62,398 nt of DNA, taken from NCBI RefSeq assembly GCF_016803135.1, contig NZ_JAEVFE010000012.1, positions 1 to 62,398 of the forward strand. Reading direction: 5' to 3'. Positions 1-62,398 of this stretch are shown here, piece by piece (the stretch's first letter is position 1; every line of letters begins with the position of its first letter). The stretch comes from Altererythrobacter sp. C41. Its GTDB lineage: Bacteria; Pseudomonadota; Alphaproteobacteria; Sphingomonadales; Sphingomonadaceae. The notes under the pieces were generated by a model. That model had not been told where the DNA came from. It saw nothing but the letters and a program-made list of their open reading frames with translations, and did not search any database. The position numbers and the translations under genes were made by a program.

Positions 1-126
1 CGCGATCTCGTCGAACGGGTTCATGCTCATCTTCACGTTCGCTAGATCAACACCCGTGCCATCCCCCTTCACCCGAGGCTTCACGTTGTAGTCAATCACC
101 CGCTTCACGGGCACGAGGATCTTCAT
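1..126 (-). CDS. etfB: Electron transfer flavoprotein beta subunit, 5' part only
   Basis: The reading frame opens at ATG 126 and leaves the window at base 1, so only the first 42 residues are visible. They begin [14 protein letters not shown] and continue through a KMSMNPFDE stretch, the characteristic N-terminus of EtfB/FixA. EtfB pairs with EtfA to carry electrons from acyl-CoA dehydrogenases to the quinone pool via ETF-QO. It lies 53 bp downstream of the TauD-like gene on the same strand and could be cotranscribed. Given the acyl-CoA dehydrogenases elsewhere in the window, an ETF at its edge makes sense, but whether it is the housekeeping copy cannot be judged here. Confidence 0.93.
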
Positions 127-179
127 GCTCTTTTCCTGTTCTGTGGCGTGGGGGCCTCCCACCTGCTTTGGGGGCCGGT

Positions 180-1076
180 TCAGGCAGCCGCCCGATCGGC
201 GAAACGTTCCGGGAGCCCGCTGACGGTTATCCGATGAAGCAACCGGCGCTCGCCATCCGCGTTGCTGAGCGGCGTCGGGGCCGCCTTGTGAAGCACTGCG
301 AAGTTATCCCACAACAGGATCTCGCCGGGCAGCGTCTTGTGGCTCTGGCGATATTGTGACTGAAGGACATGCCGCTTGATCTTCAGGATCAGTTCGACAG
401 CCTCAGACTCCTCCATGCCTTCGATGCCGTAGGCGGTGGTGGTCGAACAGTAGAGCGCCGGTCGGCCTGTGGCCGGATGGCGCAAGACCATCGGGTGCAC
501 GACCGGGCGGAGCCCCTTTCGCTCCTCCTCGGTCGTCTGGCTCTCGAGCGTAAGCGCACGCTCGTGCTCCTCGGCGAGCGCCAGCTTGTCACCGCCGTTC
601 TTGACGTGCTGGACCATCAGTCCTTCGAGCGCCGTCCGCGTTTCGGCGTCCAGCCCGTCGTAGGCCTGCGCGGTTCCCGCGAACCAGGTTTCGCCGCCCT
701 CATCAGGGGCCTCGCGCCCGTATAGCATTGTGACGCTGTGCGGCCGTTCCAGATAGGTTCCGTCGGCGTGCCAGTTCTCCGCCGGCGGGAGGGCGCGGCC
801 AGGCACAGCCTCATTGGTAATGAGGAGGACTTCGGGATAGTCCGGCAACGTCCAGCGCTTCTGGAAGTATGGGACCAGTTCGCCCCATTTGCGTCCGAAC
901 GCGATATATTCCGGCGGCGACAGATCCTGACCGCGGATCACGAGGATATGGTTCTCGTACAGGAGGTCCACCAGCGCGTTGAACTGGGCCGGCGAGGCCG
1001 CCGCTATATCCAGTCCTTCCACGGCAACCCCGAAAGGGCCGGGCAGTGGAGTCGTGTTGAAGCTCTCGTTCGCCAT
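180..1076 (-). CDS. TauD/TfdA-family Fe(II)/2-oxoglutarate dioxygenase
   Basis: A 298-aa protein of usual TauD/TfdA length. The iron-binding triad is visible as H103-x-D105 (NWHADGTY) and the distal His about residue 281 (LLHRITVSG), with the preceding Arg pair suited to 2-oxoglutarate binding. Such enzymes hydroxylate a C-H bond next to sulfonate, ether or carboxylate groups and so trigger cleavage. The start was set at ATG 1076 because AAGGAG lies just upstream; an in-frame ATG at 1139 would add 21 untypical residues. It is transcribed divergently from the amidohydrolase at 1220. Substrate unknown; taurine itself is not implied. Confidence 0.88.
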
Positions 1077-1219
1077 GTCGGTCTCCTTAATTGAGCGGCC
1101 AAATATCAGCGCCCAGACAACCGGAGAAGCATCGCTCACCGGAATTCGAATTGGCGATATCGAGGTCGCTGCAGACGCGACGACCGTCGATCGCGACGCG
1201 AACGTGGTAGCGCGAGGCC
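1077..1219. promoter_or_regulatory. Divergent promoter region, TauD-like / amidohydrolase
   Basis: This 143-bp gap separates two divergent starts, so it must hold both promoters unless one is transcribed from elsewhere. It contains a GCGATAT word at 1153-1159 resembling the motif seen upstream of the GntR and FMN-monooxygenase genes, but this short word is common in the window. No convincing -35/-10 pair was identified. Confidence 0.4.
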
Positions 1220-2941
1220 ATGGCAGAATATGATCTCGTAATCCGAAACGGCACCCTGATCGACGGGAGCGGCAGCAAGCCTCGAACGGCCGACATTGCG
1301 ATCTCGGGCGATCGCATCAGCAACGTCGGCGCAGTGGCCGGCCGGGGGAAGGAAGAGATCGATGCCACAGGCTTGCTCGTCACGCCCGGTTTCGTCGACA
1401 TCCACACGCACTTCGACGGGCAAGCGATCTGGGACTCGCACCTTTCTCCCACCAGTTGGCACGGCGTCACCACTGTCGTGATGGGCAATTGCGGCGTCGG
1501 GTTCGCACCTGTCCGCCCAAGCGACCGCGACAGCCTCATCGCGCTGATGGAAGGTGTCGAGGACATTCCCAACCCATGCCTTTCCGAGGGGCTCGACTGG
1601 GCGTGGGAGACCTTTCCGGAGTATCTGAAGGCTGTAGAGCGGCGCACGCACGACGCCGACATCTGCGCATTGCTGCCCCATGCGGCCCTGCGCCTTTACG
1701 TCATGGGCGAACGTGCGCTTCGGCTCGAGGCGGCAACGCCGGAAGACATGGCCCAGATGCGCGCTTTGACCGCGGAGGCCATGCGCGCAGGTGCGGTGGG
1801 CTTCTCGACCTCACGCACCATCGGACACAAGACTCTCGCCGGAGACCCCATCCCTACGCTGCGCGCGGCCGAGCACGAGCTCACCGAAATCGCGCTTGGC
1901 ATGGCGGACGCCGGCCACGGCATTCTGGAAGTCATTTCGGACTGGGATGCTCCCGATCCCGACAGTGAGTTCGCGATGTTGCGCCGGATCGTCGAGATAT
2001 CCGGCCGACCTGCCCTGATCTCGGTGACGCAACGATACCATCAGCCCGCGGTCTGGAGCCGGGTGATGGAGCTGGCGCGCGAAGCAGCCGCTGACGGCCT
2101 GCCGATGCGTACGGTCGTCGCCCCTCGACCGATCGGAATCCTGTTCGGCCTGGAAGGAACGCAGAACCCGTTTTCCGGCACCCCGACTTATCGTGAGTTC
2201 GCCCACCTCCCGCTGGACGAGCGGGTCGCCCGGATGCGCGACCCGGAGGTCCGGGAACGCATTCTTTCGGAAGATCCGCTTGCGCAGTCCACTTTCGCCT
2301 TGCTCGGCCGCTTGTCCAACGAGCGCGTTTTCCGGCTGAGCAATCCGCCCGACTACGCCCCTCCGCGCGATCAGTCGGTCACCGCCATCGCCGAACGCGA
2401 AGGCAGGCGACCCGAAGAAATCGCCTACGATCTCCTCCTGGAGGAGGACGGGCGCGCATTGCTGTTTGCGCCGGTCGTGAACTATCTCGATTACGACCTG
2501 TCTGCCTGCCGCGCGATGATCGGTGATTCCAACGCGCTGTTCGGTCTGGGCGACGGAGGCGCGCACGTTGGCTTCATCACGGATGCGAGCTTTCCCAGCT
2601 TCCTGCTCTCGTATTGGGGCCGCGACGCAGCGGACGGCTTCGATATCCCACGATTGATCCGCGGCTTGACGCGGGCGAACGCCGAAGCCGTCGGCCTCCT
2701 CGACCGCGGGTTGGTCGCACCTGGTTTGAAGGCGGATCTCAACCTGATCGATCTGGAAGCGATCCGATTGCAGCGTCCCTACTTCGTCCATGACTTGCCC
2801 GCCGGCGGAACGCGGCTGATGCAGCGCGCCGAGGGTTTCATTGCAACGGTCCTCTCCGGCCGTGTGACCTATCGCGCCAGCGAGCCAACGGGCTGTCTGC
2901 CTGGCCGATTGGTCCGCGGTCCCCAGCCTGCGGCGGCCTGA
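1220..2941 (+). CDS. N-acyl-D-amino-acid deacylase-like amidohydrolase
   Basis: A 573-aa amidohydrolase of the D-aminoacylase/dihydroorotase-like superfamily. The N-terminal beta-sandwich strand ([15 protein letters not shown]) is followed by the metal-binding H62-x-H64 (DIHTHFDG), a conserved [11 protein letters not shown] Cys loop and a C-terminal DGGAHVGF Asp motif. Members hydrolyse N-acyl-D-amino acids or related amides, carbamates and cyclic ureas. A second member of the family lies at 38571-40259. The gene faces away from the TauD-like gene and is followed on the same strand, 61 bp later, by an FAD reductase. The true substrate is undetermined; many catabolic paralogues are annotated only as amidohydrolase. 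Confidence 0.85.
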
Positions 2942-3002
2942 GGCGCTGCAGCGCCGGGCCCGCGCGAAGTATCCCGTCATCTCAACCCACTGGAGCGCGG
3001 AC

Positions 3003-4226
3003 ATGACCGCATTCGATGTTCTCATTGTCGGAGGCGGGCACGCTGGAGCACAGGTCGCGATCAATCTGCGCCAGCAGGGGTTCGGCGGCAACCTGGCCAT
3101 CGTGAGCAGCGAGCCGGAACTTCCCTACGAACGGCCTCCACTCACAAAGGAATATCTGTCCCGCGAAAAACCATTCGAGCGCCTGCTGATCCGCCCCGCG
3201 GAATTCTGGGAGGAGCGCGATATCTCGATGCTAACCAATCGACGTGTCTTGACCGTCGATGCCGAAGCGCATCGCGTGGCGCTCGCGAGCGGTGAGACGA
3301 TCGGCTACGGCAAGCTGGTATGGGCAGCAGGCGGCACACCGCGAACGCTCGCATGTCCGGGCGCAGATCTCGATGGCGTTCACGTCATGCGATCCAAAGC
3401 CGATGCCGACCAGCTCATGGCAGCGCTCTCCGATACGCTCGAAGTGGTCGTAATCGGCGGCGGCTATATTGGGCTCGAGACCGCCGCGGTGCTCAACACC
3501 CTGGGACACAAGGTAACAGTCGTGGAAGCGCTCCCTCGCGTGCTCGCGCGGGTTGCCGGTGAAAGTCTGTCGCGCTTCTACGAAGCGGAACACCGGGCTC
3601 GCGGCGTGGACATCCGGCTCAACGCAGCGGTGGCCGCGATCGAGGGCAGTGGGCGTGCCAACGGGGTGCGGATCGAATCCGGAGAGGTGATTCCAGCTCA
3701 GATGGTTGTGGTGGGGATCGGCATTGTTCCTGAGGTGGGGCCTTTGCTCGCGGCAGGAGCGGAGGGGGACAACGGCGTCGATGTCGATGCCCACTGCCGA
3801 ACCACCCTCCCGGACATCTATGCGATCGGCGACTGCGCCGCTCACATCAGCGATTTCGCGGAGGGCAAACGGATCCGGTTGGAGTCGGTCCAGAACGCTA
3901 CGGACCAAGCAATGACCGCGGCCAAGACAATCGTGGGCGCACCGCAACCCTACCGGGCCCTCCCCTGGTTCTGGTCCAATCAATACGATCTCCGGCTCCA
4001 GACCGCCGGCCTGTCAACGGGGCACGATGACACCGTCATTCGCGGTGATCCGGCCTCGCGGACCTTTTCGGTCGTCTATCTGAAGAACGGCCGAATGATC
4101 GCGCTCGACTGTGTGAATGCGATGAAGGACTATGTTCAAGGTCGGCGACTCATTGCGGATGGGGCTGCCCCGGAACCGGCGAAGCTCGCCGACACGAGCA
4201 TCGCGCTGAAGGAGCTCGCGGGATAG
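3003..4226 (+). CDS. FAD-dependent ferredoxin/rubredoxin reductase
   Basis: A 407-aa pyridine-nucleotide-disulfide-fold reductase. It has an N-terminal FAD dinucleotide motif ([16 protein letters not shown]), a second Rossmann motif for NAD(P)H ([14 protein letters not shown]), the [12 protein letters not shown] motif and the C-terminal reductase-type domain ([16 protein letters not shown]). This layout matches reductases of class I P450 systems and three-component Rieske dioxygenases (putidaredoxin reductase, BphA4 family). No ferredoxin is adjacent. It is the only candidate reductase in the window for the Rieske ferredoxin at 22420 and the plant-type ferredoxin at 49571, so it may serve either; that link is inferred. 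Confidence 0.88.
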
Positions 4227-4324
4227 CTCCGGAAAGGTGGGCGGCCAGAGGAAGGGATGCCACACCCCCTCCTCGCCGCACGTTATCCCAATTTCGCCCG
4301 TCGACGGGTCAATTCAGAAACCGC

Positions 4325-5497
4325 TCAGTAGGAGCGGGGCAATCCGAGGACGTGTTCCGAGAGATAGGCCAGTATCATGTTGGTCGAGATCGGCGCGACG
4401 CGATACAGCCGGGTCTCACGGAACTTGCGTTCCACATCGTATTCCTCGGCGAAGCCGAAACCGCCGAACGTCTGCACGCACATGTCCGCGGCCGCCCATG
4501 ATGCATCCGCAGCGAGCATCTTCGCCATGTTCGCCTCGGCACCGATGTTCGCCCCGGTTTCGTACCGCGCAGCGGCATGATAGACCATGAGTTCGGCCGC
4601 GCGCATGTCCGCGTAGGCTTTCGCGATCGGAAACTGAACGCCCTGGTTGGCGCCGATCGGCCTTGCAAAGAGCTTCCGTTCCTTCGCGTAGGCGGAGGCT
4701 TTCTCGATAAACCATTTGGCATCACCGATGCACTCGGCGCCGATAAGGATCCGCTCCGCATTCATGCCCGAGAGGATGTAACGAAACCCCTTCCCTTCCT
4801 CGCCGATCAGGCTCGAGGCAGGCACGCGCACGTTGTCGAAGAACACCTCGGTCGTGCTGTGGTTCATGATCGTTCGAATGGGCTTGATGGTCATGCCAGC
4901 ATCGCGCGCGGCACGCATGTCGACCAGGAAGATCGACAGGCCGTCGACCTTCTTCTCCACCTGGTCGCGAGGTGTCGTGCGAGCCAGCAGAAGCATGAGG
5001 TCGCTGTGCTCGGCACGGGACGTCCAGATCTTCTGCCCGCTCACGATATAATCGTCGCCGTCGCGCACCGCGGTGGTGCGTAGCGCAAGGGTGTCGGTGC
5101 CCGAGGTCGGTTCGGTCACGCCGAACGCCTGGAGGCGCAGCGCGCCGGACGCGATCTGCGGCAGGTAGTGCTGCTTCTGCTCCTCGCTGCCGTGGCGCAG
5201 CACCGTGTTCATGATGTACATTTGCGCATGGCAGGCCGATCCGTTGCAGCCGTTCGCCTGGATCTCCTCCATGATGACCGCCGCTGCGGTGAGATTCAGG
5301 CCCGAGCCGCCATACGCCTCGGGAATGAGCGCGGCGAGGAACCCTGCTTCCGTCAGGCTCTTGACGAACGCCGTCGGATATTCGGCCCTGCGGTCGAGAT
5401 CGCGCCAGTACTCGCCGGGAAAATCGGCGCAGAGGGCGCGAACGGCGCGCCGGATTTCCGCGAGTTCGTCGCTCTCGTGATCGGCAAGAGACTGCAC
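4325..5497 (-). CDS. Acyl-CoA dehydrogenase (last gene of the 12-gene operon)
   Basis: A 390-aa FAD flavoprotein with standard acyl-CoA dehydrogenase motifs: FGVTEPTSGTDTLALRT in the middle beta-domain, GQKIWTSRAEHSD, and the C-terminal helix CVQTFGGFGFAEEYDVER. It should introduce an alpha,beta-double bond into a CoA thioester and pass electrons to ETF. A GTG start at 5497 was chosen: it follows the stop of the upstream gene by 4 bp and has GGGAGGG within that gene's last codons. An ATG at 5572 would overlap the upstream gene by about 70 bp. Substrate chain type cannot be told from sequence. Confidence 0.9.
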   Translation of the reverse strand: MQSLADHESDELAEIRRAVRALCADFPGEYWRDLDRRAEYPTAFVKSLTEAGFLAALIPEAYGGSGLNLTAAAVIMEEIQANGCNGSACHAQMYIMNTVLRHGSEEQKQHYLPQIASGALRLQAFGVTEPTSGTDTLALRTTAVRDGDDYIVSGQKIWTSRAEHSDLMLLLARTTPRDQVEKKVDGLSIFLVDMRAARDAGMTIKPIRTIMNHSTTEVFFDNVRVPASSLIGEEGKGFRYILSGMNAERILIGAECIGDAKWFIEKASAYAKERKLFARPIGANQGVQFPIAKAYADMRAAELMVYHAAARYETGANIGAEANMAKMLAADASWAAADMCVQTFGGFGFAEEYDVERKFRETRLYRVAPISTNMILAYLSEHVLGLPRSY

Positions 5498-5501
5498 CGC
5501 G

Positions 5502-6407
5502 TCAGCCCTCCCATCCGTCGAAGATATCGCCGGCTTCGCGCTGGACCATCGTCGCGGCCTCCATCTGGCCATAGACGAGAGCGTTACCGATGACGTCGAG
5601 CGTATCCGACTTGCTCACGCCCCACGCCTTGCACAGCAGCACGTTCTCGCGAATGCCCTCGGCCGTGCGCGACATGACGTGATAGTACAGCAGCGCGGTC
5701 GGCCAGACCTGCTTGGGCAGGACGTAGAGCATGTTTTCGATCCGCGCCCGGTGCGTCTTGAGCAGACGCGGGCGATGTTCCGCCATGAAGCGGACGTAGG
5801 GCGGGATCTCCCCGATCGTGCGCAGATACCAATCGTAGAGCTTCGCCTTCTCGTCCGCACCAAAGTCGACCGTAGAAAAGTCGAGGCCCGATCTGAACGC
5901 GTCGATGTCCGGGGCCCAACCTTCGGGAAACTTCGCAGGCACTTCAGGCTCTTCGGGAAATTCCAGGCCCTCCATCGCCTCCGCGATGGTTTGCATGCCG
6001 CGCGGGCCTGCGTGAACGAACGCGATCGCGATCATCTCGTTCGCCTGCGCCCTGCTCAGCCCATCGTTGAGAAAGGAGTGCATGACGTAGCGCGCGCCGG
6101 TCACGTAGCCCATGAGCATGTAGAAGGCGAGCGTTCCGCCCCCCATCACCGCGGGTTCGACGCGCAGGGTCAGGCTGCAGTATAGCCGGTAGCGCTTGAG
6201 CACTTCCGGATTCTGGTCGAGCCACCAGTCGAGCCCGTCGAGAGGAAGGCCGAACTGCGTTGCGTAGTGCCCCCGGAAGCCATCGATCTCCTCCCGCGTG
6301 ATCTCGGTCGGCTTGGACAGGTCAAGGCCGCGATGCACCCAGTTGCCCCGATCGGGGTTGAAACCGCCGCTGACTTTCCTGAGTTCGGGCACGGTGAGAG
6401 AGGCCAT
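5502..6407 (-). CDS. Conserved protein, possible double carboxymuconolactone-decarboxylase-like fold (copy A)
   Basis: I do not recognise this 301-aa protein by name. It is soluble, with no signal or membrane segment. Two halves carry a similar helical pattern: YVTGARYVMHSF..GLS..Q..EM.AIAF.HAG (about residues 100-140) and LLYYHVMSR...ENVLLCKAWGVSKSD..DVIGNAL (about 240-285). Each is reminiscent of AhpD/CMD domains, but the CxxH redox pair is absent; the Cys is followed by KAW. A same-length paralogue lies at 18301-19206 and aligns without gaps. AAGGAG precedes ATG 6407. It sits in the operon between PhyH and acyl-CoA dehydrogenase, so a role in that pathway is likely. The fold assignment is inference. 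Confidence 0.6.
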   Translation of the reverse strand: MASLTVPELRKVSGGFNPDRGNWVHRGLDLSKPTEITREEIDGFRGHYATQFGLPLDGLDWWLDQNPEVLKRYRLYCSLTLRVEPAVMGGGTLAFYMLMGYVTGARYVMHSFLNDGLSRAQANEMIAIAFVHAGPRGMQTIAEAMEGLEFPEEPEVPAKFPEGWAPDIDAFRSGLDFSTVDFGADEKAKLYDWYLRTIGEIPPYVRFMAEHRPRLLKTHRARIENMLYVLPKQVWPTALLYYHVMSRTAEGIRENVLLCKAWGVSKSDTLDVIGNALVYGQMEAATMVQREAGDIFDGWEG

Positions 6408-6460
6408 GGTGGCTCCTTGTGTTGGACGAGGGCGTGGAGGCAGAGCGGAAATGCCGGCGT

Positions 6461-7426
6461 TCAGCGCGGCGGCCGCAGTGAAATCGCGTGGCCGTCACTG
6501 GCGGATGCAAGTACTCGGTCGCCCACCTTCAACAGCTCCTGGAGCTCGTTGATCGAAAGGCGCTTGCCGGCCGTCCAGCGGCAGTAGGTATTCTCGTCGA
6601 TCGCGAGCGTGACGGTTTCCCCGGAGGGAAGGGCGATATCGATGGCATCGTCGGCGAAACGGCGGATCTCGCCGATTATCGGCAAATCGCCCGTCATCGG
6701 CGCGACCCGTACGTCCATGGACATGCGGAAACGGTCCGACGTGTTTGGCAGACCGCTATGCGGCGTCATCTTGTGGAACATCACCATGTCGCCGGGCCGG
6801 TAAAGGCTTCTATGCCACTTATCCGCGGGCAGAGCCCCGGGCGGAATGCGATACTGGGGCGGGTCGTCCCGATCGTGGAAGAAGTCGCCCTTGTGCAGCC
6901 CGGGGATGACTGCGAGGCCGCCGATGCGCTCGTCGATCTCCATCAACGGGATCCAGCAGGTGAAACACTCCATGCCCATGTTGTAGAAGGCATCCTGGTG
7001 CCGCCCAAAAAACGGATCCTCCGGCAAGGTCGCACCGGGAGGCGTGATGCGATACTCGGTAATCTCCAGCCAGAAAGGCGGACTGCCCAGCAACTTCGTG
7101 AAGAACGCGTCGACCGCCGGGTCGGAGACGAACTCCTCCCAAATCCGCGCCTCGTGCAGCGGCTCTATCTTGACCGGAAAGCTGCTGAGATCCGCGCCGT
7201 TCCAGACCGGCTCGCTCGCGCCGGCATCGACGACGCCCCAGTCGACCAGGACGTCCATATACCGCTGCCTGAGCCGGCCGACCGCGCCCTGATCGAGCAC
7301 GTCGCGAAAGTAGACGTAACCGTCCTCCTCCATCATCGCCAGCGTCTCGGCAGGTGTGCCGACCGTGTGATTGGCGACCCGCAGGGGCTTCATGTTTCGC
7401 AGGTCTTCGGTGGTAACAGTCGCCAT
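6461..7426 (-). CDS. Phytanoyl-CoA dioxygenase (PhyH) family oxygenase
   Basis: A 321-aa Fe(II)/2-oxoglutarate oxygenase of the PhyH family. The iron site is seen as the HxD of GRHQDAFYNMG and a distal His in KMTPHSGLPNTSDRFR, whose Arg would bind 2-oxoglutarate. The segment CFTCWIPLMEIDERIGGLAVIPG is the usual PhyH core (quoted in part). PhyH enzymes hydroxylate alpha to a CoA thioester or act on small molecules. GAGGACGCC precedes ATG 7426. A C-terminal extension of about 60 residues (LASASDGHAISLRPPR at the end) may form a small beta domain. It is the second 2-oxoglutarate oxygenase in the left end of the window. Confidence 0.85.
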   Translation of the reverse strand: MATVTTEDLRNMKPLRVANHTVGTPAETLAMMEEDGYVYFRDVLDQGAVGRLRQRYMDVLVDWGVVDAGASEPVWNGADLSSFPVKIEPLHEARIWEEFVSDPAVDAFFTKLLGSPPFWLEITEYRITPPGATLPEDPFFGRHQDAFYNMGMECFTCWIPLMEIDERIGGLAVIPGLHKGDFFHDRDDPPQYRIPPGALPADKWHRSLYRPGDMVMFHKMTPHSGLPNTSDRFRMSMDVRVAPMTGDLPIIGEIRRFADDAIDIALPSGETVTLAIDENTYCRWTAGKRLSINELQELLKVGDRVLASASDGHAISLRPPR

Positions 7427-7485
7427 GGCGTCCTCGTGCGGGGTCCGGCTCTTCGGAGCTTCACCGTGGCGGGATAACGCACTTC

Positions 7486-8313
7486 CTAGACGGCGCGTGA
7501 AACTATGCCCCGCGCCCAGCGCAAAATCGCTATGTCGATCATTTTGCCGTCGATCGCGCTCGCTCCTCCGTCAGACAGTTGCAGCACCCTGGTCGCTCGT
7601 TCGATCTCTTCGGCACTTGGGGAGAAGCCGTCGTTGATTAGGGGAACCTGCTTGGGGTGAATGGCGGCCTTGGCGTGAAAGCCGAGACCGGTGGCCGCCG
7701 CGCAGGACTGAGCCAGCGCCGCCGCGTCGTCGATCGAGAAGAATGGCGAATCGATCGCAACCAGCCCCTCCATCGCGGCAGCGTTGGCAATGGCCGCGCG
7801 TGCGTATCCCGCATCGAGCACCTCGGGCGACTGGCCGAGATCGGCGGAATAGTCTGCCGCACCGAACATCAGCCCCGAAAGTCTCTCGCAGGCGCCCGCG
7901 ATACTGCCCACGTGATGAAGCCCGCGCGCGCTTTCGATCAGCGCAACGAGCCTTGCCCCCAGCCCGGCTTCGCTGGCCAGCCTGTCGATCAGGCAGAGTG
8001 AAGCGGAACCCTCGACTTTGGCAGCTACGATCGCATCGAGCGCGAGGCCGGGCCGCAGAAGGGCGCGCAGATCCTCCAGTCCAGCGAGCGTCTCGACCGG
8101 GTTGATGCGCACTGCGACTACCGCCTCGTCGCATGTCCCGTTGGCCAGGAAATCCCCGACGCTGATACGCGCTTCAGCTTTGCGGTCGGAAGGCACCGCG
8201 TCCTCGAGGTCCAGGATCACCGCGTCAGCCGTTGCCGCCGCCTTGGCGAAGCGATCCGGCCTGTCGCCGGGCACGAATAGCCACGATCGGGCCGAGGCAA
8301 TCGAGCGGCTCAT
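7486..8313 (-). CDS. HpcH/HpaI/CitE-family CoA-ester lyase
   Basis: A 275-aa TIM-barrel protein of the citrate-lyase beta / malyl-CoA lyase family. The motifs SWLFVPGDRPDRFAKA, VILDLEDAVPSDRKAEAR (metal-site Glu/Asp), ALIESARGL, and FHAKAAIHPKQV are clear. Family members cleave or form C-C bonds in beta-hydroxyacyl-CoA or malyl-CoA-like compounds. ATG 8313 overlaps the upstream hydratase stop as ATGA, which implies translational coupling; an ATG two codons earlier (8319) is also possible. The reading frame stays open much further upstream, but that part lacks homology and overlaps the hydratase gene. Confidence 0.88.
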   Translation of the reverse strand: MSRSIASARSWLFVPGDRPDRFAKAAATADAVILDLEDAVPSDRKAEARISVGDFLANGTCDEAVVAVRINPVETLAGLEDLRALLRPGLALDAIVAAKVEGSASLCLIDRLASEAGLGARLVALIESARGLHHVGSIAGACERLSGLMFGAADYSADLGQSPEVLDAGYARAAIANAAAMEGLVAIDSPFFSIDDAAALAQSCAAATGLGFHAKAAIHPKQVPLINDGFSPSAEEIERATRVLQLSDGGASAIDGKMIDIAILRWARGIVSRAV

Positions 8314-9155
8314 CGGCATTCCGCCGATGCGGTCATCGCACGGATGCCGCGCTGACTCGTCCAGAGATCCAGCCGCCCTTCGCTGTTCTCCGCATGGAGC
8401 AGGAGCGAGTGGCCCGCGACCGCTGGCGCCATGCCGCGGAAGCGGAAGGTCGCCAGCGGCCGGTCGAGCCGGCTGGCGGCCAGGTCTGCGAGGAGCGTGG
8501 CCTGTAGAGGGCCCTGTACGACAAGGTCCTCGTACCCCTCCTCCTCCACCGAGTAGGGACGGTCGTAATGGATGCGATGGCTGTTCAGCGTCAGTGCGGA
8601 ATAGCGAAAGAGGAGGATCGGGTCGGCCTGCACCTGGGCCGCGATCGATCTTTGCGCCTCGTCGTCGGGTCCTGCCGCGTGATCCGGCGACGGAACGGAT
8701 ACCGATCGAGCTGCAGCGGGCTCGCGGTAGACGAGATCCTGCTCTTCCTCGATCGCCAACCCCGCCTCGTCGAAGATTTCGTGCCGCACCGTCACGAATA
8801 CCAGATGCCCGCTCCGCCCCCGCTTTTCGGTGATCGCGTCGATCGTCGACACGCGCCGAATGTCCGCACCGAGCACCAGTGGCCGCCGAAAGATGAGGTG
8901 ACCGCCCGCCCACATGCGCCGGGGCAAGGCGATCGGCGGGAGAAACCCGCCTCGTTTCGGATGCCCGTCCGCACCGGTCTGTGCGGGGGTTCTAACGTCC
9001 CAGAAATGCAGCCAGTGATGCAGCGGCGGCAACGGATCGCCATCACCCAGCTCGACTTGTCGTCCCATGGCCGCGAACAGCGCCATGCTGCGCGATGCGT
9101 CGAGCCGATCCCGCCGCTCTTCTTGGCGACCGAGCCACGCGGAGAACTCCATCAT
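8310..9155 (-). CDS. FAS1-type MaoC-like acyl-CoA hydratase (HTD2 / mesaconyl-C4-CoA hydratase type)
   Basis: A 281-aa protein with two hotdog halves. The first half has LPPLHHWLHFWDV and the FLPPIALPRRMWAGGHLIF stretch typical of HTD2/3-methylfumaryl-CoA hydratase proteins. The second carries FRYSALTLNSHRIHYDRPY, the MaoC hydratase motif with its catalytic Asn/His context, then GYEDLVVQGPLQA. It probably hydrates an enoyl-CoA made by the operon's acyl-CoA dehydrogenase. Its stop overlaps the CitE start, and it begins 7 bp after the DUF35 stop. Next to a DUF35 protein and a Cys-less thiolase, it recalls the hydratase-aldolase unit of steroid side-chain breakdown. Confidence 0.85.
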   Translation of the reverse strand: MMEFSAWLGRQEERRDRLDASRSMALFAAMGRQVELGDGDPLPPLHHWLHFWDVRTPAQTGADGHPKRGGFLPPIALPRRMWAGGHLIFRRPLVLGADIRRVSTIDAITEKRGRSGHLVFVTVRHEIFDEAGLAIEEEQDLVYREPAAARSVSVPSPDHAAGPDDEAQRSIAAQVQADPILLFRYSALTLNSHRIHYDRPYSVEEEGYEDLVVQGPLQATLLADLAASRLDRPLATFRFRGMAPAVAGHSLLLHAENSEGRLDLWTSQRGIRAMTASAECR

Positions 9156-9162
9156 CGACCCG

Positions 9163-9567
9163 TTACTCCTGCGGTGCGATCGCCAGAACGGGTGTTTCCG
9201 ACCACGCCAGCCGCCTGAAGCACAGGTTCACGCGGGTTCCCGGCTTTGGAGCAGCCTCGGGATCCTCCAGGTGCGCGAGCAATCGGACGCCTCGCGCAAC
9301 TTGGACCAGTGCGATGCCGTACGGCAGGTGCTCTGCAAGGGCAGACTGGAACGCTCGGCGATAGACGACGATGCTCGACACTATGCCCACCGCTTCAGCG
9401 TCGCGCCACTCGACCGCCCCGGCGGTGCGGAAAGGGCTCGTCGGAGCCGGTGGCCAGAAGGGGCATCCCGTGGCGACGCAGTAGGGTAACGCGAGCCGTC
9501 CTTCCGCTGCCGCATTCCAGAACGGCCGCGACAGATCGTTGACGGCGGGTGCCAAGCTTTCGCTCAT
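9163..9567 (-). CDS. DUF35 OB-fold / zinc-ribbon-like protein, partner of the thiolase-like protein
   Basis: A 134-aa protein with the two-part DUF35 layout: an N-terminal rubredoxin-like finger (about residues 17-50, LALPYCVATGCPFWPP) and an OB-fold (VGIVSSIVVYRRAF to CFRRLAWSETP). The finger keeps only one Cys pair (C-x4-C); the second pair is missing, where TSPFRTAG stands, so zinc binding may be lost. Known DUF35 proteins bind thiolase-superfamily enzymes, as in ChsH2-Ltp2. The start ATG 9567 shares bases with the stop of the upstream thiolase-like gene (TGATG), a strong sign of a 1:1 complex. No catalytic role is expected of its own. Confidence 0.85.
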   Translation of the reverse strand: MSESLAPAVNDLSRPFWNAAAEGRLALPYCVATGCPFWPPAPTSPFRTAGAVEWRDAEAVGIVSSIVVYRRAFQSALAEHLPYGIALVQVARGVRLLAHLEDPEAAPKPGTRVNLCFRRLAWSETPVLAIAPQE

Positions 9568-10742
9568 CACGCGCTCCGCTCGAGAATCAAGGCATCGCCC
9601 CCGACCGAGGCCCACATCGCCCGAGCGGCATCGGGGACTTGACGCTGCTCTGCTTCGCCTCGCAACTGCGTAACCAGTTCTCGAATCTGGCCCCAGCCGT
9701 TGAGCTGGGCCTGCGACAATTGGCCGCCCGCCGTATTGGTCGGAAGGTCTCCGCCGAGCCCGATCCGGCCGCCTTGTATCCAGTGGAGCGCCTCCCCCGC
9801 GCGGCAAAACCCGAAATCCTCCAGGGCGTAGAGCGGCAGGGGCGAGAAGGAATCGTACAGACCCAGCACGTCGATGTCGTCGGGACGGGCGGCGGCCATC
9901 TCGTAAACCCGCTGCCGGCAGGCATCTTCGCGCGTGAGCCGCTTGTGGGACTGCTGCGCCATTCCGAGGCCGCTCGGTGCAAAGATGAACTCGTTGCGCC
10001 CCGCCCGCATCCCTTGCGCACCGGTTATGCGGACTTCGCGCGCATCGGCGCCGGCTGCCGCGACGATTACGCACACGGCGCCATCGCCAACCGGCGAGCA
10101 GTCGAACAGTCGCAGCGGGTCGACGATCGGGCGCGACGATCGATAGTCTTCCGCCGTCATCGGCGTGCGCATGATCGCGTCGTCGGTGAGGAGCGCGTGG
10201 CGCCGGAACGTCAGCGGAATCTCCGCCAGAAGCTCGCGATCGACGCCGTAGCGACGGCAATAGAGGTCGAACCCCATTGCGGCCCCGGCAATGGGTGAGG
10301 ACATGCCGATATGGCCTTCCTCGCCATGCGGTCCGCCGTTCTCACGGAACTGCTCGTGATAGAAAGGATTGTCGGCCTCTCCCATGCGGCCGATGTCCGA
10401 GTTCTTCATGGCCATCAGACACGCGACCCGGGTAGCCAGACCGGCGGATACGGCCATTGCCGCTTGAATGATCACGCTCGCGGCAAACCGACCGTGGGCC
10501 CATGTCTGTCCGCAATAGGAAGGCGACAGGCCGAAGGTCAGCGCGATGGTGTCGTAGTCAGCGCCTCGCGGCGATCCGACCTGCACGATCAGACCATCGA
10601 TCTGCTCCTTGTCCAGCCCAGCATCGGCGAGCGCCGCGTTAAGCGCGTCTCCGGCGAACTCGAGCACCGACGCCTCGGGCCTGCGTTCGAAGCGGCTGGC
10701 ACCCACGCCGGCGATCGCGGTCATTCCATCGAGAAAAGCCAT
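9567..10742 (-). CDS. Thiolase-like (SCP2/Ltp2-type) protein lacking the catalytic Cys; putative retro-aldolase
   Basis: A 391-aa thiolase-superfamily protein similar to SCP-x/Ltp proteins (IAGVGASRFERRPEASV at the start, FDCSPVGDGAVCVIV, DLPTNTAGGQLSQAQLNGWG). Where active thiolases have a nucleophilic Cys in an A-C-A-S context, this one reads GRFAASV (about residue 87, Ala). The usual HDCF motif reads YDSFSP and the usual GHP loop reads QLN. It therefore should not do Claisen chemistry; by analogy with Ltp2 it may catalyse retro-aldol cleavage of a beta-hydroxyacyl-CoA. Its stop overlaps the DUF35 start and its start overlaps the CoA-ligase stop. Confidence 0.87.
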   Translation of the reverse strand: MAFLDGMTAIAGVGASRFERRPEASVLEFAGDALNAALADAGLDKEQIDGLIVQVGSPRGADYDTIALTFGLSPSYCGQTWAHGRFAASVIIQAAMAVSAGLATRVACLMAMKNSDIGRMGEADNPFYHEQFRENGGPHGEEGHIGMSSPIAGAAMGFDLYCRRYGVDRELLAEIPLTFRRHALLTDDAIMRTPMTAEDYRSSRPIVDPLRLFDCSPVGDGAVCVIVAAAGADAREVRITGAQGMRAGRNEFIFAPSGLGMAQQSHKRLTREDACRQRVYEMAAARPDDIDVLGLYDSFSPLPLYALEDFGFCRAGEALHWIQGGRIGLGGDLPTNTAGGQLSQAQLNGWGQIRELVTQLRGEAEQRQVPDAARAMWASVGGDALILERSA

Positions 10743-12364
10743 CAGCCGTTACAGCCGAGCTCGCGCGAAGCTTCTTCCCGCAGCCGATGTTTGGCAACCT
10801 TGCCGCTGGCGAGGCGCGGCAACTGATCTTCGGTCCGGAAGAGCACGTGATGCGGCACCTTGAACGAGGCTGCCCGTTCCTTGACGTAACCGCGGACGTC
10901 GTCTTCCGCAAGGCGCGCGGCCGCATCCACGAAGGCGACGATCAGTTCGCCCCGGACGGCATCGGCGACGCCCACCACGTAAGCATCGCGGACGTCCGGA
11001 TGACCGGCGATCAGTTGCTCGACCTCGACCGGCGACACGTTGATGCCGCCGCTCTTGATGATTTCTTTCAAACGCGAATGGAAGATGAAGTGCCCATCCG
11101 CATCGAAGTGCCCCAGATCCCCGGTATCGAAGAAGCCGTCGGATCGCAGGGCCCTGGCCGTTTCCTCCTGGTTGTGCAGGTAGCCGGTGGTGGTGTGGCC
11201 GCGGATCAGGACGAGACCCACCTCTCCCCGCTGCAGATCACGGCCGGTCGCGGGGTCGACGATCCGCATCTCCATGCCGGGCAGCGGCTTTCCGCTGGTC
11301 GCGAGCTTGACCTCGAGCGGATCGTCCGGACTGCCGACGGTGGCATTGCCGTAAGTCTCGGTCAGACCATAGGCCGGCACGGCGCCAGCGACACCCATCT
11401 CCACCAGCGTCAGCCGCTTGTACTCCGCGACCGTGCCGGCATTGCCCTTCTGCAGCGATCCGATCCGGGCCTGCCGGTATTCCGGATGATCCAGTATAGC
11501 GCGCGTCATGTTGCCGGTTCCGTAATATACGGTAGCACCGGTGTGCTCGATCACGTCGATCGCCCGGCCGGCATCGAAATAGTCCTGCAGTACGATGGTC
11601 GCCCCAAGCGTGAGCGTCGCCGGTAGCGCGTTGGTCGCGCCCAGGCCGTAGAACAGCGGCGTTCCGAACCAGACCCGGTCGTCCGCCACGATGCCGCGCC
11701 TGCGCCCCAACTCGATCCCGTTCTCGACCACGCCGCGTCCGTTGAGCATGACGCCCTTGGGTTCCGCGGTGCTGCCCGAAGTGTAGAGGATGAACGCGGT
11801 ATCGGCACCGCTGGCGCGAGCGATGGCAGCGGCGAGATCGTCCGCGGCGACCCCGCGGCCGCAGGCGAGAAAGTCCGCCCAGGATGAAACGCCCGACGGC
11901 GCATCTCCAACGAAGAACAGACCCGCCAGCTCCGGAAAGCCTGGCGCCTCGATGCGGCCCGGTGCCGCGCCCCGTGCCTCCGGCACGATCTTGTGAAGGA
12001 GTGCGAGATAGTCCGCCTTCAGGAAGCGGGTGGCGCTGACCAGCAGCTTGAGACCGCAATGTCGCAGGGTCCAGGCAAGCTCGGTTTCCTTGTACCAGGT
12101 ATTGAGCGGGACGAGCGTTGCGCCGAGATACGAGGTGGCGAGTGCCATCACCACCCACTCGGGCTGGTTGCCCAGGAGGACGCCGACGCGGTCCCCTCGC
12201 CGCACGCCCAGAGCGAGAAGGCTGCGCGTCGCAGCCAGGCTCTGATCGCGAAGCTCCGCATAGGAAATGGCGCGATCATGGTAGAGAATTGCCGGATGGT
12301 TCGGAGCCGCGGCGCATTTCTCGTCGAGCACCGCCGCCAGGCGGTTGCTTTCAGGCGCGACCAT
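10742..12364 (-). CDS. AMP-dependent acyl-CoA synthetase/ligase
   Basis: A 540-aa ANL-superfamily ligase. Visible motifs are the phosphate loop FILYTSGSTAEPKGVM, the adenine motif YGLTETYGN, the hinge-region DTGDLGHFDADG and GGINVSPVEVEQLI, and the C-terminal catalytic Lys in LPRLASGKVAKHRLRE. It should convert a carboxylic acid to its CoA thioester with ATP. ATG 12364 was preferred because GGAGA lies upstream and residues from there match the family; it overlaps the upstream gene by 14 bp. It likely feeds the dehydrogenase-hydratase-aldolase steps of the same operon. Acid specificity is unknown. Confidence 0.92.
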   Translation of the reverse strand: MVAPESNRLAAVLDEKCAAAPNHPAILYHDRAISYAELRDQSLAATRSLLALGVRRGDRVGVLLGNQPEWVVMALATSYLGATLVPLNTWYKETELAWTLRHCGLKLLVSATRFLKADYLALLHKIVPEARGAAPGRIEAPGFPELAGLFFVGDAPSGVSSWADFLACGRGVAADDLAAAIARASGADTAFILYTSGSTAEPKGVMLNGRGVVENGIELGRRRGIVADDRVWFGTPLFYGLGATNALPATLTLGATIVLQDYFDAGRAIDVIEHTGATVYYGTGNMTRAILDHPEYRQARIGSLQKGNAGTVAEYKRLTLVEMGVAGAVPAYGLTETYGNATVGSPDDPLEVKLATSGKPLPGMEMRIVDPATGRDLQRGEVGLVLIRGHTTTGYLHNQEETARALRSDGFFDTGDLGHFDADGHFIFHSRLKEIIKSGGINVSPVEVEQLIAGHPDVRDAYVVGVADAVRGELIVAFVDAAARLAEDDVRGYVKERAASFKVPHHVLFRTEDQLPRLASGKVAKHRLREEASRELGCNG

Positions 12365-13208
12365 GGTTGTCTCCCTGACCGCTTTCGATGTCCCAGAAAC
12401 GCTGCATTTCGACGAGGTCGAGCGTTTCCTTCCGGGCGCGTGCGAGGCTTTCGTCGGGCTGGTCGATCGTGCCGCTCCGAGCCAGCCCCGCCCAGAGATC
12501 CGACAGGCCGGATGCAATAAGGGCCACCCCGTTGAAGGGATAGCACGCAAGCGCGAAGCCGGCCTGTTCCAAGGTGGCGAGTGAAGGGATCGGGGGCACG
12601 ACTCCGCCGATCCAGATCAGCGGCGTATCCGGAAAGGCTGCGCGAAACGGTTCGGTGGCGTCAGGACCGAGATCGAGCACCATCAGGGCGTCGGCACCGG
12701 CATCGACATAGGTCGCGCAGCGCGCGAGCGTCTCGTCGATCGACTTCGTAACGCGCAAGGCATCGGTTCGGGCGACGATGGCGAAAGCCGCGGTGCGCCG
12801 CGCTGAAACCACCGTGCGCAGGCGGCGCGCCATAGTCTCCGGCGACACGAGCGTACCCTGGCCCCGATGATAGGCGGCACGCTTGGGGTAAGGCTGGTCG
12901 TCGATATGCAGGCCGGTCGCGCCCGCCGCCTCGATCTCGCGGACCGCAAGATGCAGGTGGGCCGGCTCGCCGAAACCCGCACCCGCGTCCACCAGGACCG
13001 GTAGGTCGGTCGTGGCTGTGACACGCGCCGTGATCGCCGCGGTTTCGGACAAGGTGATGAAAGGCTGCCCCTTGCCGAGCCCCAGAGCCATCGCATTGCC
13101 GCCCAGATAGAGCGCGCTGTGCCCGGCTTGCTCCGCAATGCGCGCGGTAAGGGGATCATGAATACCGGGAGCAGCCGTGATCGCTCCGGTTTGCCACAGC
13201 GCGCTCAT
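12351..13208 (-). CDS. Isocitrate lyase/PEP mutase superfamily C-C or C-P lyase-like enzyme
   Basis: A 285-aa alpha/beta-barrel protein of the ICL/PEPM superfamily. It has the N-terminal ALYLGGNAMALGLG, PVLVDAGAGFG metal-binding Asp region and IEAAGATGLHIDDQ. The loop where isocitrate lyases carry KKCGH reads PKRAAYH, so the catalytic Cys is absent. That argues against isocitrate or methylisocitrate lyase and for an oxaloacetate-decarboxylase, carboxyphosphonate-mutase or 2,3-dimethylmalate-lyase-like role. Its start overlaps the intradiol dioxygenase stop by 4 bp (ATGA). With CitE it gives the operon two candidate C-C lyases. Confidence 0.85.
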   Translation of the reverse strand: MSALWQTGAITAAPGIHDPLTARIAEQAGHSALYLGGNAMALGLGKGQPFITLSETAAITARVTATTDLPVLVDAGAGFGEPAHLHLAVREIEAAGATGLHIDDQPYPKRAAYHRGQGTLVSPETMARRLRTVVSARRTAAFAIVARTDALRVTKSIDETLARCATYVDAGADALMVLDLGPDATEPFRAAFPDTPLIWIGGVVPPIPSLATLEQAGFALACYPFNGVALIASGLSDLWAGLARSGTIDQPDESLARARKETLDLVEMQRFWDIESGQGDNHGRA

Positions 13209-13996
13209 CGCGAGGTCCGCGAAACGGCGAAATCGAAGACCGCTTCATATTCGTCGGCGACGCCGCTGTCGGCGGGCTTCATGCCGATCAGGAGATCATC
13301 GCTCACCGCCCCTTCCACATAGTCGCTGTCGAGATAGGGATTGCCGGGAACGAACAACTGCGTCGTCAGGAGGCAGTGTTCGCCTTCCCATATCTTGACG
13401 TGGATATGCGCAGCGCGGCGATTGTGGCGCCCCATAGCCCGGAACAGCTCGCCGATCGGATCGTGATCATGGTCCGAGTAGTCCTTCGGAACGGCCGTTC
13501 GCGCGCGATAGCGGCCCTCTTCGTCAGCGCGCACCCGGCCGAACAACTGGAGATCGTCAAGATCGTAGTGCCCGTCGTGATCCGCCTGCCACAGGTCGAC
13601 GATCGCGCCGGGGATCGGCGCGCCGGTCGCCGCGTCGGTAACGCGCCCCGACAGATGGAGCACTGGCGTGCCCGGCGGCGGATCGCCGGCGAACAGATCG
13701 CCGTCCTCCCGCAGCGGCGCGGCTCGATAGAAAGGACCTTCCAGATTCGGCCGCGTGCCGCCTGGCACGCGTGCCGTCACATCCACGCTGGTCATCGCCA
13801 GCGCGACATCGATCAGGCTTCGGCAGAAGCCGGACTGACCCAGCCTGTTGAAATAGTCGCCGGCGACGTGAAGTTCGTCCTGGGTGATTTCGAATTCCCG
13901 AACGACCTCCTTCATCTTCTCGACCGTGCGGGCGAAGATCGCCTTCAGCCTCTCGTCGGGTTCGGCATCGGGCAGTTCGGCTGGCATCTGGTTCAT
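13205..13996 (-). CDS. Intradiol ring-cleavage dioxygenase (catechol/hydroxyquinol 1,2-dioxygenase type)
   Basis: A 263-aa non-heme Fe(III) dioxygenase with the N-terminal helical dimerisation domain of catechol-type enzymes (residues 1-75), then the beta-sandwich. The four ligands are visible: Y144 (DGHYDL), Y173 (PKDYSD), H197 and H199 (RRAAHIHV), with the Arg at about 193-194 in the expected place. It should open a catechol, hydroxyquinol or substituted analogue between the two hydroxyls. Start and stop overlap neighbours by 4 bp each. That it is embedded with a CoA ligase and lyases suggests the ring-cleavage acid is activated to CoA, but this order is inferred. Confidence 0.9.
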   Translation of the reverse strand: MNQMPAELPDAEPDERLKAIFARTVEKMKEVVREFEITQDELHVAGDYFNRLGQSGFCRSLIDVALAMTSVDVTARVPGGTRPNLEGPFYRAAPLREDGDLFAGDPPPGTPVLHLSGRVTDAATGAPIPGAIVDLWQADHDGHYDLDDLQLFGRVRADEEGRYRARTAVPKDYSDHDHDPIGELFRAMGRHNRRAAHIHVKIWEGEHCLLTTQLFVPGNPYLDSDYVEGAVSDDLLIGMKPADSGVADEYEAVFDFAVSRTSR

Positions 13997-15024
13997 GGTT
14001 TCAGCACAACGCGGCCCGAAGCCGCGCCTCCTTCGACGATTTCATGGGCCTGCGCGACTTCGGAAAGAGGCAGAACCCGGCTGACCTGCGGAGTCACGAT
14101 CCCCCGTGCCGCCAGCGCGATCGCGTCCGCCAGCTGGGCTCGGCTGACGCTGCCCACACCGAGAATCTGCGCACGCTTGAAGAAGATGCGCGCCGGGTTG
14201 ATCGAGATGTCCTCTCCGAACAATTGCCCGACCATTGCATAGCGGCCGTGGACGGCGAGGCTGTCGAAACACGCGTCGAACACGCGGCTGCCGACATTGT
14301 CGACGACGATGTCCACGCCTTCACCATCCGTCAGATCGCGCACTTCTCCGGCGAAGTTCTCGCCGTCACCCGCGATGACCACCTCGTCCGCGCCAATGCC
14401 GACGAGGAACTCGCGCTTTGCGGCGCTTCGCGTGACGGCAATCACGCGCGCACCGCATGCCTTTGCGATCTGGACGCTGGGAACACCGACACCGCCAGTC
14501 GCGCCGGTCACCAAGACCGTCTCGCCGATCTGCACCCGGGCCGTGTCGCGCAACGCGTTGAGTGCCACGCCGGCGCCGGGCCCCAGCGAGCAGCTCACTT
14601 CGAACGGAATGGCCGCCGGCACTTTGGCGAAAGCGTCCTGAGGCAGCGCAACGTATTCGGCGTAGCCGCCTTTGACCGGCCGGCGGCGCCGGCAAGTCGT
14701 CTCGCGCCCGCTCCGGCAAAACCTGCAGGCCCCACAACTGATAAACGCCTTGCTGCAGACATGATCGCCTACGGCGAGATCCAGCACGGCCTCGCCATGG
14801 GCGGCCACGGTGCCGCTGATCTCGAGCCCGAGAACCGCCGGCCAGACCACGTCGCGGCGATAGGTACCGTTTCGTTCGACCACGTCGCGGTAGGAGACGC
14901 CGCAAGCCTCGACCTTGACGAGCACCTCTTCCGGTCCGATCGTGGGCACCGGGACGTCTTCCAGGACGAAGGCGTCCGGCGATCCCGCCCCGTGCAGGAC
15001 GGCAGCTTTCATGGTTCGCGTCAT
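13993..15024 (-). CDS. Zinc-type (MDR) alcohol dehydrogenase
   Basis: A 343-aa medium-chain dehydrogenase. The structural zinc site is intact as C-x2-C-x2-C-x7-C (CGACRFCRSGRETTC), and the Rossmann motif is TGATGGVGVPSVQIAKA. The catalytic-zinc signature is altered: the usual GHE reads GLE (VLGLEISG), so the zinc His is missing although the Cys in EACGVSYRD remains. It may be a zinc-independent reductase or a modified dehydrogenase. ATG 15024 follows the FMN-monooxygenase stop directly (TAGATG); MKAAVLHG five codons in is an alternative start. It probably oxidises an alcohol intermediate or reduces an enoyl compound. Confidence 0.85.
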   Translation of the reverse strand: MTRTMKAAVLHGAGSPDAFVLEDVPVPTIGPEEVLVKVEACGVSYRDVVERNGTYRRDVVWPAVLGLEISGTVAAHGEAVLDLAVGDHVCSKAFISCGACRFCRSGRETTCRRRRPVKGGYAEYVALPQDAFAKVPAAIPFEVSCSLGPGAGVALNALRDTARVQIGETVLVTGATGGVGVPSVQIAKACGARVIAVTRSAAKREFLVGIGADEVVIAGDGENFAGEVRDLTDGEGVDIVVDNVGSRVFDACFDSLAVHGRYAMVGQLFGEDISINPARIFFKRAQILGVGSVSRAQLADAIALAARGIVTPQVSRVLPLSEVAQAHEIVEGGAASGRVVLKP

Positions 15025-16359
15025 CTACTCGGCAGCCGCGGCAAAGAACCGATTGTCCGGTCGCGACAGGCCGAGGCTGTCACGGAGCGTCGTTCCTTCG
15101 TACTCCGTGCGGAAGAGGCCGCGACGCTGGAGTTCCGGCACCAGGATGTCGATTACGCCTTCGAGCCCGCCGGGCAGATAAGGCGCCACGATATTGAAAC
15201 CGTCGCACGCCTTGTCCCGGTACCACTCCTCCATGACGTCCGCGACCTGCGCCGCATCGCCCTTGATGAGTACATGGCCCCGGGCGGGCAGCACATGCTG
15301 ATACAACTGGCGGATCGAGAGGCCGTCGCGCTGCGCCATCTCCTGAAGCATGTTGCGGAAGCTCCGAATACCCAAGGTTTCGGGTAGTTCCGGCAGCGGA
15401 TCTTCCGGAGAGTATTGCGAAAGATCCACGCCGACCATCTTGGAAAGAACCTGGATTCCGACTTCCTCCGGGATCAGATCCTGCAACCGGCGGTAATCGC
15501 GTTCGGCGTCGTCGGCCGTATGACCGACGAAGATGGCAGTGCCGGGAAGCACCTTCAGATCGTCCGGCTTGCGCCCGTACTTCGCCAGGCGGCCTTTCAC
15601 GTCGGCGTAGAATTTCTGCGCCGCTTCCTTGGTTTCGGTCACAGTGAAGATAACGTCGGCGGTGCGCGCCGCGAGCTCCATCGCGGAGTCCGACGCGCCC
15701 GCGACGATGACGACCGGGTGTCCTTGCGGCGGGCGCGCCGAGTTCAAGGGGCCGCGGACGGAGAAGTTCTTGCCCTTGTGCTCCAGCAGACGGACCTTCT
15801 CGCCGTCGAGAAAGACCCCGCTTTCCTTGTCGAGCACGAAAGCGTCATCCGCCCAGCTATCCCACAGGTCCTTCACGACATCGACGAATTCGCCGGCCCG
15901 TTCGTAGCGGTCGTTGTGCTCTACATGTTCGTCGCGGCTGAAGTTTTTGGCGTCCTCAGCGTTGGACGAGGTCACCACGTTCCAGCCCGCGCGGCCCTTG
16001 CTCAGCCAGTCGAGCGCCGCGTAGCGACGAGCGATGCTGAAGGGCTGATCGTAGGTGGTGGTGGCAGTCGCCACGAGACCCACACGCGAGGTGACCGGAG
16101 CAAGCGCCGACAGAAGGCTGACCGGTTCGATCACTACGGGTCTCGTGATCGGGTTGCGGCTGAGAAGAGCGGGGTTCTCGATGCCGTTCACACCGTTCCC
16201 GTCCGCAAGGAACATCATATCCAGCTTTCCGCGTTCGATCAGCTTGGCGAATTCGATCCACCGATCGAAGTTGAAGCCGGCGTCGATCACGGCGTCCGGA
16301 TGCCGCCAGCCCCCGGCGTGCCCACCGGTCGGCGACATGAATACGGACAGTTTCAACAT
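15025..16359 (-). CDS. FMN-dependent monooxygenase, NtaA/SnaA/DszA family (LLM class)
   Basis: A 444-aa flavin-dependent TIM-barrel oxygenase of the nitrilotriacetate monooxygenase/DszA group. Typical stretches are GGWRHPDA, LDMMFLADGNGV, ALDWLSKGRAGWNVVTSS, DRYERAGEFVDVVKDLWDSW and ARPPQGHPVVIVAGASDS. Such enzymes need FMNH2 from a separate reductase and cleave C-N, C-S or C-C bonds or hydroxylate. GAGG lies 7 bp before ATG 16359. It is the first gene of the 12-gene operon, so probably the first step. No dedicated flavin reductase is visible nearby. The flavin-precursor gene ribB at 24980 may be relevant. Confidence 0.92.
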   Translation of the reverse strand: MLKLSVFMSPTGGHAGGWRHPDAVIDAGFNFDRWIEFAKLIERGKLDMMFLADGNGVNGIENPALLSRNPITRPVVIEPVSLLSALAPVTSRVGLVATATTTYDQPFSIARRYAALDWLSKGRAGWNVVTSSNAEDAKNFSRDEHVEHNDRYERAGEFVDVVKDLWDSWADDAFVLDKESGVFLDGEKVRLLEHKGKNFSVRGPLNSARPPQGHPVVIVAGASDSAMELAARTADVIFTVTETKEAAQKFYADVKGRLAKYGRKPDDLKVLPGTAIFVGHTADDAERDYRRLQDLIPEEVGIQVLSKMVGVDLSQYSPEDPLPELPETLGIRSFRNMLQEMAQRDGLSIRQLYQHVLPARGHVLIKGDAAQVADVMEEWYRDKACDGFNIVAPYLPGGLEGVIDILVPELQRRGLFRTEYEGTTLRDSLGLSRPDNRFFAAAAE

Positions 16360-16527
16360 CAGATAACCTCAGCGTGACCTCGCCGCCCCCTGGCGGCTGT
16401 CAGCCAAGTGTCCGCACGCGGGGCTTCGGGTCAACGGCGAGCGCCGCCGGTCCGGCCTTATTCGCCCACGCGATATGTCCGAGTTACTTGAAGAATTTGC
16501 CGCGCAAGGAGCGTATCCGGCGGGGCT
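16360..16527 (-). promoter_or_regulatory. Promoter region of the 12-gene operon
   Basis: This 168-bp gap precedes the operon that starts at 16359 and follows the GntR gene on the same strand. It holds GCGATATGTCCG at 16470-16481, which recurs with one change upstream of the GntR start (17256-17267). That makes it a candidate GntR operator. No clear sigma-70 boxes were assigned. Confidence 0.4.
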
Positions 16528-17229
16528 TCAGGCCCGCTCGCCATGCTGGCGCTTAATGGCGGCGAGACCGGAAAGCGTCATCGACTGCATCAGCGCCACG
16601 GCCAGGGTCTCGTCCCGGTCCCAGCAGGCCATCACGAGCCGCTCGTGATCCCGCAGCGAGCGTTCGACATCGTCAGCGCGCATCTGCACCAGTCGGCCAA
16701 CGCTCATCCGCATCTTCCAGGTGCCGAGCAGGTCGCGCAGACTGCCATTGCCGCAATTGTCGAGCCAGTGGTTGTGCAGCGTGCGCCGACTGGCCAGGAA
16801 TGCGTCCTGGTTTCCGTAGGCATGTCGCCTGATCTCCTCGTGCAGCACGTCCATACGGCGCATATGCTCCGCGTCCGCGTTGCGAACGAAAGAGGCGATC
16901 ATGAGGCCATTGAGCACGACGCGGATCTGATAGAGTTCCTCGATCTCCTCGAGACTCACTCGGGAGACTCGCGGCCGGCGACGCGGCGGAATCTCAACCA
17001 GCCCCTCTTTTTCGAGCAGCATCAAGGCTTCGCGAACCGGGGTACGGCTGGTGCCGAAGCGGGCGGCCAGTTCCACGGAATTGAGGTTCGCCCCCGGCGC
17101 GAGGCGTCCCTCGGTAATCGCTCGCGCGACATCCGCAGCGATCCGCCCGACCAGGGAATCCGACCGCTCCTTCAGGTCGATCGCGACGCGATCGTCGATA
17201 AGGTTCATTGCCTCGATGGCCGGTTTCAT
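16528..17229 (-). CDS. GntR-family regulator, FCD (FadR) subfamily
   Basis: A 233-aa regulator with an N-terminal winged helix (residues about 20-85: GRLAPGANLNSVELAARFG then TSRTPVREALMLLEKEGLVE) and an all-helical FCD ligand domain (RVVLNGLMIASFV, RTLHNHWLDN, DHERLVMACW). FCD proteins usually respond to carboxylic acids or CoA-linked catabolites. ATG 17229 has GAGGATAG upstream; an earlier ATG at 17274 was rejected for lack of a ribosome site. It sits directly upstream of the 12-gene operon and downstream of an SDR on the same strand and is the natural regulator of that operon, probably a repressor. Confidence 0.9.
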   Translation of the reverse strand: MKPAIEAMNLIDDRVAIDLKERSDSLVGRIAADVARAITEGRLAPGANLNSVELAARFGTSRTPVREALMLLEKEGLVEIPPRRRPRVSRVSLEEIEELYQIRVVLNGLMIASFVRNADAEHMRRMDVLHEEIRRHAYGNQDAFLASRRTLHNHWLDNCGNGSLRDLLGTWKMRMSVGRLVQMRADDVERSLRDHERLVMACWDRDETLAVALMQSMTLSGLAAIKRQHGERA

Positions 17230-17255
17230 TGATCTATCCTCACGGCAGCATCTTT

Positions 17256-17267
17256 GCGATACGTCCG
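17256..17267 (-). promoter_or_regulatory. Candidate GntR operator motif GCGATACGTCCG
   Basis: A 12-bp word just upstream of the GntR start that matches the one at 16470-16481 in 11 of 12 positions. A looser version (GCGATATCTGACCG) lies at 18218-18231 upstream of the SDR and the 301-aa gene. It could be the binding site of the GntR protein; no inverted second half was seen, so this is tentative. Confidence 0.3.
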
Positions 17268-17286
17268 CCTTCATCCCGAAATCCGG

Positions 17287-18126
17287 CTACAGGCGCAAGC
17301 TTCCTCCGTCCACGATCAGGGACTGTCCGTTTGTAAAGGCCGCGTGATCCGACGCCAGGAACGCGACCGTAGCAGCGACATCTTCAGGCGATCCCGGACG
17401 GCCGACCGGTATATTCGGCGCGGATTTGACGGCGGCGGTTCGATCGATGTCCGCACCGCCCGCCTTCTTGCTCATGGCGCTGAGCGTCCGGGTCGTGAAG
17501 ATGAAGCCGGGAAGAACGGCATTCGCCGTTATGCCATCGGGCCCCAGATCCAGTGCCCATGTCTGAGCAAGAGCGATGACGCCTGCCTTCGACGCCGCGT
17601 AGGCCGAGTTCAGCCGGGAACCCTGGCGCCCGGCGACGGACGCGATGTTGATGATCCGGCCCCACTTGCGCGGGCGCATCACCCGCGCCGCGGCTTGCCC
17701 CATCAGAAAGGTCCCGCGCACGTTGATGGCCATGACACGGTCGAATTCGCCGGCATCGACTTCCGCGATGTCGCCATGCCCCAGGCTGAAAGGCGCTCCC
17801 GCGTTGTTGACGAGAATGTCGAGACCGCCGTGCCGGTCCACGGCGTGGGCGATGATCCGCTCGGCATCGCTTTCGACGCTGATGTCGCCGGTCACCGAAC
17901 TCGCCGCACCACCTGCGGCCTCGAGTTCGGCCACGAGCGATTCCACACCGCGCCAATCTTGCGCGACACTGTCGGCCGGCTCGTGACTATCGCGGACACC
18001 GGTCGCCTCGATGTCGACCACGACCACGACATGCCCGTCCGCGCTCAGGCGGCGAGCGATCGCGGCCCCGATCCCGTCGGGCTTGCCGCATCCCGTTACC
18101 AAAGCGATCCTGCGTTGCTCCGCCAT
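17287..18126 (-). CDS. Short-chain dehydrogenase/reductase (FabG-like)
   Basis: A 279-aa classical SDR. Motifs: cofactor loop TGCGKPDGIGAAIA, DIS for adenine, ILVNNAGAPFSLG, catalytic Ser in IINIASVAG, and YAASK. The C-terminus ends FTNGQSLIVDGGSLRL as in FabG-type enzymes. It should oxidise a secondary alcohol or reduce a ketone with NAD(P). AGGAGA precedes ATG 18126. It lies upstream of GntR on the same strand with about 57 bp between them, and diverges from the 301-aa gene at 18301. Confidence 0.9.
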   Translation of the reverse strand: MAEQRRIALVTGCGKPDGIGAAIARRLSADGHVVVVVDIEATGVRDSHEPADSVAQDWRGVESLVAELEAAGGAASSVTGDISVESDAERIIAHAVDRHGGLDILVNNAGAPFSLGHGDIAEVDAGEFDRVMAINVRGTFLMGQAAARVMRPRKWGRIINIASVAGRQGSRLNSAYAASKAGVIALAQTWALDLGPDGITANAVLPGFIFTTRTLSAMSKKAGGADIDRTAAVKSAPNIPVGRPGSPEDVAATVAFLASDHAAFTNGQSLIVDGGSLRL

Positions 18127-18300
18127 GTTGCTGTCTCCTGTAGGGTGCAGACGACATCTAACGAGAGGCCATGCCCAGCGGCGAAAAAGCGGCCGCGTCG
18201 GCGCCCATTTCGACGACGCGATATCTGACCGCCCAAGCGGCGCTGATCGTGGATCGGCGACCGGTGCCAGCTATGCGGGGCGTTCACAGCAGGAGATCAA
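18127..18300. promoter_or_regulatory. Divergent promoter region, SDR / 301-aa protein copy B
   Basis: A 174-bp gap between divergent starts. It contains GCGATATCTGACCG at 18218-18231 resembling the candidate GntR motif, and AGGAG at 18291-18295 as the ribosome site of the gene at 18301. No other structure was seen. Confidence 0.35.
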
Positions 18301-19206
18301 ATGATGGCCGAACCCATCGAACAGCTACGCGCCATCAATCATGGCTTCGACCCGGATAACGGGAGCTGGGTGCACCGCGGGCTCGACCTGTCGAAGCCGA
18401 CCGAGCTTGCCCCGGGCGAGGCGGATGCGTTTCGGCAGCACTACGCGACGCAATTCGGCCATTCGCTGGATGGCCTCGACTGGTGGCTCGATCAGAATCC
18501 CGAGGTGCTCAAGCGCTACCGCCTCTATTGCAGCCTGACATTGCGGGTGAAGCCGGCGATCACCGGTAACGGCACCCTCGCCTTCTATGCGCTTCAGGGC
18601 TACGTCACCGGCGTCCGCTACGTTCTGCATAGCTGGAGGGCGCGGGGCGTGGGCAAAGCCGAGGCGCTGGAAATGCTCGCGATGTCCTTCATCCATGCCG
18701 GCCCGCGCGGCATGCAGGCGATCGCTGAAGCCGCCAAGGACATCGAGTTCGAGGACAAGCCCGCCAATCCAGCGAATTATCCGGAAGGCTGGGCTGCCGA
18801 CATCGACGCCTTCCGATCGGGCATCGATTATTCGACGGTCAATCTCACGGCCGACGAGAAAGCCAAGATCTACGACTGGTATCTGCGCACTATCGGCGAG
18901 ATTCCGCCTTACGTTCGCTTCATGGCCGAGCATCGCCCGCGGCTGCTCAAGTCGCATCGCGCGCGGATAGAGAACATGCTTTACGTCCTGCCCAAACAGA
19001 TGTGGCCGACGCACATGCTCTACTACCATGTGATGTCCCGGCTCGCCGAAGGCATTCGGGAAAGCGTGCTGCTGTGCAAGGCGTGGGGGGTCACCAAGTC
19101 CGACACTCTCGATGTGATCGGCAATGCCCTCGTCTACGGCCAGATGGAGGCTGCAACGATGATCCAGAACGAGGCGGGAGACGTCTTCGACGGCTGGCAG
19201 GAGTGA
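18301..19206 (+). CDS. Conserved protein, possible double carboxymuconolactone-decarboxylase-like fold (copy B)
   Basis: A 301-aa paralogue of the protein at 5502-6407; the two align end to end without gaps and share most residues, including WVHRGLDLSKPTE, DWWLDQNPEVLKRYRLYCS, YDWYLRTIGEIPPYVRFMA and SDTLDVIGNALVYGQMEAA. I do not recognise a named family. The repeated helical pattern with HAGPRGMQAIAEA suggests a duplicated AhpD/CMD-like fold without the CxxH motif. AGGAG lies just upstream; ATG 18301 or ATG 18304 may be used, and the gapless alignment favours 18301. It is coupled to the SDR at 19203. Confidence 0.6.
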   Translation: MMAEPIEQLRAINHGFDPDNGSWVHRGLDLSKPTELAPGEADAFRQHYATQFGHSLDGLDWWLDQNPEVLKRYRLYCSLTLRVKPAITGNGTLAFYALQGYVTGVRYVLHSWRARGVGKAEALEMLAMSFIHAGPRGMQAIAEAAKDIEFEDKPANPANYPEGWAADIDAFRSGIDYSTVNLTADEKAKIYDWYLRTIGEIPPYVRFMAEHRPRLLKSHRARIENMLYVLPKQMWPTHMLYYHVMSRLAEGIRESVLLCKAWGVTKSDTLDVIGNALVYGQMEAATMIQNEAGDVFDGWQE

Positions 19207-20030
19207 GCCGGCGCTGGCTGATCACGGGCGTTTCCGGAGGGCTCGGCAGGGCGATCGCCAAAGGAGCGCTTGCGCGGGGTGACTCCGTTGTCGGCACGCT
19301 GCGCAGCGGGGCAGAGGAATTCGAAATGCTGGCGCCCGGGCGATCGCATGCGGTGCAACTGGACGTGTCGCGCCTCGGCGACATTCCCGCGGCAGTGCAG
19401 ACAGCAGCAACGCGGCTCGGCGGGATCGACGTGCTCGTCAACAACGCCGGCTATTGCCTCGCGGGCGCTGTCGAGGAAATCGACGATGCGGAAGCGAACG
19501 AGATCTTCGCGGTCAACTTCTTTGCGCCACTGGCCGTCATGCGGGCCGCCCTGCCTTACCTGCGGACGGCGACGCCCGGCCGGATCATCAATATCTCGTC
19601 GCTGGCGGCGGTGGAATCCTATCCCGGTCTGGGACTCTATTGCGCGTCCAAAGCGGGTCTTTCGGCACTGTCCGACACGCTCGCCATCGAGGTACAACCG
19701 TTCGGCATCCATGTGACCGCCGTCGAAGCCGGCGGCATGCGCACAGGGTTTGCCGGCCGCAGTCTGCGCAAGGCGGCCGAGCGGCTCCCGATCTATGAAC
19801 CGATGCGCAGTAAGGTCGAAGACGCATTCCGTGCATCCGATGGCCGCCAGGCGAACGACCCGGAGGCCATTGCCGATGCCGTCCTCGAGCTAAGCGACCT
19901 GTCTCTCCCGCCCACTCGGGTTGTATTGGGCCAGGCAGCGCTGGAACGTGCGGAAGCGGCTCTCGGCGCACGGCGCGAATTGTACCGGTCATATGCTGCA
20001 ACGGATGGTACTGCCCGGCCCGCTGGGTAG
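19203..20030 (+). CDS. Short-chain dehydrogenase/reductase
   Basis: A 275-aa classical SDR: cofactor loop TGVSGGLGRAIA, VLVNNAGYCLAG, Ser in IINISSLAAVESYPG and YCASK. The long C-terminal region (RLPIYEPMRSKVEDAF) resembles the oxidoreductase group that includes 17beta-hydroxysteroid-dehydrogenase-like SDRs. A GTG start at 19203 overlaps the TGA of the upstream 301-aa gene (GTGA); the frame is open upstream but only as a shadow of that gene. The coupling implies that this SDR and the unknown protein act in the same step or complex. Confidence 0.88.
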   Translation: MSRRWLITGVSGGLGRAIAKGALARGDSVVGTLRSGAEEFEMLAPGRSHAVQLDVSRLGDIPAAVQTAATRLGGIDVLVNNAGYCLAGAVEEIDDAEANEIFAVNFFAPLAVMRAALPYLRTATPGRIINISSLAAVESYPGLGLYCASKAGLSALSDTLAIEVQPFGIHVTAVEAGGMRTGFAGRSLRKAAERLPIYEPMRSKVEDAFRASDGRQANDPEAIADAVLELSDLSLPPTRVVLGQAALERAEAALGARRELYRSYAATDGTARPAG

Positions 20031-20061
20031 CCGCCACAAGCGGGCGAGGCGAGCTACTGAT

Positions 20062-21216
20062 CTAGGCGGCTTTTTCCCGGATCGGCAGGCGACGGTCGAA
20101 CACCCCTTCGGCAACGCGGTTCAACAGAATCTCGATCGTGCCGCCAGCGATCATCCAACCTCGAGTCCGACGGAAGCAGTATTCTACGAGCGATTCCTCG
20201 CTGTAACCGGTGCCGCCCATGATCTGCATCGCCTCGTTGGCCATATCGAAGCCCGCGCGGTTGCACGCGATCTTGGCGATCGCGGTGTCTTGAGGCGACG
20301 GGAAGCCCGTATCGGCGCCGGCAGCTGCGCGATAGAGCAGCAGTTGCGCCGCTTCCGCCTTGATCTTCATCTCGGCGAACTTCCACTGCAGACCCTGGAA
20401 ATTGACGAGCGGCTGACCGAACTGGTGGCGGTTCAGCGCATGTTCCCGCGCCAGTTCGAATGCATGCCGGCCGAGAGCGAGCGCGCGCGAACTGTTGCCA
20501 AGTCGCTCGACATTGAAGCCGGAAATCTGCTTCTTGAACCCGCCCGGGCCCAGAACCACGTTCTCGGGACCCACATAGACGTCGTCGAAATAGAGCGTGT
20601 TCCAATCCTCTCCCGAAAGGAACCGGGAAGGCTTGCCGAACGAGAAACCTTCGGCGCCGCGCTCCACGAGGACGGAACCGATGCCGTCCACACCGGGGCC
20701 GAACCGGACATAGACGAGAAATACGGTCGCATGGAGCCCATGGGTGGTGAAGATCTTCTCGCCGCTGATGCGCCAACCCTCGCCATCGGGCGTCGCGGTT
20801 GCCTTGAGTTCGGTCACGGCCGATCCGGCCCCCGGCTCGGTCATTGCCACGGCAATCAGCGCCTTGCCCTGGAGGAGCGGCTTGAGGAGCCGTTCCTTCT
20901 GTTCGTCCGTGCCGTATTGGGAGAGCACTCTGATCGCACCGAAGTTGCCGGCCTGTATGACGTCCGCGCTGCGCGGGCAGACCATCGCAATTTCCTGGAT
21001 CGCGAGGACCGCGTCCATGAGCGTGCCCCCGACTCCGCCGTCCTCGGCCGTGCTGGTGATCCCGATAAGGCCGGCTTCCGCCATCTTCTCCGCGACCTCC
21101 CACGGATAGTCGTCGCTATGTGCGCGTGCGAGCGCGTCATCGCGCAAATGGCGGTCGGCAAATGCCGCGACGGAATCGCGGAACATTGCCTGTTCTTCGG
21201 TAAGGTTGAAATTCAT
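20062..21216 (-). CDS. Acyl-CoA dehydrogenase
   Basis: A 384-aa acyl-CoA dehydrogenase (MNFNLTEEQAMFRDSV start). Standard signatures are present: AMTEPGAGSAVTELKA, GEKIFTTHG, AREHALNRHQFGQPL and the C-terminal EAMQIMGGTGYSEESL. ATG 21216 comes one base after the thiolase stop in the Rieske operon, of which it is the last gene. It would desaturate a CoA thioester produced after ring or chain oxidation, with electrons going to ETF. Confidence 0.92.
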   Translation of the reverse strand: MNFNLTEEQAMFRDSVAAFADRHLRDDALARAHSDDYPWEVAEKMAEAGLIGITSTAEDGGVGGTLMDAVLAIQEIAMVCPRSADVIQAGNFGAIRVLSQYGTDEQKERLLKPLLQGKALIAVAMTEPGAGSAVTELKATATPDGEGWRISGEKIFTTHGLHATVFLVYVRFGPGVDGIGSVLVERGAEGFSFGKPSRFLSGEDWNTLYFDDVYVGPENVVLGPGGFKKQISGFNVERLGNSSRALALGRHAFELAREHALNRHQFGQPLVNFQGLQWKFAEMKIKAEAAQLLLYRAAAGADTGFPSPQDTAIAKIACNRAGFDMANEAMQIMGGTGYSEESLVEYCFRRTRGWMIAGGTIEILLNRVAEGVFDRRLPIREKAA

Positions 21217-21217
21217 T

Positions 21218-22423
21218 TCAGTGAGCGTCCGTGCGTTCGAGGATCATTGCGATGCCCTGGCCCAGGCCAATGCACATGGTCACGAGTGCATAGCGGCCAT
21301 GCCCGGCAGCGAGTTGGCGAGCGGCGGTGAGCGCGATGCGCGCGCCGGACATGCCGAGTGGGTGACCGACCGCGATCGCGCCGCCGTAAGGATTGACCCG
21401 GCTGTCGTCCTGCGCGAGGTCCAACAGCTTCATGCAGGCGAGAGCCTGGCTGGCGAAGGCTTCGTTGAGTTCGATGACGTCGATGTCCGCCAGGGATAGC
21501 CCCGCCCGATCGAGCGCTTTCCTCGTCGCCGGCACCGGCCCGAGCCCCATCACGCGCGGCTCGACACCCGCGACCGCAGCGGTCACGATCCGCGCCAGTG
21601 GTGCCGCCCCGGCCTTCTCACCGGCCGCGCGCGTTCCGACGATGAGCGCGGCCGCGCCATCATTGACGCCGGATGCGTTGCCAGCCGTCACCACCCCGCC
21701 TTCGAAGAGTGTGGGTAGCTTCGCGAGCCCTTCGATTGTGCTTCCGGGCCGGGGGTGCTCGTCGCGGTCCACCACCGTCTCCGCGCCCTTGCGGCCCTTC
21801 ACGGTTACCGGCGCGATTTCCCTATCGAAGAAGCCTTCCGCCGCGCCTTTCTCGTATTTCTGCTGCGACGCCAGGGCGAAGCGGTCGGCTTCATCGCGCG
21901 CAATCCCATGCTCTGCGGCGACGTTGTCGCCGGTCTGGGGCATGCTGTCGCGGCCGAACATCGCGTGGACGACGGGATTGGGAAAGCGTTCGCCCAAAGC
22001 CTCGTAAACCTTCGGCTTGCGCGCGAATGCCGTCTCCGACTTGGCCATTACGAACGGCGCCCGCGACATGCTCTCGACCCCGCCCGCGAGGAAGAGCTCG
22101 CCTTGAGCCGTGTTTGCGCAGCGCGCAGCATCGGCGACCGCCGCGAGACCGCTGCCGCAGAGCCGATTCACCGTCTGCGCCCCCAGGCCGACCGGGAGCC
22201 CCGCCACGAGCGACGCATGGCGGGCAACGTTCCGTGCGTCCTCGCCGGCCTGACTGGTGCAGCCGACGATCACATCCTCGAAATCCTCGGGACGGAAGGG
22301 CGAGTCCGCGACAAGACGGTTTAGGACACCGGCGAGAAGGTCGTCCGGCCGGACCGAGGACAAGGCACCGCCGTACCGGCCCACGGGCGTGCGCAAACCG
22401 CCGTAGAGATAAGCGTCCATCAT
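21218..22423 (-). CDS. Acetyl-CoA C-acyltransferase (thiolase)
   Basis: A 401-aa degradative thiolase with all catalytic elements: nucleophile Cys in TVNRLCGSGLAAV, the GGAIAVGHPLGMSGAR His loop and the final TMCIGLGQGIA Cys. It should cleave a 3-oxoacyl-CoA to acetyl-CoA (or succinyl-CoA, as in PcaF/PaaJ). The start is ATG 22423 or the adjacent ATG 22420, overlapping the Rieske ferredoxin stop. In contrast to the thiolase-like protein at 9567, it is expected to be active. It is part of the minus-strand operon from 24523 to 20062. Confidence 0.93.
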   Translation of the reverse strand: MMDAYLYGGLRTPVGRYGGALSSVRPDDLLAGVLNRLVADSPFRPEDFEDVIVGCTSQAGEDARNVARHASLVAGLPVGLGAQTVNRLCGSGLAAVADAARCANTAQGELFLAGGVESMSRAPFVMAKSETAFARKPKVYEALGERFPNPVVHAMFGRDSMPQTGDNVAAEHGIARDEADRFALASQQKYEKGAAEGFFDREIAPVTVKGRKGAETVVDRDEHPRPGSTIEGLAKLPTLFEGGVVTAGNASGVNDGAAALIVGTRAAGEKAGAAPLARIVTAAVAGVEPRVMGLGPVPATRKALDRAGLSLADIDVIELNEAFASQALACMKLLDLAQDDSRVNPYGGAIAVGHPLGMSGARIALTAARQLAAGHGRYALVTMCIGLGQGIAMILERTDAH

Positions 22424-22737
22424 ATGCCGCGCTTCACGAATACGGCGCCATCTTCGACCTTGACCTGATAGCTCGCCACGTCCTCGCTCGCGGGACCGCC
22501 CTCGATCACTTTGCCGGTGCGAATTTCGAAGCAGGATTGGTGGAGCGGGCATTCGATCCGGTCGCCCTCGAACCACCCGTCGGAGAGACGGACATGTTCG
22601 TGCGTGCAAATGTCGCCGATCGCGAAGATTTCGCCTTCATGGCGATACAACGCGATGGCCTCGCCGTTCCATTCGGAAGCGAAAGGCTCGTCGTCGGCTA
22701 TCTCGGAAGCGTCCGCGATGCGGACCCAATCACTCAT
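22420..22737 (-). CDS. Rieske-type [2Fe-2S] ferredoxin of a dioxygenase
   Basis: A 105-aa protein with a single Rieske domain. Ligands are C44-x-H46 (DICTHEH) and C63-x2-H66 (ECPLHQS). It matches the ferredoxin component of three-component ring-hydroxylating oxygenases and should shuttle electrons to the oxygenase encoded just upstream. The start ATG 22737 gives the standard family length; the longer open frame upstream is within the oxygenase gene. A reductase gene is not adjacent. Confidence 0.93.
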   Translation of the reverse strand: MSDWVRIADASEIADDEPFASEWNGEAIALYRHEGEIFAIGDICTHEHVRLSDGWFEGDRIECPLHQSCFEIRTGKVIEGGPASEDVASYQVKVEDGAVFVKRGI

Positions 22738-22760
22738 GATCCATCCCCCGAAGAAGGCGC

Positions 22761-24014
22761 CTAGAGACCCATCTCTCGGCGGTAGAAGTCGTAGAAGGCG
22801 CGGATCAGCGTCTCGGTCATCATCGTGGACTGGGCTTCTGTGCCGTGCCCGCCCATTTCCAGAACCTGGACCGAGTCCGGGCAGCTCTCCACGACCGGCT
22901 GCATGAGCGAGAGCACTTCGCTGTCCTCGAGGCTGACGAATCCCGCCGGGCCGACCAGATTGCTCTGCTTGAGCCGCAGGCGGTTGATCGTCTCGTCGTC
23001 GTCGGCATAGCCGAAGTAGGTCCACGACAGCTCGTGCGCCCCCACTCCCTTGGGGATGACATGGCGCACGACGAGGCAGTTGAAATACTGCTGGACGAGA
23101 ATCGTCGGGAACACCTGGAAGGCGCCCATCATCCCGTCCTTGAACTCGTCGACGACGGAGGACACGACCTCCTTGTCCTTCACTTCCAGATCAGAGTGGA
23201 TGCTCTTGATCTGCTTGGAGGCCTCGCTGGTCTTGTTCTTCAGCTCGGGATCGTATTGCGAATAGGTATATTCGTGCCGCCCTTCCTGCAGCGGAACGCT
23301 GTGATAGTCCCCATCCGTGCGAAGGATGCCGAACGTGGACAGGAACGGGTGCATCAGCGTCGCGTGGTAGGGATCGCGGCTGTTTTCCCAGTAGAGCTTC
23401 CAGTTACTCTCGACGATCTGGCGGCTGTATCCGAGCAGCCGCAGCGGGCGCCGCGACACGAGCCGGTCCAGCCGCATGAGGATCTCGGGGCCGAGATATT
23501 CCTCGAGCGGCGCCACCTCGTCGCTGTAGGTCGCCCAGATCGAACCACCCCGGACGGCCACGCGAAGCTTGGTAAGGCCGTTCTTGGACTTGTCGAAATC
23601 GCGGGGCATCCCGCCCTTGCCCTGGACCCCGCGCAGGAAAGGCAGCCCCATGAGATCGCCGGACAGGTTGTATGTCCAGTGATGATAGGGGCAGGTGATG
23701 TCCTTGGCCTGGCCACGGTTCTTCCAGCAGAGCAGCGAACCGCGATGGGCGCAGCGATTCTCGACGACGTGGATTTCGCCCTCGGCGTCCCTGGTGATGA
23801 TGACCGGGCGCTCGCCGACCCAGGATCGCTTGAAGCTGTTCGGCTCCGGAACCTCGCAATCGAGACCCACGAAGTTCCACGTCTTCCCGTAATGGAAGAC
23901 CTTCAGTTCCTTGGCGTAGATCTCGGGGTCGGAATAGATCCACGCGGGCACGCGCGTCACACCGTCCTCCGGCCAGACCCGATCGGTCGCGTTGCGCAGC
24001 GTTGTGTCGCTCAT
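22761..24014 (-). CDS. Rieske non-heme iron oxygenase, large (alpha) subunit
   Basis: A 417-aa ring-hydroxylating oxygenase alpha subunit. The Rieske cluster ligands are C88-x-H90 (ENRCAHRG) and C108-x2-H111 (TCPYHHWTY); the mononuclear iron His pair is H217 and H222 (DPYHATLMH), preceded by the conserved NWKLYWENSRD. It forms the catalytic subunit with the beta subunit encoded immediately upstream. Such enzymes dihydroxylate, demethylate or monohydroxylate aromatic or alicyclic substrates. The gene order beta then alpha is reversed relative to most classical systems. Substrate unknown. Confidence 0.93.
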   Translation of the reverse strand: MSDTTLRNATDRVWPEDGVTRVPAWIYSDPEIYAKELKVFHYGKTWNFVGLDCEVPEPNSFKRSWVGERPVIITRDAEGEIHVVENRCAHRGSLLCWKNRGQAKDITCPYHHWTYNLSGDLMGLPFLRGVQGKGGMPRDFDKSKNGLTKLRVAVRGGSIWATYSDEVAPLEEYLGPEILMRLDRLVSRRPLRLLGYSRQIVESNWKLYWENSRDPYHATLMHPFLSTFGILRTDGDYHSVPLQEGRHEYTYSQYDPELKNKTSEASKQIKSIHSDLEVKDKEVVSSVVDEFKDGMMGAFQVFPTILVQQYFNCLVVRHVIPKGVGAHELSWTYFGYADDDETINRLRLKQSNLVGPAGFVSLEDSEVLSLMQPVVESCPDSVQVLEMGGHGTEAQSTMMTETLIRAFYDFYRREMGL

Positions 24015-24028
24015 GACGGCTTCCTTGC

Positions 24029-24523
24029 TCAGACGGGGATCACGAGAGTGGTGCGGATCCGGTAGTTGTCGAAGACACAGGTGCGCTCGCGGAACTTGAG
24101 CGAACCATCCTCGCGCACCACGCGGTCCAGATAGCGGCCGACCATCAGGATCCGGGGTTCGCGCTCGACAAGCGATTCGATGATGAGGAAGTTGGCTTCG
24201 GCCCGGACCTCGCCGTTCTCCTCGCCGGTAATCCGCACGCCACTGACGAAGTGCCGCAGCGAACGCGGCTGATAGAGCGCGGCTTCGACGGTGGCCGTCA
24301 CCCGATCCTCGATCATCGCCCGGCCGAGACAGAAGATCGAGGCATGCTCGAGACCGTCATCGTGATTCTCGCGCGAGATCACCTGGTATTTGGCGTCTTC
24401 GGTGAAGAAAGCAGGAAACTCGCGAAGCGCTTCCGCGTCGAGACAGGCGGCATAATCGTCGAACAGGTCGCGCAATTCGCCGCGGGTGATCCGCCCGACC
24501 TCATCTCGCACCGGCGCCGTCAT
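24029..24523 (-). CDS. Ring-hydroxylating oxygenase small (beta) subunit
   Basis: A 164-aa NTF2-like protein matching dioxygenase beta subunits: LRDLFDDYAACLDAEALREF, DAKYQVISREN, RSLRHFVSGVRI and a terminal FDNYRIRTTLVIPV. Beta subunits stabilise the alpha3beta3 hexamer and have no metal. GAGGTAG/GGA lies upstream of ATG 24523. It is the first gene of the oxygenase-ferredoxin-thiolase-dehydrogenase operon, and a TGTCGACA palindrome sits about 25 bp upstream of its start. Confidence 0.9.
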   Translation of the reverse strand: MTAPVRDEVGRITRGELRDLFDDYAACLDAEALREFPAFFTEDAKYQVISRENHDDGLEHASIFCLGRAMIEDRVTATVEAALYQPRSLRHFVSGVRITGEENGEVRAEANFLIIESLVEREPRILMVGRYLDRVVREDGSLKFRERTCVFDNYRIRTTLVIPV

Positions 24524-24546
24524 TCCAATCTACCTCACCATCGATC

Positions 24547-24554
24547 TGTCGACA
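24547..24554. promoter_or_regulatory. TGTCGACA palindrome, candidate IclR operator (site 1)
   Basis: TGTCGACA, within AAGTGTCGACAG read on the minus strand, 23 bp upstream of the Rieske beta-subunit start. One of four copies in the intergenic regions next to the IclR gene. Its position near the start would suit repression of the Rieske operon. Confidence 0.5.
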
Positions 24555-24650
24555 CTTCTATGAGATCGACCGGTCGAAGAGCGAGGTTTCGGAGGGATTT
24601 CCGGAAGATTTCGAAAGAGCGATCTTTCGCAATCGACGGCACGCTCAGGT

Positions 24651-24658
24651 TGTCGACA
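24651..24658. promoter_or_regulatory. TGTCGACA palindrome, candidate IclR operator (site 2)
   Basis: TGTCGACA (context TTGTCGACACC) ending 2 bp before the ATG at 24661 of the ABM-domain gene. It lies 104 bp from site 1, about ten helical turns, so both could be bound by one oligomer. Confidence 0.45.
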
Positions 24659-24660
24659 CC

Positions 24661-25008
24661 ATGCGCGCGATGCACCGCCCGGCGATGGTCCTGGAAATCA
24701 ACAGCGTCGACATTCATCCGGGTCGGGAGGCGGCTTTCGAGCAAGCCTTCGCGCAGTGCATTCCCCTGCTCCTGCGCGTCGAAGGGTGCCGGGGCGCGAC
24801 CCTGCTGCGCTGCGTCGAGCACCCCGGCCGCTATATGGTCCAGGTCGAGTGGAACCGCCTCTCCGACCATGTCGATGGCTATCCCGCGACGGCCGAAGCG
24901 GCCGAGATTCGCTCGCTGCTGAGACCATTGATCGCACGGGCCGAGCCGATGCATTTCGAAGCGGCCGGCGATCGCGGGATCACGCCACGACCGACATCGC
25001 CGGCGTAA
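24661..25008 (+). CDS. Antibiotic-biosynthesis-monooxygenase (ABM) domain protein
   Basis: A 115-aa protein whose core (about residues 10-90, LEINSVDIHPGREAAFEQAF ... RYMVQVEWNRLSDHVDGYP) has the ferredoxin-like ABM/heme-degrading monooxygenase pattern. Roles range from quinone-forming oxygenase to unknown. It diverges from the Rieske beta gene, and its 3' end overlaps the convergent ribB gene by 29 bp. No ribosome site is visible before ATG 24661; ATG 24670 or 24685 would keep the whole domain. The candidate operator directly before the ATG suggests shared control with the Rieske genes. Confidence 0.65.
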   Translation: MRAMHRPAMVLEINSVDIHPGREAAFEQAFAQCIPLLLRVEGCRGATLLRCVEHPGRYMVQVEWNRLSDHVDGYPATAEAAEIRSLLRPLIARAEPMHFEAAGDRGITPRPTSPA

Positions 25009-26101
25009 CGGGCTCGTCGTCGATCATGCGATAGTCCACGATGCGCAATCCATAGCCGTCCAGCGCCGACATCCGCACGGCGCTGGCCGACAGAAGCACC
25101 ATGTCGTGGACGCCGAGATCACGCAGGATCTGCGCGCCCACGCCGTATTCGCGCAGTGACAGCGACGGTTTCGCGTTATGCAAGCCATCCTTGTAGCGTT
25201 GCGACCAGCTCGTCTGGGAATCTCTCAGGAAGAGCATCACGCCCGGCCCGTCGTGCTCGCCGATCGCCTTGAGAGCCTTGGGTATGAAATCGGCGCGCGG
25301 CCCGGCGTGCCGGAAGAGATCCGTTGCAAGATCGACCGAGTGCACGCGAACCAGCGCCGGCGAATTCGCGTCCAGGCGGCCTTTCAGGAGCGCCACGTGC
25401 TCCGCCCCGTCGATCAGGTTGCGATAGATGATCATGCGGAAGGCATGGCCGCCCTCGCTTTCGAACGGCACTTCGATCACCCGCTCCACGCTCCGTTCGG
25501 TGCGTCTGCGGTACTGTATCAGGTCGGTAATCGTCCCGATCTTCAGATTGTGGCGCTCGGCGAAGGGAATGAGTTCCGGAAGCCGCGCCATCGACCCGTC
25601 GTCGTTCATGACCTCACAGATGACGCCGGCCGGGATCAGACCGGCGAGACGCGCGATGTCCACCGCCGCTTCGGTGTGCCCGGCGCGGACCAGAACGCCG
25701 CCGCCGCGCGCGACGAGCGGGAAGACATGCCCGGGGCTGACGATATCGTCCGCGGTCCGCTCAGGATCAATCGCGACTGCGACGGTGTGAGCTCGATCAT
25801 GGGCCGAAATACCCGTGGTAACGCCCTCGCGCGCTTCGATCGAGACCGTAAACGCAGTGCTGTGGCGCGTGCCATTGTGAGCGGCCATCGGTGACAGCCG
25901 CAATCTCTGCGCCCGCTCCTCCGTCATCGCAATGCAGATCAAGCCGCGCGCATGCATGGCCATGAAGTTGATCTGGCTCGGCGTGGCAAACTGCGCGGGG
26001 ATGATGACATCGCCCTCGTTTTCGCGATCCTCCGCGTCCACAATGACGAATGGCCGCCCCTCGCGGGCTTCCTCGATAATGTCCTCGATCGGCGAGATCA
26101 T
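24980..26101 (-). CDS. ribB: 3,4-dihydroxy-2-butanone-4-phosphate synthase with degenerate GTP cyclohydrolase II domain
   Basis: A 373-aa RibBA-type fusion. Residues 1-205 form an intact RibB: DAEDRENEGD acidic loop, RHSTAFTVSIEA, TTGISAHDRA, SPGHVFPLVA, RAGHTEAAVD. The second half has the RibA outline (VRVHSVDLATDLF, EYGVGAQILRDLGVHD), but where RibA binds zinc with three Cys (C-x10-C-x-C) there are none, so GTP cyclohydrolase activity is unlikely. Such RibB-X proteins are known in proteobacteria. It supplies the four-carbon riboflavin precursor. It is placed 16 bp downstream of IclR, within a flavoenzyme-rich catabolic region. Confidence 0.88.
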   Translation of the reverse strand: MISPIEDIIEEAREGRPFVIVDAEDRENEGDVIIPAQFATPSQINFMAMHARGLICIAMTEERAQRLRLSPMAAHNGTRHSTAFTVSIEAREGVTTGISAHDRAHTVAVAIDPERTADDIVSPGHVFPLVARGGGVLVRAGHTEAAVDIARLAGLIPAGVICEVMNDDGSMARLPELIPFAERHNLKIGTITDLIQYRRRTERSVERVIEVPFESEGGHAFRMIIYRNLIDGAEHVALLKGRLDANSPALVRVHSVDLATDLFRHAGPRADFIPKALKAIGEHDGPGVMLFLRDSQTSWSQRYKDGLHNAKPSLSLREYGVGAQILRDLGVHDMVLLSASAVRMSALDGYGLRIVDYRMIDDEPVTPAMSVVA

Positions 26102-26117
26102 CGGCTTGCTCGTCCGT

Positions 26118-26915
26118 TCAACGGCTGAGGCGCGCGAGTTGGCGCGGGGCGGTCACATGGGGCGGCAGGGCCGACGGCACGCTGATGAGGCCAAGGGTCC
26201 GCGACACGACGCCGCGCATGGTGCGGACGATGGCCTCCTCGTTGGCGCCCGGTCCGGCGCGCACGCACAGGGCGAGCTGCTCGGTGCGGTCGGCGTTCGG
26301 AATGAGAATCGCAAATGCAGAGGACTTCTCGTCGACGAGCCTCACGTGCCCCCGCGCACTGCCTGCGTCGAGCTCCGACGCCAGGTCGTCGAACCGAATC
26401 CGCTCCGCGGGATCTGTAGCCTCGCTGTTGAGCCGGTGGACATATTTGCGAACGAGCTCGCGATCGGCCGTCAGCAGCAGAGCGCGGCCTTCAGCGCTGT
26501 GGAGAAGCGGCAGAAGGTCGCCCTGCCGAGGAGCCGTATGGTCGCGGCGCACGACATGCAGGCAATGCAGTTGCACGCCCACGTTGGTCGCGAGAACCAC
26601 AGTGCTGCCGGTATCGTTCGCAAGCGTATCGATCAGGCGCAGCAACTTGCCGTTTCGAACGAGTTCGGGCTGCACCCAGGCACCGAGCATGGCGACGCGC
26701 ATGGAGAGACGAAATTTTCGGCCGTTCGGACTCCGGCGCAAGTAGCCGAGGTGAACCATGTAGCTGAGAAGTTCGGAGGCGCTCGACTGGGGATAGCCAT
26801 ACCGCCGCGAAATGTCGGTGACGCTCGCTTCGGGGCGGTCCTCATCGAAATACTCGAGCACTTCAAACACACGCTGAGCCGACTTGATCGACTTGGCCTC
26901 AAGTGACCTTCCCAC
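26118..26915 (-). CDS. IclR-family transcriptional regulator
   Basis: A 265-aa regulator: N-terminal winged helix (IKSAQRVFEVLEYFDED, VTDISRRYGYPQSSASELL) and C-terminal effector domain (LLPLLHSAEGRALLL, VRLVDEKSSAFAILIP). A GTG start at 26915 is favoured, with AGGAG 8 bp upstream; an ATG at 26978 would add 21 residues and has no ribosome site. IclR proteins sense aromatic acids or central metabolites. It lies between divergent operons that carry TGTCGACA palindromes and is the likely regulator of the Rieske and CoA-ligase operons. Confidence 0.9.
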   Translation of the reverse strand: MGRSLEAKSIKSAQRVFEVLEYFDEDRPEASVTDISRRYGYPQSSASELLSYMVHLGYLRRSPNGRKFRLSMRVAMLGAWVQPELVRNGKLLRLIDTLANDTGSTVVLATNVGVQLHCLHVVRRDHTAPRQGDLLPLLHSAEGRALLLTADRELVRKYVHRLNSEATDPAERIRFDDLASELDAGSARGHVRLVDEKSSAFAILIPNADRTEQLALCVRAGPGANEEAIVRTMRGVVSRTLGLISVPSALPPHVTAPRQLARLSR

Positions 26916-26986
26916 TGCATCGTCTCCTGTTGACCTGCCTCGGGGCGCAAAGAGCTTCCCGGCCCGCTCAACATGCACGAACAGGC

Positions 26987-27004
26987 AAAAGTGTCGACAC
27001 TTTT
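26987..27004. promoter_or_regulatory. 18-bp perfect palindrome, candidate IclR operator (site 3)
   Basis: AAAAGTGTCGACACTTTT is a perfect 18-bp palindrome in the gap between the IclR gene and the divergent CoA-ligase gene. It is the longest of the four TGTCGACA-centred sites and lies about 70 bp upstream of the preferred IclR start, suiting autoregulation. Confidence 0.65.
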
Positions 27005-27096
27005 CTTTTGCGAAGCTTGAATCTGCCGCTCAGATGGTGCGATTCCCCGCAAATTTGCGGTCGATATCGCGTGGGCGATATAACCCCTTTCGTCGG

Positions 27097-27104
27097 TGTC
27101 GACA
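27097..27104. promoter_or_regulatory. TGTCGACA palindrome, candidate IclR operator (site 4)
   Basis: TGTCGACA in the context GGTGTCGACAGTTT, about 60 bp upstream of the preferred CoA-ligase start at 27165. The shared extended form over all four sites is close to GTGTCGACAC. Confidence 0.5.
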
Positions 27105-27164
27105 GTTTCTGCATCAAGCCAGTTTGCTAGCGAAGCACCCAACAACTTGTTGGAAGCTCACAAA

Positions 27165-29321
27165 ATGCTCGACCGCGCCACGCCCCCTCCCGTCCGAGCG
27201 CAACCGGATGACCCCACCGGTTCACCTGAGGGAATCAGCCTTTTTCTCGAGCCGCGGTCGATCGCTGTCATCGGTGCTTCGGACGACCCCACGCGAATCG
27301 GCGGCCGCACGCTATTCAACATTCGGCAGGGGGATTTCGCCGGCGCGGTCTACCCGATCAATCCGAGTCGCGAGACGGTGCAGGGACTTCGAGCCTGGCC
27401 CGCCGTGGGCGATGTACCGGGTACGATCGATTGCGCCGTGATCGCGCTGCCGGGCGAGATGGTGATCGAAGCCGCCGAGCAATGCGCGGCAAAGGGCGTG
27501 CGTGCGCTGGTCATCTTCAGCGCCGGCTTCAACGAGGCCGGTGAGGAAGGCGCGGCGCGCCAGACCCGCTTGCGTGAGATCATCGACCGGACCGGCATGC
27601 GCGTCATCGGGCCCAACTGCCTGGGCGTGTTCAACAGCCGAAACGGCGCCTGGCTCAGCTTCACCTCGCTCTTCCAGAAGCGAGTCGAGGGGCCCGCACT
27701 CGGAATGATAAGCCAGAGCGGCGGATCCGCCGCTCACGTGCTGAAACTCGCGCAGGCTCGAGGACTGAACGTCGGCACCTTCATCACCACCGGCAACGAA
27801 GTCGACGTGGAGTTCGGCGAAGGCCTGAAGGCGCTCGCAAACGACCCGCTGACCACAGCCATCATTGCCTATATCGAAGGCGTCCGCGACCGGGCGAGCC
27901 TTCTGGAAGGGCTGGAAGCGGCCCGGCGCGCGCGCAAGCCTGTGCTGATGCTGAAAGTGGGTCGCACCAGCGCGGGGGCGCAGGCGGCAGCTTCGCACAC
28001 CGCCTCGTTGGCCGGAGAGGATCGGGTCTATGATTCGGTGTTCCGCAGCCACGGCGTCTATCGTGCACAGTCGACAGAGGAACTTCTCGACGTCGCCATG
28101 GCGGCGCTTGCAGCTCCGAGCTTGCTAGCGGGATCACGGCTGGGCGTGGTGACAATCTCCGGAGGCATGGGCGCACAGATCGCGGACGCGGCAGCAGATG
28201 CGGGACTGACGCTCCCGGCCCCCGCCGCGGACGTGCAGGCGCGGCTGAAAGCGCTGTGTCCCCCTGGCTCCCCCCTCAATCCCGTCGACATCACTGCACA
28301 ATTGTCGACGGATCCCCATCTGCTCGCGGCGAGCATGCGCCTGCTTCTGGAAACCGGAAGCTATGATGCGCTGCTCGCTTTCTTCGGCGTCTACGCGAAC
28401 ATGCCCGCCCTGTCGGAAGCGTTCCTGCAGGATCTCGCCCGCCTGAGAACGGATTTCCCCGATGCGACGATGGTTGCCAGCATTGTCTGTCCGCCAGACG
28501 AAGCGGAACGCTACGCAAGCGCCGGCTTTCTGGTTTTCGAGGAACCCGCAAGAGCCGTCCGCGCCCTCGCGGCCCTGAAGCAGATTGCCGACGGTTTCGA
28601 ACGCCCACCGAGCACGGCGTGGGTGCAAACCGACCTGCCGAGAATCACCGGCGGGACTGACTTCAACGAAGCTTCGGCGAAAGCCTTGCTGGGTGAGGCC
28701 GGTATCGCCTCACCAAGCGAGCGCACCGTGGCCGGCCCACACGACGTCGCCGCGGTGGCGGCGACGATGCGCCTGCCCTTGGCATTGAAGGTCGTCTCAC
28801 CCGACATCCTTCACAAGACCGAGGTCGGCGGCGTCCGGCTCGGCCTTAACTCTCCAGAGGAGGCTGCCGCAGAGGCCCTGCAGATGGCCAAGCGCATCGG
28901 GCAGTCGGCTCCGGACGCACGGCTTGAGGGGTTTCTCCTTTCAGAGATGGCACCCGCGGGTGTGGAGTTGATCCTCGGCACGCGCCGCGATCCCCTGTTC
29001 GGGCCCCTCGTCATGGTTGGTCTCGGGGGCGTCACGGCAGAACTGTTCGAGGATGTCGCGATCCGTCTCGCGCCGGTCGATGAGTACGAAGCCGAAGCGA
29101 TGCTGCGTTCGCTCAAGTCCTGGCCGCTGCTGGATGGATGGCGCGGAACACCCAAGGCAGACGTCGCCGCAGCCGCGCGTGCGATCGCGACCTTGAGCGC
29201 ACTCGCCGCCACCAACGCCGATACGGTCGAGACGCTGGAGATCAATCCGCTGCGCGTTCTTCCGCGCGGCAAGGGCGTGCTCGCGCTTGACGCCGTTATC
29301 CAAACCGGAGCTTCGACATGA
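27165..29321 (+). CDS. ADP-forming-type acyl-CoA synthetase (CoA-binding, ligase and ATP-grasp domains)
   Basis: A 718-aa acetate--CoA ligase (ADP-forming)/Pat-like protein. Order: CoA-binding Rossmann domain (EPRSIAVIGASDDPTRIGG, VYPINPS), succinyl-CoA-ligase-like middle (MRVIGPNCLGVFN, GMISQSGGSAAHVLKLA), and C-terminal ATP-grasp (LPLALKVVSPDILHKTEVGG, ELILGTRRDPLFGPLVMVG, EINPLRVL). No acetyltransferase domain is present. It should make a CoA thioester with ATP to ADP. ATG 27165 with GGAAG upstream is preferred; an in-frame GTG at 27096 would overlap the operator. It is the first gene of a three-gene operon. Confidence 0.9.
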   Translation: MLDRATPPPVRAQPDDPTGSPEGISLFLEPRSIAVIGASDDPTRIGGRTLFNIRQGDFAGAVYPINPSRETVQGLRAWPAVGDVPGTIDCAVIALPGEMVIEAAEQCAAKGVRALVIFSAGFNEAGEEGAARQTRLREIIDRTGMRVIGPNCLGVFNSRNGAWLSFTSLFQKRVEGPALGMISQSGGSAAHVLKLAQARGLNVGTFITTGNEVDVEFGEGLKALANDPLTTAIIAYIEGVRDRASLLEGLEAARRARKPVLMLKVGRTSAGAQAAASHTASLAGEDRVYDSVFRSHGVYRAQSTEELLDVAMAALAAPSLLAGSRLGVVTISGGMGAQIADAAADAGLTLPAPAADVQARLKALCPPGSPLNPVDITAQLSTDPHLLAASMRLLLETGSYDALLAFFGVYANMPALSEAFLQDLARLRTDFPDATMVASIVCPPDEAERYASAGFLVFEEPARAVRALAALKQIADGFERPPSTAWVQTDLPRITGGTDFNEASAKALLGEAGIASPSERTVAGPHDVAAVAATMRLPLALKVVSPDILHKTEVGGVRLGLNSPEEAAAEALQMAKRIGQSAPDARLEGFLLSEMAPAGVELILGTRRDPLFGPLVMVGLGGVTAELFEDVAIRLAPVDEYEAEAMLRSLKSWPLLDGWRGTPKADVAAAARAIATLSALAATNADTVETLEINPLRVLPRGKGVLALDAVIQTGAST

Positions 29322-31387
29322 CCACCCCCGTAACGACGGAGATCGTCGACGGTATCGGCCTGATCCGGATCGACAATCCGCCGGTAAACGCGCTCAGCAA
29401 TGCGGTGCGAGGCGGGATTGCCGATGCGGTAAGGGTTCTGGAACAGGATCCTGACGTTCAAGCCGTGCTGATCCTCTGCGCAGGCAAAACCTTCATTGCC
29501 GGCGCCGATATCAGGGAGTTCGGTAAACCGCGCCAGCCCCCCTCGCTGGCCGAGACCTGCGACATCATCGAAGGCTGCACCAAGCCGGTTGTCGCCGCCC
29601 TTCATGGCACGGCGCTGGGCGGTGGGTTCGAGATCGCGCTGGCCGCACATTATCGTATCGCTACGTCGGATGCGCGCATGGGCCTACCCGAGGTCAAGCT
29701 CGGACTGATCCCGGGCGCCGGTGGGGCGAACCGTCTCGCCCGCATTGCGGGGGCAGAGCAGGCACTGGAAATCGTCATCGGAGGCAATCCGATTTCCGCC
29801 GCCGATGCACATGCCGTCGGAATTGTCGATGAGATTGCCGAGAACGACCTGCGCGTCGCGGCGACCGCGTTCGCCAAATCGCTCGCGGCCGGAGGAAAAG
29901 CCGCTCGGCCGACTCGAGCGCGCGCGATCGAGGCCATCGCGCCGGACGCATTCGAGACGGTTGTCGCGCGCTTGACCCGCAAGACGGCCGGGCAGGAGGC
30001 GCCTGCGGCCTGCGCAGATTCGGTCAGGCGTGCGATGACGCTTCCTTTCGACGAGGCCGTCGCGCGCGACCGGGAAGTCTTTGCGCAACTGTCGGCAGGC
30101 AGCCAATCACGCGCCCTGAGGCATGTCTTCTTTGCCGAGCGCGAAGCGGCCAAGCTCGCCAGCGGGTCCGCGCGGCCGGTCGCTCGCGCCGCAGTCGTCG
30201 GGGCGGGCACTATGGGCGGGGGCATCGCCATGTCCTTTGCCGCCGCGGGGCTTCCGGTGACGCTGATCGATATCGACGATGCTGCGATCGAACGAGGCAT
30301 GGATCGCATTCGCCGCAACTATGCGACCTCCGTCGAGCGCGGCTCCATCAGCGCAGCGGAGGCCGAGCAGCGCCTGGCGCTGATCCAGACGGCGACGACA
30401 CGTTCGGCGGCCGGCGAGGCCGACCTCGTCATCGAGGCGGTGTTTGAGAACATGGATCTGAAGCGGGAGGTCTTCCGCGAACTCGAAGCGATCTGCCGTG
30501 TCGATGCCGTCCTGGCCACCAACACCTCGGCCCTGGATGTCGACGCCCTCTCCGCGGTGCTGGACAGGCCAGGCCGTTTTGTCGGCATGCATTTCTTCTC
30601 GCCTGCCAACGTAATGAAGCTCTGTGAGATCGTCAGGACCGACGCGACCGATCCGGACACACTTGCCACGGCATTTGCAACGGCGAAGCGGATTGCAAAG
30701 GTCCCCGTCCTGGCACGCAATTGCGACGGTTTCATCGGCAACCGCATGGTGGCGAAACGCTCGGCGCAGGCAGAGCGGCTGTTGCAGGAAGGCGCCCTAC
30801 CGCAGGATGTCGACGAGGCGATACGCGCCTTCGGTTTTCCCATGGGACCGCTGCAGACCAACGACATGTCCGGGCTCGATGTGGGTTATGCCATCCGCAA
30901 GCGCCGCGGCACCAAGTTCCCGATCGCGGACGCTATCGCGGAAGCGGGCCGTCTTGGTCAGAAGACCGGCGCCGGCTATTATCGCTACGAGGCGGGCTCG
31001 CGTACGCCCGTTCCGGATCCCGAGACGACCCGCGTGATCGAGTCCGTCTCCGCCTCGCTCGGCATCGAGCGGCGGGAAATTCCCCGCGAGGAAATGACCG
31101 AGCGTATGATCTTCGCCCTCATCAACGAAGGCGCCAAGATCGTTGCCGAAGGCATCGCCGCACGGCCCTCGGACGTCGATGTCGTCTGGATCTACGGCTA
31201 CGGCTTCCCGCGCTGGCGCGGCGGTCCGCTCGCCTACGCCGACGAGGTTGGCCTTCCCTATATCGTCGAACGCCTCGACGTTTTCGCCGCCCGCAGCGGC
31301 GACGAAACGCTCGCCCCCGCGCCTCTGCTCAGGGAATTGGCGCAGAAGGGCGCGACGTTCGCTCAATGGCAGAAAGACCGGGCGTGA
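29318..31387 (+). CDS. Bifunctional enoyl-CoA hydratase / 3-hydroxyacyl-CoA dehydrogenase (FadB/FadJ-like)
   Basis: A 689-aa fusion. The N-terminal crotonase domain has GADIREFGKP, ALGGGFEIALAAHY and the catalytic Glu of MGLPEVKLGLIPGAGG. A central NAD-binding domain follows (AAVVGAGTMGGGIAMSFAAAG, HFFSPANVMKLCEI), then the 3HCDH C-terminal domain (NDMSGLDVGY, GYGFPRWRGGPL). It carries out two beta-oxidation steps, which with the thiolase at 21218 completes a cycle. ATG 29318 overlaps the ligase stop by 4 bp (ATGA). Confidence 0.94.
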   Translation: MTTPVTTEIVDGIGLIRIDNPPVNALSNAVRGGIADAVRVLEQDPDVQAVLILCAGKTFIAGADIREFGKPRQPPSLAETCDIIEGCTKPVVAALHGTALGGGFEIALAAHYRIATSDARMGLPEVKLGLIPGAGGANRLARIAGAEQALEIVIGGNPISAADAHAVGIVDEIAENDLRVAATAFAKSLAAGGKAARPTRARAIEAIAPDAFETVVARLTRKTAGQEAPAACADSVRRAMTLPFDEAVARDREVFAQLSAGSQSRALRHVFFAEREAAKLASGSARPVARAAVVGAGTMGGGIAMSFAAAGLPVTLIDIDDAAIERGMDRIRRNYATSVERGSISAAEAEQRLALIQTATTRSAAGEADLVIEAVFENMDLKREVFRELEAICRVDAVLATNTSALDVDALSAVLDRPGRFVGMHFFSPANVMKLCEIVRTDATDPDTLATAFATAKRIAKVPVLARNCDGFIGNRMVAKRSAQAERLLQEGALPQDVDEAIRAFGFPMGPLQTNDMSGLDVGYAIRKRRGTKFPIADAIAEAGRLGQKTGAGYYRYEAGSRTPVPDPETTRVIESVSASLGIERREIPREEMTERMIFALINEGAKIVAEGIAARPSDVDVVWIYGYGFPRWRGGPLAYADEVGLPYIVERLDVFAARSGDETLAPAPLLRELAQKGATFAQWQKDRA

Positions 31388-31409
31388 ACGCCCTATGGAG
31401 AACAGAACT

Positions 31410-32240
31410 ATGAATCGCACTTGGCTCAACCCGGTCTCGTACGACCGCTACTCGTTCATCAAGGTGGAGGTCGACGACAACGGAGTCGGCACCGTGACCA
31501 TGAACGAGCCCGAGAAGCTCAATGCGGTGGGCCCCGAGCAGCACCGCGAGGTCGAGGACATCTGGCTGGATCTGGCGCGGGACGAATCGATCAAGACGAT
31601 CGTCTTCACCGGCGCCGGCCGCGCCTTCTCCGCCGGGGGCGACGTGAAGCGCATGGCGCAGCGTGCAGGCACCCAGTTCGGCCTCGAATACGCGCTGCGC
31701 GTCCCGCAGAACACGCTGCGCATATTCGAACACATGCTGCTCGTGCCGCAGCCGATCATCGCAGCCGTCAATGGAGACGCGATCGGTCTCGGTCTGACGC
31801 TTGCGCTCTTTGCGGACATGAGCGTGGTGGCCGACGATGCACGTCTCGGCGACACGCACGTGAAAGTCGGCCTCGTCGCCGGCGACGGCGGGGCCGTGAT
31901 CTGGCCCCTGCTGGTCGGACCGCAGCGCGCCAAGGAATTCCTGATGCGCGGAAAGCTGCTCAAGGGTGCCGAAGCGGCCAATCTGGGCCTGGTGAACTAC
32001 GCATTTCCCAAGGAGGACGTGGTCAGCGAGGCGCACAAGATCGCCACCGAGATCGCCGGAAACCCGCTCTGGGCCGTTCGCTGGTCGAAGGCGGCGGTAA
32101 ACAAGCAGCTCAAGGCGCAGCTCAATCAAATCCTCGAGCTGTCGATCGCCTATGAATCGCTGACCATGCTGACCGAGGATTACAAGGAGGCGGTCAACGC
32201 CTTCGCGGACAAGCGCAAGCCTGAGTTCAAGGGTTTCTGA
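31410..32240 (+). CDS. Enoyl-CoA hydratase/isomerase family protein
   Basis: A 276-aa crotonase-fold protein (VGTVTMNEPEKLNAV, GRAFSAGGDVKRMA, VNGDAIGLGLTLALFADMS). The two Glu residues used by hydratases are replaced (Thr in GLGLTLAL; His in GDTHVKVGL), so simple hydration is doubtful and isomerase, dehalogenase, hydrolase or lyase chemistry is possible. GGAG at 31397-31400 points to ATG 31410 rather than ATG 31395. Last gene of the CoA-ligase operon; about 30 bp separates it from the convergent dehydrogenase gene. Confidence 0.85.
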   Translation: MNRTWLNPVSYDRYSFIKVEVDDNGVGTVTMNEPEKLNAVGPEQHREVEDIWLDLARDESIKTIVFTGAGRAFSAGGDVKRMAQRAGTQFGLEYALRVPQNTLRIFEHMLLVPQPIIAAVNGDAIGLGLTLALFADMSVVADDARLGDTHVKVGLVAGDGGAVIWPLLVGPQRAKEFLMRGKLLKGAEAANLGLVNYAFPKEDVVSEAHKIATEIAGNPLWAVRWSKAAVNKQLKAQLNQILELSIAYESLTMLTEDYKEAVNAFADKRKPEFKGF

Positions 32241-32247
32241 TCTGCCA

Positions 32248-32297
32248 GATCAATGCCGACAGGGGCCGCGGTTCAGTTCGAGCCGCGGTTCCCCGGT
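32248..32297. repeat. Tandem-like GCCGCGGTTC repeats at a convergent junction
   Basis: Two copies of GCCGCGGTTC about 17 bp apart surround the end of the acyl-CoA dehydrogenase gene. Because CCGCGG is itself palindromic, the pair may fold as a hairpin in either direction and could help terminate the two convergent transcripts. No T-run follows, so this is tentative. Confidence 0.25.
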
Positions 32298-33415
32298 GGG
32301 ATTCCACCGGCGGCGACGAGTTGGTCGAGGTGGTGATCCGCATCCCCGAATAGCGCGTCGATCGCCGTCAGCCGCTTGAAGGCGTGGCCTACCTTGTACT
32401 CGGCGGTGATCCCGATGGCGCCGTGAAGCTGGACGGCCTGCTGTCCCACGAAACGCCCGCCACGCCCGATCTGCACTTTGGCCGCGGCGATGTTGAGGCA
32501 TCGCTGCGCCGGCGGTTGGGACAGCGACAGTGCCGCGAGGATCGCCATGCTGCGCGATTGCTCCACCTGGATGAGCATGTCGACACAGCGATGCTGCAGC
32601 GCCTGGAAGCTGCCGATCGGCACACCGAACTGCTGGCGCGTCTTCAGGTAGTCGACGGTAACGTCGAGCGTATCGGCCATGATCCCGACGGCTTCCGCCG
32701 TAAGGGCGGCATTCGCTTCCTCGAAGACACGCTCCAGCACGGCGGCGCCTCCGCCGTCTTCGCCCAGCAGGGACTCATTCCCTGTCGCCACCTCGTCCAG
32801 AACGACTTCGGCGACCGGAATGCCGTCGTAGCCTCGCTGAGGGATGACCCGTACTCCGGGCGCGGAGGCAGAAACGAGGAACAGCGACAGACCCGCATTC
32901 GTGCGCGCGCTGACGACGAATTCCTCTGCCGTCGCTCCGTGCAGAACCGCGATCTTCCGGCCCGTCAGCACCCAGCCGTCGCTTCGGCGCTCCGCGGAAC
33001 TGCCTGCGTCAGGGCCATGGCGAAGGCCGCCGGGCTCCTGATGTGCAAGGGCCATGAGAAGCTCGCCGGCGGCGATCCGCGGGATACGCGCCTGCTTCTG
33101 CCCGGCGCTCGCCGCGTGGCGGATCGCACCGCCCGCTAGAACCACCGTCGACAGGTAAGGCTCCAGAACGAGGCCGCGGCCCAGTTCCTCCATGACGATC
33201 ATCGTTTCGACGCCGCCTCCACCGAAACCGCCGTCTTCCTCGGAAAAGGGCAATCCGAGGAGGCCAAGGTCCGCCATGTCGCTCCAGGCATCGCGGCTCC
33301 ATCCTTCCGGTGCCTGCATGGCTCGAAGGCGCCCCTCGAAATCGTAGCGATCCGTTATGAAGCGCGCCACGCTCTCGCGCAGCAACCGCTGCTCGTCACT
33401 GTACTCGAAATCCAC
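32273..33415 (-). CDS. Acyl-CoA dehydrogenase, divergent type
   Basis: A 380-aa acyl-CoA dehydrogenase-like protein (VDFEYSDEQRLLRESVARF). Domain layout is normal (LPFSEEDGGFGGGGVETM, GWVLTGRKIAVLHG, RQQFGVPIGSFQALQHR, VQLHGAIGITAEY), but the middle motif reads MALAHQEPGGLRHGP in place of the usual A.TEP..GS, as seen in IpdE/FadE-type partners of heteromeric dehydrogenases. A GTG start at 33415 with GGAGGATC upstream is preferred; the frame is open further upstream within its neighbour. It is 14 bp downstream of a second dehydrogenase gene and may form an alpha2beta2 enzyme with it. Confidence 0.88.
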   Translation of the reverse strand: MDFEYSDEQRLLRESVARFITDRYDFEGRLRAMQAPEGWSRDAWSDMADLGLLGLPFSEEDGGFGGGGVETMIVMEELGRGLVLEPYLSTVVLAGGAIRHAASAGQKQARIPRIAAGELLMALAHQEPGGLRHGPDAGSSAERRSDGWVLTGRKIAVLHGATAEEFVVSARTNAGLSLFLVSASAPGVRVIPQRGYDGIPVAEVVLDEVATGNESLLGEDGGGAAVLERVFEEANAALTAEAVGIMADTLDVTVDYLKTRQQFGVPIGSFQALQHRCVDMLIQVEQSRSMAILAALSLSQPPAQRCLNIAAAKVQIGRGGRFVGQQAVQLHGAIGITAEYKVGHAFKRLTAIDALFGDADHHLDQLVAAGGIPPGNRGSN

Positions 33416-33429
33416 CTGTGATCCTCCGC

Positions 33430-34617
33430 TCAGAGCCCGAGTTGGGCTTTTGCGATGATGTTTTTCTGGATCTCGTTGGATCCGCCGAAGATGGAGACTT
33501 TGCGCATGGAAAAGTAGAAGGGAGCGGCTGCCGCGATCCACCCGTCCTCCAGCGCCGCGCCGCTTTCCTCCTCCTCGGGCATGGCAAGTCCAGCCGGGCC
33601 GGCCAGCTCGATCGCCAGCTCGGTCATGCGCTGCTGCAGTTCGGTCCCCTTGATCTTGAGGATGGATGCGGCCGCCCCGGCGCCGCCCTCGCCTGCATCT
33701 GCGGCCACCACACGAAGCTGGGTCAGCTCCAATGCGCGCAGTTCCACCTCGACTTCGGCAAGCTTGCGCCGCAGCCGATCGCGTTCCCCCGCAGTGAGGC
33801 GCCCGTCGGCAGACAGCTCCACTTCGAGCCGCCGAAGCTGCGCGAGCCGTTCCTTGGAAAGGCCGATGCGCGCGATGCCGCTGCGTTCGTTGCCGAGCAG
33901 ATGCTTGGCATAGTCCCAGCCCCGGCCTTCCTCTCCGATGCGATTTTCGACCGGCACCCGCACGTCGTCGAAGAATACCTCGTTCGCATCGTGGCCGCCG
34001 TCGATCGTCTCGATCGGCCGCACGGTAATTCCGGGGGTATTCATGTCGATGAGCAGGAACGTGATGCCCTGCTGCTTGCGGCCGCTGCTATCGGTGCGGA
34101 CGAGCGCGAACATCCAGTCGGCGTGTTGCGCCTGTGTGGTCCAGATCTTCTGACCGTTGATCACGTACTCGTCGCCATCGCGGTCGGCGCGCGTCTTCAG
34201 CGATGCGAGGTCCGAGCCTGCGCCGGGTTCGGAAAAGCCCTGGCACCACCAGTCGTCGATGTTGGCGATACGCGCGAGAAACCGCGCCTTCTGCGCATCG
34301 GTTCCGAACTTGGCGATGATCGGGCCGATCATGTTGACGTTGAACGGCGATCCCTCGGGAGCATGGGCGAGCGCCATCTCTTCCTGGAAGATATAGCGCT
34401 GCGCGGGCGACCAGGGCTGGCCGCCATGTTCGACCGGCCAGTTGGGCGTGGCCCAGCCGCGCGCGTTGAGGATGCGCTGCCAGCGGACGATATCGTCCTT
34501 TTCCAGGTGACGACGGTCGATCATCTTGCGCCGGAGATCGTCCGGCAGCGACTGCGCGAGAAACGCCCGCACTTCGTCGCGGAATGCCAGTTCTTCGTCG
34601 GTGAAATCGAGATTCAT
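33430..34617 (-). CDS. Acyl-CoA dehydrogenase, FadE-type
   Basis: A 395-aa acyl-CoA dehydrogenase (MNLDFTDEELAFRDEVRAFL). Features: NWPVEHGGQPWSPAQRYIF, CQGFSEPGAGSDLASLKTRA, GQKIWTTQAQHADWMF, and C-terminal RKVSIFGGSNEIQKNIIAK. This is the group found in pairs in steroid, terpenoid and aromatic side-chain pathways. ATG 34617 follows the MmgE/PrpD stop without a gap (TAGATG). The two tandem dehydrogenase genes likely encode partner subunits. Confidence 0.92.
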   Translation of the reverse strand: MNLDFTDEELAFRDEVRAFLAQSLPDDLRRKMIDRRHLEKDDIVRWQRILNARGWATPNWPVEHGGQPWSPAQRYIFQEEMALAHAPEGSPFNVNMIGPIIAKFGTDAQKARFLARIANIDDWWCQGFSEPGAGSDLASLKTRADRDGDEYVINGQKIWTTQAQHADWMFALVRTDSSGRKQQGITFLLIDMNTPGITVRPIETIDGGHDANEVFFDDVRVPVENRIGEEGRGWDYAKHLLGNERSGIARIGLSKERLAQLRRLEVELSADGRLTAGERDRLRRKLAEVEVELRALELTQLRVVAADAGEGGAGAAASILKIKGTELQQRMTELAIELAGPAGLAMPEEEESGAALEDGWIAAAAPFYFSMRKVSIFGGSNEIQKNIIAKAQLGL

Positions 34618-35988
34618 CTAGGCAGCTACCGTTTGAGGGTCGGGACCGGGCGTGATCAGTTCGAGCAGCGGCGCGACCGAAGGAACGTCCTCGAGGCCGG
34701 TCAGCATGGCGAGGACGTCCTCGCAAACCGCCGGTGGCAGGATGTGCTCGGCGCAGGCGCGAAACTTCGCGACCGTCTCCTCCCGCGTCAGCGGATCCTC
34801 CGCGTCGCCGCGCGCAGTCGTGCAAATCGCCCGGTATTCGCGGCCGTCGGCGAGGCGGATCGTCAGGATATCTTCCTTGCCGAGCTGGTCGTAGCCCCAC
34901 TCGTCGTGAACGATCATGCGAACCTTGCCGCGCTGGGCCGCTATCGCGGGGTCATGGAGCTTTGCCGCGGAGAAGGTGTCCACATCCATCGGCTCGCCAA
35001 CGAGAGCCCCTGCGACGACGTGCGGCAGGCTGAAGCGTGCCTCTTCCACATCCGTCGGCTCGGGATATTTGACGATCGTCGGAAAGGCGCGGTTCACCTC
35101 CACCGTGATCTCGGCGACGGCCTCGGGGGCTATGTGGTGCGCGGAAACGAGCGCTTTCGTCTGATCGATGATACGCTGCAGGAGATAGCAGCAGGGATAC
35201 TTCTTCTGGCCGACGGCCATGACACGCACGTCGCTCCCGACGCCGAGATCGAATGCGATCTCGGGCTGGCCCGCAAGAGCATCGTAGTAGCCTGCCTTTC
35301 CGTCCATGATCGTCGGGTTGCCGCCCAGCCCGCGCGCCGCGAGCGTCGCGGCCATGATCCCGTCCCTGCCGGCAAAGCCTGCCTCGACCACGTGCGCCGC
35401 CGAACCCGTCTGACGCACCAGGCCTCCGCCCACCGAAGTCGCGAGCGTGACCGCATCGCGGATCTGCGCTCTCTCAAGCTTCATGAGCTTGGCCGCGCCG
35501 GCGGCGACGCCGATCGTGCCGTTGTTGGCGCAGGAGAGAAAGCCGCGCGCCGCTGCGCCGTGGTTCGAGCAGATCATGCCCGGCCGTGCCGCCACCTCGA
35601 ACCCGATGATGAGCGCTTCCAGCAACTCGCGCCCACTGCTGCCAAGCGACTGACCGAGCGAGAAAAGCGCGGGGATCAGGCAGCAGGTATACTGTGCCTC
35701 AGGCCAGGCGACGTCTTCCAGCTCGGTGCAATGCGACGAATTGCAGTTCATCATCGCCGCCAGTTCGGCCGACGTGCTGAACCCGAAGCCGATGACGCCC
35801 GCCTGGCTCGGCCCGCCCATCGAACGCACATAGTCTGCGAGGACCGCGGGGACTTCCATCCGGGCGCCGAGGACCGCCGATCCGATGGAGCTGAGGCACA
35901 GATCCTTCGTGCGTTCAATCGCCGATGGCTCGAAGTCGGCATACCCGGTTTCGCTCACGTAGGTGGCGATCTGGTCGGCGATAGGCAT
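34618..35988 (-). CDS. MmgE/PrpD family protein (2-methylcitrate dehydratase superfamily)
   Basis: A 456-aa MmgE/PrpD protein: IGSAVLGARMEVPAVLADY, ELAAMMNCNSSHCTELED, NGTIGVAAGAAKLMKLERAQ, KKYPCCYLLQRIIDQ, and a C-terminal swapped domain. PrpD dehydrates 2-methylcitrate; other members include cis-aconitate decarboxylase and uncharacterised catabolic enzymes. The context of paired acyl-CoA dehydrogenases gives no prpB/prpC, so a 2-methylcitrate role is not supported. GGAGATCGAGCC precedes ATG 35988. Confidence 0.87.
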   Translation of the reverse strand: MPIADQIATYVSETGYADFEPSAIERTKDLCLSSIGSAVLGARMEVPAVLADYVRSMGGPSQAGVIGFGFSTSAELAAMMNCNSSHCTELEDVAWPEAQYTCCLIPALFSLGQSLGSSGRELLEALIIGFEVAARPGMICSNHGAAARGFLSCANNGTIGVAAGAAKLMKLERAQIRDAVTLATSVGGGLVRQTGSAAHVVEAGFAGRDGIMAATLAARGLGGNPTIMDGKAGYYDALAGQPEIAFDLGVGSDVRVMAVGQKKYPCCYLLQRIIDQTKALVSAHHIAPEAVAEITVEVNRAFPTIVKYPEPTDVEEARFSLPHVVAGALVGEPMDVDTFSAAKLHDPAIAAQRGKVRMIVHDEWGYDQLGKEDILTIRLADGREYRAICTTARGDAEDPLTREETVAKFRACAEHILPPAVCEDVLAMLTGLEDVPSVAPLLELITPGPDPQTVAA

Positions 35989-36104
35989 GGCTCGATCTCC
36001 GGCTGCTGCGCCTCCGACCCAAGAGCGAGGTGCGCCGGCCGGTCAACCAGTGGGGCGCGGGGCAGCGGGCCATTTCGGGTGAGCGATGTTTGCCGGCCCC
36101 CTCG

Positions 36105-37046
36105 TCACGCCGACAGGAGAACGCGCCCTCCAGGTTTGTTGGCGGCCGCCGCCAGCGCCGTCTCCAGTTGGTCGAACGGATAGATGCCGGCGATAGGCTC
36201 GGGCTCTTGTTCTGCGAGCGCGCCCAATTCCTCGTAGCGACGGGCACGCCGGAGCGGGTCCTCGGCAGCTTCGGCTGTGCGCAGCGTGAAGCCCCGGACG
36301 TTGAGGCTTTTCGTCGTCAGGAGTGTCGACGGGATCGAGCACGGCTCCCCGGACAGGTGACCATAGACCAGCAGCGCACCTGTCGCTGCAAGACATTGCG
36401 CCAGCCGTCCCGTCGCGGTGCCTGCAACGGCGTCCAAAGCCCCGACCGGCTGGCTTTTGGCCATCTCCAGCACCCGGTCAGCCAGATCGTCACCATCGTT
36501 CAGGAAGATCTCCGAACTTGCCGCTGGAGTCGTGCCGCGTACCACATTGATCGTGCGGACTCCGCGGCGCGCGGCGAGCCTGCGCACCCACCCCGCAACC
36601 GACGACCCAGCCGCGTTCTGGATCAGCCAGTCGCCGCAGGACAAGGCCAGGCGATCGAGCAGATGCGCGGCCGTCGCCGGGTTGATGCGCAGGATCGCAG
36701 CCTGCGCGTCCGGCAGCGCGTCCGGGACGACGATCAGGTCGGCCGCGGGAACGCAGCGCCATTCGCTCCAGTTGCCGCGGGAGAGCAGGATGACGCGCAT
36801 CCCCGGCGTCAGGGCCGATACGTTCCCGCCGATCGCTTCGACGATCCCCATCCCCTCTGCACCTATCACGTCCGGAAGCCCCTCCGGCGGCGCATAACGT
36901 CCGGCAATCACCAGGCGATCGGCCGGATTTATCGGCGCCAGCCGCATCCGGACGAGGACTTCAACCAGCCCGGGATCGGGTGGATCGGGCAAGTCGACGA
37001 CAGCGGCACCCAACGGGCTGGATGGGTCGCGAACAATGCCTTTCAT
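36105..37046 (-). CDS. MDR-family enoyl reductase (MECR/ETR-like)
   Basis: A 313-aa medium-chain reductase without zinc motifs. It resembles mitochondrial trans-2-enoyl-CoA reductase: RMRLAPINPADRLVIAG, VIGAEGMGIVEAIG, the SRGNWSEWRCVPA loop, INPATAAHLLDR and the nucleotide motif NAAGSSVAGWVRRLA. It would reduce an enoyl-CoA or enone with NADPH. It lies 12 bp after the isochorismatase-like gene and 116 bp before MmgE/PrpD, on the same strand. Ribosome site weak. Confidence 0.84.
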   Translation of the reverse strand: MKGIVRDPSSPLGAAVVDLPDPPDPGLVEVLVRMRLAPINPADRLVIAGRYAPPEGLPDVIGAEGMGIVEAIGGNVSALTPGMRVILLSRGNWSEWRCVPAADLIVVPDALPDAQAAILRINPATAAHLLDRLALSCGDWLIQNAAGSSVAGWVRRLAARRGVRTINVVRGTTPAASSEIFLNDGDDLADRVLEMAKSQPVGALDAVAGTATGRLAQCLAATGALLVYGHLSGEPCSIPSTLLTTKSLNVRGFTLRTAEAAEDPLRRARRYEELGALAEQEPEPIAGIYPFDQLETALAAAANKPGGRVLLSA

Positions 37047-37058
37047 TAGACGTCCAGC

Positions 37059-37637
37059 TCAGATGGCAGCCAGCACTTGCTCCGTCGTTCGGACGCGGGC
37101 GAGCCTGGGGGCAATGATCCTGCACGTATAATCGTGCTCCTCCTGCGTCATCGCCGCCACGGCATCGCTCACCATGACCTGATCGTAGCCGCGTTCGTGA
37201 GCGTGGCGCATGGTCGTATCGACGCCGACATTCGTGACGAGGCCGGTGACGATCAGCGTGCGAATACCCCGGCGTCGCAGATGTATGTCCAGATTTGTCC
37301 CGTGAAATGCACCCCAGTTGTACTTGTCGACGACGATGTCGCCATCTTCCGGTCCGAGTTCCTGCGGGATTTCCTTCGCGCCGGGCCCGAACTCGAAACC
37401 GGAAAAGCTGGCATCCGTCACCGGTTTCACTGGGGGAACCTTGGCTGCGTCGTGTCCGACCCGCACGAGAACGACCTGGATGCCGGCCGAGCGGCACGCC
37501 CGGGCGAGCCGGATCGAGTTCGCCAGCACTTGCGAGGCAGGCGTCGGAACCGTGTTCATCGCAATCGTGAAGTTCTGCAGATCGACGACGACGAGAGCCG
37601 TCGTCTCCGGTTCGAAGGTCAGTTCGTCGTTACTCAT
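37059..37637 (-). CDS. Isochorismatase-like cysteine hydrolase
   Basis: A 192-aa cysteine-hydrolase-superfamily protein. The catalytic Asp is in ALVVVDLQNFTIA, the Lys in VVDKYNWGAFHGTNLD. The nucleophilic Cys, normally in a GVxTxxCVxxT motif, is replaced: the text reads VTGLVTNVGVDTTMRHA, with Val-Gly at that place. This suggests the protein either uses another residue or is not a hydrolase. Family members cleave amides (N-carbamoylsarcosine, nicotinamide) or vinyl ethers. GGAGACTCC precedes ATG 37637. First gene of the minus-strand run to 32273. Confidence 0.85.
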   Translation of the reverse strand: MSNDELTFEPETTALVVVDLQNFTIAMNTVPTPASQVLANSIRLARACRSAGIQVVLVRVGHDAAKVPPVKPVTDASFSGFEFGPGAKEIPQELGPEDGDIVVDKYNWGAFHGTNLDIHLRRRGIRTLIVTGLVTNVGVDTTMRHAHERGYDQVMVSDAVAAMTQEEHDYTCRIIAPRLARVRTTEQVLAAI

Positions 37638-37796
37638 TCGGAGTCTCCCATCACGCGCCTGACCGTGCCCTCAAACGAAGAACCGATGCAATTCGTCCCG
37701 CTCGCAAAATCGAGGAGGCGATGTCTGACCTGGCCCCTTTGACCATGCCAGCCGCCGGCGTCACCTGAGATTTCAAACAAGGCGGAGTGACTGAGG
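37638..37796. promoter_or_regulatory. Divergent promoter region, isochorismatase-like / enoyl-CoA hydratase-like
   Basis: A 159-bp gap between divergent starts, holding a GGAG ribosome site for the gene at 37797. No operator-like palindrome was noticed. Confidence 0.35.
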
Positions 37797-38567
37797 ATGG
37801 CTATCGACCTGGCGATCGAGGACGGGGTGGCGACGGTGACGATCAACCGCCCCGAAGCGAAAAACGCGATCACCATCGAAATGCGCGAACAGCTTTGGAC
37901 CGTGTTCGAGGCTCTTGCCGAAGACGACCAGGTGCGCGCGGTGATCCTCACCGGCGCGGGCGACGCCTTTTGCGCCGGGATGGACGTCAACGAGATGGGC
38001 GGAGGCGGCATTGCATGGTCGATGACGAAAATTCGCCGTTTGCATCGCATCGCGCGCGCGATCGCTGGCCTCAAGAAGCCGACCATAGCCGCAGTGAACG
38101 GTGTCTGCGTCGGCGTGGGTTGGAGCTACGCACTTGCGTGCGACCTGGTTCTCGCTTCGGAGACGGCTCGCTTCGCGCAGATCTTTCGCAACATCGGCCT
38201 CGTTCCCGACGGCGGCGCAGTCTGGCAACTGCGGCAACAGATCGGCACCATGCGAGCGAAGGAGATCGTCTATTCCGGCAGAATGGTCGGCGTGGACGAG
38301 GCGGAAAGGCTCGGCCTGGTGCTCGAGAAAGTCGAATCCGACAGCTTACTCGATCGGGCCCGGGAGCTGGCGGCGTCGCTGGCCAATGGGCCGACGCTGG
38401 CGCTGGGTATGGCCAAGCGCCAGTTCGAACTCGCTGCCGCGACCAGCTTCGATCAGTTCCTCGAGGCGGAGTTCAGCATGCAGCCGCTGATGTCCCGCAG
38501 TGAGGATCACGAGGAAGGGGTAAGCGCCTTCAAGGAGCGGCGCGCCGCGTCTTTCAAGGGCGCCTGA
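37797..38567 (+). CDS. Enoyl-CoA hydratase/isomerase family protein
   Basis: A 256-aa crotonase-fold protein (MAIDLAIEDGVATVTINRPE, GDAFCAGMDVNEMG, VNGVCVGVGWSYALACDL, IFRNIGLVPDGGAVWQL). The oxyanion-hole residues are kept, but the usual first catalytic Glu is Trp/Ser (VGWSYA) and the second position is not Glu (QIFRNIGL), pointing to isomerase-like or other chemistry. It stands alone on the plus strand; the convergent amidohydrolase stop is 3 bp away. Confidence 0.87.
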   Translation: MAIDLAIEDGVATVTINRPEAKNAITIEMREQLWTVFEALAEDDQVRAVILTGAGDAFCAGMDVNEMGGGGIAWSMTKIRRLHRIARAIAGLKKPTIAAVNGVCVGVGWSYALACDLVLASETARFAQIFRNIGLVPDGGAVWQLRQQIGTMRAKEIVYSGRMVGVDEAERLGLVLEKVESDSLLDRARELAASLANGPTLALGMAKRQFELAAATSFDQFLEAEFSMQPLMSRSEDHEEGVSAFKERRAASFKGA

Positions 38568-38570
38568 CCT

Positions 38571-40259
38571 TCACGCTGCGAATTCACGGAGCACCTTGCC
38601 AGGCAGCCCGCTTTTCTCGACCGAAATGGGGCCGTTCTCATCCGCGAGGCGGCGCCCGTTGACCCAGACACCGTGTACGCCCTGGGCGTCGGTACGCAGT
38701 CGCGTCGCGCCGCCCGGCAAATCGAACAGCCGCCGCTTGGGACCGATTCCCACGGTGCTGGGATCGAACAAGAGCAAATCGGCCGCCTTGCCGGGTTCGA
38801 GCGTGCCCCGGTCGCGGATTCCGAACAGGTTCGCCTGCTGTCCCGTCAGTCGCCGTGCGGCTTCCGCCAGGCTCAACGCCTCAAGCTCACGCACCCAGCG
38901 TCCCAGCAGGTGCAGACCGAAGCCCGCTTCGCACAGAAAACTCAGGTGCGCGCCGGCATCACCCAGGGAGATCTGATTGTCCGGGTCCTGGAGAATTCGG
39001 GTAACTGCCGGCACGTCGAAGTTGGAGAACTCGGTCACAAACAGAGTCTTGAGATCTTCCTCGAGCGCCAGATCGAGGAAATAGTCGAACGGGTGCTTGC
39101 CGGCCTGGCGCGCCAGCTCGCCCACCGAACGTTCTTCCAGCGCCCGATTGGCATCGGTTCCTGCTTCGCCGACTGTCAACGTGTCCCAGTTGCCGCGGAA
39201 GATCCGCATGCCGGGATTGTTGACGATCTCGTCTTTCATGGCGGCGCGCCATTCGGGATCTTTGAGAACCGCGATGTAGGCGTCGCGCCCATCGGCCTCG
39301 ATCGCCGATTTCCAGGCATCGTAAGCTTCGAACGGATAGGGATTCTCGAGGCTGAAATCCATCGCCATCGGCATGCAGGAGCACTGGCCGTAGAGGCGGC
39401 GTCCACGCTCGCGCGCGTTGCGCAGTGCGGCCAGATCCTCGAACACCTTGTTCGGGGACGCCGGGTGATGGCGCATGGCTGAGACGAGAACCGGACGCTT
39501 CGATTCCAGCGCGAGGTCTTCGATCCATTCGATGCTGGTCTTCGAGCCCTTGACAAGCATCAAGGTTCCCTTGCCTGCCGCGCCGACAGTCGCGGCAATC
39601 GCCCTGAATTCGCGGTCGTCGGCCAAGCGCGAGGGCATGGGCACCCCGCCCCATCCGACGTGCTGCTCGTGCGTCGAGCTGGAGAAGCCCAGCGCGCCCG
39701 CATCCATCGCTTCCGCGACGAGGCCGCGCATGGTTTCGATCTCGTCGTCATTGGCGACGCGTGTCGTTGCATCCGGCCCCATGACGTAGGTCCGCAGTGC
39801 GGAGTGACCGATATAGACCGCAACGTTGGGCCCGACCCCCTGCTGCTCGATCATCGAGAGGTACTCGGGGAAGGTCCGGAAATCCCACTTGATCCCTTCC
39901 TCCAGCGCCTCGATCGCCATTCCTTCCACACGAGTCAGGTGGCCCATCATGAGCTTGCGGTCTTCGGGTTTGCATGGCGCGATGGTGAAGCCGCAATTGC
40001 CCATTACCACCGTGGTCACGCCATGCGGCGGTGATGGATCGCATAGCGCGTCCCAGGTTACCTGCGCGTCGTAATGGGTGTGCGAGTCTATGATGCCGGG
40101 CATCAGCGCGAGGCCGTTCGCGTCGATCGTTTCCGCGGCTTCGCCCAAGTCCTCGCCGATCTCGACGATCTTGCCTGCCTTCACTGCGAGACTTGCATGG
40201 TAGGGCACGCCCCCGAGGCCATCCAGAATCAGTGCGTTGCGGATCACCAAGTCGTGCAT
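38571..40259 (-). CDS. N-acyl-D-amino-acid deacylase-like amidohydrolase (second copy)
   Basis: A 562-aa amidohydrolase related to the one at 1220-2941. It shows MHDLVIRNALILDGLGG, the metal site DSHTHYDAQVTWD, the VMGNCGFTIAPCKPED Cys loop, and a late LGDAGAHLSFLCEAG Asp motif. D-aminoacylases and N-acyl-amino-acid amidases share this layout; the natural substrate is unknown. ATG 40259 is followed by the family N-terminus; the frame runs on upstream without homology. It and the aldehyde dehydrogenase upstream are on one strand, 139 bp apart. Confidence 0.85.
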   Translation of the reverse strand: MHDLVIRNALILDGLGGVPYHASLAVKAGKIVEIGEDLGEAAETIDANGLALMPGIIDSHTHYDAQVTWDALCDPSPPHGVTTVVMGNCGFTIAPCKPEDRKLMMGHLTRVEGMAIEALEEGIKWDFRTFPEYLSMIEQQGVGPNVAVYIGHSALRTYVMGPDATTRVANDDEIETMRGLVAEAMDAGALGFSSSTHEQHVGWGGVPMPSRLADDREFRAIAATVGAAGKGTLMLVKGSKTSIEWIEDLALESKRPVLVSAMRHHPASPNKVFEDLAALRNARERGRRLYGQCSCMPMAMDFSLENPYPFEAYDAWKSAIEADGRDAYIAVLKDPEWRAAMKDEIVNNPGMRIFRGNWDTLTVGEAGTDANRALEERSVGELARQAGKHPFDYFLDLALEEDLKTLFVTEFSNFDVPAVTRILQDPDNQISLGDAGAHLSFLCEAGFGLHLLGRWVRELEALSLAEAARRLTGQQANLFGIRDRGTLEPGKAADLLLFDPSTVGIGPKRRLFDLPGGATRLRTDAQGVHGVWVNGRRLADENGPISVEKSGLPGKVLREFAA

Positions 40260-40398
40260 CGTCGTCCATCCTTTCGGTCGGCGCGGCCTGTCGCGTCGGT
40301 CGCGATAGGTTCTAATGCAGGGTTGGTCGGCGCGGGGATCAGGCGGGATCCTTCCGCCCATTTATCGAAGGAGCGAACAAACCCCCTCACTTTGCGAT

Positions 40399-41853
40399 TC
40401 ACGCAAGATAGACGGTCTTCTGCTCCTGGAATGAGCGCAATCCCTCCAGACCGCCCTCGCGTCCGAGTCCGGATTGCTTGAATCCTCCATAAGGAAGCGT
40501 TCGATCGACGATCACCGCATTCTTCGCCACGTTGCCGGTGCGCAGGCGCCGCCCGATACGCCACACGGCCTCGTCGTCATAAGTGAAGATGCTGCCATAG
40601 AGCCCGTAGTCGCTGTCGTTCGCAATGGTGATCGCCTCGGCTTCGCCTTCGTATGGAATCGCGGCGATCACCGGTCCGAAGATCTCTTCGCGCGCGATCG
40701 TCATGCGATTGTCGACACGGTCGAACAGGGTCGGCTCGACGAAGTAGCCGCGATCGAGATGCGCCGGCCGGCCGCCGCCCGTGACGAGCCGCGCTCCTTC
40801 GGCCTTTCCGACGGCGATGTAGTGCTCCACTCTCTCCCGCTGCCGCGCCATCGCGATCGGACCCATGTCGGTAGTGGAATCGAACGGGTCGCCCACCGAC
40901 ATCGCGCGCAATGCAGCGGCGAAGGCTTCGACGAAGTCGTCGTGGCGGCGACGCGGCACGATCACGCGCGTCAGCGCCGAACAGGCCTGACCGGTCAGAG
41001 TGGTGGATGCCGGCAGCAACTTCGCGACGACCTCGTCGATCGGCATGTCGTCGAGGATGATGGCGGCCGATTTGCCGCCCAGCTCGAGCGCGACGCGCGC
41101 GATGCGCTCGCCGCAGACGCTGGCGATGTGCCGCCCGACTGCAGTGCTGCCGGTAAAGGTCACCTTGTCCACACGCGGGTCGCGCACCAATGCGTCCGCC
41201 GCCTCGTTGCCGGCGGGCAGCACGCTTACGACACCCTCCGGCAATCCCGCCGCGTCCAGGCACTCGGCGAAGATCAGCGCATCGAGAGGCGTGCTTGGCG
41301 CAACCTTCAGTATGACGCTGCAACCGGCTGCAAGCGCCGGTGCGACCTTGAGCGCGCTCAGATTGAGCGGTGCGTTCCACGGCACGATCGCTGCGACGAC
41401 GCCGACCGGCTCCATCACCGTGTAAGCCTCGCCGGAGGGACGTTCTCGCCGTTCGGCGTCCGGGAGCCGTTCGATGAGATCAGCGTAGCAGTCGAACAGC
41501 ATCGGGGGCACGGCGCAACTGCCGGTCGAAACCTTAAGTGTGGCACCCATCTCCAGCGTGATCGCCCGCGCGAGTTCGGGCAGGCGCTCGCGCAGCGCAT
41601 TGGCCACCAGGCGCAGCCGGGCCGCTCGCTCCGACGGCGCCTTCATCGACCACTCGCCGCGATCGAACGCCGCGCGCGCCGCCGCGACGGCACGATCCAC
41701 ATCGGCCATTCCGGCTTGCGCGACCTGTGCAATGCACTCTTCGGTCGCGGGGTTGACCACGTCGAGCGGCTCGGCATGCTCGGGCTGGACCCACCTGCCA
41801 CCGATATACAAGCGCCTGGCATGACGAAGTTCGAGTTCGTTCATGATTGTCAT
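40399..41853 (-). CDS. NAD(P)-dependent aldehyde dehydrogenase
   Basis: A 484-aa aldehyde dehydrogenase: cofactor motif VTFTGSTAVGRHIA, catalytic Glu in LELGGKSAAIIL, catalytic Cys in STTLTGQACSALTR, and EEIFGPVIAAIPYE. The C-terminal oligomerisation stretch LPYGGFKQSGLGREGG is complete. ATG 41853 overlaps the GMC oxidoreductase stop by 4 bp (ATGA) with AGGA upstream. With GMC it forms an alcohol to aldehyde to acid pair. Confidence 0.93.
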   Translation of the reverse strand: MTIMNELELRHARRLYIGGRWVQPEHAEPLDVVNPATEECIAQVAQAGMADVDRAVAAARAAFDRGEWSMKAPSERAARLRLVANALRERLPELARAITLEMGATLKVSTGSCAVPPMLFDCYADLIERLPDAERRERPSGEAYTVMEPVGVVAAIVPWNAPLNLSALKVAPALAAGCSVILKVAPSTPLDALIFAECLDAAGLPEGVVSVLPAGNEAADALVRDPRVDKVTFTGSTAVGRHIASVCGERIARVALELGGKSAAIILDDMPIDEVVAKLLPASTTLTGQACSALTRVIVPRRRHDDFVEAFAAALRAMSVGDPFDSTTDMGPIAMARQRERVEHYIAVGKAEGARLVTGGGRPAHLDRGYFVEPTLFDRVDNRMTIAREEIFGPVIAAIPYEGEAEAITIANDSDYGLYGSIFTYDDEAVWRIGRRLRTGNVAKNAVIVDRTLPYGGFKQSGLGREGGLEGLRSFQEQKTVYLA

Positions 41854-43472
41854 CGCTGTTCCTGTCTGGCGTCGTCGAGGATCATCTCGGCGCCTTTCTC
41901 CGCAATCATGATGACGGGAGCATTGGTGTTGCCGGATACGAGCGCCGGCATGATCGACGCATCCACGATGCGCAGCCCCCGCACGCCGCGAACGCGCAGG
42001 CGTGGATCGACGACAGCTCCTTCGTCGGCACCCATCCGGCACGATCCGGCGAAGTGATGGCCGGCGCTCGAGCGCTGCCGGATGTGCTCCATCAGTCTGG
42101 CGTCGTCGCAGTCCAGGGGCGGGTCGCCCTCATCGGCGAGATAAGAAGCCATCGGCGCGGAGCGCATGATCCCGCGAAGCTTTTTCATTCCGGCAAGGAC
42201 GAGCCGGCGGTCTTCCTCGTGACTTAGATAGGCGGGATCGATGAGCGGCGCGGCCTTGGGATCCGCATTGCGAAGGCGGATCGCGCCCCGGCTCTTCGGC
42301 CGCAACTGATACGCCGAAGTCATGAAGCCCGAGTTCGGCAGGAGCCGGGTTCCCATGCGATCGGTGCTGAACAGCAGCAGATAGGCCTGCGTGTCGGGCC
42401 GACCTTCCCCGCCGTCGGCACGATAGAACGCGCCGCCGAAGCCGGCTGCGATGGTAAGCGGTCCTTTGCCTCTCACCAGGTATTCCAGTCCGGCGCCGAG
42501 GCGGCCCATCATGGATCCCAGCCGGTCGTTCATCGTGATCGGCCGGTTGGCGACATAGCTGCTGCGGACGTTGAGATGGTCCTGCAGTCCGCGGCCGACC
42601 TCTGCGCGTGTACTCACGACGGGAATGCCAAGCGCCGCAAGGTCCGCCCCCGGGCCGACACCCGAAAGCATGAGCAGCTGCGGCGAAGCGATGGCTCCCC
42701 CCGCCAGGATAATCTCGCAGCTTGCCACCGCCTCGCAGATCCGGCCGCGATGCCGGAAGTGAACCGAGGCGGCTCGCCCATCCTCAAACCCGATCCGCTC
42801 GACCAGCGCACCGGTCAGAACCCGCAGGTTCCTGCGCTTGCGCGCATGCTTCAAGTAGCCTGCGGCGGTGCTGCTGCGACGCACGCCCCGCACGGTCATC
42901 TGATAATAGCCGGCGCCTTCCTGTGTCGCGCCGTTGAAGTCGTCCGTCGGGGGTATACCGAGCGCGGCTGCAGAGGCGATGAATGCCTCTGCAAGTTCGT
43001 GAGGCTCCACCGGATCCCGCACCGCGACCGGGCCGCCGACGCCGTGATAGTCATCGGCCCCGTGCTGCTGGTCTTCGGCCTTGCGAAAATACGGCAGGAC
43101 GTCGTCGAAGGACCAGCCGGTATTCCCCGCGGCGGCCCAGTCGTCGTAGTCCTCGCGCTGCCCGCGCACATAGAGCAGACCGTTGGTCGAGCTGCATCCA
43201 CCGAGGACCTTGCCCCGGGGTACGCCGATGCTCCGCCCTTCCAGGCCGGCTTGCGGCACCGTGGCGAAGCGCCAGTCCAGCCGCGGGTGATCGAACAGCT
43301 TGCCGTAGCCCAACGGTATGTGAATCCACGGACTGCGATCCGGACCGCCCGCTTCGATGAGCAGAACCCGGTAGCGCCCGCATGCCGAAAGGCGGTCGGC
43401 CAGCACGCAGCCGGCCGTTCCACCGCCGATGATGATGAAGTCCGCCTGTGCGGCCAGGTTGCGATCGGCCAC
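41850..43472 (-). CDS. GMC-family FAD alcohol dehydrogenase (choline-dehydrogenase-like)
   Basis: A 540-aa GMC oxidoreductase. The N-terminal FAD motif is DFIIIGGGTAGCVLADRLS, followed by GGCSSTNGLLYVRG (GMC signature 1) and AGGAIASPQLLMLSGVGP (signature 2). The C-terminal catalytic His is in HHFAGSCRMG, with the second active-site position in NTNAPVIMIAEKG. It oxidises primary alcohols to aldehydes with membrane or soluble acceptors. The start is GTG 43472. It is translationally coupled to the downstream aldehyde dehydrogenase and divergent from the amidohydrolase at 43774. Confidence 0.92.
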   Translation of the reverse strand: MADRNLAAQADFIIIGGGTAGCVLADRLSACGRYRVLLIEAGGPDRSPWIHIPLGYGKLFDHPRLDWRFATVPQAGLEGRSIGVPRGKVLGGCSSTNGLLYVRGQREDYDDWAAAGNTGWSFDDVLPYFRKAEDQQHGADDYHGVGGPVAVRDPVEPHELAEAFIASAAALGIPPTDDFNGATQEGAGYYQMTVRGVRRSSTAAGYLKHARKRRNLRVLTGALVERIGFEDGRAASVHFRHRGRICEAVASCEIILAGGAIASPQLLMLSGVGPGADLAALGIPVVSTRAEVGRGLQDHLNVRSSYVANRPITMNDRLGSMMGRLGAGLEYLVRGKGPLTIAAGFGGAFYRADGGEGRPDTQAYLLLFSTDRMGTRLLPNSGFMTSAYQLRPKSRGAIRLRNADPKAAPLIDPAYLSHEEDRRLVLAGMKKLRGIMRSAPMASYLADEGDPPLDCDDARLMEHIRQRSSAGHHFAGSCRMGADEGAVVDPRLRVRGVRGLRIVDASIMPALVSGNTNAPVIMIAEKGAEMILDDARQEQR

Positions 43473-43773
43473 GGTCCGCTACCGGCCGAAAAACGCGGGA
43501 TTTGAATAGTTCAACGTAGTGCGGGCCGGCATCTGATCGCTTCTTTTCGCAGCGTGGGCGCTGACGTCCTGGATGGCGATGACACCACCCGGCCAAACGA
43601 AGAGGGTCAATCGGCGCGCTTGGATCGATGGAATTCATCGCTCCTTCGAAATTCGGCCGCGCTCTCCCGAGAATGTGACGCGACCCTCGTCTCTACGGGC
43701 ATTGTGAAGCCCGCATGTGGAAATCACACCTCAAACGCGATCGATGATTTCCGCGGAACGGGGCGAGGCAAAT
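43473..43773. promoter_or_regulatory. 301-bp divergent intergenic region, GMC / amidohydrolase-2
   Basis: No gene is supported in this gap. It separates the GTG start of the GMC gene from the ATG at 43774; GAGG at 43765-43768 serves the latter. An in-frame ATG at 43717 or 43744 could extend the amidohydrolase but lacks ribosome sites. No clear operator or promoter was recognised. Confidence 0.4.
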
Positions 43774-44763
43774 ATGGCAAAATCTCACGAACACGCAGGC
43801 GGCACGCACGGGGGCGTGATCGACGTGCAAACCCACTACGTGCCCACCAAGGCGGCCAGACTTCTGCACGACATCGAGGTGGACGGGATTTCTCGCACGC
43901 TCGAGCTTGATTCCCCGATGTGCACCCTCGATGCCCGGTTGCGAGCGATGGACGATGCGGGGGTGAACGTGTCGGTTCTGAGCATGGCGCCGATCGGCGT
44001 TGTCGCCGACGAGCAGAGACGGCGGGACATCTGCCGCGCCGCCAACGACGGCCTGCTGGAGGCTTGCGCCGCCCACCCAAACCGGTTCGTGATGGCCGCC
44101 GCGCTGCCTCTGCCCGACCCCAGCGCCGCCCATGCCGAGCTTGCGAGGATTTCCGGCGAAGCGGCGCTGCGCGCGGTTCAGATCGTTGCCCAGACGACGG
44201 GCTATCGCCCGGACCACGGCTTCGACGAGGTGTTCTCACTCGCGGCAAACCAGCGGTTGCCGATCCTCCTCCACCCGGCGGCGGGAGTCGCGGACTTGTC
44301 GCCCGCGTTCGACGACTACGGCCTCGCCTCCGGCATGCATGCGATGGTTTCCCACGCATTGGTCGCCGCTCGCATGATCCAGTCCGGACTGCTCGACCGC
44401 GTGCCGGACCTGGAACTCATTCTCACGCACCTCGGCGGAATTCTTCCATTCCTGATCGACCGGCTCGACAGCCGGCATGCGGGGCCGACGCGACATCCGC
44501 CGTCCCATTATCTGCGGACCCGCGTTCATCTGGACAACTGCGGCTATCCCGCAGGGCCGGCCCTGCGCCTCGCGATCGATACCGTGGGCGTCGAGCGTCT
44601 CCTGATCGGCTCGGATTGGCCGTCACGTCCGATCGCCGCCGCGCTGAATGCCGTTCGCGGCGCAGGCCTGAGCGAGCGCGAGGAGAGCGCCATCATGCGG
44701 GACAATGCCTCTCGCTGGTTCGATCCGGCTGTCCCCCGTGCTCAGTATTCCAGGGTCGGATAG
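43774..44763 (+). CDS. Amidohydrolase-2 family metal-dependent hydrolase/decarboxylase
   Basis: A 329-aa amidohydrolase of the ACMSD/gamma-resorcylate-decarboxylase group. The metal site starts at VIDVQTHYVP (one His where HxH is usual), then PILLHPAAGV, LILTHLGGILPFLIDRL and the final LIGSDWPSRP Asp. Members decarboxylate aromatic acids or hydrolyse lactones and amides. Since the usual DxHxH reads DVQTH, the first metal ligand is altered. The 3' end overlaps the convergent SDR by 22 bp. Confidence 0.85.
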   Translation: MAKSHEHAGGTHGGVIDVQTHYVPTKAARLLHDIEVDGISRTLELDSPMCTLDARLRAMDDAGVNVSVLSMAPIGVVADEQRRRDICRAANDGLLEACAAHPNRFVMAAALPLPDPSAAHAELARISGEAALRAVQIVAQTTGYRPDHGFDEVFSLAANQRLPILLHPAAGVADLSPAFDDYGLASGMHAMVSHALVAARMIQSGLLDRVPDLELILTHLGGILPFLIDRLDSRHAGPTRHPPSHYLRTRVHLDNCGYPAGPALRLAIDTVGVERLLIGSDWPSRPIAAALNAVRGAGLSEREESAIMRDNASRWFDPAVPRAQYSRVG

Positions 44764-45536
44764 CCCCCGCCGTTGACGAACATGAGGTCGCCGCTGACGC
44801 CGGACGCCCGGTCGGAACAGAGGAACACGAAGGCGTTCGCGACTTCCTCCATGGTCATGTAGCGGCCGATGGCTGTCATATCGCCCAGCCTCTCGACGGC
44901 ATCCGATGGCGGGGCCGTTTCACGCTTGAGCGGCGGTTGGAACGGCCGGTTCGCACCCGCCTTCTGAGTACGGCAGATGCCAGGGGACACGACGTTCACC
45001 CTGACCCCGCGGGGGGCGGCTTCGAGCGCGAGCGTCTTGGTCATATTGACGATCCCGCCCTTTCCCGCGGCCTGAAGCGCAAAGCCGTAGATGGGGTTGA
45101 AGGCCGCGTCGGCCGACATGTTGACGATCGCACCGCTGCCCTGTGGGTACATGATCCGAAGGGCTTCCTGGCAGCAGAAGAATGTCCCGCGCAGGTTGAC
45201 GTTCATCACCAGGTTCCAGAGGTCCTCGGTGACATCGAGCGTCTCGCCCCGCCACGAGTATCCACCGATGTGGGCGGACGCATCAAGCCGGCCAAAAGCC
45301 TCCAACGTGCTCTTGAAGCCCGTTCGAATCTGGTCGACGTCTCCCAGATCGACGTGCAGCGCGATCGCTTCGGCCCCCATCTTCTCGAGTTCGTGGGCGG
45401 TCTCCTCGTTGTTCTGATCATGCACATCGAGACAGGCGACCTTTGCCGCCCCCTCCCGCACGGCAAGCAGAGCGGTTTCACGTCCGATTCCACTGGCTGT
45501 ACCCGTCACGAGCACCGTCTTGTCGGCCATCAGCAT
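44742..45536 (-). CDS. SDR-fold protein with substituted active site
   Basis: A 264-aa SDR with an intact NAD(P) loop (TGTASGIGRETALL) and DVHDQNNE, but with key changes. The NNAG motif reads SAHIGGY. The catalytic YxxxK reads QAAGK in FALQAAGKGGIVNMTK, so the Tyr is Gln, although the Lys and the Ser (IVNMSADAAF) remain. The end FVNGGGYPTLEY is standard. It may bind cofactor without normal redox chemistry, or use the nearby Tyr in NPIYGFA. GGGGAGAA precedes ATG 45536; ATG 45530 and 45557 are alternatives. Upstream on the same strand lies the flavoprotein at 45604. Confidence 0.85.
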   Translation of the reverse strand: MLMADKTVLVTGTASGIGRETALLAVREGAAKVACLDVHDQNNEETAHELEKMGAEAIALHVDLGDVDQIRTGFKSTLEAFGRLDASAHIGGYSWRGETLDVTEDLWNLVMNVNLRGTFFCCQEALRIMYPQGSGAIVNMSADAAFNPIYGFALQAAGKGGIVNMTKTLALEAAPRGVRVNVVSPGICRTQKAGANRPFQPPLKRETAPPSDAVERLGDMTAIGRYMTMEEVANAFVFLCSDRASGVSGDLMFVNGGGYPTLEY

Positions 45537-45603
45537 CGCGCATTCTCCCCGTGGCATCGTTTATCGTCCCCGTCCTGACTGGTGGGCGGCGCGGACAGCA
45601 AGA

Positions 45604-47088
45604 TCAGATCGCGTCCTCCAGCGCCGTCTCGGCAGCCATTGCGCCGAAGGCGAATGCCTCGCCCAGATTGGCACCTGGGGAGGGGTAGAGAACGCCGATG
45701 GCACCGCCCAGCTCGCCCGCCCCATAGAGCCCGCGAATGGGTTCCCCGAAGGGATTGAGAATGCGAGCCTTCGCATCGCGCCGCGGGCCGCCGTTCGTCG
45801 TCGCGCCGCCCGGATAGACGGGAACGCAGTAATAAGGCGGTTCGTCGATCGGCACGAGCGAACTCATCGGTCTGCCGAATTCGTCCTCTCCAGCCGCGCA
45901 CGCCGCATTATACGCCGCGACGGTCGCAGCGGCGCACTCGGGATCGAGACAGCCGGCGAGCCGGGCCGCTTCCTCCACACTGTCGGCTTCCTTGATCCAG
46001 CCCATTTCGATCTCTGCCCGGTTGTCCTTGCTCCAGGCGTAATGACCGAAGGATCCACCGGACAGCGGGCGCGCGTTCAGGCGCCGGCTGTCGAAGATCC
46101 AGTATGCGGGGATCCGCGGGTGCTCGAGCAAGTCTGCATCATAGTGAAGCAGTTCATAGTAGAAATTCGGCTTCGAAACGGCCTGCAGGTACTCGTTGGC
46201 GAAGCGTCTGCCGTACTTGTCGACGATCGCGTAACCGGGCGGGTTCACCGAAATGTTGAAGCTGATGTCCCGCCCGTCGGGATGGGTGAAATGTCCCACC
46301 GCGCGGCCGATCATCTGATTCATGTGCCAAAGATCGGCGCCCACGGCCTGTGCCATGCGAATGCCGTCGCCGGTGTTCGAAGGGGCACCGTAGAAATATA
46401 TCGGGTAGGCCTTCAGATGGTTGAGGATCATCTCCTGGTTCTGCTCGAACCCGCCGCAGGAAAGGACCACCCCTTTGCCTGCGCGAAACGTGACCGTCCC
46501 CTCGGCTGTTTCACAACGCACCCCGACGATGCGATCATCCGCCTGGAGGAGGCGCTCTGCTCGGTGACCAAAGAAGGGATGAACGTTCGGCTCGGCATCC
46601 ACCGCCTCGACCAGTTGATCGTGAAGCGTCTGACCGTTGCCGAAAGGAACCGGTCCCTTGAACGCCAGTTCGCCGGGCGCGGGCAGCGTGTAGTCGACGC
46701 TGGCAGGATCCACACCGCGGGGCATCGGGGCGTAGACTTCGATCGATTCGAAGCCCGGAAGCTTGGGGTACCATCCCCCGGCAGCGTGCATCGATTCAAT
46801 TCCGATGTCCCTCGCCCATGCCTGCACTTCCACGGCTCTCTCGGCCCAGGCGCGGCTGACCTCGACCGGGATCATGCCGCCGGAGCAGGCGTCCAGGTAC
46901 ACCGTTGCCTGATCGATATCCGTCGCCCCCATGAACAGCCCGCCCGACATGCGAGTGCTCGAGAAGTGCGCATCTTCGGGCTGCTTATCGACAAGCGCGA
47001 CCCTGGCACCGCGACGGGCGGCGGTGATCGCAGCGGCAACGCCGGCGGCGCCGTAGCCGACGACGACGAGATCGAAATCATGGGTCAT
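45604..47088 (-). CDS. FAD_binding_2 flavoprotein (fumarate reductase/ketosteroid dehydrogenase-like)
   Basis: A 494-aa flavoprotein of the succinate dehydrogenase/fumarate reductase/3-ketosteroid-delta1-dehydrogenase superfamily. It has DFDLVVVGYGAAGVAAAITA for FAD, GKGVVLSCGGFEQNQEMI, NTGDGIRMAQAVGADLWHM and the C-terminal GGATTNGGPRRDAKARIL ... GLYGAGELGGAIGVLYPSPG. These enzymes dehydrogenate or hydrogenate C-C bonds next to a carbonyl. It is shorter than typical KstD proteins. It shares a strand with the SDR downstream and the LysR gene upstream (75-bp gap). Confidence 0.87.
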   Translation of the reverse strand: MTHDFDLVVVGYGAAGVAAAITAARRGARVALVDKQPEDAHFSSTRMSGGLFMGATDIDQATVYLDACSGGMIPVEVSRAWAERAVEVQAWARDIGIESMHAAGGWYPKLPGFESIEVYAPMPRGVDPASVDYTLPAPGELAFKGPVPFGNGQTLHDQLVEAVDAEPNVHPFFGHRAERLLQADDRIVGVRCETAEGTVTFRAGKGVVLSCGGFEQNQEMILNHLKAYPIYFYGAPSNTGDGIRMAQAVGADLWHMNQMIGRAVGHFTHPDGRDISFNISVNPPGYAIVDKYGRRFANEYLQAVSKPNFYYELLHYDADLLEHPRIPAYWIFDSRRLNARPLSGGSFGHYAWSKDNRAEIEMGWIKEADSVEEAARLAGCLDPECAAATVAAYNAACAAGEDEFGRPMSSLVPIDEPPYYCVPVYPGGATTNGGPRRDAKARILNPFGEPIRGLYGAGELGGAIGVLYPSPGANLGEAFAFGAMAAETALEDAI

Positions 47089-47163
47089 GCCCAGCTGGCT
47101 ATGACGCCCGCGGCGCAGTGTAAATCGAGCGCCTCGTTTCTTCGCCTGTGCGATGAATTCGGC

Positions 47164-48069
47164 CTAAGTTCGGGCCGGTTCGATCTGTCCCAACTTGTTC
47201 AAGACGAGCTGAACCAGCGCGTTCACCGGCGCGATCTGCGACGGCGCGCGCCAATAGAGGCAAATGGGAATCTCGTAATCTATCGAGGCAATCCGGCGGA
47301 ACATGAGACCCTCCATCGGAGCACTGGGACCGGGCTCGGGAATGATCGCAATGCTATGTTCGTCGCGGAGCCGTGCCAACAGTAGGGAGAAGTTGTCGAA
47401 CGTCTCGGCGAAATCCGGCACGAAACCCTCTGCTCGGCTGGCAGCGAAGAACCGGTCGATATTGCCGCTCCATGTGCGGCGAGCGGTCGTAATGAGGGGA
47501 AAATCCTGAATGTCTTTCGTAACCAGATCCGCTTTGGTCGCGAGAGGATGCCGTTCGGACAGGACGACACCGCGCGGGACATTCAGCAAGTGGATGCGTT
47601 CCAGGCCGGCGGGCAATTCGAACAGCGGCACACCGATTGCGACATCGATTTGGCCGGCGGCGAGCGCCTCCGTCTGGGCCCTGGATGGCATTTGCAAGGC
47701 TTCAAGGCGGATCTCCGAATGGGTGGTTCGAAACTCGGCGATAATTTCGGTTATCAGCGGATAGGACTGGGCAAGTTGCACGATGCCAAGATGCAGCAAG
47801 GCATGGGGAGGCGCCCTGTTTCTGATAGCGTCGTTCGCCATGTCCAGTTGGCGAAGGATTGCCCGGACCGAGACGAGATAGTCCTCGCCCGCCGGCGTAA
47901 GACAAACTCCGCGCTCTGAACGGGAAAACAGCGCTTGGGCGAGCTCCTCTTCCAGGTTGCGGATTTGTCTCGAAACGGCCGGCTGTGCGATTCTCAGTTT
48001 GGCTGCTGCGCCACTGATACTCCGCGCCTCAGCAACCGCCACGAAGTATCGCAACTGCGATAAATCCAT
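47164..48069 (-). CDS. LysR-family transcriptional regulator
   Basis: A 301-aa LTTR. HTH domain: MDLSQLRYFVAVAEARSISG, AAAKLRIAQPAVSRQIRNLE. The effector domain follows (LLHLGIVQLAQSYPLITEI, LPAGLERIHLLNVPRGVVL). GAGGAGGCGAGGCG precedes ATG 48069; the frame is open 18 codons further. It is related to the NAC/CynR-like group acting on small-molecule catabolism. It diverges from the P450 gene and may also govern the flavoprotein and SDR downstream. Confidence 0.92.
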   Translation of the reverse strand: MDLSQLRYFVAVAEARSISGAAAKLRIAQPAVSRQIRNLEEELAQALFSRSERGVCLTPAGEDYLVSVRAILRQLDMANDAIRNRAPPHALLHLGIVQLAQSYPLITEIIAEFRTTHSEIRLEALQMPSRAQTEALAAGQIDVAIGVPLFELPAGLERIHLLNVPRGVVLSERHPLATKADLVTKDIQDFPLITTARRTWSGNIDRFFAASRAEGFVPDFAETFDNFSLLLARLRDEHSIAIIPEPGPSAPMEGLMFRRIASIDYEIPICLYWRAPSQIAPVNALVQLVLNKLGQIEPART

Positions 48070-48108
48070 TCGCCTCGCCTCCTCAATCCCGCGAATTCCC
48101 GAGCAGCT

Positions 48109-48123
48109 ATGCCGCGCGGGCAT
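48109..48123. promoter_or_regulatory. Candidate LysR box ATGCC-N5-GGCAT
   Basis: A 5-bp dyad ATGCC / GGCAT with a 5-bp centre, fitting the T-N11-A rule of LysR sites (T 48110, A 48122). It lies 40 bp upstream of the LysR start and about 235 bp from the P450 start, typical for autoregulation with divergent activation. Confidence 0.45.
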
Positions 48124-48357
48124 GGGTATATCACGCGATTATAGAGCACCGAGTGGGCCCCGGCGTGCAATCTCCCGCGAAACGATAAATCAAATGGAGA
48201 TGGCCATGAAGGCGACCTGCCCAACCTGTAGCGTCCGAACGCAAACATCGCGGATGCGATCCTAGGCCACCCCCTTCCCGGACGGTCCGACGACCTCCCC
48301 GATTACGCGGCGAGGGACCCGATCCCCTCACTTTTTTCGCGACGCCAAGGACACCCC

Positions 48358-49566
48358 ATGCAATCTTCACAGCACTGGTTCGATCTCTACGACCCGCGTC
48401 TGAAGACCGATCCCTATCCCATCTACAAACGTCTTCTGGAGGAGGAACCGTTCTTCACCAAGGTCGATGGAGCGCGTGCCGCAGTCTTCTCGCGATACCA
48501 TCATGTGGAAGCGATCTACGGCGATGCCGCCCTCTTCTCGAGCGTCAAGCCTCCGAATGCCGTGAAATCGGTGGATTACTTCAGCGGACACTTGAACATC
48601 GCGTTCTCGGACCCGCCGGTCCACACACGCCTGCGACGCACGTTGAACCCCGCGTTCATGCCGGCGTCCGTCGCCCGCCTTACGCCAGCAGTAGAACGGG
48701 CGGTTGACGACATCCTGTCGGCTATCGAGGGTCGACCTCGGGTAGAGCTCATGGCGGAGATCGCGCGCCCCTTGGCCCAGCGGGTCATGCTCGGCGAATT
48801 GTTGCAAGTCCCTGCGGAAGATCACGACATTTTCCTCGACCTTGCCAGCGCTCTGTTCGCACCTGGCGGCCGCATGCCCGGCAGTCCCGAAGCGGTGCAC
48901 TTCGATCGCTGCTGGAGTATGGCAGCCACTTACTGCCGCCGCATGATCGAGGCGGAGAAGGATACCCCGACCGACGGTGTTCTTTCCAATATCGTGCGCC
49001 GCGGCGGGCCGGACGGGGTGCTGACCGACGACGAAGTTTTAGCGCAGCTTATCACCTTGTTGACCGGCGGCTTCTCCACCATCGCAAGCCTGATCGGTAC
49101 GGCCTTCCTGCAGATCGCGAGCCGGCCAGACCAACTCGCCCTGCTGCGTGGTGACCCCGCACTGGCAACGAACGCCGTGGAGGAGGTCGCCCGGCACCGC
49201 GCGCCGGGCTTGTTCAACTATCGCTTCCCGACGCGGGAGGTGGAATTCGCCGGCCTCACGCTCGAACGCAACATGCCCGTCTATATGCTGCAGGGCGCGA
49301 CCTCGTTCGACCCCGATGTCTTCGATGATCCCTTCGTGTTCGACATCAGACGGCAGCCCAAGCGCCTGCTCGTGTTCGGACACGGCATCCATCACTGTAT
49401 CGGTGCGCCGGTTGCACGACTGACCACCCGCACGGTGCTTCGCGAAGCGGTCAATCGCTTCGAGGCAATGGAGCTCGCCGAGCCGTTGGAGGCGATCCGC
49501 TATACCGAAGCCGCGCAGGAACTCAGCCCCGTCGCCGTGCCCCTCAGCCTCCGCAAGAAAGGCTGA
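48358..49566 (+). CDS. Cytochrome P450
   Basis: A 402-aa bacterial class I P450. The heme-binding loop is LLVFGHGIHHCIGAPVARL with Cys347 as the thiolate ligand; the K-helix ExxR is VEEVARHR, and the I-helix reads LLTGGFSTIASL. It is soluble, without an anchor. It hydroxylates a C-H bond with electrons from the ferredoxin encoded 4 bp downstream. No P450 reductase gene is adjacent; the reductase at 3003 could serve. A LysR gene diverges from it and a TonB receptor and MFS gene follow, forming an uptake-oxidation unit. Substrate unknown. Confidence 0.94.
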   Translation: MQSSQHWFDLYDPRLKTDPYPIYKRLLEEEPFFTKVDGARAAVFSRYHHVEAIYGDAALFSSVKPPNAVKSVDYFSGHLNIAFSDPPVHTRLRRTLNPAFMPASVARLTPAVERAVDDILSAIEGRPRVELMAEIARPLAQRVMLGELLQVPAEDHDIFLDLASALFAPGGRMPGSPEAVHFDRCWSMAATYCRRMIEAEKDTPTDGVLSNIVRRGGPDGVLTDDEVLAQLITLLTGGFSTIASLIGTAFLQIASRPDQLALLRGDPALATNAVEEVARHRAPGLFNYRFPTREVEFAGLTLERNMPVYMLQGATSFDPDVFDDPFVFDIRRQPKRLLVFGHGIHHCIGAPVARLTTRTVLREAVNRFEAMELAEPLEAIRYTEAAQELSPVAVPLSLRKKG

Positions 49567-49570
49567 GCCG

Positions 49571-49891
49571 ATGGTGCGTATCCGTTTCGAAGCGGCCGAA
49601 GGGACCTATGAAGTCCACGCGGAGGCGAACCATACATTGTTGGACGCGGCCCTGGCCGCGGGAATTGCTGAAATCGAAGGTCAATGCGGGGGCTTCCTCA
49701 ACTGCGCGACTTGCCACGTCTACGTGGCGGAACCGTGGGCCGAGAAGGTTGGGCCAGCCAACGAGGACGAAGAAGAACTCCTCGAGGGAACGCTGGAGCC
49801 GCGCCGGGCCACGAGCCGACTGAGCTGCCAGATCACGCTGCATGAAGGTCTCGATGGCCTGACGGTCCGCCTGCCACGCCGGCAGTCATAG
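49571..49891 (+). CDS. [2Fe-2S] ferredoxin (putidaredoxin-like)
   Basis: A 106-aa adrenodoxin/putidaredoxin-type ferredoxin. The four cluster Cys are C39, C45, C48 and C86 (GQCGGFLNCATCHVYV; SRLSCQI). It is the expected electron donor of the P450, whose stop lies 4 bp upstream. It starts at ATG 49571. Confidence 0.94.
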   Translation: MVRIRFEAAEGTYEVHAEANHTLLDAALAAGIAEIEGQCGGFLNCATCHVYVAEPWAEKVGPANEDEEELLEGTLEPRRATSRLSCQITLHEGLDGLTVRLPRRQS

Positions 49892-49929
49892 CATTTCACC
49901 TTATAATCATCACATTGGGAGAGGATAGA

Positions 49930-52311
49930 ATGGTTACAGTAGTTCGGCTGCTGACCTCGACGGCACTGGCCCTCGGCGGCGCCATTATTGCGCCCTCCGT
50001 TCATGCTCAATCAGAAGCATCCGACAGTGCTCAGTCGGTCGAACCCGACGACGCGACCGAAACGGCCCAAGCATCCGTTGCTGATGCAAATGCGATCGTC
50101 GTTACAGCGCGTCGCCGCTCGGAGAATTTGCAGAACGTGCCCGTCGCGGTCACGGCGCTATCGGGCGATATTCTGCTCGAGCGCGGCATTTCCGATGCGA
50201 CTCAGCTCAACCAGCTCGTGCCTGGGTTGCGGATCGAAGCATTCAATTCTCCGACCAGCATGAACATCGGAATCCGGGGTGTACGTCCTAGCGAGATCGC
50301 ACCGGGCCAGGACCCATCGGTCGGCGTAGTGGTGGGCGACATTAGCTATGGTTTCACGATTGGCATCAGTCCGCTGCTGTTCGATCTGGAATCGGTGCAG
50401 GCTATCAAGGGGCCCCAGGGAACCCTGTTCGGCCGAAACACCACAGGCGGCGTGCTGGTCATCCAACCAGCACGGCCGACGGACGCGATGGAAGGTTCCG
50501 CCACGATCGGCGCGACGCTCTTCGATGGCGGGCAGGGCGTAGAAGCGACAGGCGTCCTGAACATCCCCCTTGCCGATGGTATCGCACTCCGAGCCGCTCT
50601 CGATTTCGAGGACCGCGACGGCTACGTACGGAACGTCACCAATCCGGAAACATCGGCATACTATCAAACGATTCCCAATACCGGCTCCGCCAATTTTCGG
50701 CGTCTCAACGACAACAACCAGCTCGCTTGGCGCTTGGGCGCCTTGTTCGAATCCGGTGCGGTAGAAAGCTATTTCCTCTATCAGGGCACGCGGCTGCGAA
50801 CGAACGGCACGGCATACGCGCCGACCGCAGTTCGGCCGGGCAGTGGCGCAACCTTCATTTTCAACGGCATGGACGGCCGGCCTTCGATCACTGAGGAGTT
50901 TGATCGGATCGAGGCAATCCAGCGAAGCGACTTCTGGAGCGCGCAGGCCAACGAACGTGTCTTTGCGCGCCTCGATCAATGGGCAGTTTCCAATGTGACC
51001 GAAGTCGAAATAGCGAGCGAGGTGACCTTCAAGAACATCATCGGATACCGTGACTTCGATCGTCTCGAACAACAGGACTTGGAAGGATTTCCGTTTCAGG
51101 TTCTCGAGGCAAGCATTCCAGATTACGGCCATGAATTCGTTGAGGAGATCCAACTGCAGGGGACTGGCAAGCAATTCGACTGGGTCGCTGGCCTCTTCTA
51201 CAGCAACCAGGTTATCCAGCGCGATAACAACAGGGTTGTCCTGAACGGCGCCGACATCGGCTTTTCCGAGAACCACACGGAAGCGGACAGTTACGCAGCC
51301 TACGTCCAGACGACCTGGCGTGTGCCTGGATTGGACGGACTTTCGCTCACCGGCGGCTTCAGATTTACCCACGACGCCCGCAGAATGGCTCACACGAGCT
51401 TTACCGGCAGGCTCGACAACCAAGGCGCGTGCAATCTGCGCGACAACGGCGTCCCGTTCCCGGCAGACGCTTGTCTGATCGAAGGCGAAGCGAGGTACGA
51501 TACGCCGACATGGCAGCTCAGCGGCGCTTATCAGGCGGATCCCGATACGCTGGCCTATGCCAGTTACTCTCGCGGATACCGAGCCGGTGGCTTCAATTAT
51601 ACTGCTACCGGACCCAACGATTTCGGCCCATTCGACCCTGAATACGTCGACGCTTTCGAACTGGGCTTCAAGCGCGATTGGCATTTCGGCAACGGCGCAT
51701 TCTTGCGCACAAACGTGGCGCTCTTTCACTCCGATTACCGCGATATTCAGCGGCTGGTTGTTCCGCCCGGCGGTATTCTCCCGGCCATCGTCAACGCCAC
51801 GACCGCTTCGATCGACGGCGGCGAGATCGAAATATTGTACCAGCCCACATCGGCTGCTCAGTTCGGATTGAACTATGCCTATGTCCGACCGGACTATAAG
51901 GATTTTCTCACCGGATTGGGCGACTTTTCCGATAACGAGTTCGCGCAGGTCTCGCGCCATCAGATTTCCGTTTCAGGCAAGATCGATCTGCCCGTCCCGG
52001 ACTCAGTCGGTGAGGTTAGTCTTCGGGGCGACTATTATTACCAATCCCGCGTCTTCTATTCGGACACCGCCCAAGGCCCCGCGTTCGGACCGCTCAACTC
52101 GCAAAGCCAGGCCGGCTACGGTATTCTCAATCTCGGCGTTGACTGGCGCGGCGCGGGGGGCACGCCGATCGATCTTAACTTCTATGTAAATAACGTGCTC
52201 GCAACGGAATATCGCCCGTTCGGCATCGTCGTTTACAACTCCATCGGCTACAATGCGGCAACCATCGGCGATCCGCGTGTCTTCGGGCTGAAGGCAACGT
52301 ATCGATTCTGA
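49930..52311 (+). CDS. TonB-dependent outer-membrane receptor
   Basis: A 793-aa TonB-dependent receptor. A signal peptide covers about residues 1-27 (MVTVVRLLTSTALALGG ... SVHAQ, cleavage after AHA-like HA|Q). A TonB-box-like AIVVTARRRSENLQNVPVAV is followed by the plug domain (NQLVPGLRIEAFN, GPQGTLFGRNTTGGVL) and a beta-barrel ending in aromatic Phe (LKATYRF). It likely imports a hydrophobic or bulky catabolic substrate rather than iron. GGGAGAGGATAG precedes ATG 49930. Follows the P450/ferredoxin pair by 38 bp and precedes an MFS carrier. Confidence 0.93.
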   Translation: MVTVVRLLTSTALALGGAIIAPSVHAQSEASDSAQSVEPDDATETAQASVADANAIVVTARRRSENLQNVPVAVTALSGDILLERGISDATQLNQLVPGLRIEAFNSPTSMNIGIRGVRPSEIAPGQDPSVGVVVGDISYGFTIGISPLLFDLESVQAIKGPQGTLFGRNTTGGVLVIQPARPTDAMEGSATIGATLFDGGQGVEATGVLNIPLADGIALRAALDFEDRDGYVRNVTNPETSAYYQTIPNTGSANFRRLNDNNQLAWRLGALFESGAVESYFLYQGTRLRTNGTAYAPTAVRPGSGATFIFNGMDGRPSITEEFDRIEAIQRSDFWSAQANERVFARLDQWAVSNVTEVEIASEVTFKNIIGYRDFDRLEQQDLEGFPFQVLEASIPDYGHEFVEEIQLQGTGKQFDWVAGLFYSNQVIQRDNNRVVLNGADIGFSENHTEADSYAAYVQTTWRVPGLDGLSLTGGFRFTHDARRMAHTSFTGRLDNQGACNLRDNGVPFPADACLIEGEARYDTPTWQLSGAYQADPDTLAYASYSRGYRAGGFNYTATGPNDFGPFDPEYVDAFELGFKRDWHFGNGAFLRTNVALFHSDYRDIQRLVVPPGGILPAIVNATTASIDGGEIEILYQPTSAAQFGLNYAYVRPDYKDFLTGLGDFSDNEFAQVSRHQISVSGKIDLPVPDSVGEVSLRGDYYYQSRVFYSDTAQGPAFGPLNSQSQAGYGILNLGVDWRGAGGTPIDLNFYVNNVLATEYRPFGIVVYNSIGYNAATIGDPRVFGLKATYRF

Positions 52312-52358
52312 TTCATCGAGCCGCGACGCACCGTCACACCCCAGCTCGGAGAATATCT

Positions 52359-53627
52359 TTGTCGCCTTCCGTCGCAACAGAGCGCCTGCCCTGGCCCACG
52401 CTGATTCTGTTCGTCTTGCTGTTCACGCTCGGCAATATCGATCGGGCGCTGGTGTCCGTCCTCGCCGAACCGATCAAACGAGAATTTCTGCTTTCGGACA
52501 CCCAGTTGGGCCTGCTCACGGGGCTGGCATTCGCGATTCCTTACACGATCGCAGGCATTCCGATGGGGCGGCTGGTCGATCGAAGCCATCGAATTCGGCT
52601 CGTATCGATCATGATGGTGCTATGGAGCGGCCTGACCGCGATCGTCGCGATGTTGCACAGTTTTGCCGGCATGGTAGCCGTACGCGCTGCTCTTGGCGCG
52701 TCGGAAGCCGGGCAGGCTCCCGCGCTGACCTCGCTGGTCAGCGATATCGCACCGGAGGAACGACGGGGAAGTGCCATCGCGTTCCTCTACCTGAGCACAC
52801 CGCTCGGCATAATAATTGGCTTTGCTTTCGGAAGCCTCATCGCCGCGCATTTCGGCTGGCGGATAGCCTTTTGGGTGGCATCTGCGCCCGGCTTCCTTCT
52901 CGTGGCGATCACTTGGTTATGCGTTCGCGAACCGAAGCGCGGGGTTCAGGATCAAGCTGTGGGCCAGCCTCCCAGCATTCACGGCTTCGCCTCGATCCTG
53001 CGGCGCGACTCTTACCTTTTACTGCTGATTGTGGCCTGTGGGGTAGCCGTCGCCAGCCAGGTCGGAATCAGTGCATTTCTCGCGCCGTTCTTCGTGCGCG
53101 TCCATGAGATCGGAATTGCCGAAGCGGGCGTGCTGATCGCCGCAACCTACGGCGTGGGTGGCCTCATCGGCATCGCGGGCGGCGGCATGGTCGGCGATTG
53201 GCTGAACCGGAAATCACGAGGCAGCGCATTGACCTGCGTCGCCGGCTTCAATCTGATCGCGGGCGTAGCCGCGATCGCAGCGGTTTCGTTCTCGACGCTC
53301 GTTCCCAGCCTCGTCTGTCTGGCCATCTACTCGATCTTCTGCGTTGCCTATTACGGCCCGGTCATCGGTGCCTATGTGACGCGCCTGCCTGCCGCGCGAC
53401 GCGGCGTTGGCATGGCCGTCCTGATGATCGTCATGAACCTCGTGGGCTATGGCTTGGGACCGCAAATCGCAGGTGTTCTGAGCGATCTTTTCGGGCGTTT
53501 GGGCTATGCGGACAGCTTACGCCCGGCACTTGCGGTGACGGCGACCCTCTACGGAGTCAGCGCTATCGTTCTTCTGGCAGCATCAAGATCGGTTCACTCT
53601 AATCAGAGCTCGTTGGAATCGGTCTAG
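52359..53627 (+). CDS. MFS transporter (Spinster-like)
   Basis: A 422-aa, 12-segment major-facilitator carrier (LPWPTLILFVLLFTLGNIDRA, GRLVDRSHRIRLVSIM as the loop 2-3 motif, LGASEAGQAPALTSL). Similar to the carrier at 60360-61694 (both have SVLAEPIK..F.LSD.QLGLL). A TTG start at 52359 with GGAG 8 bp upstream is used. Inferred to carry the compound handled by the P450 across the inner membrane. It follows the TonB receptor by 47 bp. Confidence 0.9.
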   Translation: MSPSVATERLPWPTLILFVLLFTLGNIDRALVSVLAEPIKREFLLSDTQLGLLTGLAFAIPYTIAGIPMGRLVDRSHRIRLVSIMMVLWSGLTAIVAMLHSFAGMVAVRAALGASEAGQAPALTSLVSDIAPEERRGSAIAFLYLSTPLGIIIGFAFGSLIAAHFGWRIAFWVASAPGFLLVAITWLCVREPKRGVQDQAVGQPPSIHGFASILRRDSYLLLLIVACGVAVASQVGISAFLAPFFVRVHEIGIAEAGVLIAATYGVGGLIGIAGGGMVGDWLNRKSRGSALTCVAGFNLIAGVAAIAAVSFSTLVPSLVCLAIYSIFCVAYYGPVIGAYVTRLPAARRGVGMAVLMIVMNLVGYGLGPQIAGVLSDLFGRLGYADSLRPALAVTATLYGVSAIVLLAASRSVHSNQSSLESV

Positions 53628-53648
53628 CGCGCGACGCGGCTGCAACTT

Positions 53649-54521
53649 CTAGCTGCGGGAAAGTCGGCTTGCGCCCCTGCGATCGCTTTGCCGCGTGATG
53701 ACGGTGCCGCCCTCGGTCGCGCAGATCCGCTCCATATTGTCGCGGACCGCTTCTGGTGTAAGCTCCTTGTCGAGGATGCCGGCGGTTTCATAAAAGGCCA
53801 CCCGCTGGACCAGTCCGCCACCTGTGGAGAACACCTCTCCGGTGACATCGCATTCCCTGCTGGTCAGAAAAACGCTCGTCGCAGCGACGAGGCTGGCGGG
53901 AAAGTTGATCTCGATCCAGCGGCGAAAGTCCCGGTCGGGATGGTTCTCGAGCAAGGATGTATGTGCTGTCGGCATGATCGCATTGATGCGGATGCCGTGC
54001 GGTTTACCGCTGATCGCCGCATCCTTGGTCAACCCGATTATTCCCGACTTCGAGGGCGCGTAGGCGCCGCTGATTCCGGAACCGAGCGCTGCGCCCGAAG
54101 ACGTGTTGAGAATGCGCCCATATCCGCGCTCCACCATGCCCGGCCACACGGCACGCATGAGCGCATAAGGGCCAAGCAGGTTTACCTGAAAAACGCGCTC
54201 GATATCGGCATCGCTATCCTGTCCGAAGGGCCCTGGGCGAGAGATGCCCGCGTTGTTGATCAGGATGTCCACCGGCCCGAAAAAGTCGGCCGCGGCCCGT
54301 ACGATCCGCTTCGCCGCGTCGACCGATCCCACCGGCGTAAGCTCGGCAGCAGCAGCCCCGCCGGCCGCCCTAATTTCGTCCACAACGGCCTGCGCCATTT
54401 CCCGAGCCGGGTCGTTGACAAGCACCTTCGCGCCGCGGGAAGCCAAGAGCAATGCCGTCTCGCGGCCGATTCCCGAGCCCGCGCCGGTAACGATGGCGCC
54501 TTGTCCGCTGAAATCGATCAT
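53649..54521 (-). CDS. Short-chain dehydrogenase/reductase
   Basis: A 290-aa classical SDR: TGAGSGIGRETALLLASRG, ILINNAGISRPGPFG, Ser in ILNTSSGAALGSG and YAPSK. The C-terminal 60 residues (GGGLVQRVAFYETAGILDKE) are longer than in FabG, as in peroxisomal multifunctional enzyme-type hydroxyacyl-CoA dehydrogenase SDRs. AAGGAAG precedes ATG 54521. Convergent with the MFS gene and divergent from the SDR at 54702. Confidence 0.88.
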   Translation of the reverse strand: MIDFSGQGAIVTGAGSGIGRETALLLASRGAKVLVNDPAREMAQAVVDEIRAAGGAAAAELTPVGSVDAAKRIVRAAADFFGPVDILINNAGISRPGPFGQDSDADIERVFQVNLLGPYALMRAVWPGMVERGYGRILNTSSGAALGSGISGAYAPSKSGIIGLTKDAAISGKPHGIRINAIMPTAHTSLLENHPDRDFRRWIEINFPASLVAATSVFLTSRECDVTGEVFSTGGGLVQRVAFYETAGILDKELTPEAVRDNMERICATEGGTVITRQSDRRGASRLSRS

Positions 54522-54701
54522 CGCTAGCTTCCTTGTCCAGAGCACCGGCCCCTTTTGGTTCGGGATCGGATTCATCCAAGCAATGCGGCGGCCGCCGTCC
54601 TGAAAATCGCCATCGCGATAAAGTCCGGACGGCCTCATTTACTCGGGAAGAATCGCGGCTGCTTCGTTAGCGTTGCATCGCTTGCAGCGGAGAGATTGTA
54701 C
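54522..54701. promoter_or_regulatory. Divergent promoter region between two SDR genes
   Basis: A 180-bp gap between the starts at 54521 (minus) and 54702 (plus). Ribosome sites are seen at both edges; no palindromic operator was noticed. Confidence 0.35.
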
Positions 54702-55538
54702 GTGAACGATGGGAACGGGCGGGAGTTGAAGACAGCCATTGTAACAGGTGGAGGGACGAGTCCCGGCCGCGTGCCGAGCATCGGCGAGACCGTATGCCGC
54801 TTGCTCGCCGAGCGCGGCCATCCGGTTGCCGTCGTCGATATCTCCGAAGAAGTAGCGGAGCAGACCGTCGCTGCGATCGAACAGGCGGGAGGCCGAGCCG
54901 TGGGAATCGTGGCCGACCTTACGCAGGAGACCGAGTGCGCGAGGTCCGTATCGGAAGCGGTCGATCGCTTCGGTACGATCGGAATCCTCATCAACAATGT
55001 CGGCGCGGGCACCGGAGGTGCCGCGACGGACATTACCGAGGAATCCCTGGACCGCGCGATCGCGCTGAACACCAAGTCGGCGATCTTCATGGCGAAGTAC
55101 GCCATCCCCGCCATGCACGACGGCGGCGCCGTGGTGAATCTGTCCACGACCGCGATCGACCACCCGTCGCGCAGCTTGTCCTACGGCGCCACCAAGGCCG
55201 CGGTCGAGGCGCTGACCAAGCATATCGCGTTCCAGCATGGTCCCGACGGAATCCGCTGCAACACCGTTCGTCCCGGAGAAGTATGGACGGCAATGGTCGA
55301 TCGGATGTGCGACAGCGAGGAGGCGGCTGCACGTCTGCGCGCCGAACGCGCCTCGCGCTGCGTGTTGCCGACAGACGGAGATGCGTGGGACATTGCCCGC
55401 GCTGTGGCATTCCTTGCGAGTGACGAGGCTCGCTGGATTACCGGGCAAACGCTTTCGGTCGACGGCGGCGCGCCGCTGATTCGCCCCAACCCTGAATGGC
55501 GCAGCCATCACAGTTACGCCAAAGCTCCGCGCCCTTGA
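54702..55538 (+). CDS. Short-chain dehydrogenase/reductase
   Basis: A 278-aa SDR. A variant cofactor loop TGGGTSPGRVPSIGETV has an insertion relative to TGxxxGIG. ILINNVGAGTGG replaces NNAG; catalytic Ser lies in VNLSTTAI and the Tyr/Lys in YGATK. It ends ITGQTLSVDGGAPLIRPNPE. A GTG start at 54702 follows GGAGAG; the frame is open for 49 codons upstream without homology. Its last 43 bp overlap the next gene. Confidence 0.85.
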   Translation: MNDGNGRELKTAIVTGGGTSPGRVPSIGETVCRLLAERGHPVAVVDISEEVAEQTVAAIEQAGGRAVGIVADLTQETECARSVSEAVDRFGTIGILINNVGAGTGGAATDITEESLDRAIALNTKSAIFMAKYAIPAMHDGGAVVNLSTTAIDHPSRSLSYGATKAAVEALTKHIAFQHGPDGIRCNTVRPGEVWTAMVDRMCDSEEAAARLRAERASRCVLPTDGDAWDIARAVAFLASDEARWITGQTLSVDGGAPLIRPNPEWRSHHSYAKAPRP

Positions 55539-56581
55539 CGGGAATCGAGGACCTGCGCGAACGTGCCCGCGCTCTGCTGGACCCCGAGACGTGGCAGTAC
55601 CTCGAAGCAGGGACAGATGACGGCGTCTCCGCACGGTGGGCGACCGACGCGTGGCAGCAACTCGCCTTGCACCCGCGCATTCTGCGCGGGGTGAGCGAAA
55701 CCCGGGTCGCGACGGAAGTCCTCGGCACGCAGATCGCGCTGCCCGTGATGATCGCCCCCAATGGGCGCGCGACACGGTACTGCGGAGACGGCGAACTGAC
55801 ACTGCTCGAGGGCGCTCAGGCAGCCGGAACACTGGTGATCCTGCCCAGTTCGGTGATCCCCTCGCTCCCCAAACTGCGAGTGTTGAGGCCTTCCCAGCCG
55901 ATCTGGCAACAGCTCTATATGGCTGGTGACCGAGCAATCATGCGCGATATCCTGGGGACTGTTCAGGAGGGGCGCGTGGGCGCCATCGTGCTCACTGTCG
56001 ATCTGATACCCGATGGCAGAGCGGCACCGCCTCCCCCTCCACCGGCGTTCTGGGAAGGATCGGACCCGGCCCCTTCGTTCGACCGGCTTTATTCGGGCGC
56101 CTCGATCGACGATCTGGCATGGCTCTGTGCCGAGACGACAATTCCGGTAATCGTCAAAGGCGTGCTCCGGGGCGACGATGCGAATCTCTGCGTCGAAGCC
56201 GGCGCCGCCGGCCTGATCGTGTCGAACCATGGGGGCAATCAACTGGATACGGCGGTGAATGTCGTAGACGCCCTTCCTTCCGTAGTGGCAGGCGCCGGCG
56301 GCAAGATAGAAGTCTACGTCGACGGCGGCGTGCGCCGCGGCACGTCGGTTCTCAAGGCTCTGGCGCTCGGCGCGCGCGCAGTCCTCGTCGGCCGCCCCGC
56401 AAGTTACGGTCTCGCCGCCGACGGAGCCGAGGGCGTTACCGGAATGCTCCAATCGCTCGAGGCCGAACTGCGACGGGCAATGATGCTGTGCGGGGTCTCC
56501 TCCCTCGATGGGATCGAGCCGTCGCTGATTGGCCGCGGAATGGTTGATCGCCCTTCCGATAAAGTCGGGCAGGATTCCTGA
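55496..56581 (+). CDS. FMN-dependent alpha-hydroxy-acid dehydrogenase-like protein
   Basis: A 361-aa TIM-barrel flavoprotein of the glycolate oxidase/lactate dehydrogenase family: WQYLEAGTDDGVSA, ALPVMIAPNGRATRYC, the QLYMAGDRAI Tyr, VIVKGVLRGDDA with the FMN Lys, SNHGGNQLD with the catalytic His, and YVDGGVRRGTSVLKALALGA (FMN phosphate). The Arg that normally follows HGG (SNHGGRQLD) is Asn, so carboxylate binding may differ. ATG 55496 overlaps the previous gene by 43 bp; a TTG at 55535 overlapping that gene's stop (TTGA) is an alternative start. Confidence 0.87.
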   Translation: MAQPSQLRQSSAPLTGIEDLRERARALLDPETWQYLEAGTDDGVSARWATDAWQQLALHPRILRGVSETRVATEVLGTQIALPVMIAPNGRATRYCGDGELTLLEGAQAAGTLVILPSSVIPSLPKLRVLRPSQPIWQQLYMAGDRAIMRDILGTVQEGRVGAIVLTVDLIPDGRAAPPPPPPAFWEGSDPAPSFDRLYSGASIDDLAWLCAETTIPVIVKGVLRGDDANLCVEAGAAGLIVSNHGGNQLDTAVNVVDALPSVVAGAGGKIEVYVDGGVRRGTSVLKALALGARAVLVGRPASYGLAADGAEGVTGMLQSLEAELRRAMMLCGVSSLDGIEPSLIGRGMVDRPSDKVGQDS

Positions 56582-56651
56582 TCCCGCCCGACGACAGAGC
56601 AGGCCGCGGTTAATACAATTCCAGACAGATAATCGCCCAGGAGAGAGTGCC

Positions 56652-58193
56652 ATGAGTCACAAGAATCCCCCGATCGCCGAATGGCGCATGCTCATCGATG
56701 GCGAACTGGTGCCGTCGTCCTCCGGCGCGGTGTTCGAAAACATCAACCCGGCGACGGACGAGGTTATCGGCGTTACGGCGGACGGAACGCGCGAGGATTT
56801 CCTGCGCGCAATCGAATCCTCACGCCGCGCCTTCGACACCACCAGCTGGTCGACCGACCGCGCGTTCCGGGCCAAGTGCATCCGGCAGCTTCAAACGGCG
56901 CTGCAACGCCATGCCGAGGAAATCCGCCCCCTGTTGTCGGCGGAAGTCGGAACGCCGATCTGGCTCACACGCGATACGCTGTTCGATGTGCCGGTCGCCC
57001 GTTTGTCCCATTACGCCGACCTCGCCGAGAACTACCAGTTCGATGACGAACTCGAAGACGTCGATTTTCGCGGCGTCGTGAGCAAACGGCGCATTCGGTA
57101 CGAACCGATGGGCGTGGTGGCCGGCATCATCCCGTGGAACGGGCCCTGGGGCTCCGGGCTCAGTAAGGTCGGCCCTGCGCTCGCATCGGGCAGCGTCATC
57201 ATCCTGAAGCCGTCGCCGGACGCGCCATGGATGGGAACGATCGTTGGCAAGCTGATTGCCGAAGAGACCGACATTCCGGCGGGCGTGGTCAATGTCGTGA
57301 CCGCCAAGGACAACTACGCCGGGGAGGTGCTGACCAGCGATCCGCGCGTGGACATGGTGGCTTTCACGGGATCGGCGCCGAACGGCAGCCGCGTCGCAGA
57401 AGTCGGCGCGAAAACCCTGAAGCGCATGCTGCTGGAACTGGGCGGAAAATCCGCCTGGGTCGTTCTGGAAAGCGCGGACGTTACCGAGCAGGCCGCTCTT
57501 GCGGCCAAGACGATCTGCGCCAACGCAGGTCAGGGCTGCGTCGCCCGCAGCCGGCTGCTGCTGCCTCGCGCCCGCTACGAAGAGGGCATCGCTGCGGCCA
57601 AGGCAGCCATGGACGCGATCACGGTCGGCGACCCCCAGAATCCCAACAACTTCATGGGTCCGCTCAACAGCAAGCACCACCGGGAGCGCGTGCTCGGCTA
57701 TATCGAGCGCGCGAAAGGCGACGGGAATCGCCTGGTCCGCGGCGGCAAGATCCCCGAAGGACTGGAGGTTGGCTGCTTCATCGAACCGACCTTGTTCGCC
57801 GACGTGAAACCCGACGACACTATCGCCCAGGAAGAGATCTTCGGTCCCGTTCTCGCGGTCATTCCCTACGACAGCGAGGAAGAGGCGCTGGAGATCGCGA
57901 ACAACTCGATTTACGGCCTCTCCGCCCAGGTAGCCGCTGCGACCAACGAGGAAGCCTACGAGTTCGCCAAGAAGATCCGCACGGGCACCGTAAGCATCAA
58001 CAACGGCACCTGGATGGCGATGGACGTGCCGTTCGGCGGCTTCAAGCAGAGCGGCATCGGCCGGCAGTACGGTCGCCAGGGCTTCGAGGAATATCTCGAG
58101 ATCAAGGTGCTCGGCATGCCATCGGGCGAGAAGTCGGGCACGCTCGCCTGGGGCGAAGTCGAAGCCAGCGACAAGGTGGGCAAGGCCGCGTGA
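56652..58193 (+). CDS. NAD(P)-dependent aldehyde dehydrogenase
   Basis: A 513-aa aldehyde dehydrogenase: MVAFTGSAPNGSRVA, catalytic Glu in LELGGKSAWVVL, catalytic Cys in ICANAGQGCVARSR, EEIFGPVLAVIPY and FGGFKQSGIGRQYG. AGGAGAGAG precedes ATG 56652, giving the usual length. It is the middle gene of a plus-strand run after the FMN enzyme (70-bp gap) and is coupled to the NTF2-like gene downstream. Confidence 0.94.
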   Translation: MSHKNPPIAEWRMLIDGELVPSSSGAVFENINPATDEVIGVTADGTREDFLRAIESSRRAFDTTSWSTDRAFRAKCIRQLQTALQRHAEEIRPLLSAEVGTPIWLTRDTLFDVPVARLSHYADLAENYQFDDELEDVDFRGVVSKRRIRYEPMGVVAGIIPWNGPWGSGLSKVGPALASGSVIILKPSPDAPWMGTIVGKLIAEETDIPAGVVNVVTAKDNYAGEVLTSDPRVDMVAFTGSAPNGSRVAEVGAKTLKRMLLELGGKSAWVVLESADVTEQAALAAKTICANAGQGCVARSRLLLPRARYEEGIAAAKAAMDAITVGDPQNPNNFMGPLNSKHHRERVLGYIERAKGDGNRLVRGGKIPEGLEVGCFIEPTLFADVKPDDTIAQEEIFGPVLAVIPYDSEEEALEIANNSIYGLSAQVAAATNEEAYEFAKKIRTGTVSINNGTWMAMDVPFGGFKQSGIGRQYGRQGFEEYLEIKVLGMPSGEKSGTLAWGEVEASDKVGKAA

Positions 58194-58699
58194 GCGACGA
58201 CCTGTCGGCGCTGCGTGACCGGCTCCAGATTCTGGAGGACAAGGAAGCCATCCGCAGCCTTCTGGCCATGATTGCCCGCGGGACGGATCGGTACGATGGC
58301 GCGCTGCTGCAAAGCGCGATCCACGCCGACGCCACGATGGACATGGGTGGGAAGGCGATGACGGGACGGGCGTTTGCGGGAGCGATGACTCCTCCCGCAG
58401 CACCGCGCCCCGGCCGCATGCACATTCTCGGCAATGAGCGGATCGACGTCGACGGCGATGTCGCGCGCAGCGAAAGCTATCTCGTTTCCTGCCAGGACGT
58501 CCTGGTAGAGGGCGTGCGCAAGACACGTATTCGCGCGGGCCGTTATATCGACCGGTTCGAGCGCCGCGACGGGGAATGGAAGCTTGCCGCCCGTACGATG
58601 ATCGACGAATGGGCCAGAATCGATCCCGTGGGCGAAGCGGTCGAGATTGCGGGGCACAGCGGCAGACCCGCCCCCCACGACGTCTCGTACCAGCTCTAG
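58190..58699 (+). CDS. SnoaL/NTF2-like small protein (SnoaL_4 type)
   Basis: A 169-aa protein with an N-terminal helix (LQILEDKEAIRSLLAMIARG TDRYD, in part) and the cone-like NTF2 pattern (MHILGNERIDVDGDVARSES; RYIDRFERRDGEWKLAARTM). It matches the SnoaL-like group found with dioxygenases, dehydrases and isomerases; catalytic role open. A GTG start at 58190 overlaps the aldehyde dehydrogenase stop (GTGA). It ends in a 4-bp overlap with the convergent MFS gene. Confidence 0.8.
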   Translation: MSDDLSALRDRLQILEDKEAIRSLLAMIARGTDRYDGALLQSAIHADATMDMGGKAMTGRAFAGAMTPPAAPRPGRMHILGNERIDVDGDVARSESYLVSCQDVLVEGVRKTRIRAGRYIDRFERRDGEWKLAARTMIDEWARIDPVGEAVEIAGHSGRPAPHDVSYQL

Positions 58700-60312
58700 A
58701 TCTCCGGCATCCGGTCGATTGGCGGCGCGATCAGCGCCGTCGAAATCCGCCGCTCCAACATCCGGTTGACGACCAGGGGCTCCTCGCGAAGCGCCGCGAC
58801 GCGATCGTGCACCGTCTGGTCGGCGAGCGTGTGGCGGGTCTGCCGGCGAAGGTGATCGATCCACGTCAGGCTGTGGAATCGCTCGACCCACCGCGTGGGG
58901 TCGTCCATGTCCTGGTGCAAAGTCCACCGGTGGGCGCCATTGCGCCGGCGAATGCGGCCGAGATCCTCCATCGCAACCACGAATGCGCGAAAGTTCGCGG
59001 GCCGCACGCGATACTCGATCGTGACGACGATCGGCCCGTCATTGGCGCCTACGGGGCCTTGCAGATCATCGATAGGCTGACTGCGCGCAGGCGTGAGATC
59101 CGGCGCTTCGTCGGTGGTGAGCGGGAAGACGAACGCCAACATCAAGCTCGCGAGCATGGCTACCCCCGAAGCGATGAAGGCGAGCTCGACGTTTAGCGCG
59201 TTGGCGACGAAACCCCAGAACCAGCTGCCGAACGCCATACCGGCAAAGATCGATATCTGATTGATAGCGATGGCGCGTCCGACGACCCAGCGCGGCGCGA
59301 TGAACTGGACGGTCACGCTGAGCCCGGTGAGCACCATCACCCAGGCGCCGCCCGCCACTGCCATCAGCAGAATCGACAAAGCGAGATGATGGCTGAGACC
59401 CAGCAGGATCGCGCTCGTGCCGAAGGCGAAAGTGCAGGTCTTCGTCAATCGCTCGCGGGTCATGGGTATGGCAGCCCGCAATATGGCGCCGACGACCGCA
59501 CCTGCTCCGAACCCGCCCAGCAACAGGCCGAAGACCGCCGGACCGCCGTCCAGTGCGTCGCGGGCCAGAATGGCGGTCAACGCCCAGATCCCGCTCCCGC
59601 ACAATCCGAAGGTGCCGGCGCGGACCAGCACTGCAATGAGGGCGGGCGAGAGAGACACGAAGCGAATGCCGGCCATGATTGCCTGCCCCACTCCCTCCGG
59701 TGGAAGCAGGCGTTCTCGCGGGGGACGTTTCCAGGTCAGAAGCGTCGCGATGAGGCCGAGGTAGGAAACCGCGTTAACCGCAAAGGCCGCGGCCACGCCG
59801 AAAGCCGCAACCAGCAGACCGCCGGTGGCCGGCCCCAAGCTACGCGCCATGTTGAAGCCCATGCTGTTGAGGCTTGCCGCGGACTCCAGGGCTTCACGGG
59901 GCACCTGGTCGTACATTGAGGCCTGCCATGCGGGCGCATGCAAAGCCGTACCCGCTGCGATCAGGAATGTGGCCGCGAGCAGCACGATCGGCGTCGTGAT
60001 CTCCGCCAGGGTCAAACCGGTAAGGACGCTGGCAACCAGGAGCATGGTCAACTGCGCGACCAGCATGATGTTGCGGCGTTCATAGATGTCCGCCAGTGCA
60101 CCGGCGGGCAGCGAGATGAGCATCATCGGCAATGTCGCGCAGGTCTGAACCAACGCGACCATCTCCGCATTGCCCGTAAGGGCCGTCATCATCCAGGCGG
60201 CTGCGACCGTCTGGATCAATCCGCCGAAGTTCGACGCCATGCTGGAAAACCAGAAGCGGCGGAAGATCGGGACGCGGAGCGGTTCGAATGCCTGGTAGGA
60301 CGCCGAAGGCAC
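58696..60312 (-). CDS. MFS transporter, MFS_3 family with C-terminal soluble domain
   Basis: A 538-aa carrier of the MFS_3 (enterobactin-exporter-like) family. After 12 membrane segments (about residues 15-400, e.g. PVFGLLLGGFGAGAVVGAIL), the last 120 residues are soluble (VVTIEYRVRPANFRAFVVAM, HRWTLHQDMDDPTRWVERF) and resemble an ABM-like ferredoxin fold. This tail is a known feature of the family. GTG start at 60312 with GGTGAGG upstream. Possibly an efflux carrier for a catabolite; direction is unknown. Confidence 0.85.
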   Translation of the reverse strand: MPSASYQAFEPLRVPIFRRFWFSSMASNFGGLIQTVAAAWMMTALTGNAEMVALVQTCATLPMMLISLPAGALADIYERRNIMLVAQLTMLLVASVLTGLTLAEITTPIVLLAATFLIAAGTALHAPAWQASMYDQVPREALESAASLNSMGFNMARSLGPATGGLLVAAFGVAAAFAVNAVSYLGLIATLLTWKRPPRERLLPPEGVGQAIMAGIRFVSLSPALIAVLVRAGTFGLCGSGIWALTAILARDALDGGPAVFGLLLGGFGAGAVVGAILRAAIPMTRERLTKTCTFAFGTSAILLGLSHHLALSILLMAVAGGAWVMVLTGLSVTVQFIAPRWVVGRAIAINQISIFAGMAFGSWFWGFVANALNVELAFIASGVAMLASLMLAFVFPLTTDEAPDLTPARSQPIDDLQGPVGANDGPIVVTIEYRVRPANFRAFVVAMEDLGRIRRRNGAHRWTLHQDMDDPTRWVERFHSLTWIDHLRRQTRHTLADQTVHDRVAALREEPLVVNRMLERRISTALIAPPIDRMPEI

Positions 60313-60359
60313 GGCCTCACCTTTCCAACAAGGATATCACTTGGCCAAGCGCGGTGCGC

Positions 60360-61694
60360 TCACGGCGCCGGATGATCCCCGCTTCCGGCATGCTCCAGTT
60401 TCTTGATTGCGGCAGCGGCGTGAAGGAAGATCAGGCCACCGAGCGCAAAGAAGCTCGCCGTCACTACCAGCGCCCACCGGAGCGGCTCCACTACACCAAG
60501 CGATGCGAACAGATCGCTGGATAGACCGGCAAGCGGCGGTCCGAAGCCGTAACCGATCATCGTCATGGCGACCGCGAAGATTCCTGCAAGCGTGCCGCGC
60601 ATGCGAACCGGTGCCAGGGTCATGTAGGTCGCGAAAGTGGCCCCATAATAGGTGTAGTTGAGGAAGTTGAAGCATCCGGTGAGAGCGAGCGCGAGGGTCC
60701 AGCTCGGCACGGTTACGGTGGCGATGGCGAACGCCGCGGCCAGCGCCATGAGAATGCCGACGATCCGGATCCCCCCGTCGAGCGAGCGTTTGGCCAACTG
60801 GTCGGCAACCAGCCCGCCTGCGAGCAATCCGATGATGCCCGTCGGCCCTTTGACCGCGCCGATCGCATAACCCGCTTCGGCAACCGACATTTCATGGACG
60901 CGGATCAGGAACGGCGAGAAGAAGGCGCCCAGTCCCGCCTGCGCGATGACCACGCACACCGCGGCAAGGAGCAGATAGAGCAGCGGCCGAATGGAGAGCA
61001 GCGTTCCCACAGCCCGGCGCAGACGATGGCGTTCGGGCGCTTCGCCATGCTCGGCAGGCTCTGCGGACTCGACCGGGTCGAAACGTCCCCGGATAGGCTC
61101 ACGAACCGTGAAGAAGATGAGAGACGCGAGAACAAGACCGGGCCCGCCCGCGACGAAGAACGCGACATGCCATCCGTGCGCCGCAGCGATCGCCCCGCCG
61201 ATCGAGAAGGTCAGCGCGACCCCGATGGGCGTACTCATGTAGAAGATCGACAGTGCCAAGCCCCGACGTTCCTTGGGGAAGTAGTCGGTAATCATCGACA
61301 TCGACGCAGGCGAAGCGCCCGCCTCACTCGCCCCGACGCCGATGCGCGCAAGGGCGAGTGCGATGGCGGAAGTCGCCATCCCGCTCAGGAAGGTAAGGCC
61401 GCTCCAGATCGTCACCAGCGAGGCGAGCAAGGTGGCGCGGCGCACGCGATCGACCAGAAGGCCGAGAGGAATTCCCGCGATCGAGTAGGAAATGGCGAAG
61501 GCCAGCCCCGTTAGCAAACCGAGCTGGCCGTCGCTTAAGCCGAATTCCGCCTTGATCGGTTCGGCGAGCACGGAGATCAGAGTGCGATCCACCGTACTGA
61601 ACATGTACACGAGGGTGAGCACGAGGAGCACGTAGTACGAGTAGATCGTCGAGGTGGGAGCCTGCTCGCTCCTGCTCGCGGATTGCTTCTCCAT
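60360..61694 (-). CDS. MFS transporter (Spinster-like)
   Basis: A 444-aa carrier with 12 predicted membrane segments (YYVLLVLTLVYMFSTVDRT, LLVDRVRRATLLASLVTIW, GVGASEAGASPASMSMITDY). It is a paralogue of the one at 52359-53627. The start is ATG 61694, with AGAGGA directly upstream. It is the last coding gene of the window and has a strong 700-bp non-coding stretch upstream. Confidence 0.9.
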   Translation of the reverse strand: MEKQSASRSEQAPTSTIYSYYVLLVLTLVYMFSTVDRTLISVLAEPIKAEFGLSDGQLGLLTGLAFAISYSIAGIPLGLLVDRVRRATLLASLVTIWSGLTFLSGMATSAIALALARIGVGASEAGASPASMSMITDYFPKERRGLALSIFYMSTPIGVALTFSIGGAIAAAHGWHVAFFVAGGPGLVLASLIFFTVREPIRGRFDPVESAEPAEHGEAPERHRLRRAVGTLLSIRPLLYLLLAAVCVVIAQAGLGAFFSPFLIRVHEMSVAEAGYAIGAVKGPTGIIGLLAGGLVADQLAKRSLDGGIRIVGILMALAAAFAIATVTVPSWTLALALTGCFNFLNYTYYGATFATYMTLAPVRMRGTLAGIFAVAMTMIGYGFGPPLAGLSSDLFASLGVVEPLRWALVVTASFFALGGLIFLHAAAAIKKLEHAGSGDHPAP

Positions 61695-61911
61695 TCCTCT
61701 GCCTCGCGATTATCTGTCGCTCCTCATTACGGGGCTGGGTTCCGAATGAAATGGACCAGTGGCATGATCTCGCGAATGTTCGTGTAAGCGATATGCGGAG
61801 GGAGCAAGGGCGAGCGGACTTGGCCGCTCCATCATCGATGCACGATGCGATTCGCCGCCAAAGCGGGCCATGGCGCCGCGGTTATCGGGGTAAGTGGTGC
61901 CAGAAGAGGAC

Positions 61912-61936
61912 TCAAAACGGCAAAATAACGTTTTGA
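61912..61936. repeat. 8-bp inverted repeat TCAAAACG / CGTTTTGA
   Basis: TCAAAACG (61912-61919) and CGTTTTGA (61929-61936) are perfect inverted repeats around a 9-bp centre. It lies about 220 bp upstream of the MFS gene that starts at 61694 and could be an operator or the stem of a transcript. Confidence 0.45.
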
Positions 61937-62281
61937 TATCTGATCGTTATACCAGATTTGATTTTGTGGATGGCCCCAGAAATGCCCCCACAACTAGAAT
62001 ACTGGAATGGTTCGAGTACCACTTCAGCCAACTTCCGGCCGCTTCGAACGCGTACCAAACACGGCGGCGAAAGACAAACCTTGGCCGCTTTGTATGGGCA
62101 GGCCGGGCCTCTGCAGTCGGATAGCCGTCATCCGTGTCCGCTCACCAGTCAGATGCATTTTCGAACGCGATTTTCCAGGCCTTAATGGCTAATAAGGTGA
62201 TCGGGTTGGTAGCTAATTGGCTCCGACGCGGTGCGCTCTGCTTTCAAGCGCATTGGTCTTCAGGGCGCACGTGACGTGACC

Positions 62282-62302
62282 CCCAGCTTTCCTCCAGCTG
62301 GG
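62282..62302. repeat. 7-bp inverted repeat CCCAGCT / AGCTGGG
   Basis: CCCAGCT (62282-62288) and AGCTGGG (62296-62302) flank a 7-base loop. Together with the larger repeat further right it may belong to the end of a mobile element or to a terminator. Confidence 0.45.
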
Positions 62303-62341
62303 ATTAGAGCCGGGCGGTTGTTTTGCGCATGAGCGCGGTTG

Positions 62342-62396
62342 AAGCAATGGGCTGCGCAGCGGAGCCCGTAGGGCGTAGCGGAGCAGGCCATTGCTT
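62342..62396. repeat. Hairpin with 9-bp perfect arms AAGCAATGG / CCATTGCTT, followed by T-run
   Basis: AAGCAATGG (62342-62350) pairs with CCATTGCTT (62388-62396), and inner CTGC / GCAG segments extend the stem after a one-base mismatch. The right arm runs into TTTT at the window end. The shape resembles a terminator or a long REP-like or element-end hairpin. The sequence ends here, so what lies beyond cannot be seen. Confidence 0.5.
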
Positions 62397-62398
62397 TT

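Follow-up and report, generated by a model that had tools for sequence, protein, structure and literature searches.

The window, a stretch of 62,398 nucleotides from Altererythrobacter sp. C41, contains an operon whose genes form a single run on one strand (Table 1). This operon is most likely a conserved sphingomonad gene set for an aromatic substrate, with a monooxygenase, an alcohol dehydrogenase, an intradiol dioxygenase and a CoA ligase. No published account of it was found among the titles listed from the open-licence literature. The view of an earlier note on this DNA that the operon is non-steroid-like is not contradicted: the steroid catabolism marker HsaA gave three weak matches, all under the cut-off, although this is a weak test (0 of 14 control genomes passed).

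Table 1. Genes of the operon, in the order of transcription.
Feature	Position	Strand	Remarks
FMN monooxygenase, NtaA/DmoA family	15025..16359	-	opens the conserved gene order
Zinc-type alcohol dehydrogenase	13993..15024	-	
Ring-cleavage dioxygenase, intradiol, catechol/hydroxyquinol-type	13205..13996	-	
PEP mutase/methylisocitrate lyase superfamily protein	12351..13208	-	
Acyl-CoA ligase (AMP-binding)	10742..12364	-	stop overlaps start of thiolase-like gene by 1 base
Thiolase-fold Cys-less protein, 391 aa, probable C-C lyase subunit	9567..10742	-	W81-A-H83-G84-R85, Y296-D-S-F, Q346
DUF35 / ChsH2-type OB-fold partner, 134 aa	9163..9567	-	start overlaps stop of thiolase-like gene by 1 base
FAS1_DH-type hydratase	8310..9155	-	nearest to itaconyl-CoA hydratase (8khg, 8huc)
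CitE/HpcH lyase, RipC (citramalyl-CoA lyase)-like	7486..8313	-	ATGA overlap with hydratase gene
PhyH-family dioxygenase	6461..7426	-	
301-aa protein without Pfam match	5502..6407	-	
Acyl-CoA dehydrogenase	4325..5497	-	

The reading frames are open at the coordinates that the earlier note had given, and its account of the junctions holds as well. The thiolase-like stop and the DUF35 start have one base in common (TGATG, 9569-9565), the hydratase gene follows after a gap of 7 bases, and the CitE gene comes right after it, the two genes overlapping by ATGA.

The top sequence match of the thiolase-like protein is Ltp2 (PDB 6ok1, 1e-43; 5e-99 by profile), with 4u4e, a 'thiolase' from Sphaerobacter thermophilus, as runner-up. 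The AF2 single-chain model (pLDDT 90.7) retrieves 6ok1 first by E-value, 4u4e second and Sal (9myr) fourth, and the TM-scores are 0.84 for Ltp2, 0.82 for the archaeal thiolase 6esq and 0.79 for Sal, which puts this thiolase almost level with Ltp2 and ahead of Sal. The best-scoring NCBIfam model is PRK07855 (lipid-transfer), which we take to represent Ltp2, at 218 bits and thus under its cut-off of 469. Ltp2 is the top match by both sequence and fold, the base Tyr is kept while the Cys is lost, the DUF35 gene is coupled, and the best matches of the partner are the DUF35s of two aldolases. These observations support grouping the protein with the aldolases of the superfamily rather than with its thiolases, as the earlier note had already done.

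Two of the residues named in that note had to be reassigned. The Ala of GRFAASV had been put at the place of the nucleophile through a register error, and the aligned residue is Gly84 of W81-A-H-G-R85; opposite GHP stands Ala345-Gln346-Leu347, not QLN. YDSF does replace HDCF (residues 296-299), and the protein has a Cys neither opposite the thiolase nucleophile nor opposite the one in HDCF. We compared these positions with 49 fetched relatives outside the clade described below (the best loci, L002, L003-L021 and L105-L133, a subset of all matches). Neither the Cys loss nor the YD motif is unusual alone, because 42 of the 49 have Gly where the Cys would be and 47 have Tyr instead of the His in HD(A/C)F, and both were dropped as oddities in themselves. 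Both proven general acids (the Ltp2 Tyr and the Sal Cys) are also absent from the protein, as they are in 76 of 78 clade rows versus 25 of 49 outside relatives; this double loss is too common outside the clade to indicate a special mechanism, and it was likewise set aside.

The clade carries a signature of its own. W81, H83 and R85 are each found in 77 of 77 clade rows, and HGR is found in none of the 49 outside relatives. Asp62, Asp64, Gln79 and Glu130 are fully or almost fully conserved (76 or 77 of the 77 rows for each), Gly stands where the Cys would be in 76 of 77, Tyr296 is present in 78 of 79, and the position of Ser298 is never Cys (0 of 79). The genome scan used two patterns, one of which contains HGR, and of 98 relatives the 80 best (79 loci) were retained; 47 of the 48 clade rows that miss the HGR-containing pattern still have HGR. 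Three loci (L101, L102 and L103) were excluded from the clade counts because they lack HGR and fall outside the clade in trees (L101 and L103 in both trees, all three in one). The tree takes in 34 of the 80 clade rows, which fall together on one side of a branch that separates them from Ltp2 and Sal (support 100/99, motif columns removed). Ltp2 clusters elsewhere, with L004, L005, L105, L107 and L108, Sal lies outside the clade on a long branch, and 4u4e is also outside. The clade thus stands apart as a branch that has apparently not been studied and that shows an active-site pattern of its own, which raises the possibility that the thiolase-like enzyme cuts C-C bonds in a manner not yet described. 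No description of a W-x-H-G-R clade was found in the part of the open-licence literature that was seen, and one may still be in print.

The clade alignment also bears on whether the protein could be a thiolase with another nucleophile, or a non-catalytic subunit, both of which we regard as very improbable. The thiolase fold would suit a thiolase, as would the His of GHP, which is kept at place 346 in 66 of 78 clade rows, so that the chemistry may differ inside the clade. Cys224, found in 46 of 78 rows and absent from the references, could be considered as a nucleophile. However, no clade Cys column lies at the thiolase nucleophile; the commonest clade cysteines (Cys108, Cys215 and Cys313) are all common to Ltp2. 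Tyr296 and H-G-R are too strongly conserved for a dead subunit.

Among characterized systems, the closest is TcLtp2-ChsH2 (6ok1), the cholesterol C3 side-chain aldolase, which likewise combines the thiolase fold with Gly in place of the Cys, the base Tyr of YD.F and a DUF35 partner. It differs in having Tyr344 where the window's protein has Gln346, and YDHF instead of YDSF. CtSal-CtShy (9myr), the bile-acid C5 side-chain aldolase, also has the base Tyr and the Gly, and its Gln347 and Gln352 align with Gln341 and Gln346; unlike the window's protein, it has the catalytic Cys304 at the place of Ser298 and Gly/Ala at the places of H83/R85. The SCP2-type thiolase 6hsj and the archaeal thiolase 7yvy share the fold, but here both their Cys nucleophile and their HD(C/A)F His are replaced, as is the His of GHP in the window's subgroup. 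Although 4u4e is Cys-less with YDSF, it has GGS in place of HGR. Membership in each known group was rejected: in Ltp2, as the catalytic Tyr pair is broken at the Tyr344 place (Gln346) and the tree is separate, so that the Ltp2-type mechanism of the earlier note is not supported either; in Sal, as Tyr302 and Cys304 (YDCY) are not both present (Ser298) and the tree is again separate; and in the thiolases and SCP2-thiolases, as Gly84 stands in for the nucleophilic Cys.

The partner protein scores above the Pfam gathering cut-offs for PF01796 (39.1 versus 27.1) and PF12172 (25.4 versus 23.2). Its single-chain model (pLDDT 92.1) finds the DUF35s of Sal-Shy and Ltp2-ChsH2 as its top three fold matches, CtShy being the best. 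Unlike the ChsH2 DUF35, it lacks the set of four zinc Cys: the first pair is present as C-x4-C, and T-S-P-F stands where the second would be. This second pair is absent in 7 of 7 rows of the window's DUF35 subgroup, including L028, which was read incompletely, as two fragments in different reading frames, and is therefore counted for this absence only. The C4 zinc pattern occurs in 49 of 69 DUF35 rows, and the Cys3His1 zinc finger of Sal's DUF35 partner is not found in the window's protein. A DUF35 gene lies directly downstream of the thiolase-like gene in at least 72 of 83 rows and was not found near it in nine (the window entering the 83-row neighbourhood tallies with its whole 62 kb). This adjacency, the one-base overlap and a correlation of 0.92 between thiolase and DUF35 distances over 64 pairs are indirect signs of a putative complex of the two proteins, although common descent alone could give the correlation.

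From the layout, the clade, the residues and the predicted single-chain folds of the pair, we infer DUF35 binding, a reaction, a catalytic acid and a substrate for the thiolase-like protein. We give about even chances to the two proteins forming one enzyme, a branch of the retro-aldolases that uses another catalytic acid, within an aromatic-degradation operon. The pair would split a 3-hydroxyacyl-CoA by retro-aldol cleavage: Tyr296 would accept the proton from the 3-hydroxyl, the Gly84 amide (equivalent to Sal Gly89) would hold its oxygen, and the CoA enolate would be reprotonated by a residue other than the Tyr of Ltp2 or the Cys of Sal, with the invariant His83 and Arg85 as the best candidates. 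The predicted products are acetyl- or propionyl-CoA and a ketone or aldehyde. The catalytic residues are Tyr294/Tyr344 in Ltp2 and Tyr302/Cys304 in Sal, and Sal C304S has no detectable activity (PMC12329534). The Ser and Gln of the window's protein match Sal C304S at two places, which counts against the retro-aldol reading, as do the His at place 346 in most clade rows, the TM-score of 6esq, the nine rows in which no DUF35 was found and the low number of loci with a hydratase-like gene nearby. The CoA ligase, CoA transferase and aldehyde dehydrogenase genes counted below speak for it. Possibly, though we put this no higher than tentatively, the clade represents a third retro-aldol solution in the thiolase fold, in which the invariant His-Gly-Arg where the Cys once stood (with Asp62, Asp64, Gln79 and Glu130) replaces the Ltp2 Tyr and Sal Cys acids and acts on non-steroid CoA esters, in bacteria of several phyla and a haloarchaeon, with a DUF35 that is zinc-free in one subgroup.

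A Cys-free cut of a 3-oxoacyl-CoA, by hydrolytic retro-Claisen cleavage or decarboxylation of a 3-oxoadipyl-CoA-like substrate from intradiol ring cleavage, seems unlikely. In its favour, the operon resembles 3-oxoadipate routes in that its intradiol dioxygenase gene is followed by those for the CoA ligase and the thiolase-like protein; the hydratase and CitE lyase would then use itaconyl- or mesaconyl-CoA derived from methylsuccinyl-CoA. Against this, the two known relatives that are characterized, Cys-less, Tyr-type and DUF35-bound are retro-aldolases, and they head the DUF35 fold search. The slow decarboxylation of malonyl-CoA by TbSLP speaks for this reading, and the lack of such activity in Sal speaks against it (PMC12329534).

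The earlier note had gone further and joined ligase, acyl-CoA dehydrogenase, FAS1_DH hydratase and aldolase-DUF35 into a cycle acting in sequence on one side chain, which we consider improbable. The whole set does lie in one single-strand run, the surroundings of the pair in two loci (L067 and L068) include an acyl-CoA dehydrogenase gene and two MaoC genes, and a FAS1_DH gene follows the dehydrogenase in L027 and L044. However, the only PDB matches of the hydratase are 8huc (202 bits) and 8khg (201 bits), both 275-aa chains, the latter named itaconyl-CoA hydratase, and the overlapping CitE gene is RipC-like (273 bits against the NCBIfam equivalog, under the cut-off of 375). By sequence, the two resemble a pairing of itaconyl-CoA hydratase with citramalyl-CoA lyase. 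A dehydrogenase, an itaconyl-CoA hydratase and a citramalyl-CoA lyase are already known as a set (PMC12290011). The hydratase and CitE lyase match parts of the itaconate/methylsuccinate cluster (RipC, itaconyl-CoA hydratase, methylsuccinyl-CoA dehydrogenase), although here they sit in an aromatic operon, and they may form a separate end module with a branched C5 dicarboxylyl-CoA as substrate.

Six close relatives (L025-L029 and L044) show which genes accompany the pair. The ligase adjoins the thiolase-like gene in L025-L029, and the L044 sequence starts inside the latter. A FAS1_DH gene follows DUF35 only in L028, another gene does so in L025, L026, L027 and L044, and L029 shows none in the 1.4 kb covered there. 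As the hydratase resembles itaconyl-CoA hydratase and is beside DUF35 in just one of the six, the step in which it would feed the aldolase is weak. Our own gene caller missed the L028 FAS1_DH gene, which was recovered by tblastn, and the neighbourhood counts are therefore lower bounds: at least 4 of 6 for the PhyH-family dioxygenase downstream (L026, L027, L028 and L044), 5 of 6 for the acyl-CoA dehydrogenase (identity 67-82%) and 4 of 6 for an aldehyde dehydrogenase, while a ligase or CaiB-type CoA transferase occurs somewhere in at least 64 of 83 loci and a hydratase-like gene within 8 kb in at least 26 of the 75 located loci (of 83).

Many gene pairs annotated as 'thiolase family' and 'OB-fold' carry no assigned reaction. 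For this clade, W-x-H-G-R combined with YD[A/S/P]F now provides a signature that can be tested, alongside conserved operons. If the retro-aldol reading is true, thiolase-fold aldolases reach beyond steroids and have exchanged their general acid repeatedly.

Finally, the 301-aa protein of the operon, presumably AhpD/carboxymuconolactone-decarboxylase-like, has a second copy in the window (18301-19206, + strand; 75% identity).

The window is the complete 62,398-base contig C12 of a 3.2 Mb genome in 30 contigs, and a run of genes on its minus strand contains a thiolase-like gene followed by DUF35. The gene coordinates in the earlier note are correct, as is the stop/start sharing that it described between these two genes: both this junction and the ligase-thiolase junction read TGATG, with one base in common. 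A spacer of 7 bases separates DUF35 from the hydratase, which overlaps CitE by ATGA. We take both 301-aa proteins of the contig, which are 75% identical, to be AhpD/carboxymuconolactone-decarboxylase-like; a Pfam scan of the 5502-6407 product, the only copy scanned, gave no match. Their homologues flank the operon on both sides in three relatives (loci L025-L027).

Genes of the run, in order of reading, and other features of the contig
Feature	Position	Strand	Remark
NtaA/DmoA-type FMN monooxygenase	15025-16359	minus	first gene of run
Alcohol dehydrogenase		minus	
Intradiol dioxygenase		minus	
PEP-mutase-type lyase		minus	
CoA ligase	10742-12364	minus	
Thiolase-like	9567-10742	minus	391 aa
DUF35	9163-9567	minus	134 aa
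FAS1_DH hydratase	8310-9155	minus	
CitE	7486-8313	minus	
PhyH	6461-7426	minus	
AhpD-like (presumed)	5502-6407	minus	301 aa
Acyl-CoA dehydrogenase	4325-5497	minus	
Second 301-aa protein	18301-19206	plus	
Riboflavin-pathway gene	24980-26101	minus	DHBP synthase and GTP cyclohydrolase II domains; adjoins ring-hydroxylating dioxygenase genes (22761-24523)
P450 with 2Fe-2S ferredoxin	48358-49891	plus	ferredoxin directly behind the P450, then TonB-dependent receptor

The thiolase-like protein had been described as Cys-less, with Ala at the nucleophile place. The first point is right in substance, because none of its 7 cysteines aligns with the thiolase nucleophile; the second needs correction, as the alignment puts Gly84 there (numbering from Met1), within W81-A82-H83-G84-R85. 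Tyr296 occupies the His place of HD(A/C)F, Ser298 is the third residue of that motif, and Gln346 stands at the His place of GHP. Loss of the nucleophilic Cys is not rare among relatives: outside the W-x-H-G-R clade around this protein, Gly is found at the Cys place in 42 and Tyr at the His place in 47 of 49 relatives from the best loci fetched (L002; L003-L021, the 19 best loci of other genomes, 98 searched; L105-L133, 29 of the best loci, 398 searched). L002 is the genome's own second DUF35-thiolase pair (G000:C2:551528-552960), and it belongs to the type that has Cys and HDCF. Ltp2 shares the three places where Cys is most frequent in the clade (108, 215 and 313); Cys 224 occurs in 46 of 78 clade rows and is absent from all four references.

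A thiolase-fold C-C lyase with DUF35 is a known kind of enzyme. According to one study, the catalytic residues are Tyr294 and Tyr344 in TcLtp2 and Tyr302 and Cys304 in CtSal, which has Gln352 at the place of Ltp2 Tyr344, and activity was undetectable in CtSal C304A, C304S and C304H (PMC12329534). The window protein keeps the first catalytic Tyr only (Tyr296), has Ser298 where Sal has Cys304 and Gln346 where Ltp2 has Tyr344, and is identical to an inactive Sal mutant at two catalytic places. Together with its tree position, Gln346 rules out Ltp2 and Ser298 rules out Sal as its identity.

The genome scan covered 84,980 species genomes, and the best 80 of 98 relatives represent 79 loci. The 80 clade rows consist of the window, 76 of these loci (all but L101-L103, which lack HGR and fall outside the clade in the trees) and three loci on plasmids of Rhodococcus sp. 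DK180, R. koreensis and the haloarchaeon Natronosalvus halobius. With scan rows thus drawn from the best 80 of 98, Trp81, His83 and Arg85 are present in all 77 clade rows covering them, Gly84 in 76 of 77 and Tyr296 in 78 of 79. Of 79 clade rows, 63 have Ala at place 298, 9 Ser, 5 Pro, 1 Val and 1 Gly; at place 346, 66 of 78 have His, 9 Gln, 2 Tyr and 1 Met. Among clade rows from the same best 80 of 98, only the window, L025-L029 and L044 combine Ser298 with Gln346; L030 and L032 have Ala298 with Gln346. HGR occurs in none of the 49 outside relatives (best loci fetched). Asp62, Asp64, Gln79 and Glu130 are each shared by 76 or 77 of 77 clade rows. Most of the 49 outside rows have a gap at place 62, three have Asp at place 64, and neither Gln79 nor Glu130 ranks among the five commonest letters there. 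Rows without either proven acid, having neither Cys/His at 298 nor Tyr at 346, are found outside the clade too: they make up 76 of 78 rows within it and 25 of 49 outside. A tree without the motif columns separated 34 clade rows from 28 others, including Ltp2 and Sal (branch support 100/99), and a quick tree of 111 rows recovered the clade too (60 rows, SH-aLRT 99). Among the open-licence papers listed in literature searches, we found no description of the clade, its W-x-H-G-R signature or a DUF35 without zinc Cys pairs.

In the PDB, phmmer ranked Ltp2 (6ok1) first (1e-43), then 4u4e, 7yvy and Sal (9myr), and a 62-row profile gave 5e-99 for Ltp2, 2e-86 for 4u4e and 3e-65 for Sal. The predicted thiolase-like model (pLDDT 90.7, pTM 0.92) matched 6ok1 best in Foldseek (E 5e-35, TM 0.84), while 4u4e took third place and 9myr fourth. 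If only the TM-score is considered, 6esq, an archaeal acetoacetyl-CoA thiolase (0.82), comes near Ltp2 and above Sal (0.79). The single-chain DUF35 model (pLDDT 92.1) has its top three matches (E 2e-8 to 1e-7) in the DUF35s of Sal-Shy and Ltp2-ChsH2, and DUF35s of thiolase and Friedel-Crafts acylase complexes rank lower (9e-6 and weaker). These matches of the predicted models point to aldolase complexes for both proteins, more clearly for DUF35.

In 74 of 83 rows (the 80 clade rows and L101-L103) the thiolase has a DUF35-like frame no more than 2.5 kb away, and in 72 this frame comes directly after it on its own strand; no such frame was found for L032, L069, L070, L075, L079, L080, L081, L086 and L088, with the L075 and L086 sequences ending at the thiolase. 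For 64 thiolase-DUF35 pairs, the distances in one family track those in the other with a correlation of 0.92, a value that common ancestry by itself could produce. The C-x2-C...C-x2-C pattern is present in 49 of 69 DUF35 sequences. The second Cys pair is absent in all 7 of the window subgroup (window, L025-L029, L044), and the six of these that are readable at the first pair have no C-x2-C there; the other 13 exceptions are of an actinobacterial type without the fourth Cys. The L028 DUF35 (11173-11567) was matched as two pieces that overlap but lie in different frames, as a frameshift or an assembly error would leave it. In Sal, a modified zinc finger gives the substrate cleft another shape (PMC12329534), so loss of the zinc Cys may have this effect in the window-type DUF35.

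The six closest relatives (from the best 80 of 98) are two Sphingomonadaceae, one Erythrobacteraceae and one MAG each of Sphingomonas, Brevundimonas and Roseomonas. By tblastn, L025 (Novosphingobium lindaniclasticum), L026 (Croceicoccus ponticola), L027 (Sphingosinithalassobacter portus) and L028 (Brevundimonas MAG) share with the window the gene order that runs from the FMN monooxygenase by way of alcohol dehydrogenase, intradiol dioxygenase, PEP mutase type, ligase and thiolase-like to DUF35. In L029 (Roseomonas MAG) the matched genes were alcohol dehydrogenase, ligase, thiolase-like and DUF35, and L044 (Sphingomonas MAG) begins inside the thiolase. Downstream, tblastn found PhyH in 4, acyl-CoA dehydrogenase in 5 and aldehyde dehydrogenase in 4 of the six.

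The earlier note had proposed one cycle for the hydratase and the aldolase, yet among these seven loci the hydratase-CitE pair stands behind DUF35 in the window and L028 only. Another gene follows in L025, L026, L027 and L044, tblastn found no hydratase in the 1.4 kb downstream of the L029 DUF35, and L027 and L044 have a FAS1_DH gene behind the dehydrogenase, incomplete at the sequence end. The hydratase matched only two PDB chains, 8huc and 8khg, of which 8khg bears the name itaconyl-CoA hydratase; CitE matched 3qll best (212 bits) and scored 273 bits against NCBIfam RipC, under its cut-off of 375. Another report presents a cluster in which itaconyl-CoA hydratase and citramalyl-CoA lyase occur together with a dehydrogenase converting methylsuccinyl-CoA to mesaconyl-C4-CoA (PMC12290011). 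From this gene order, these matches and that cluster, we place hydratase and CitE, and perhaps the dehydrogenase too, in a putative branched C5 end module and not with the aldolase. At 26 of 75 located loci (a lower bound) a hydratase-like gene is present within 8 kb, so a neighbouring hydration step is not a general feature.

Gly84, flanked by His83 and Arg85, aligns with Sal Gly89, whose amide was modelled on the substrate hydroxyl in the Sal study (PMC12329534). In the simplest scheme using near-invariant residues alone, as we infer it from the alignments, Tyr296 would be the base, and either His83 or Arg85 would serve as the acid or oxyanion partner. Retro-aldol cleavage would release an aldehyde or ketone; alternatively, a 3-oxoacyl-CoA from a ring-cleavage route may be cleaved hydrolytically. 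For the retro-aldol scheme, ligase or CaiB-type transferase genes at 64 and aldehyde dehydrogenase genes at 21 of 83 loci (lower bounds, as the gene caller missed genes) argue well for a CoA ester as substrate and weakly for an aldehyde as product. A single reaction across the clade is not assured, because place 346 is Gln in the window subgroup and His in most of the clade; since many outside relatives also lack the proven acids, the schemes known from Ltp2 and Sal may hold for no more than a small fraction of the superfamily.

The main actinobacterial branch of the clade (L022 on the DK180 plasmid, L048, L051, L054, L057-L060, L062, L064-L066, L095, L099) has within 8 kb an FAD-linked oxidase (14/14), indolepyruvate:ferredoxin oxidoreductase (12/14), a cyclase-family protein (12/14) and MmgE/PrpD (7/14); L022 also has an aldehyde dehydrogenase and a second thiolase-DUF35 pair. 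In another actinobacterial branch (L024, L094, L096) the pair is accompanied by MaoC, CitE and hydantoinase-like genes. The haloarchaeal L023, on the N. halobius plasmid, adjoins cyclase, carboxymuconolactone decarboxylase family and ligase genes, with 3 thiolase-DUF35 pairs inside 11 kb, and the betaproteobacterial MAG CANJQI carries clade members on at least 4 contigs (L030, L032, L078, L085).
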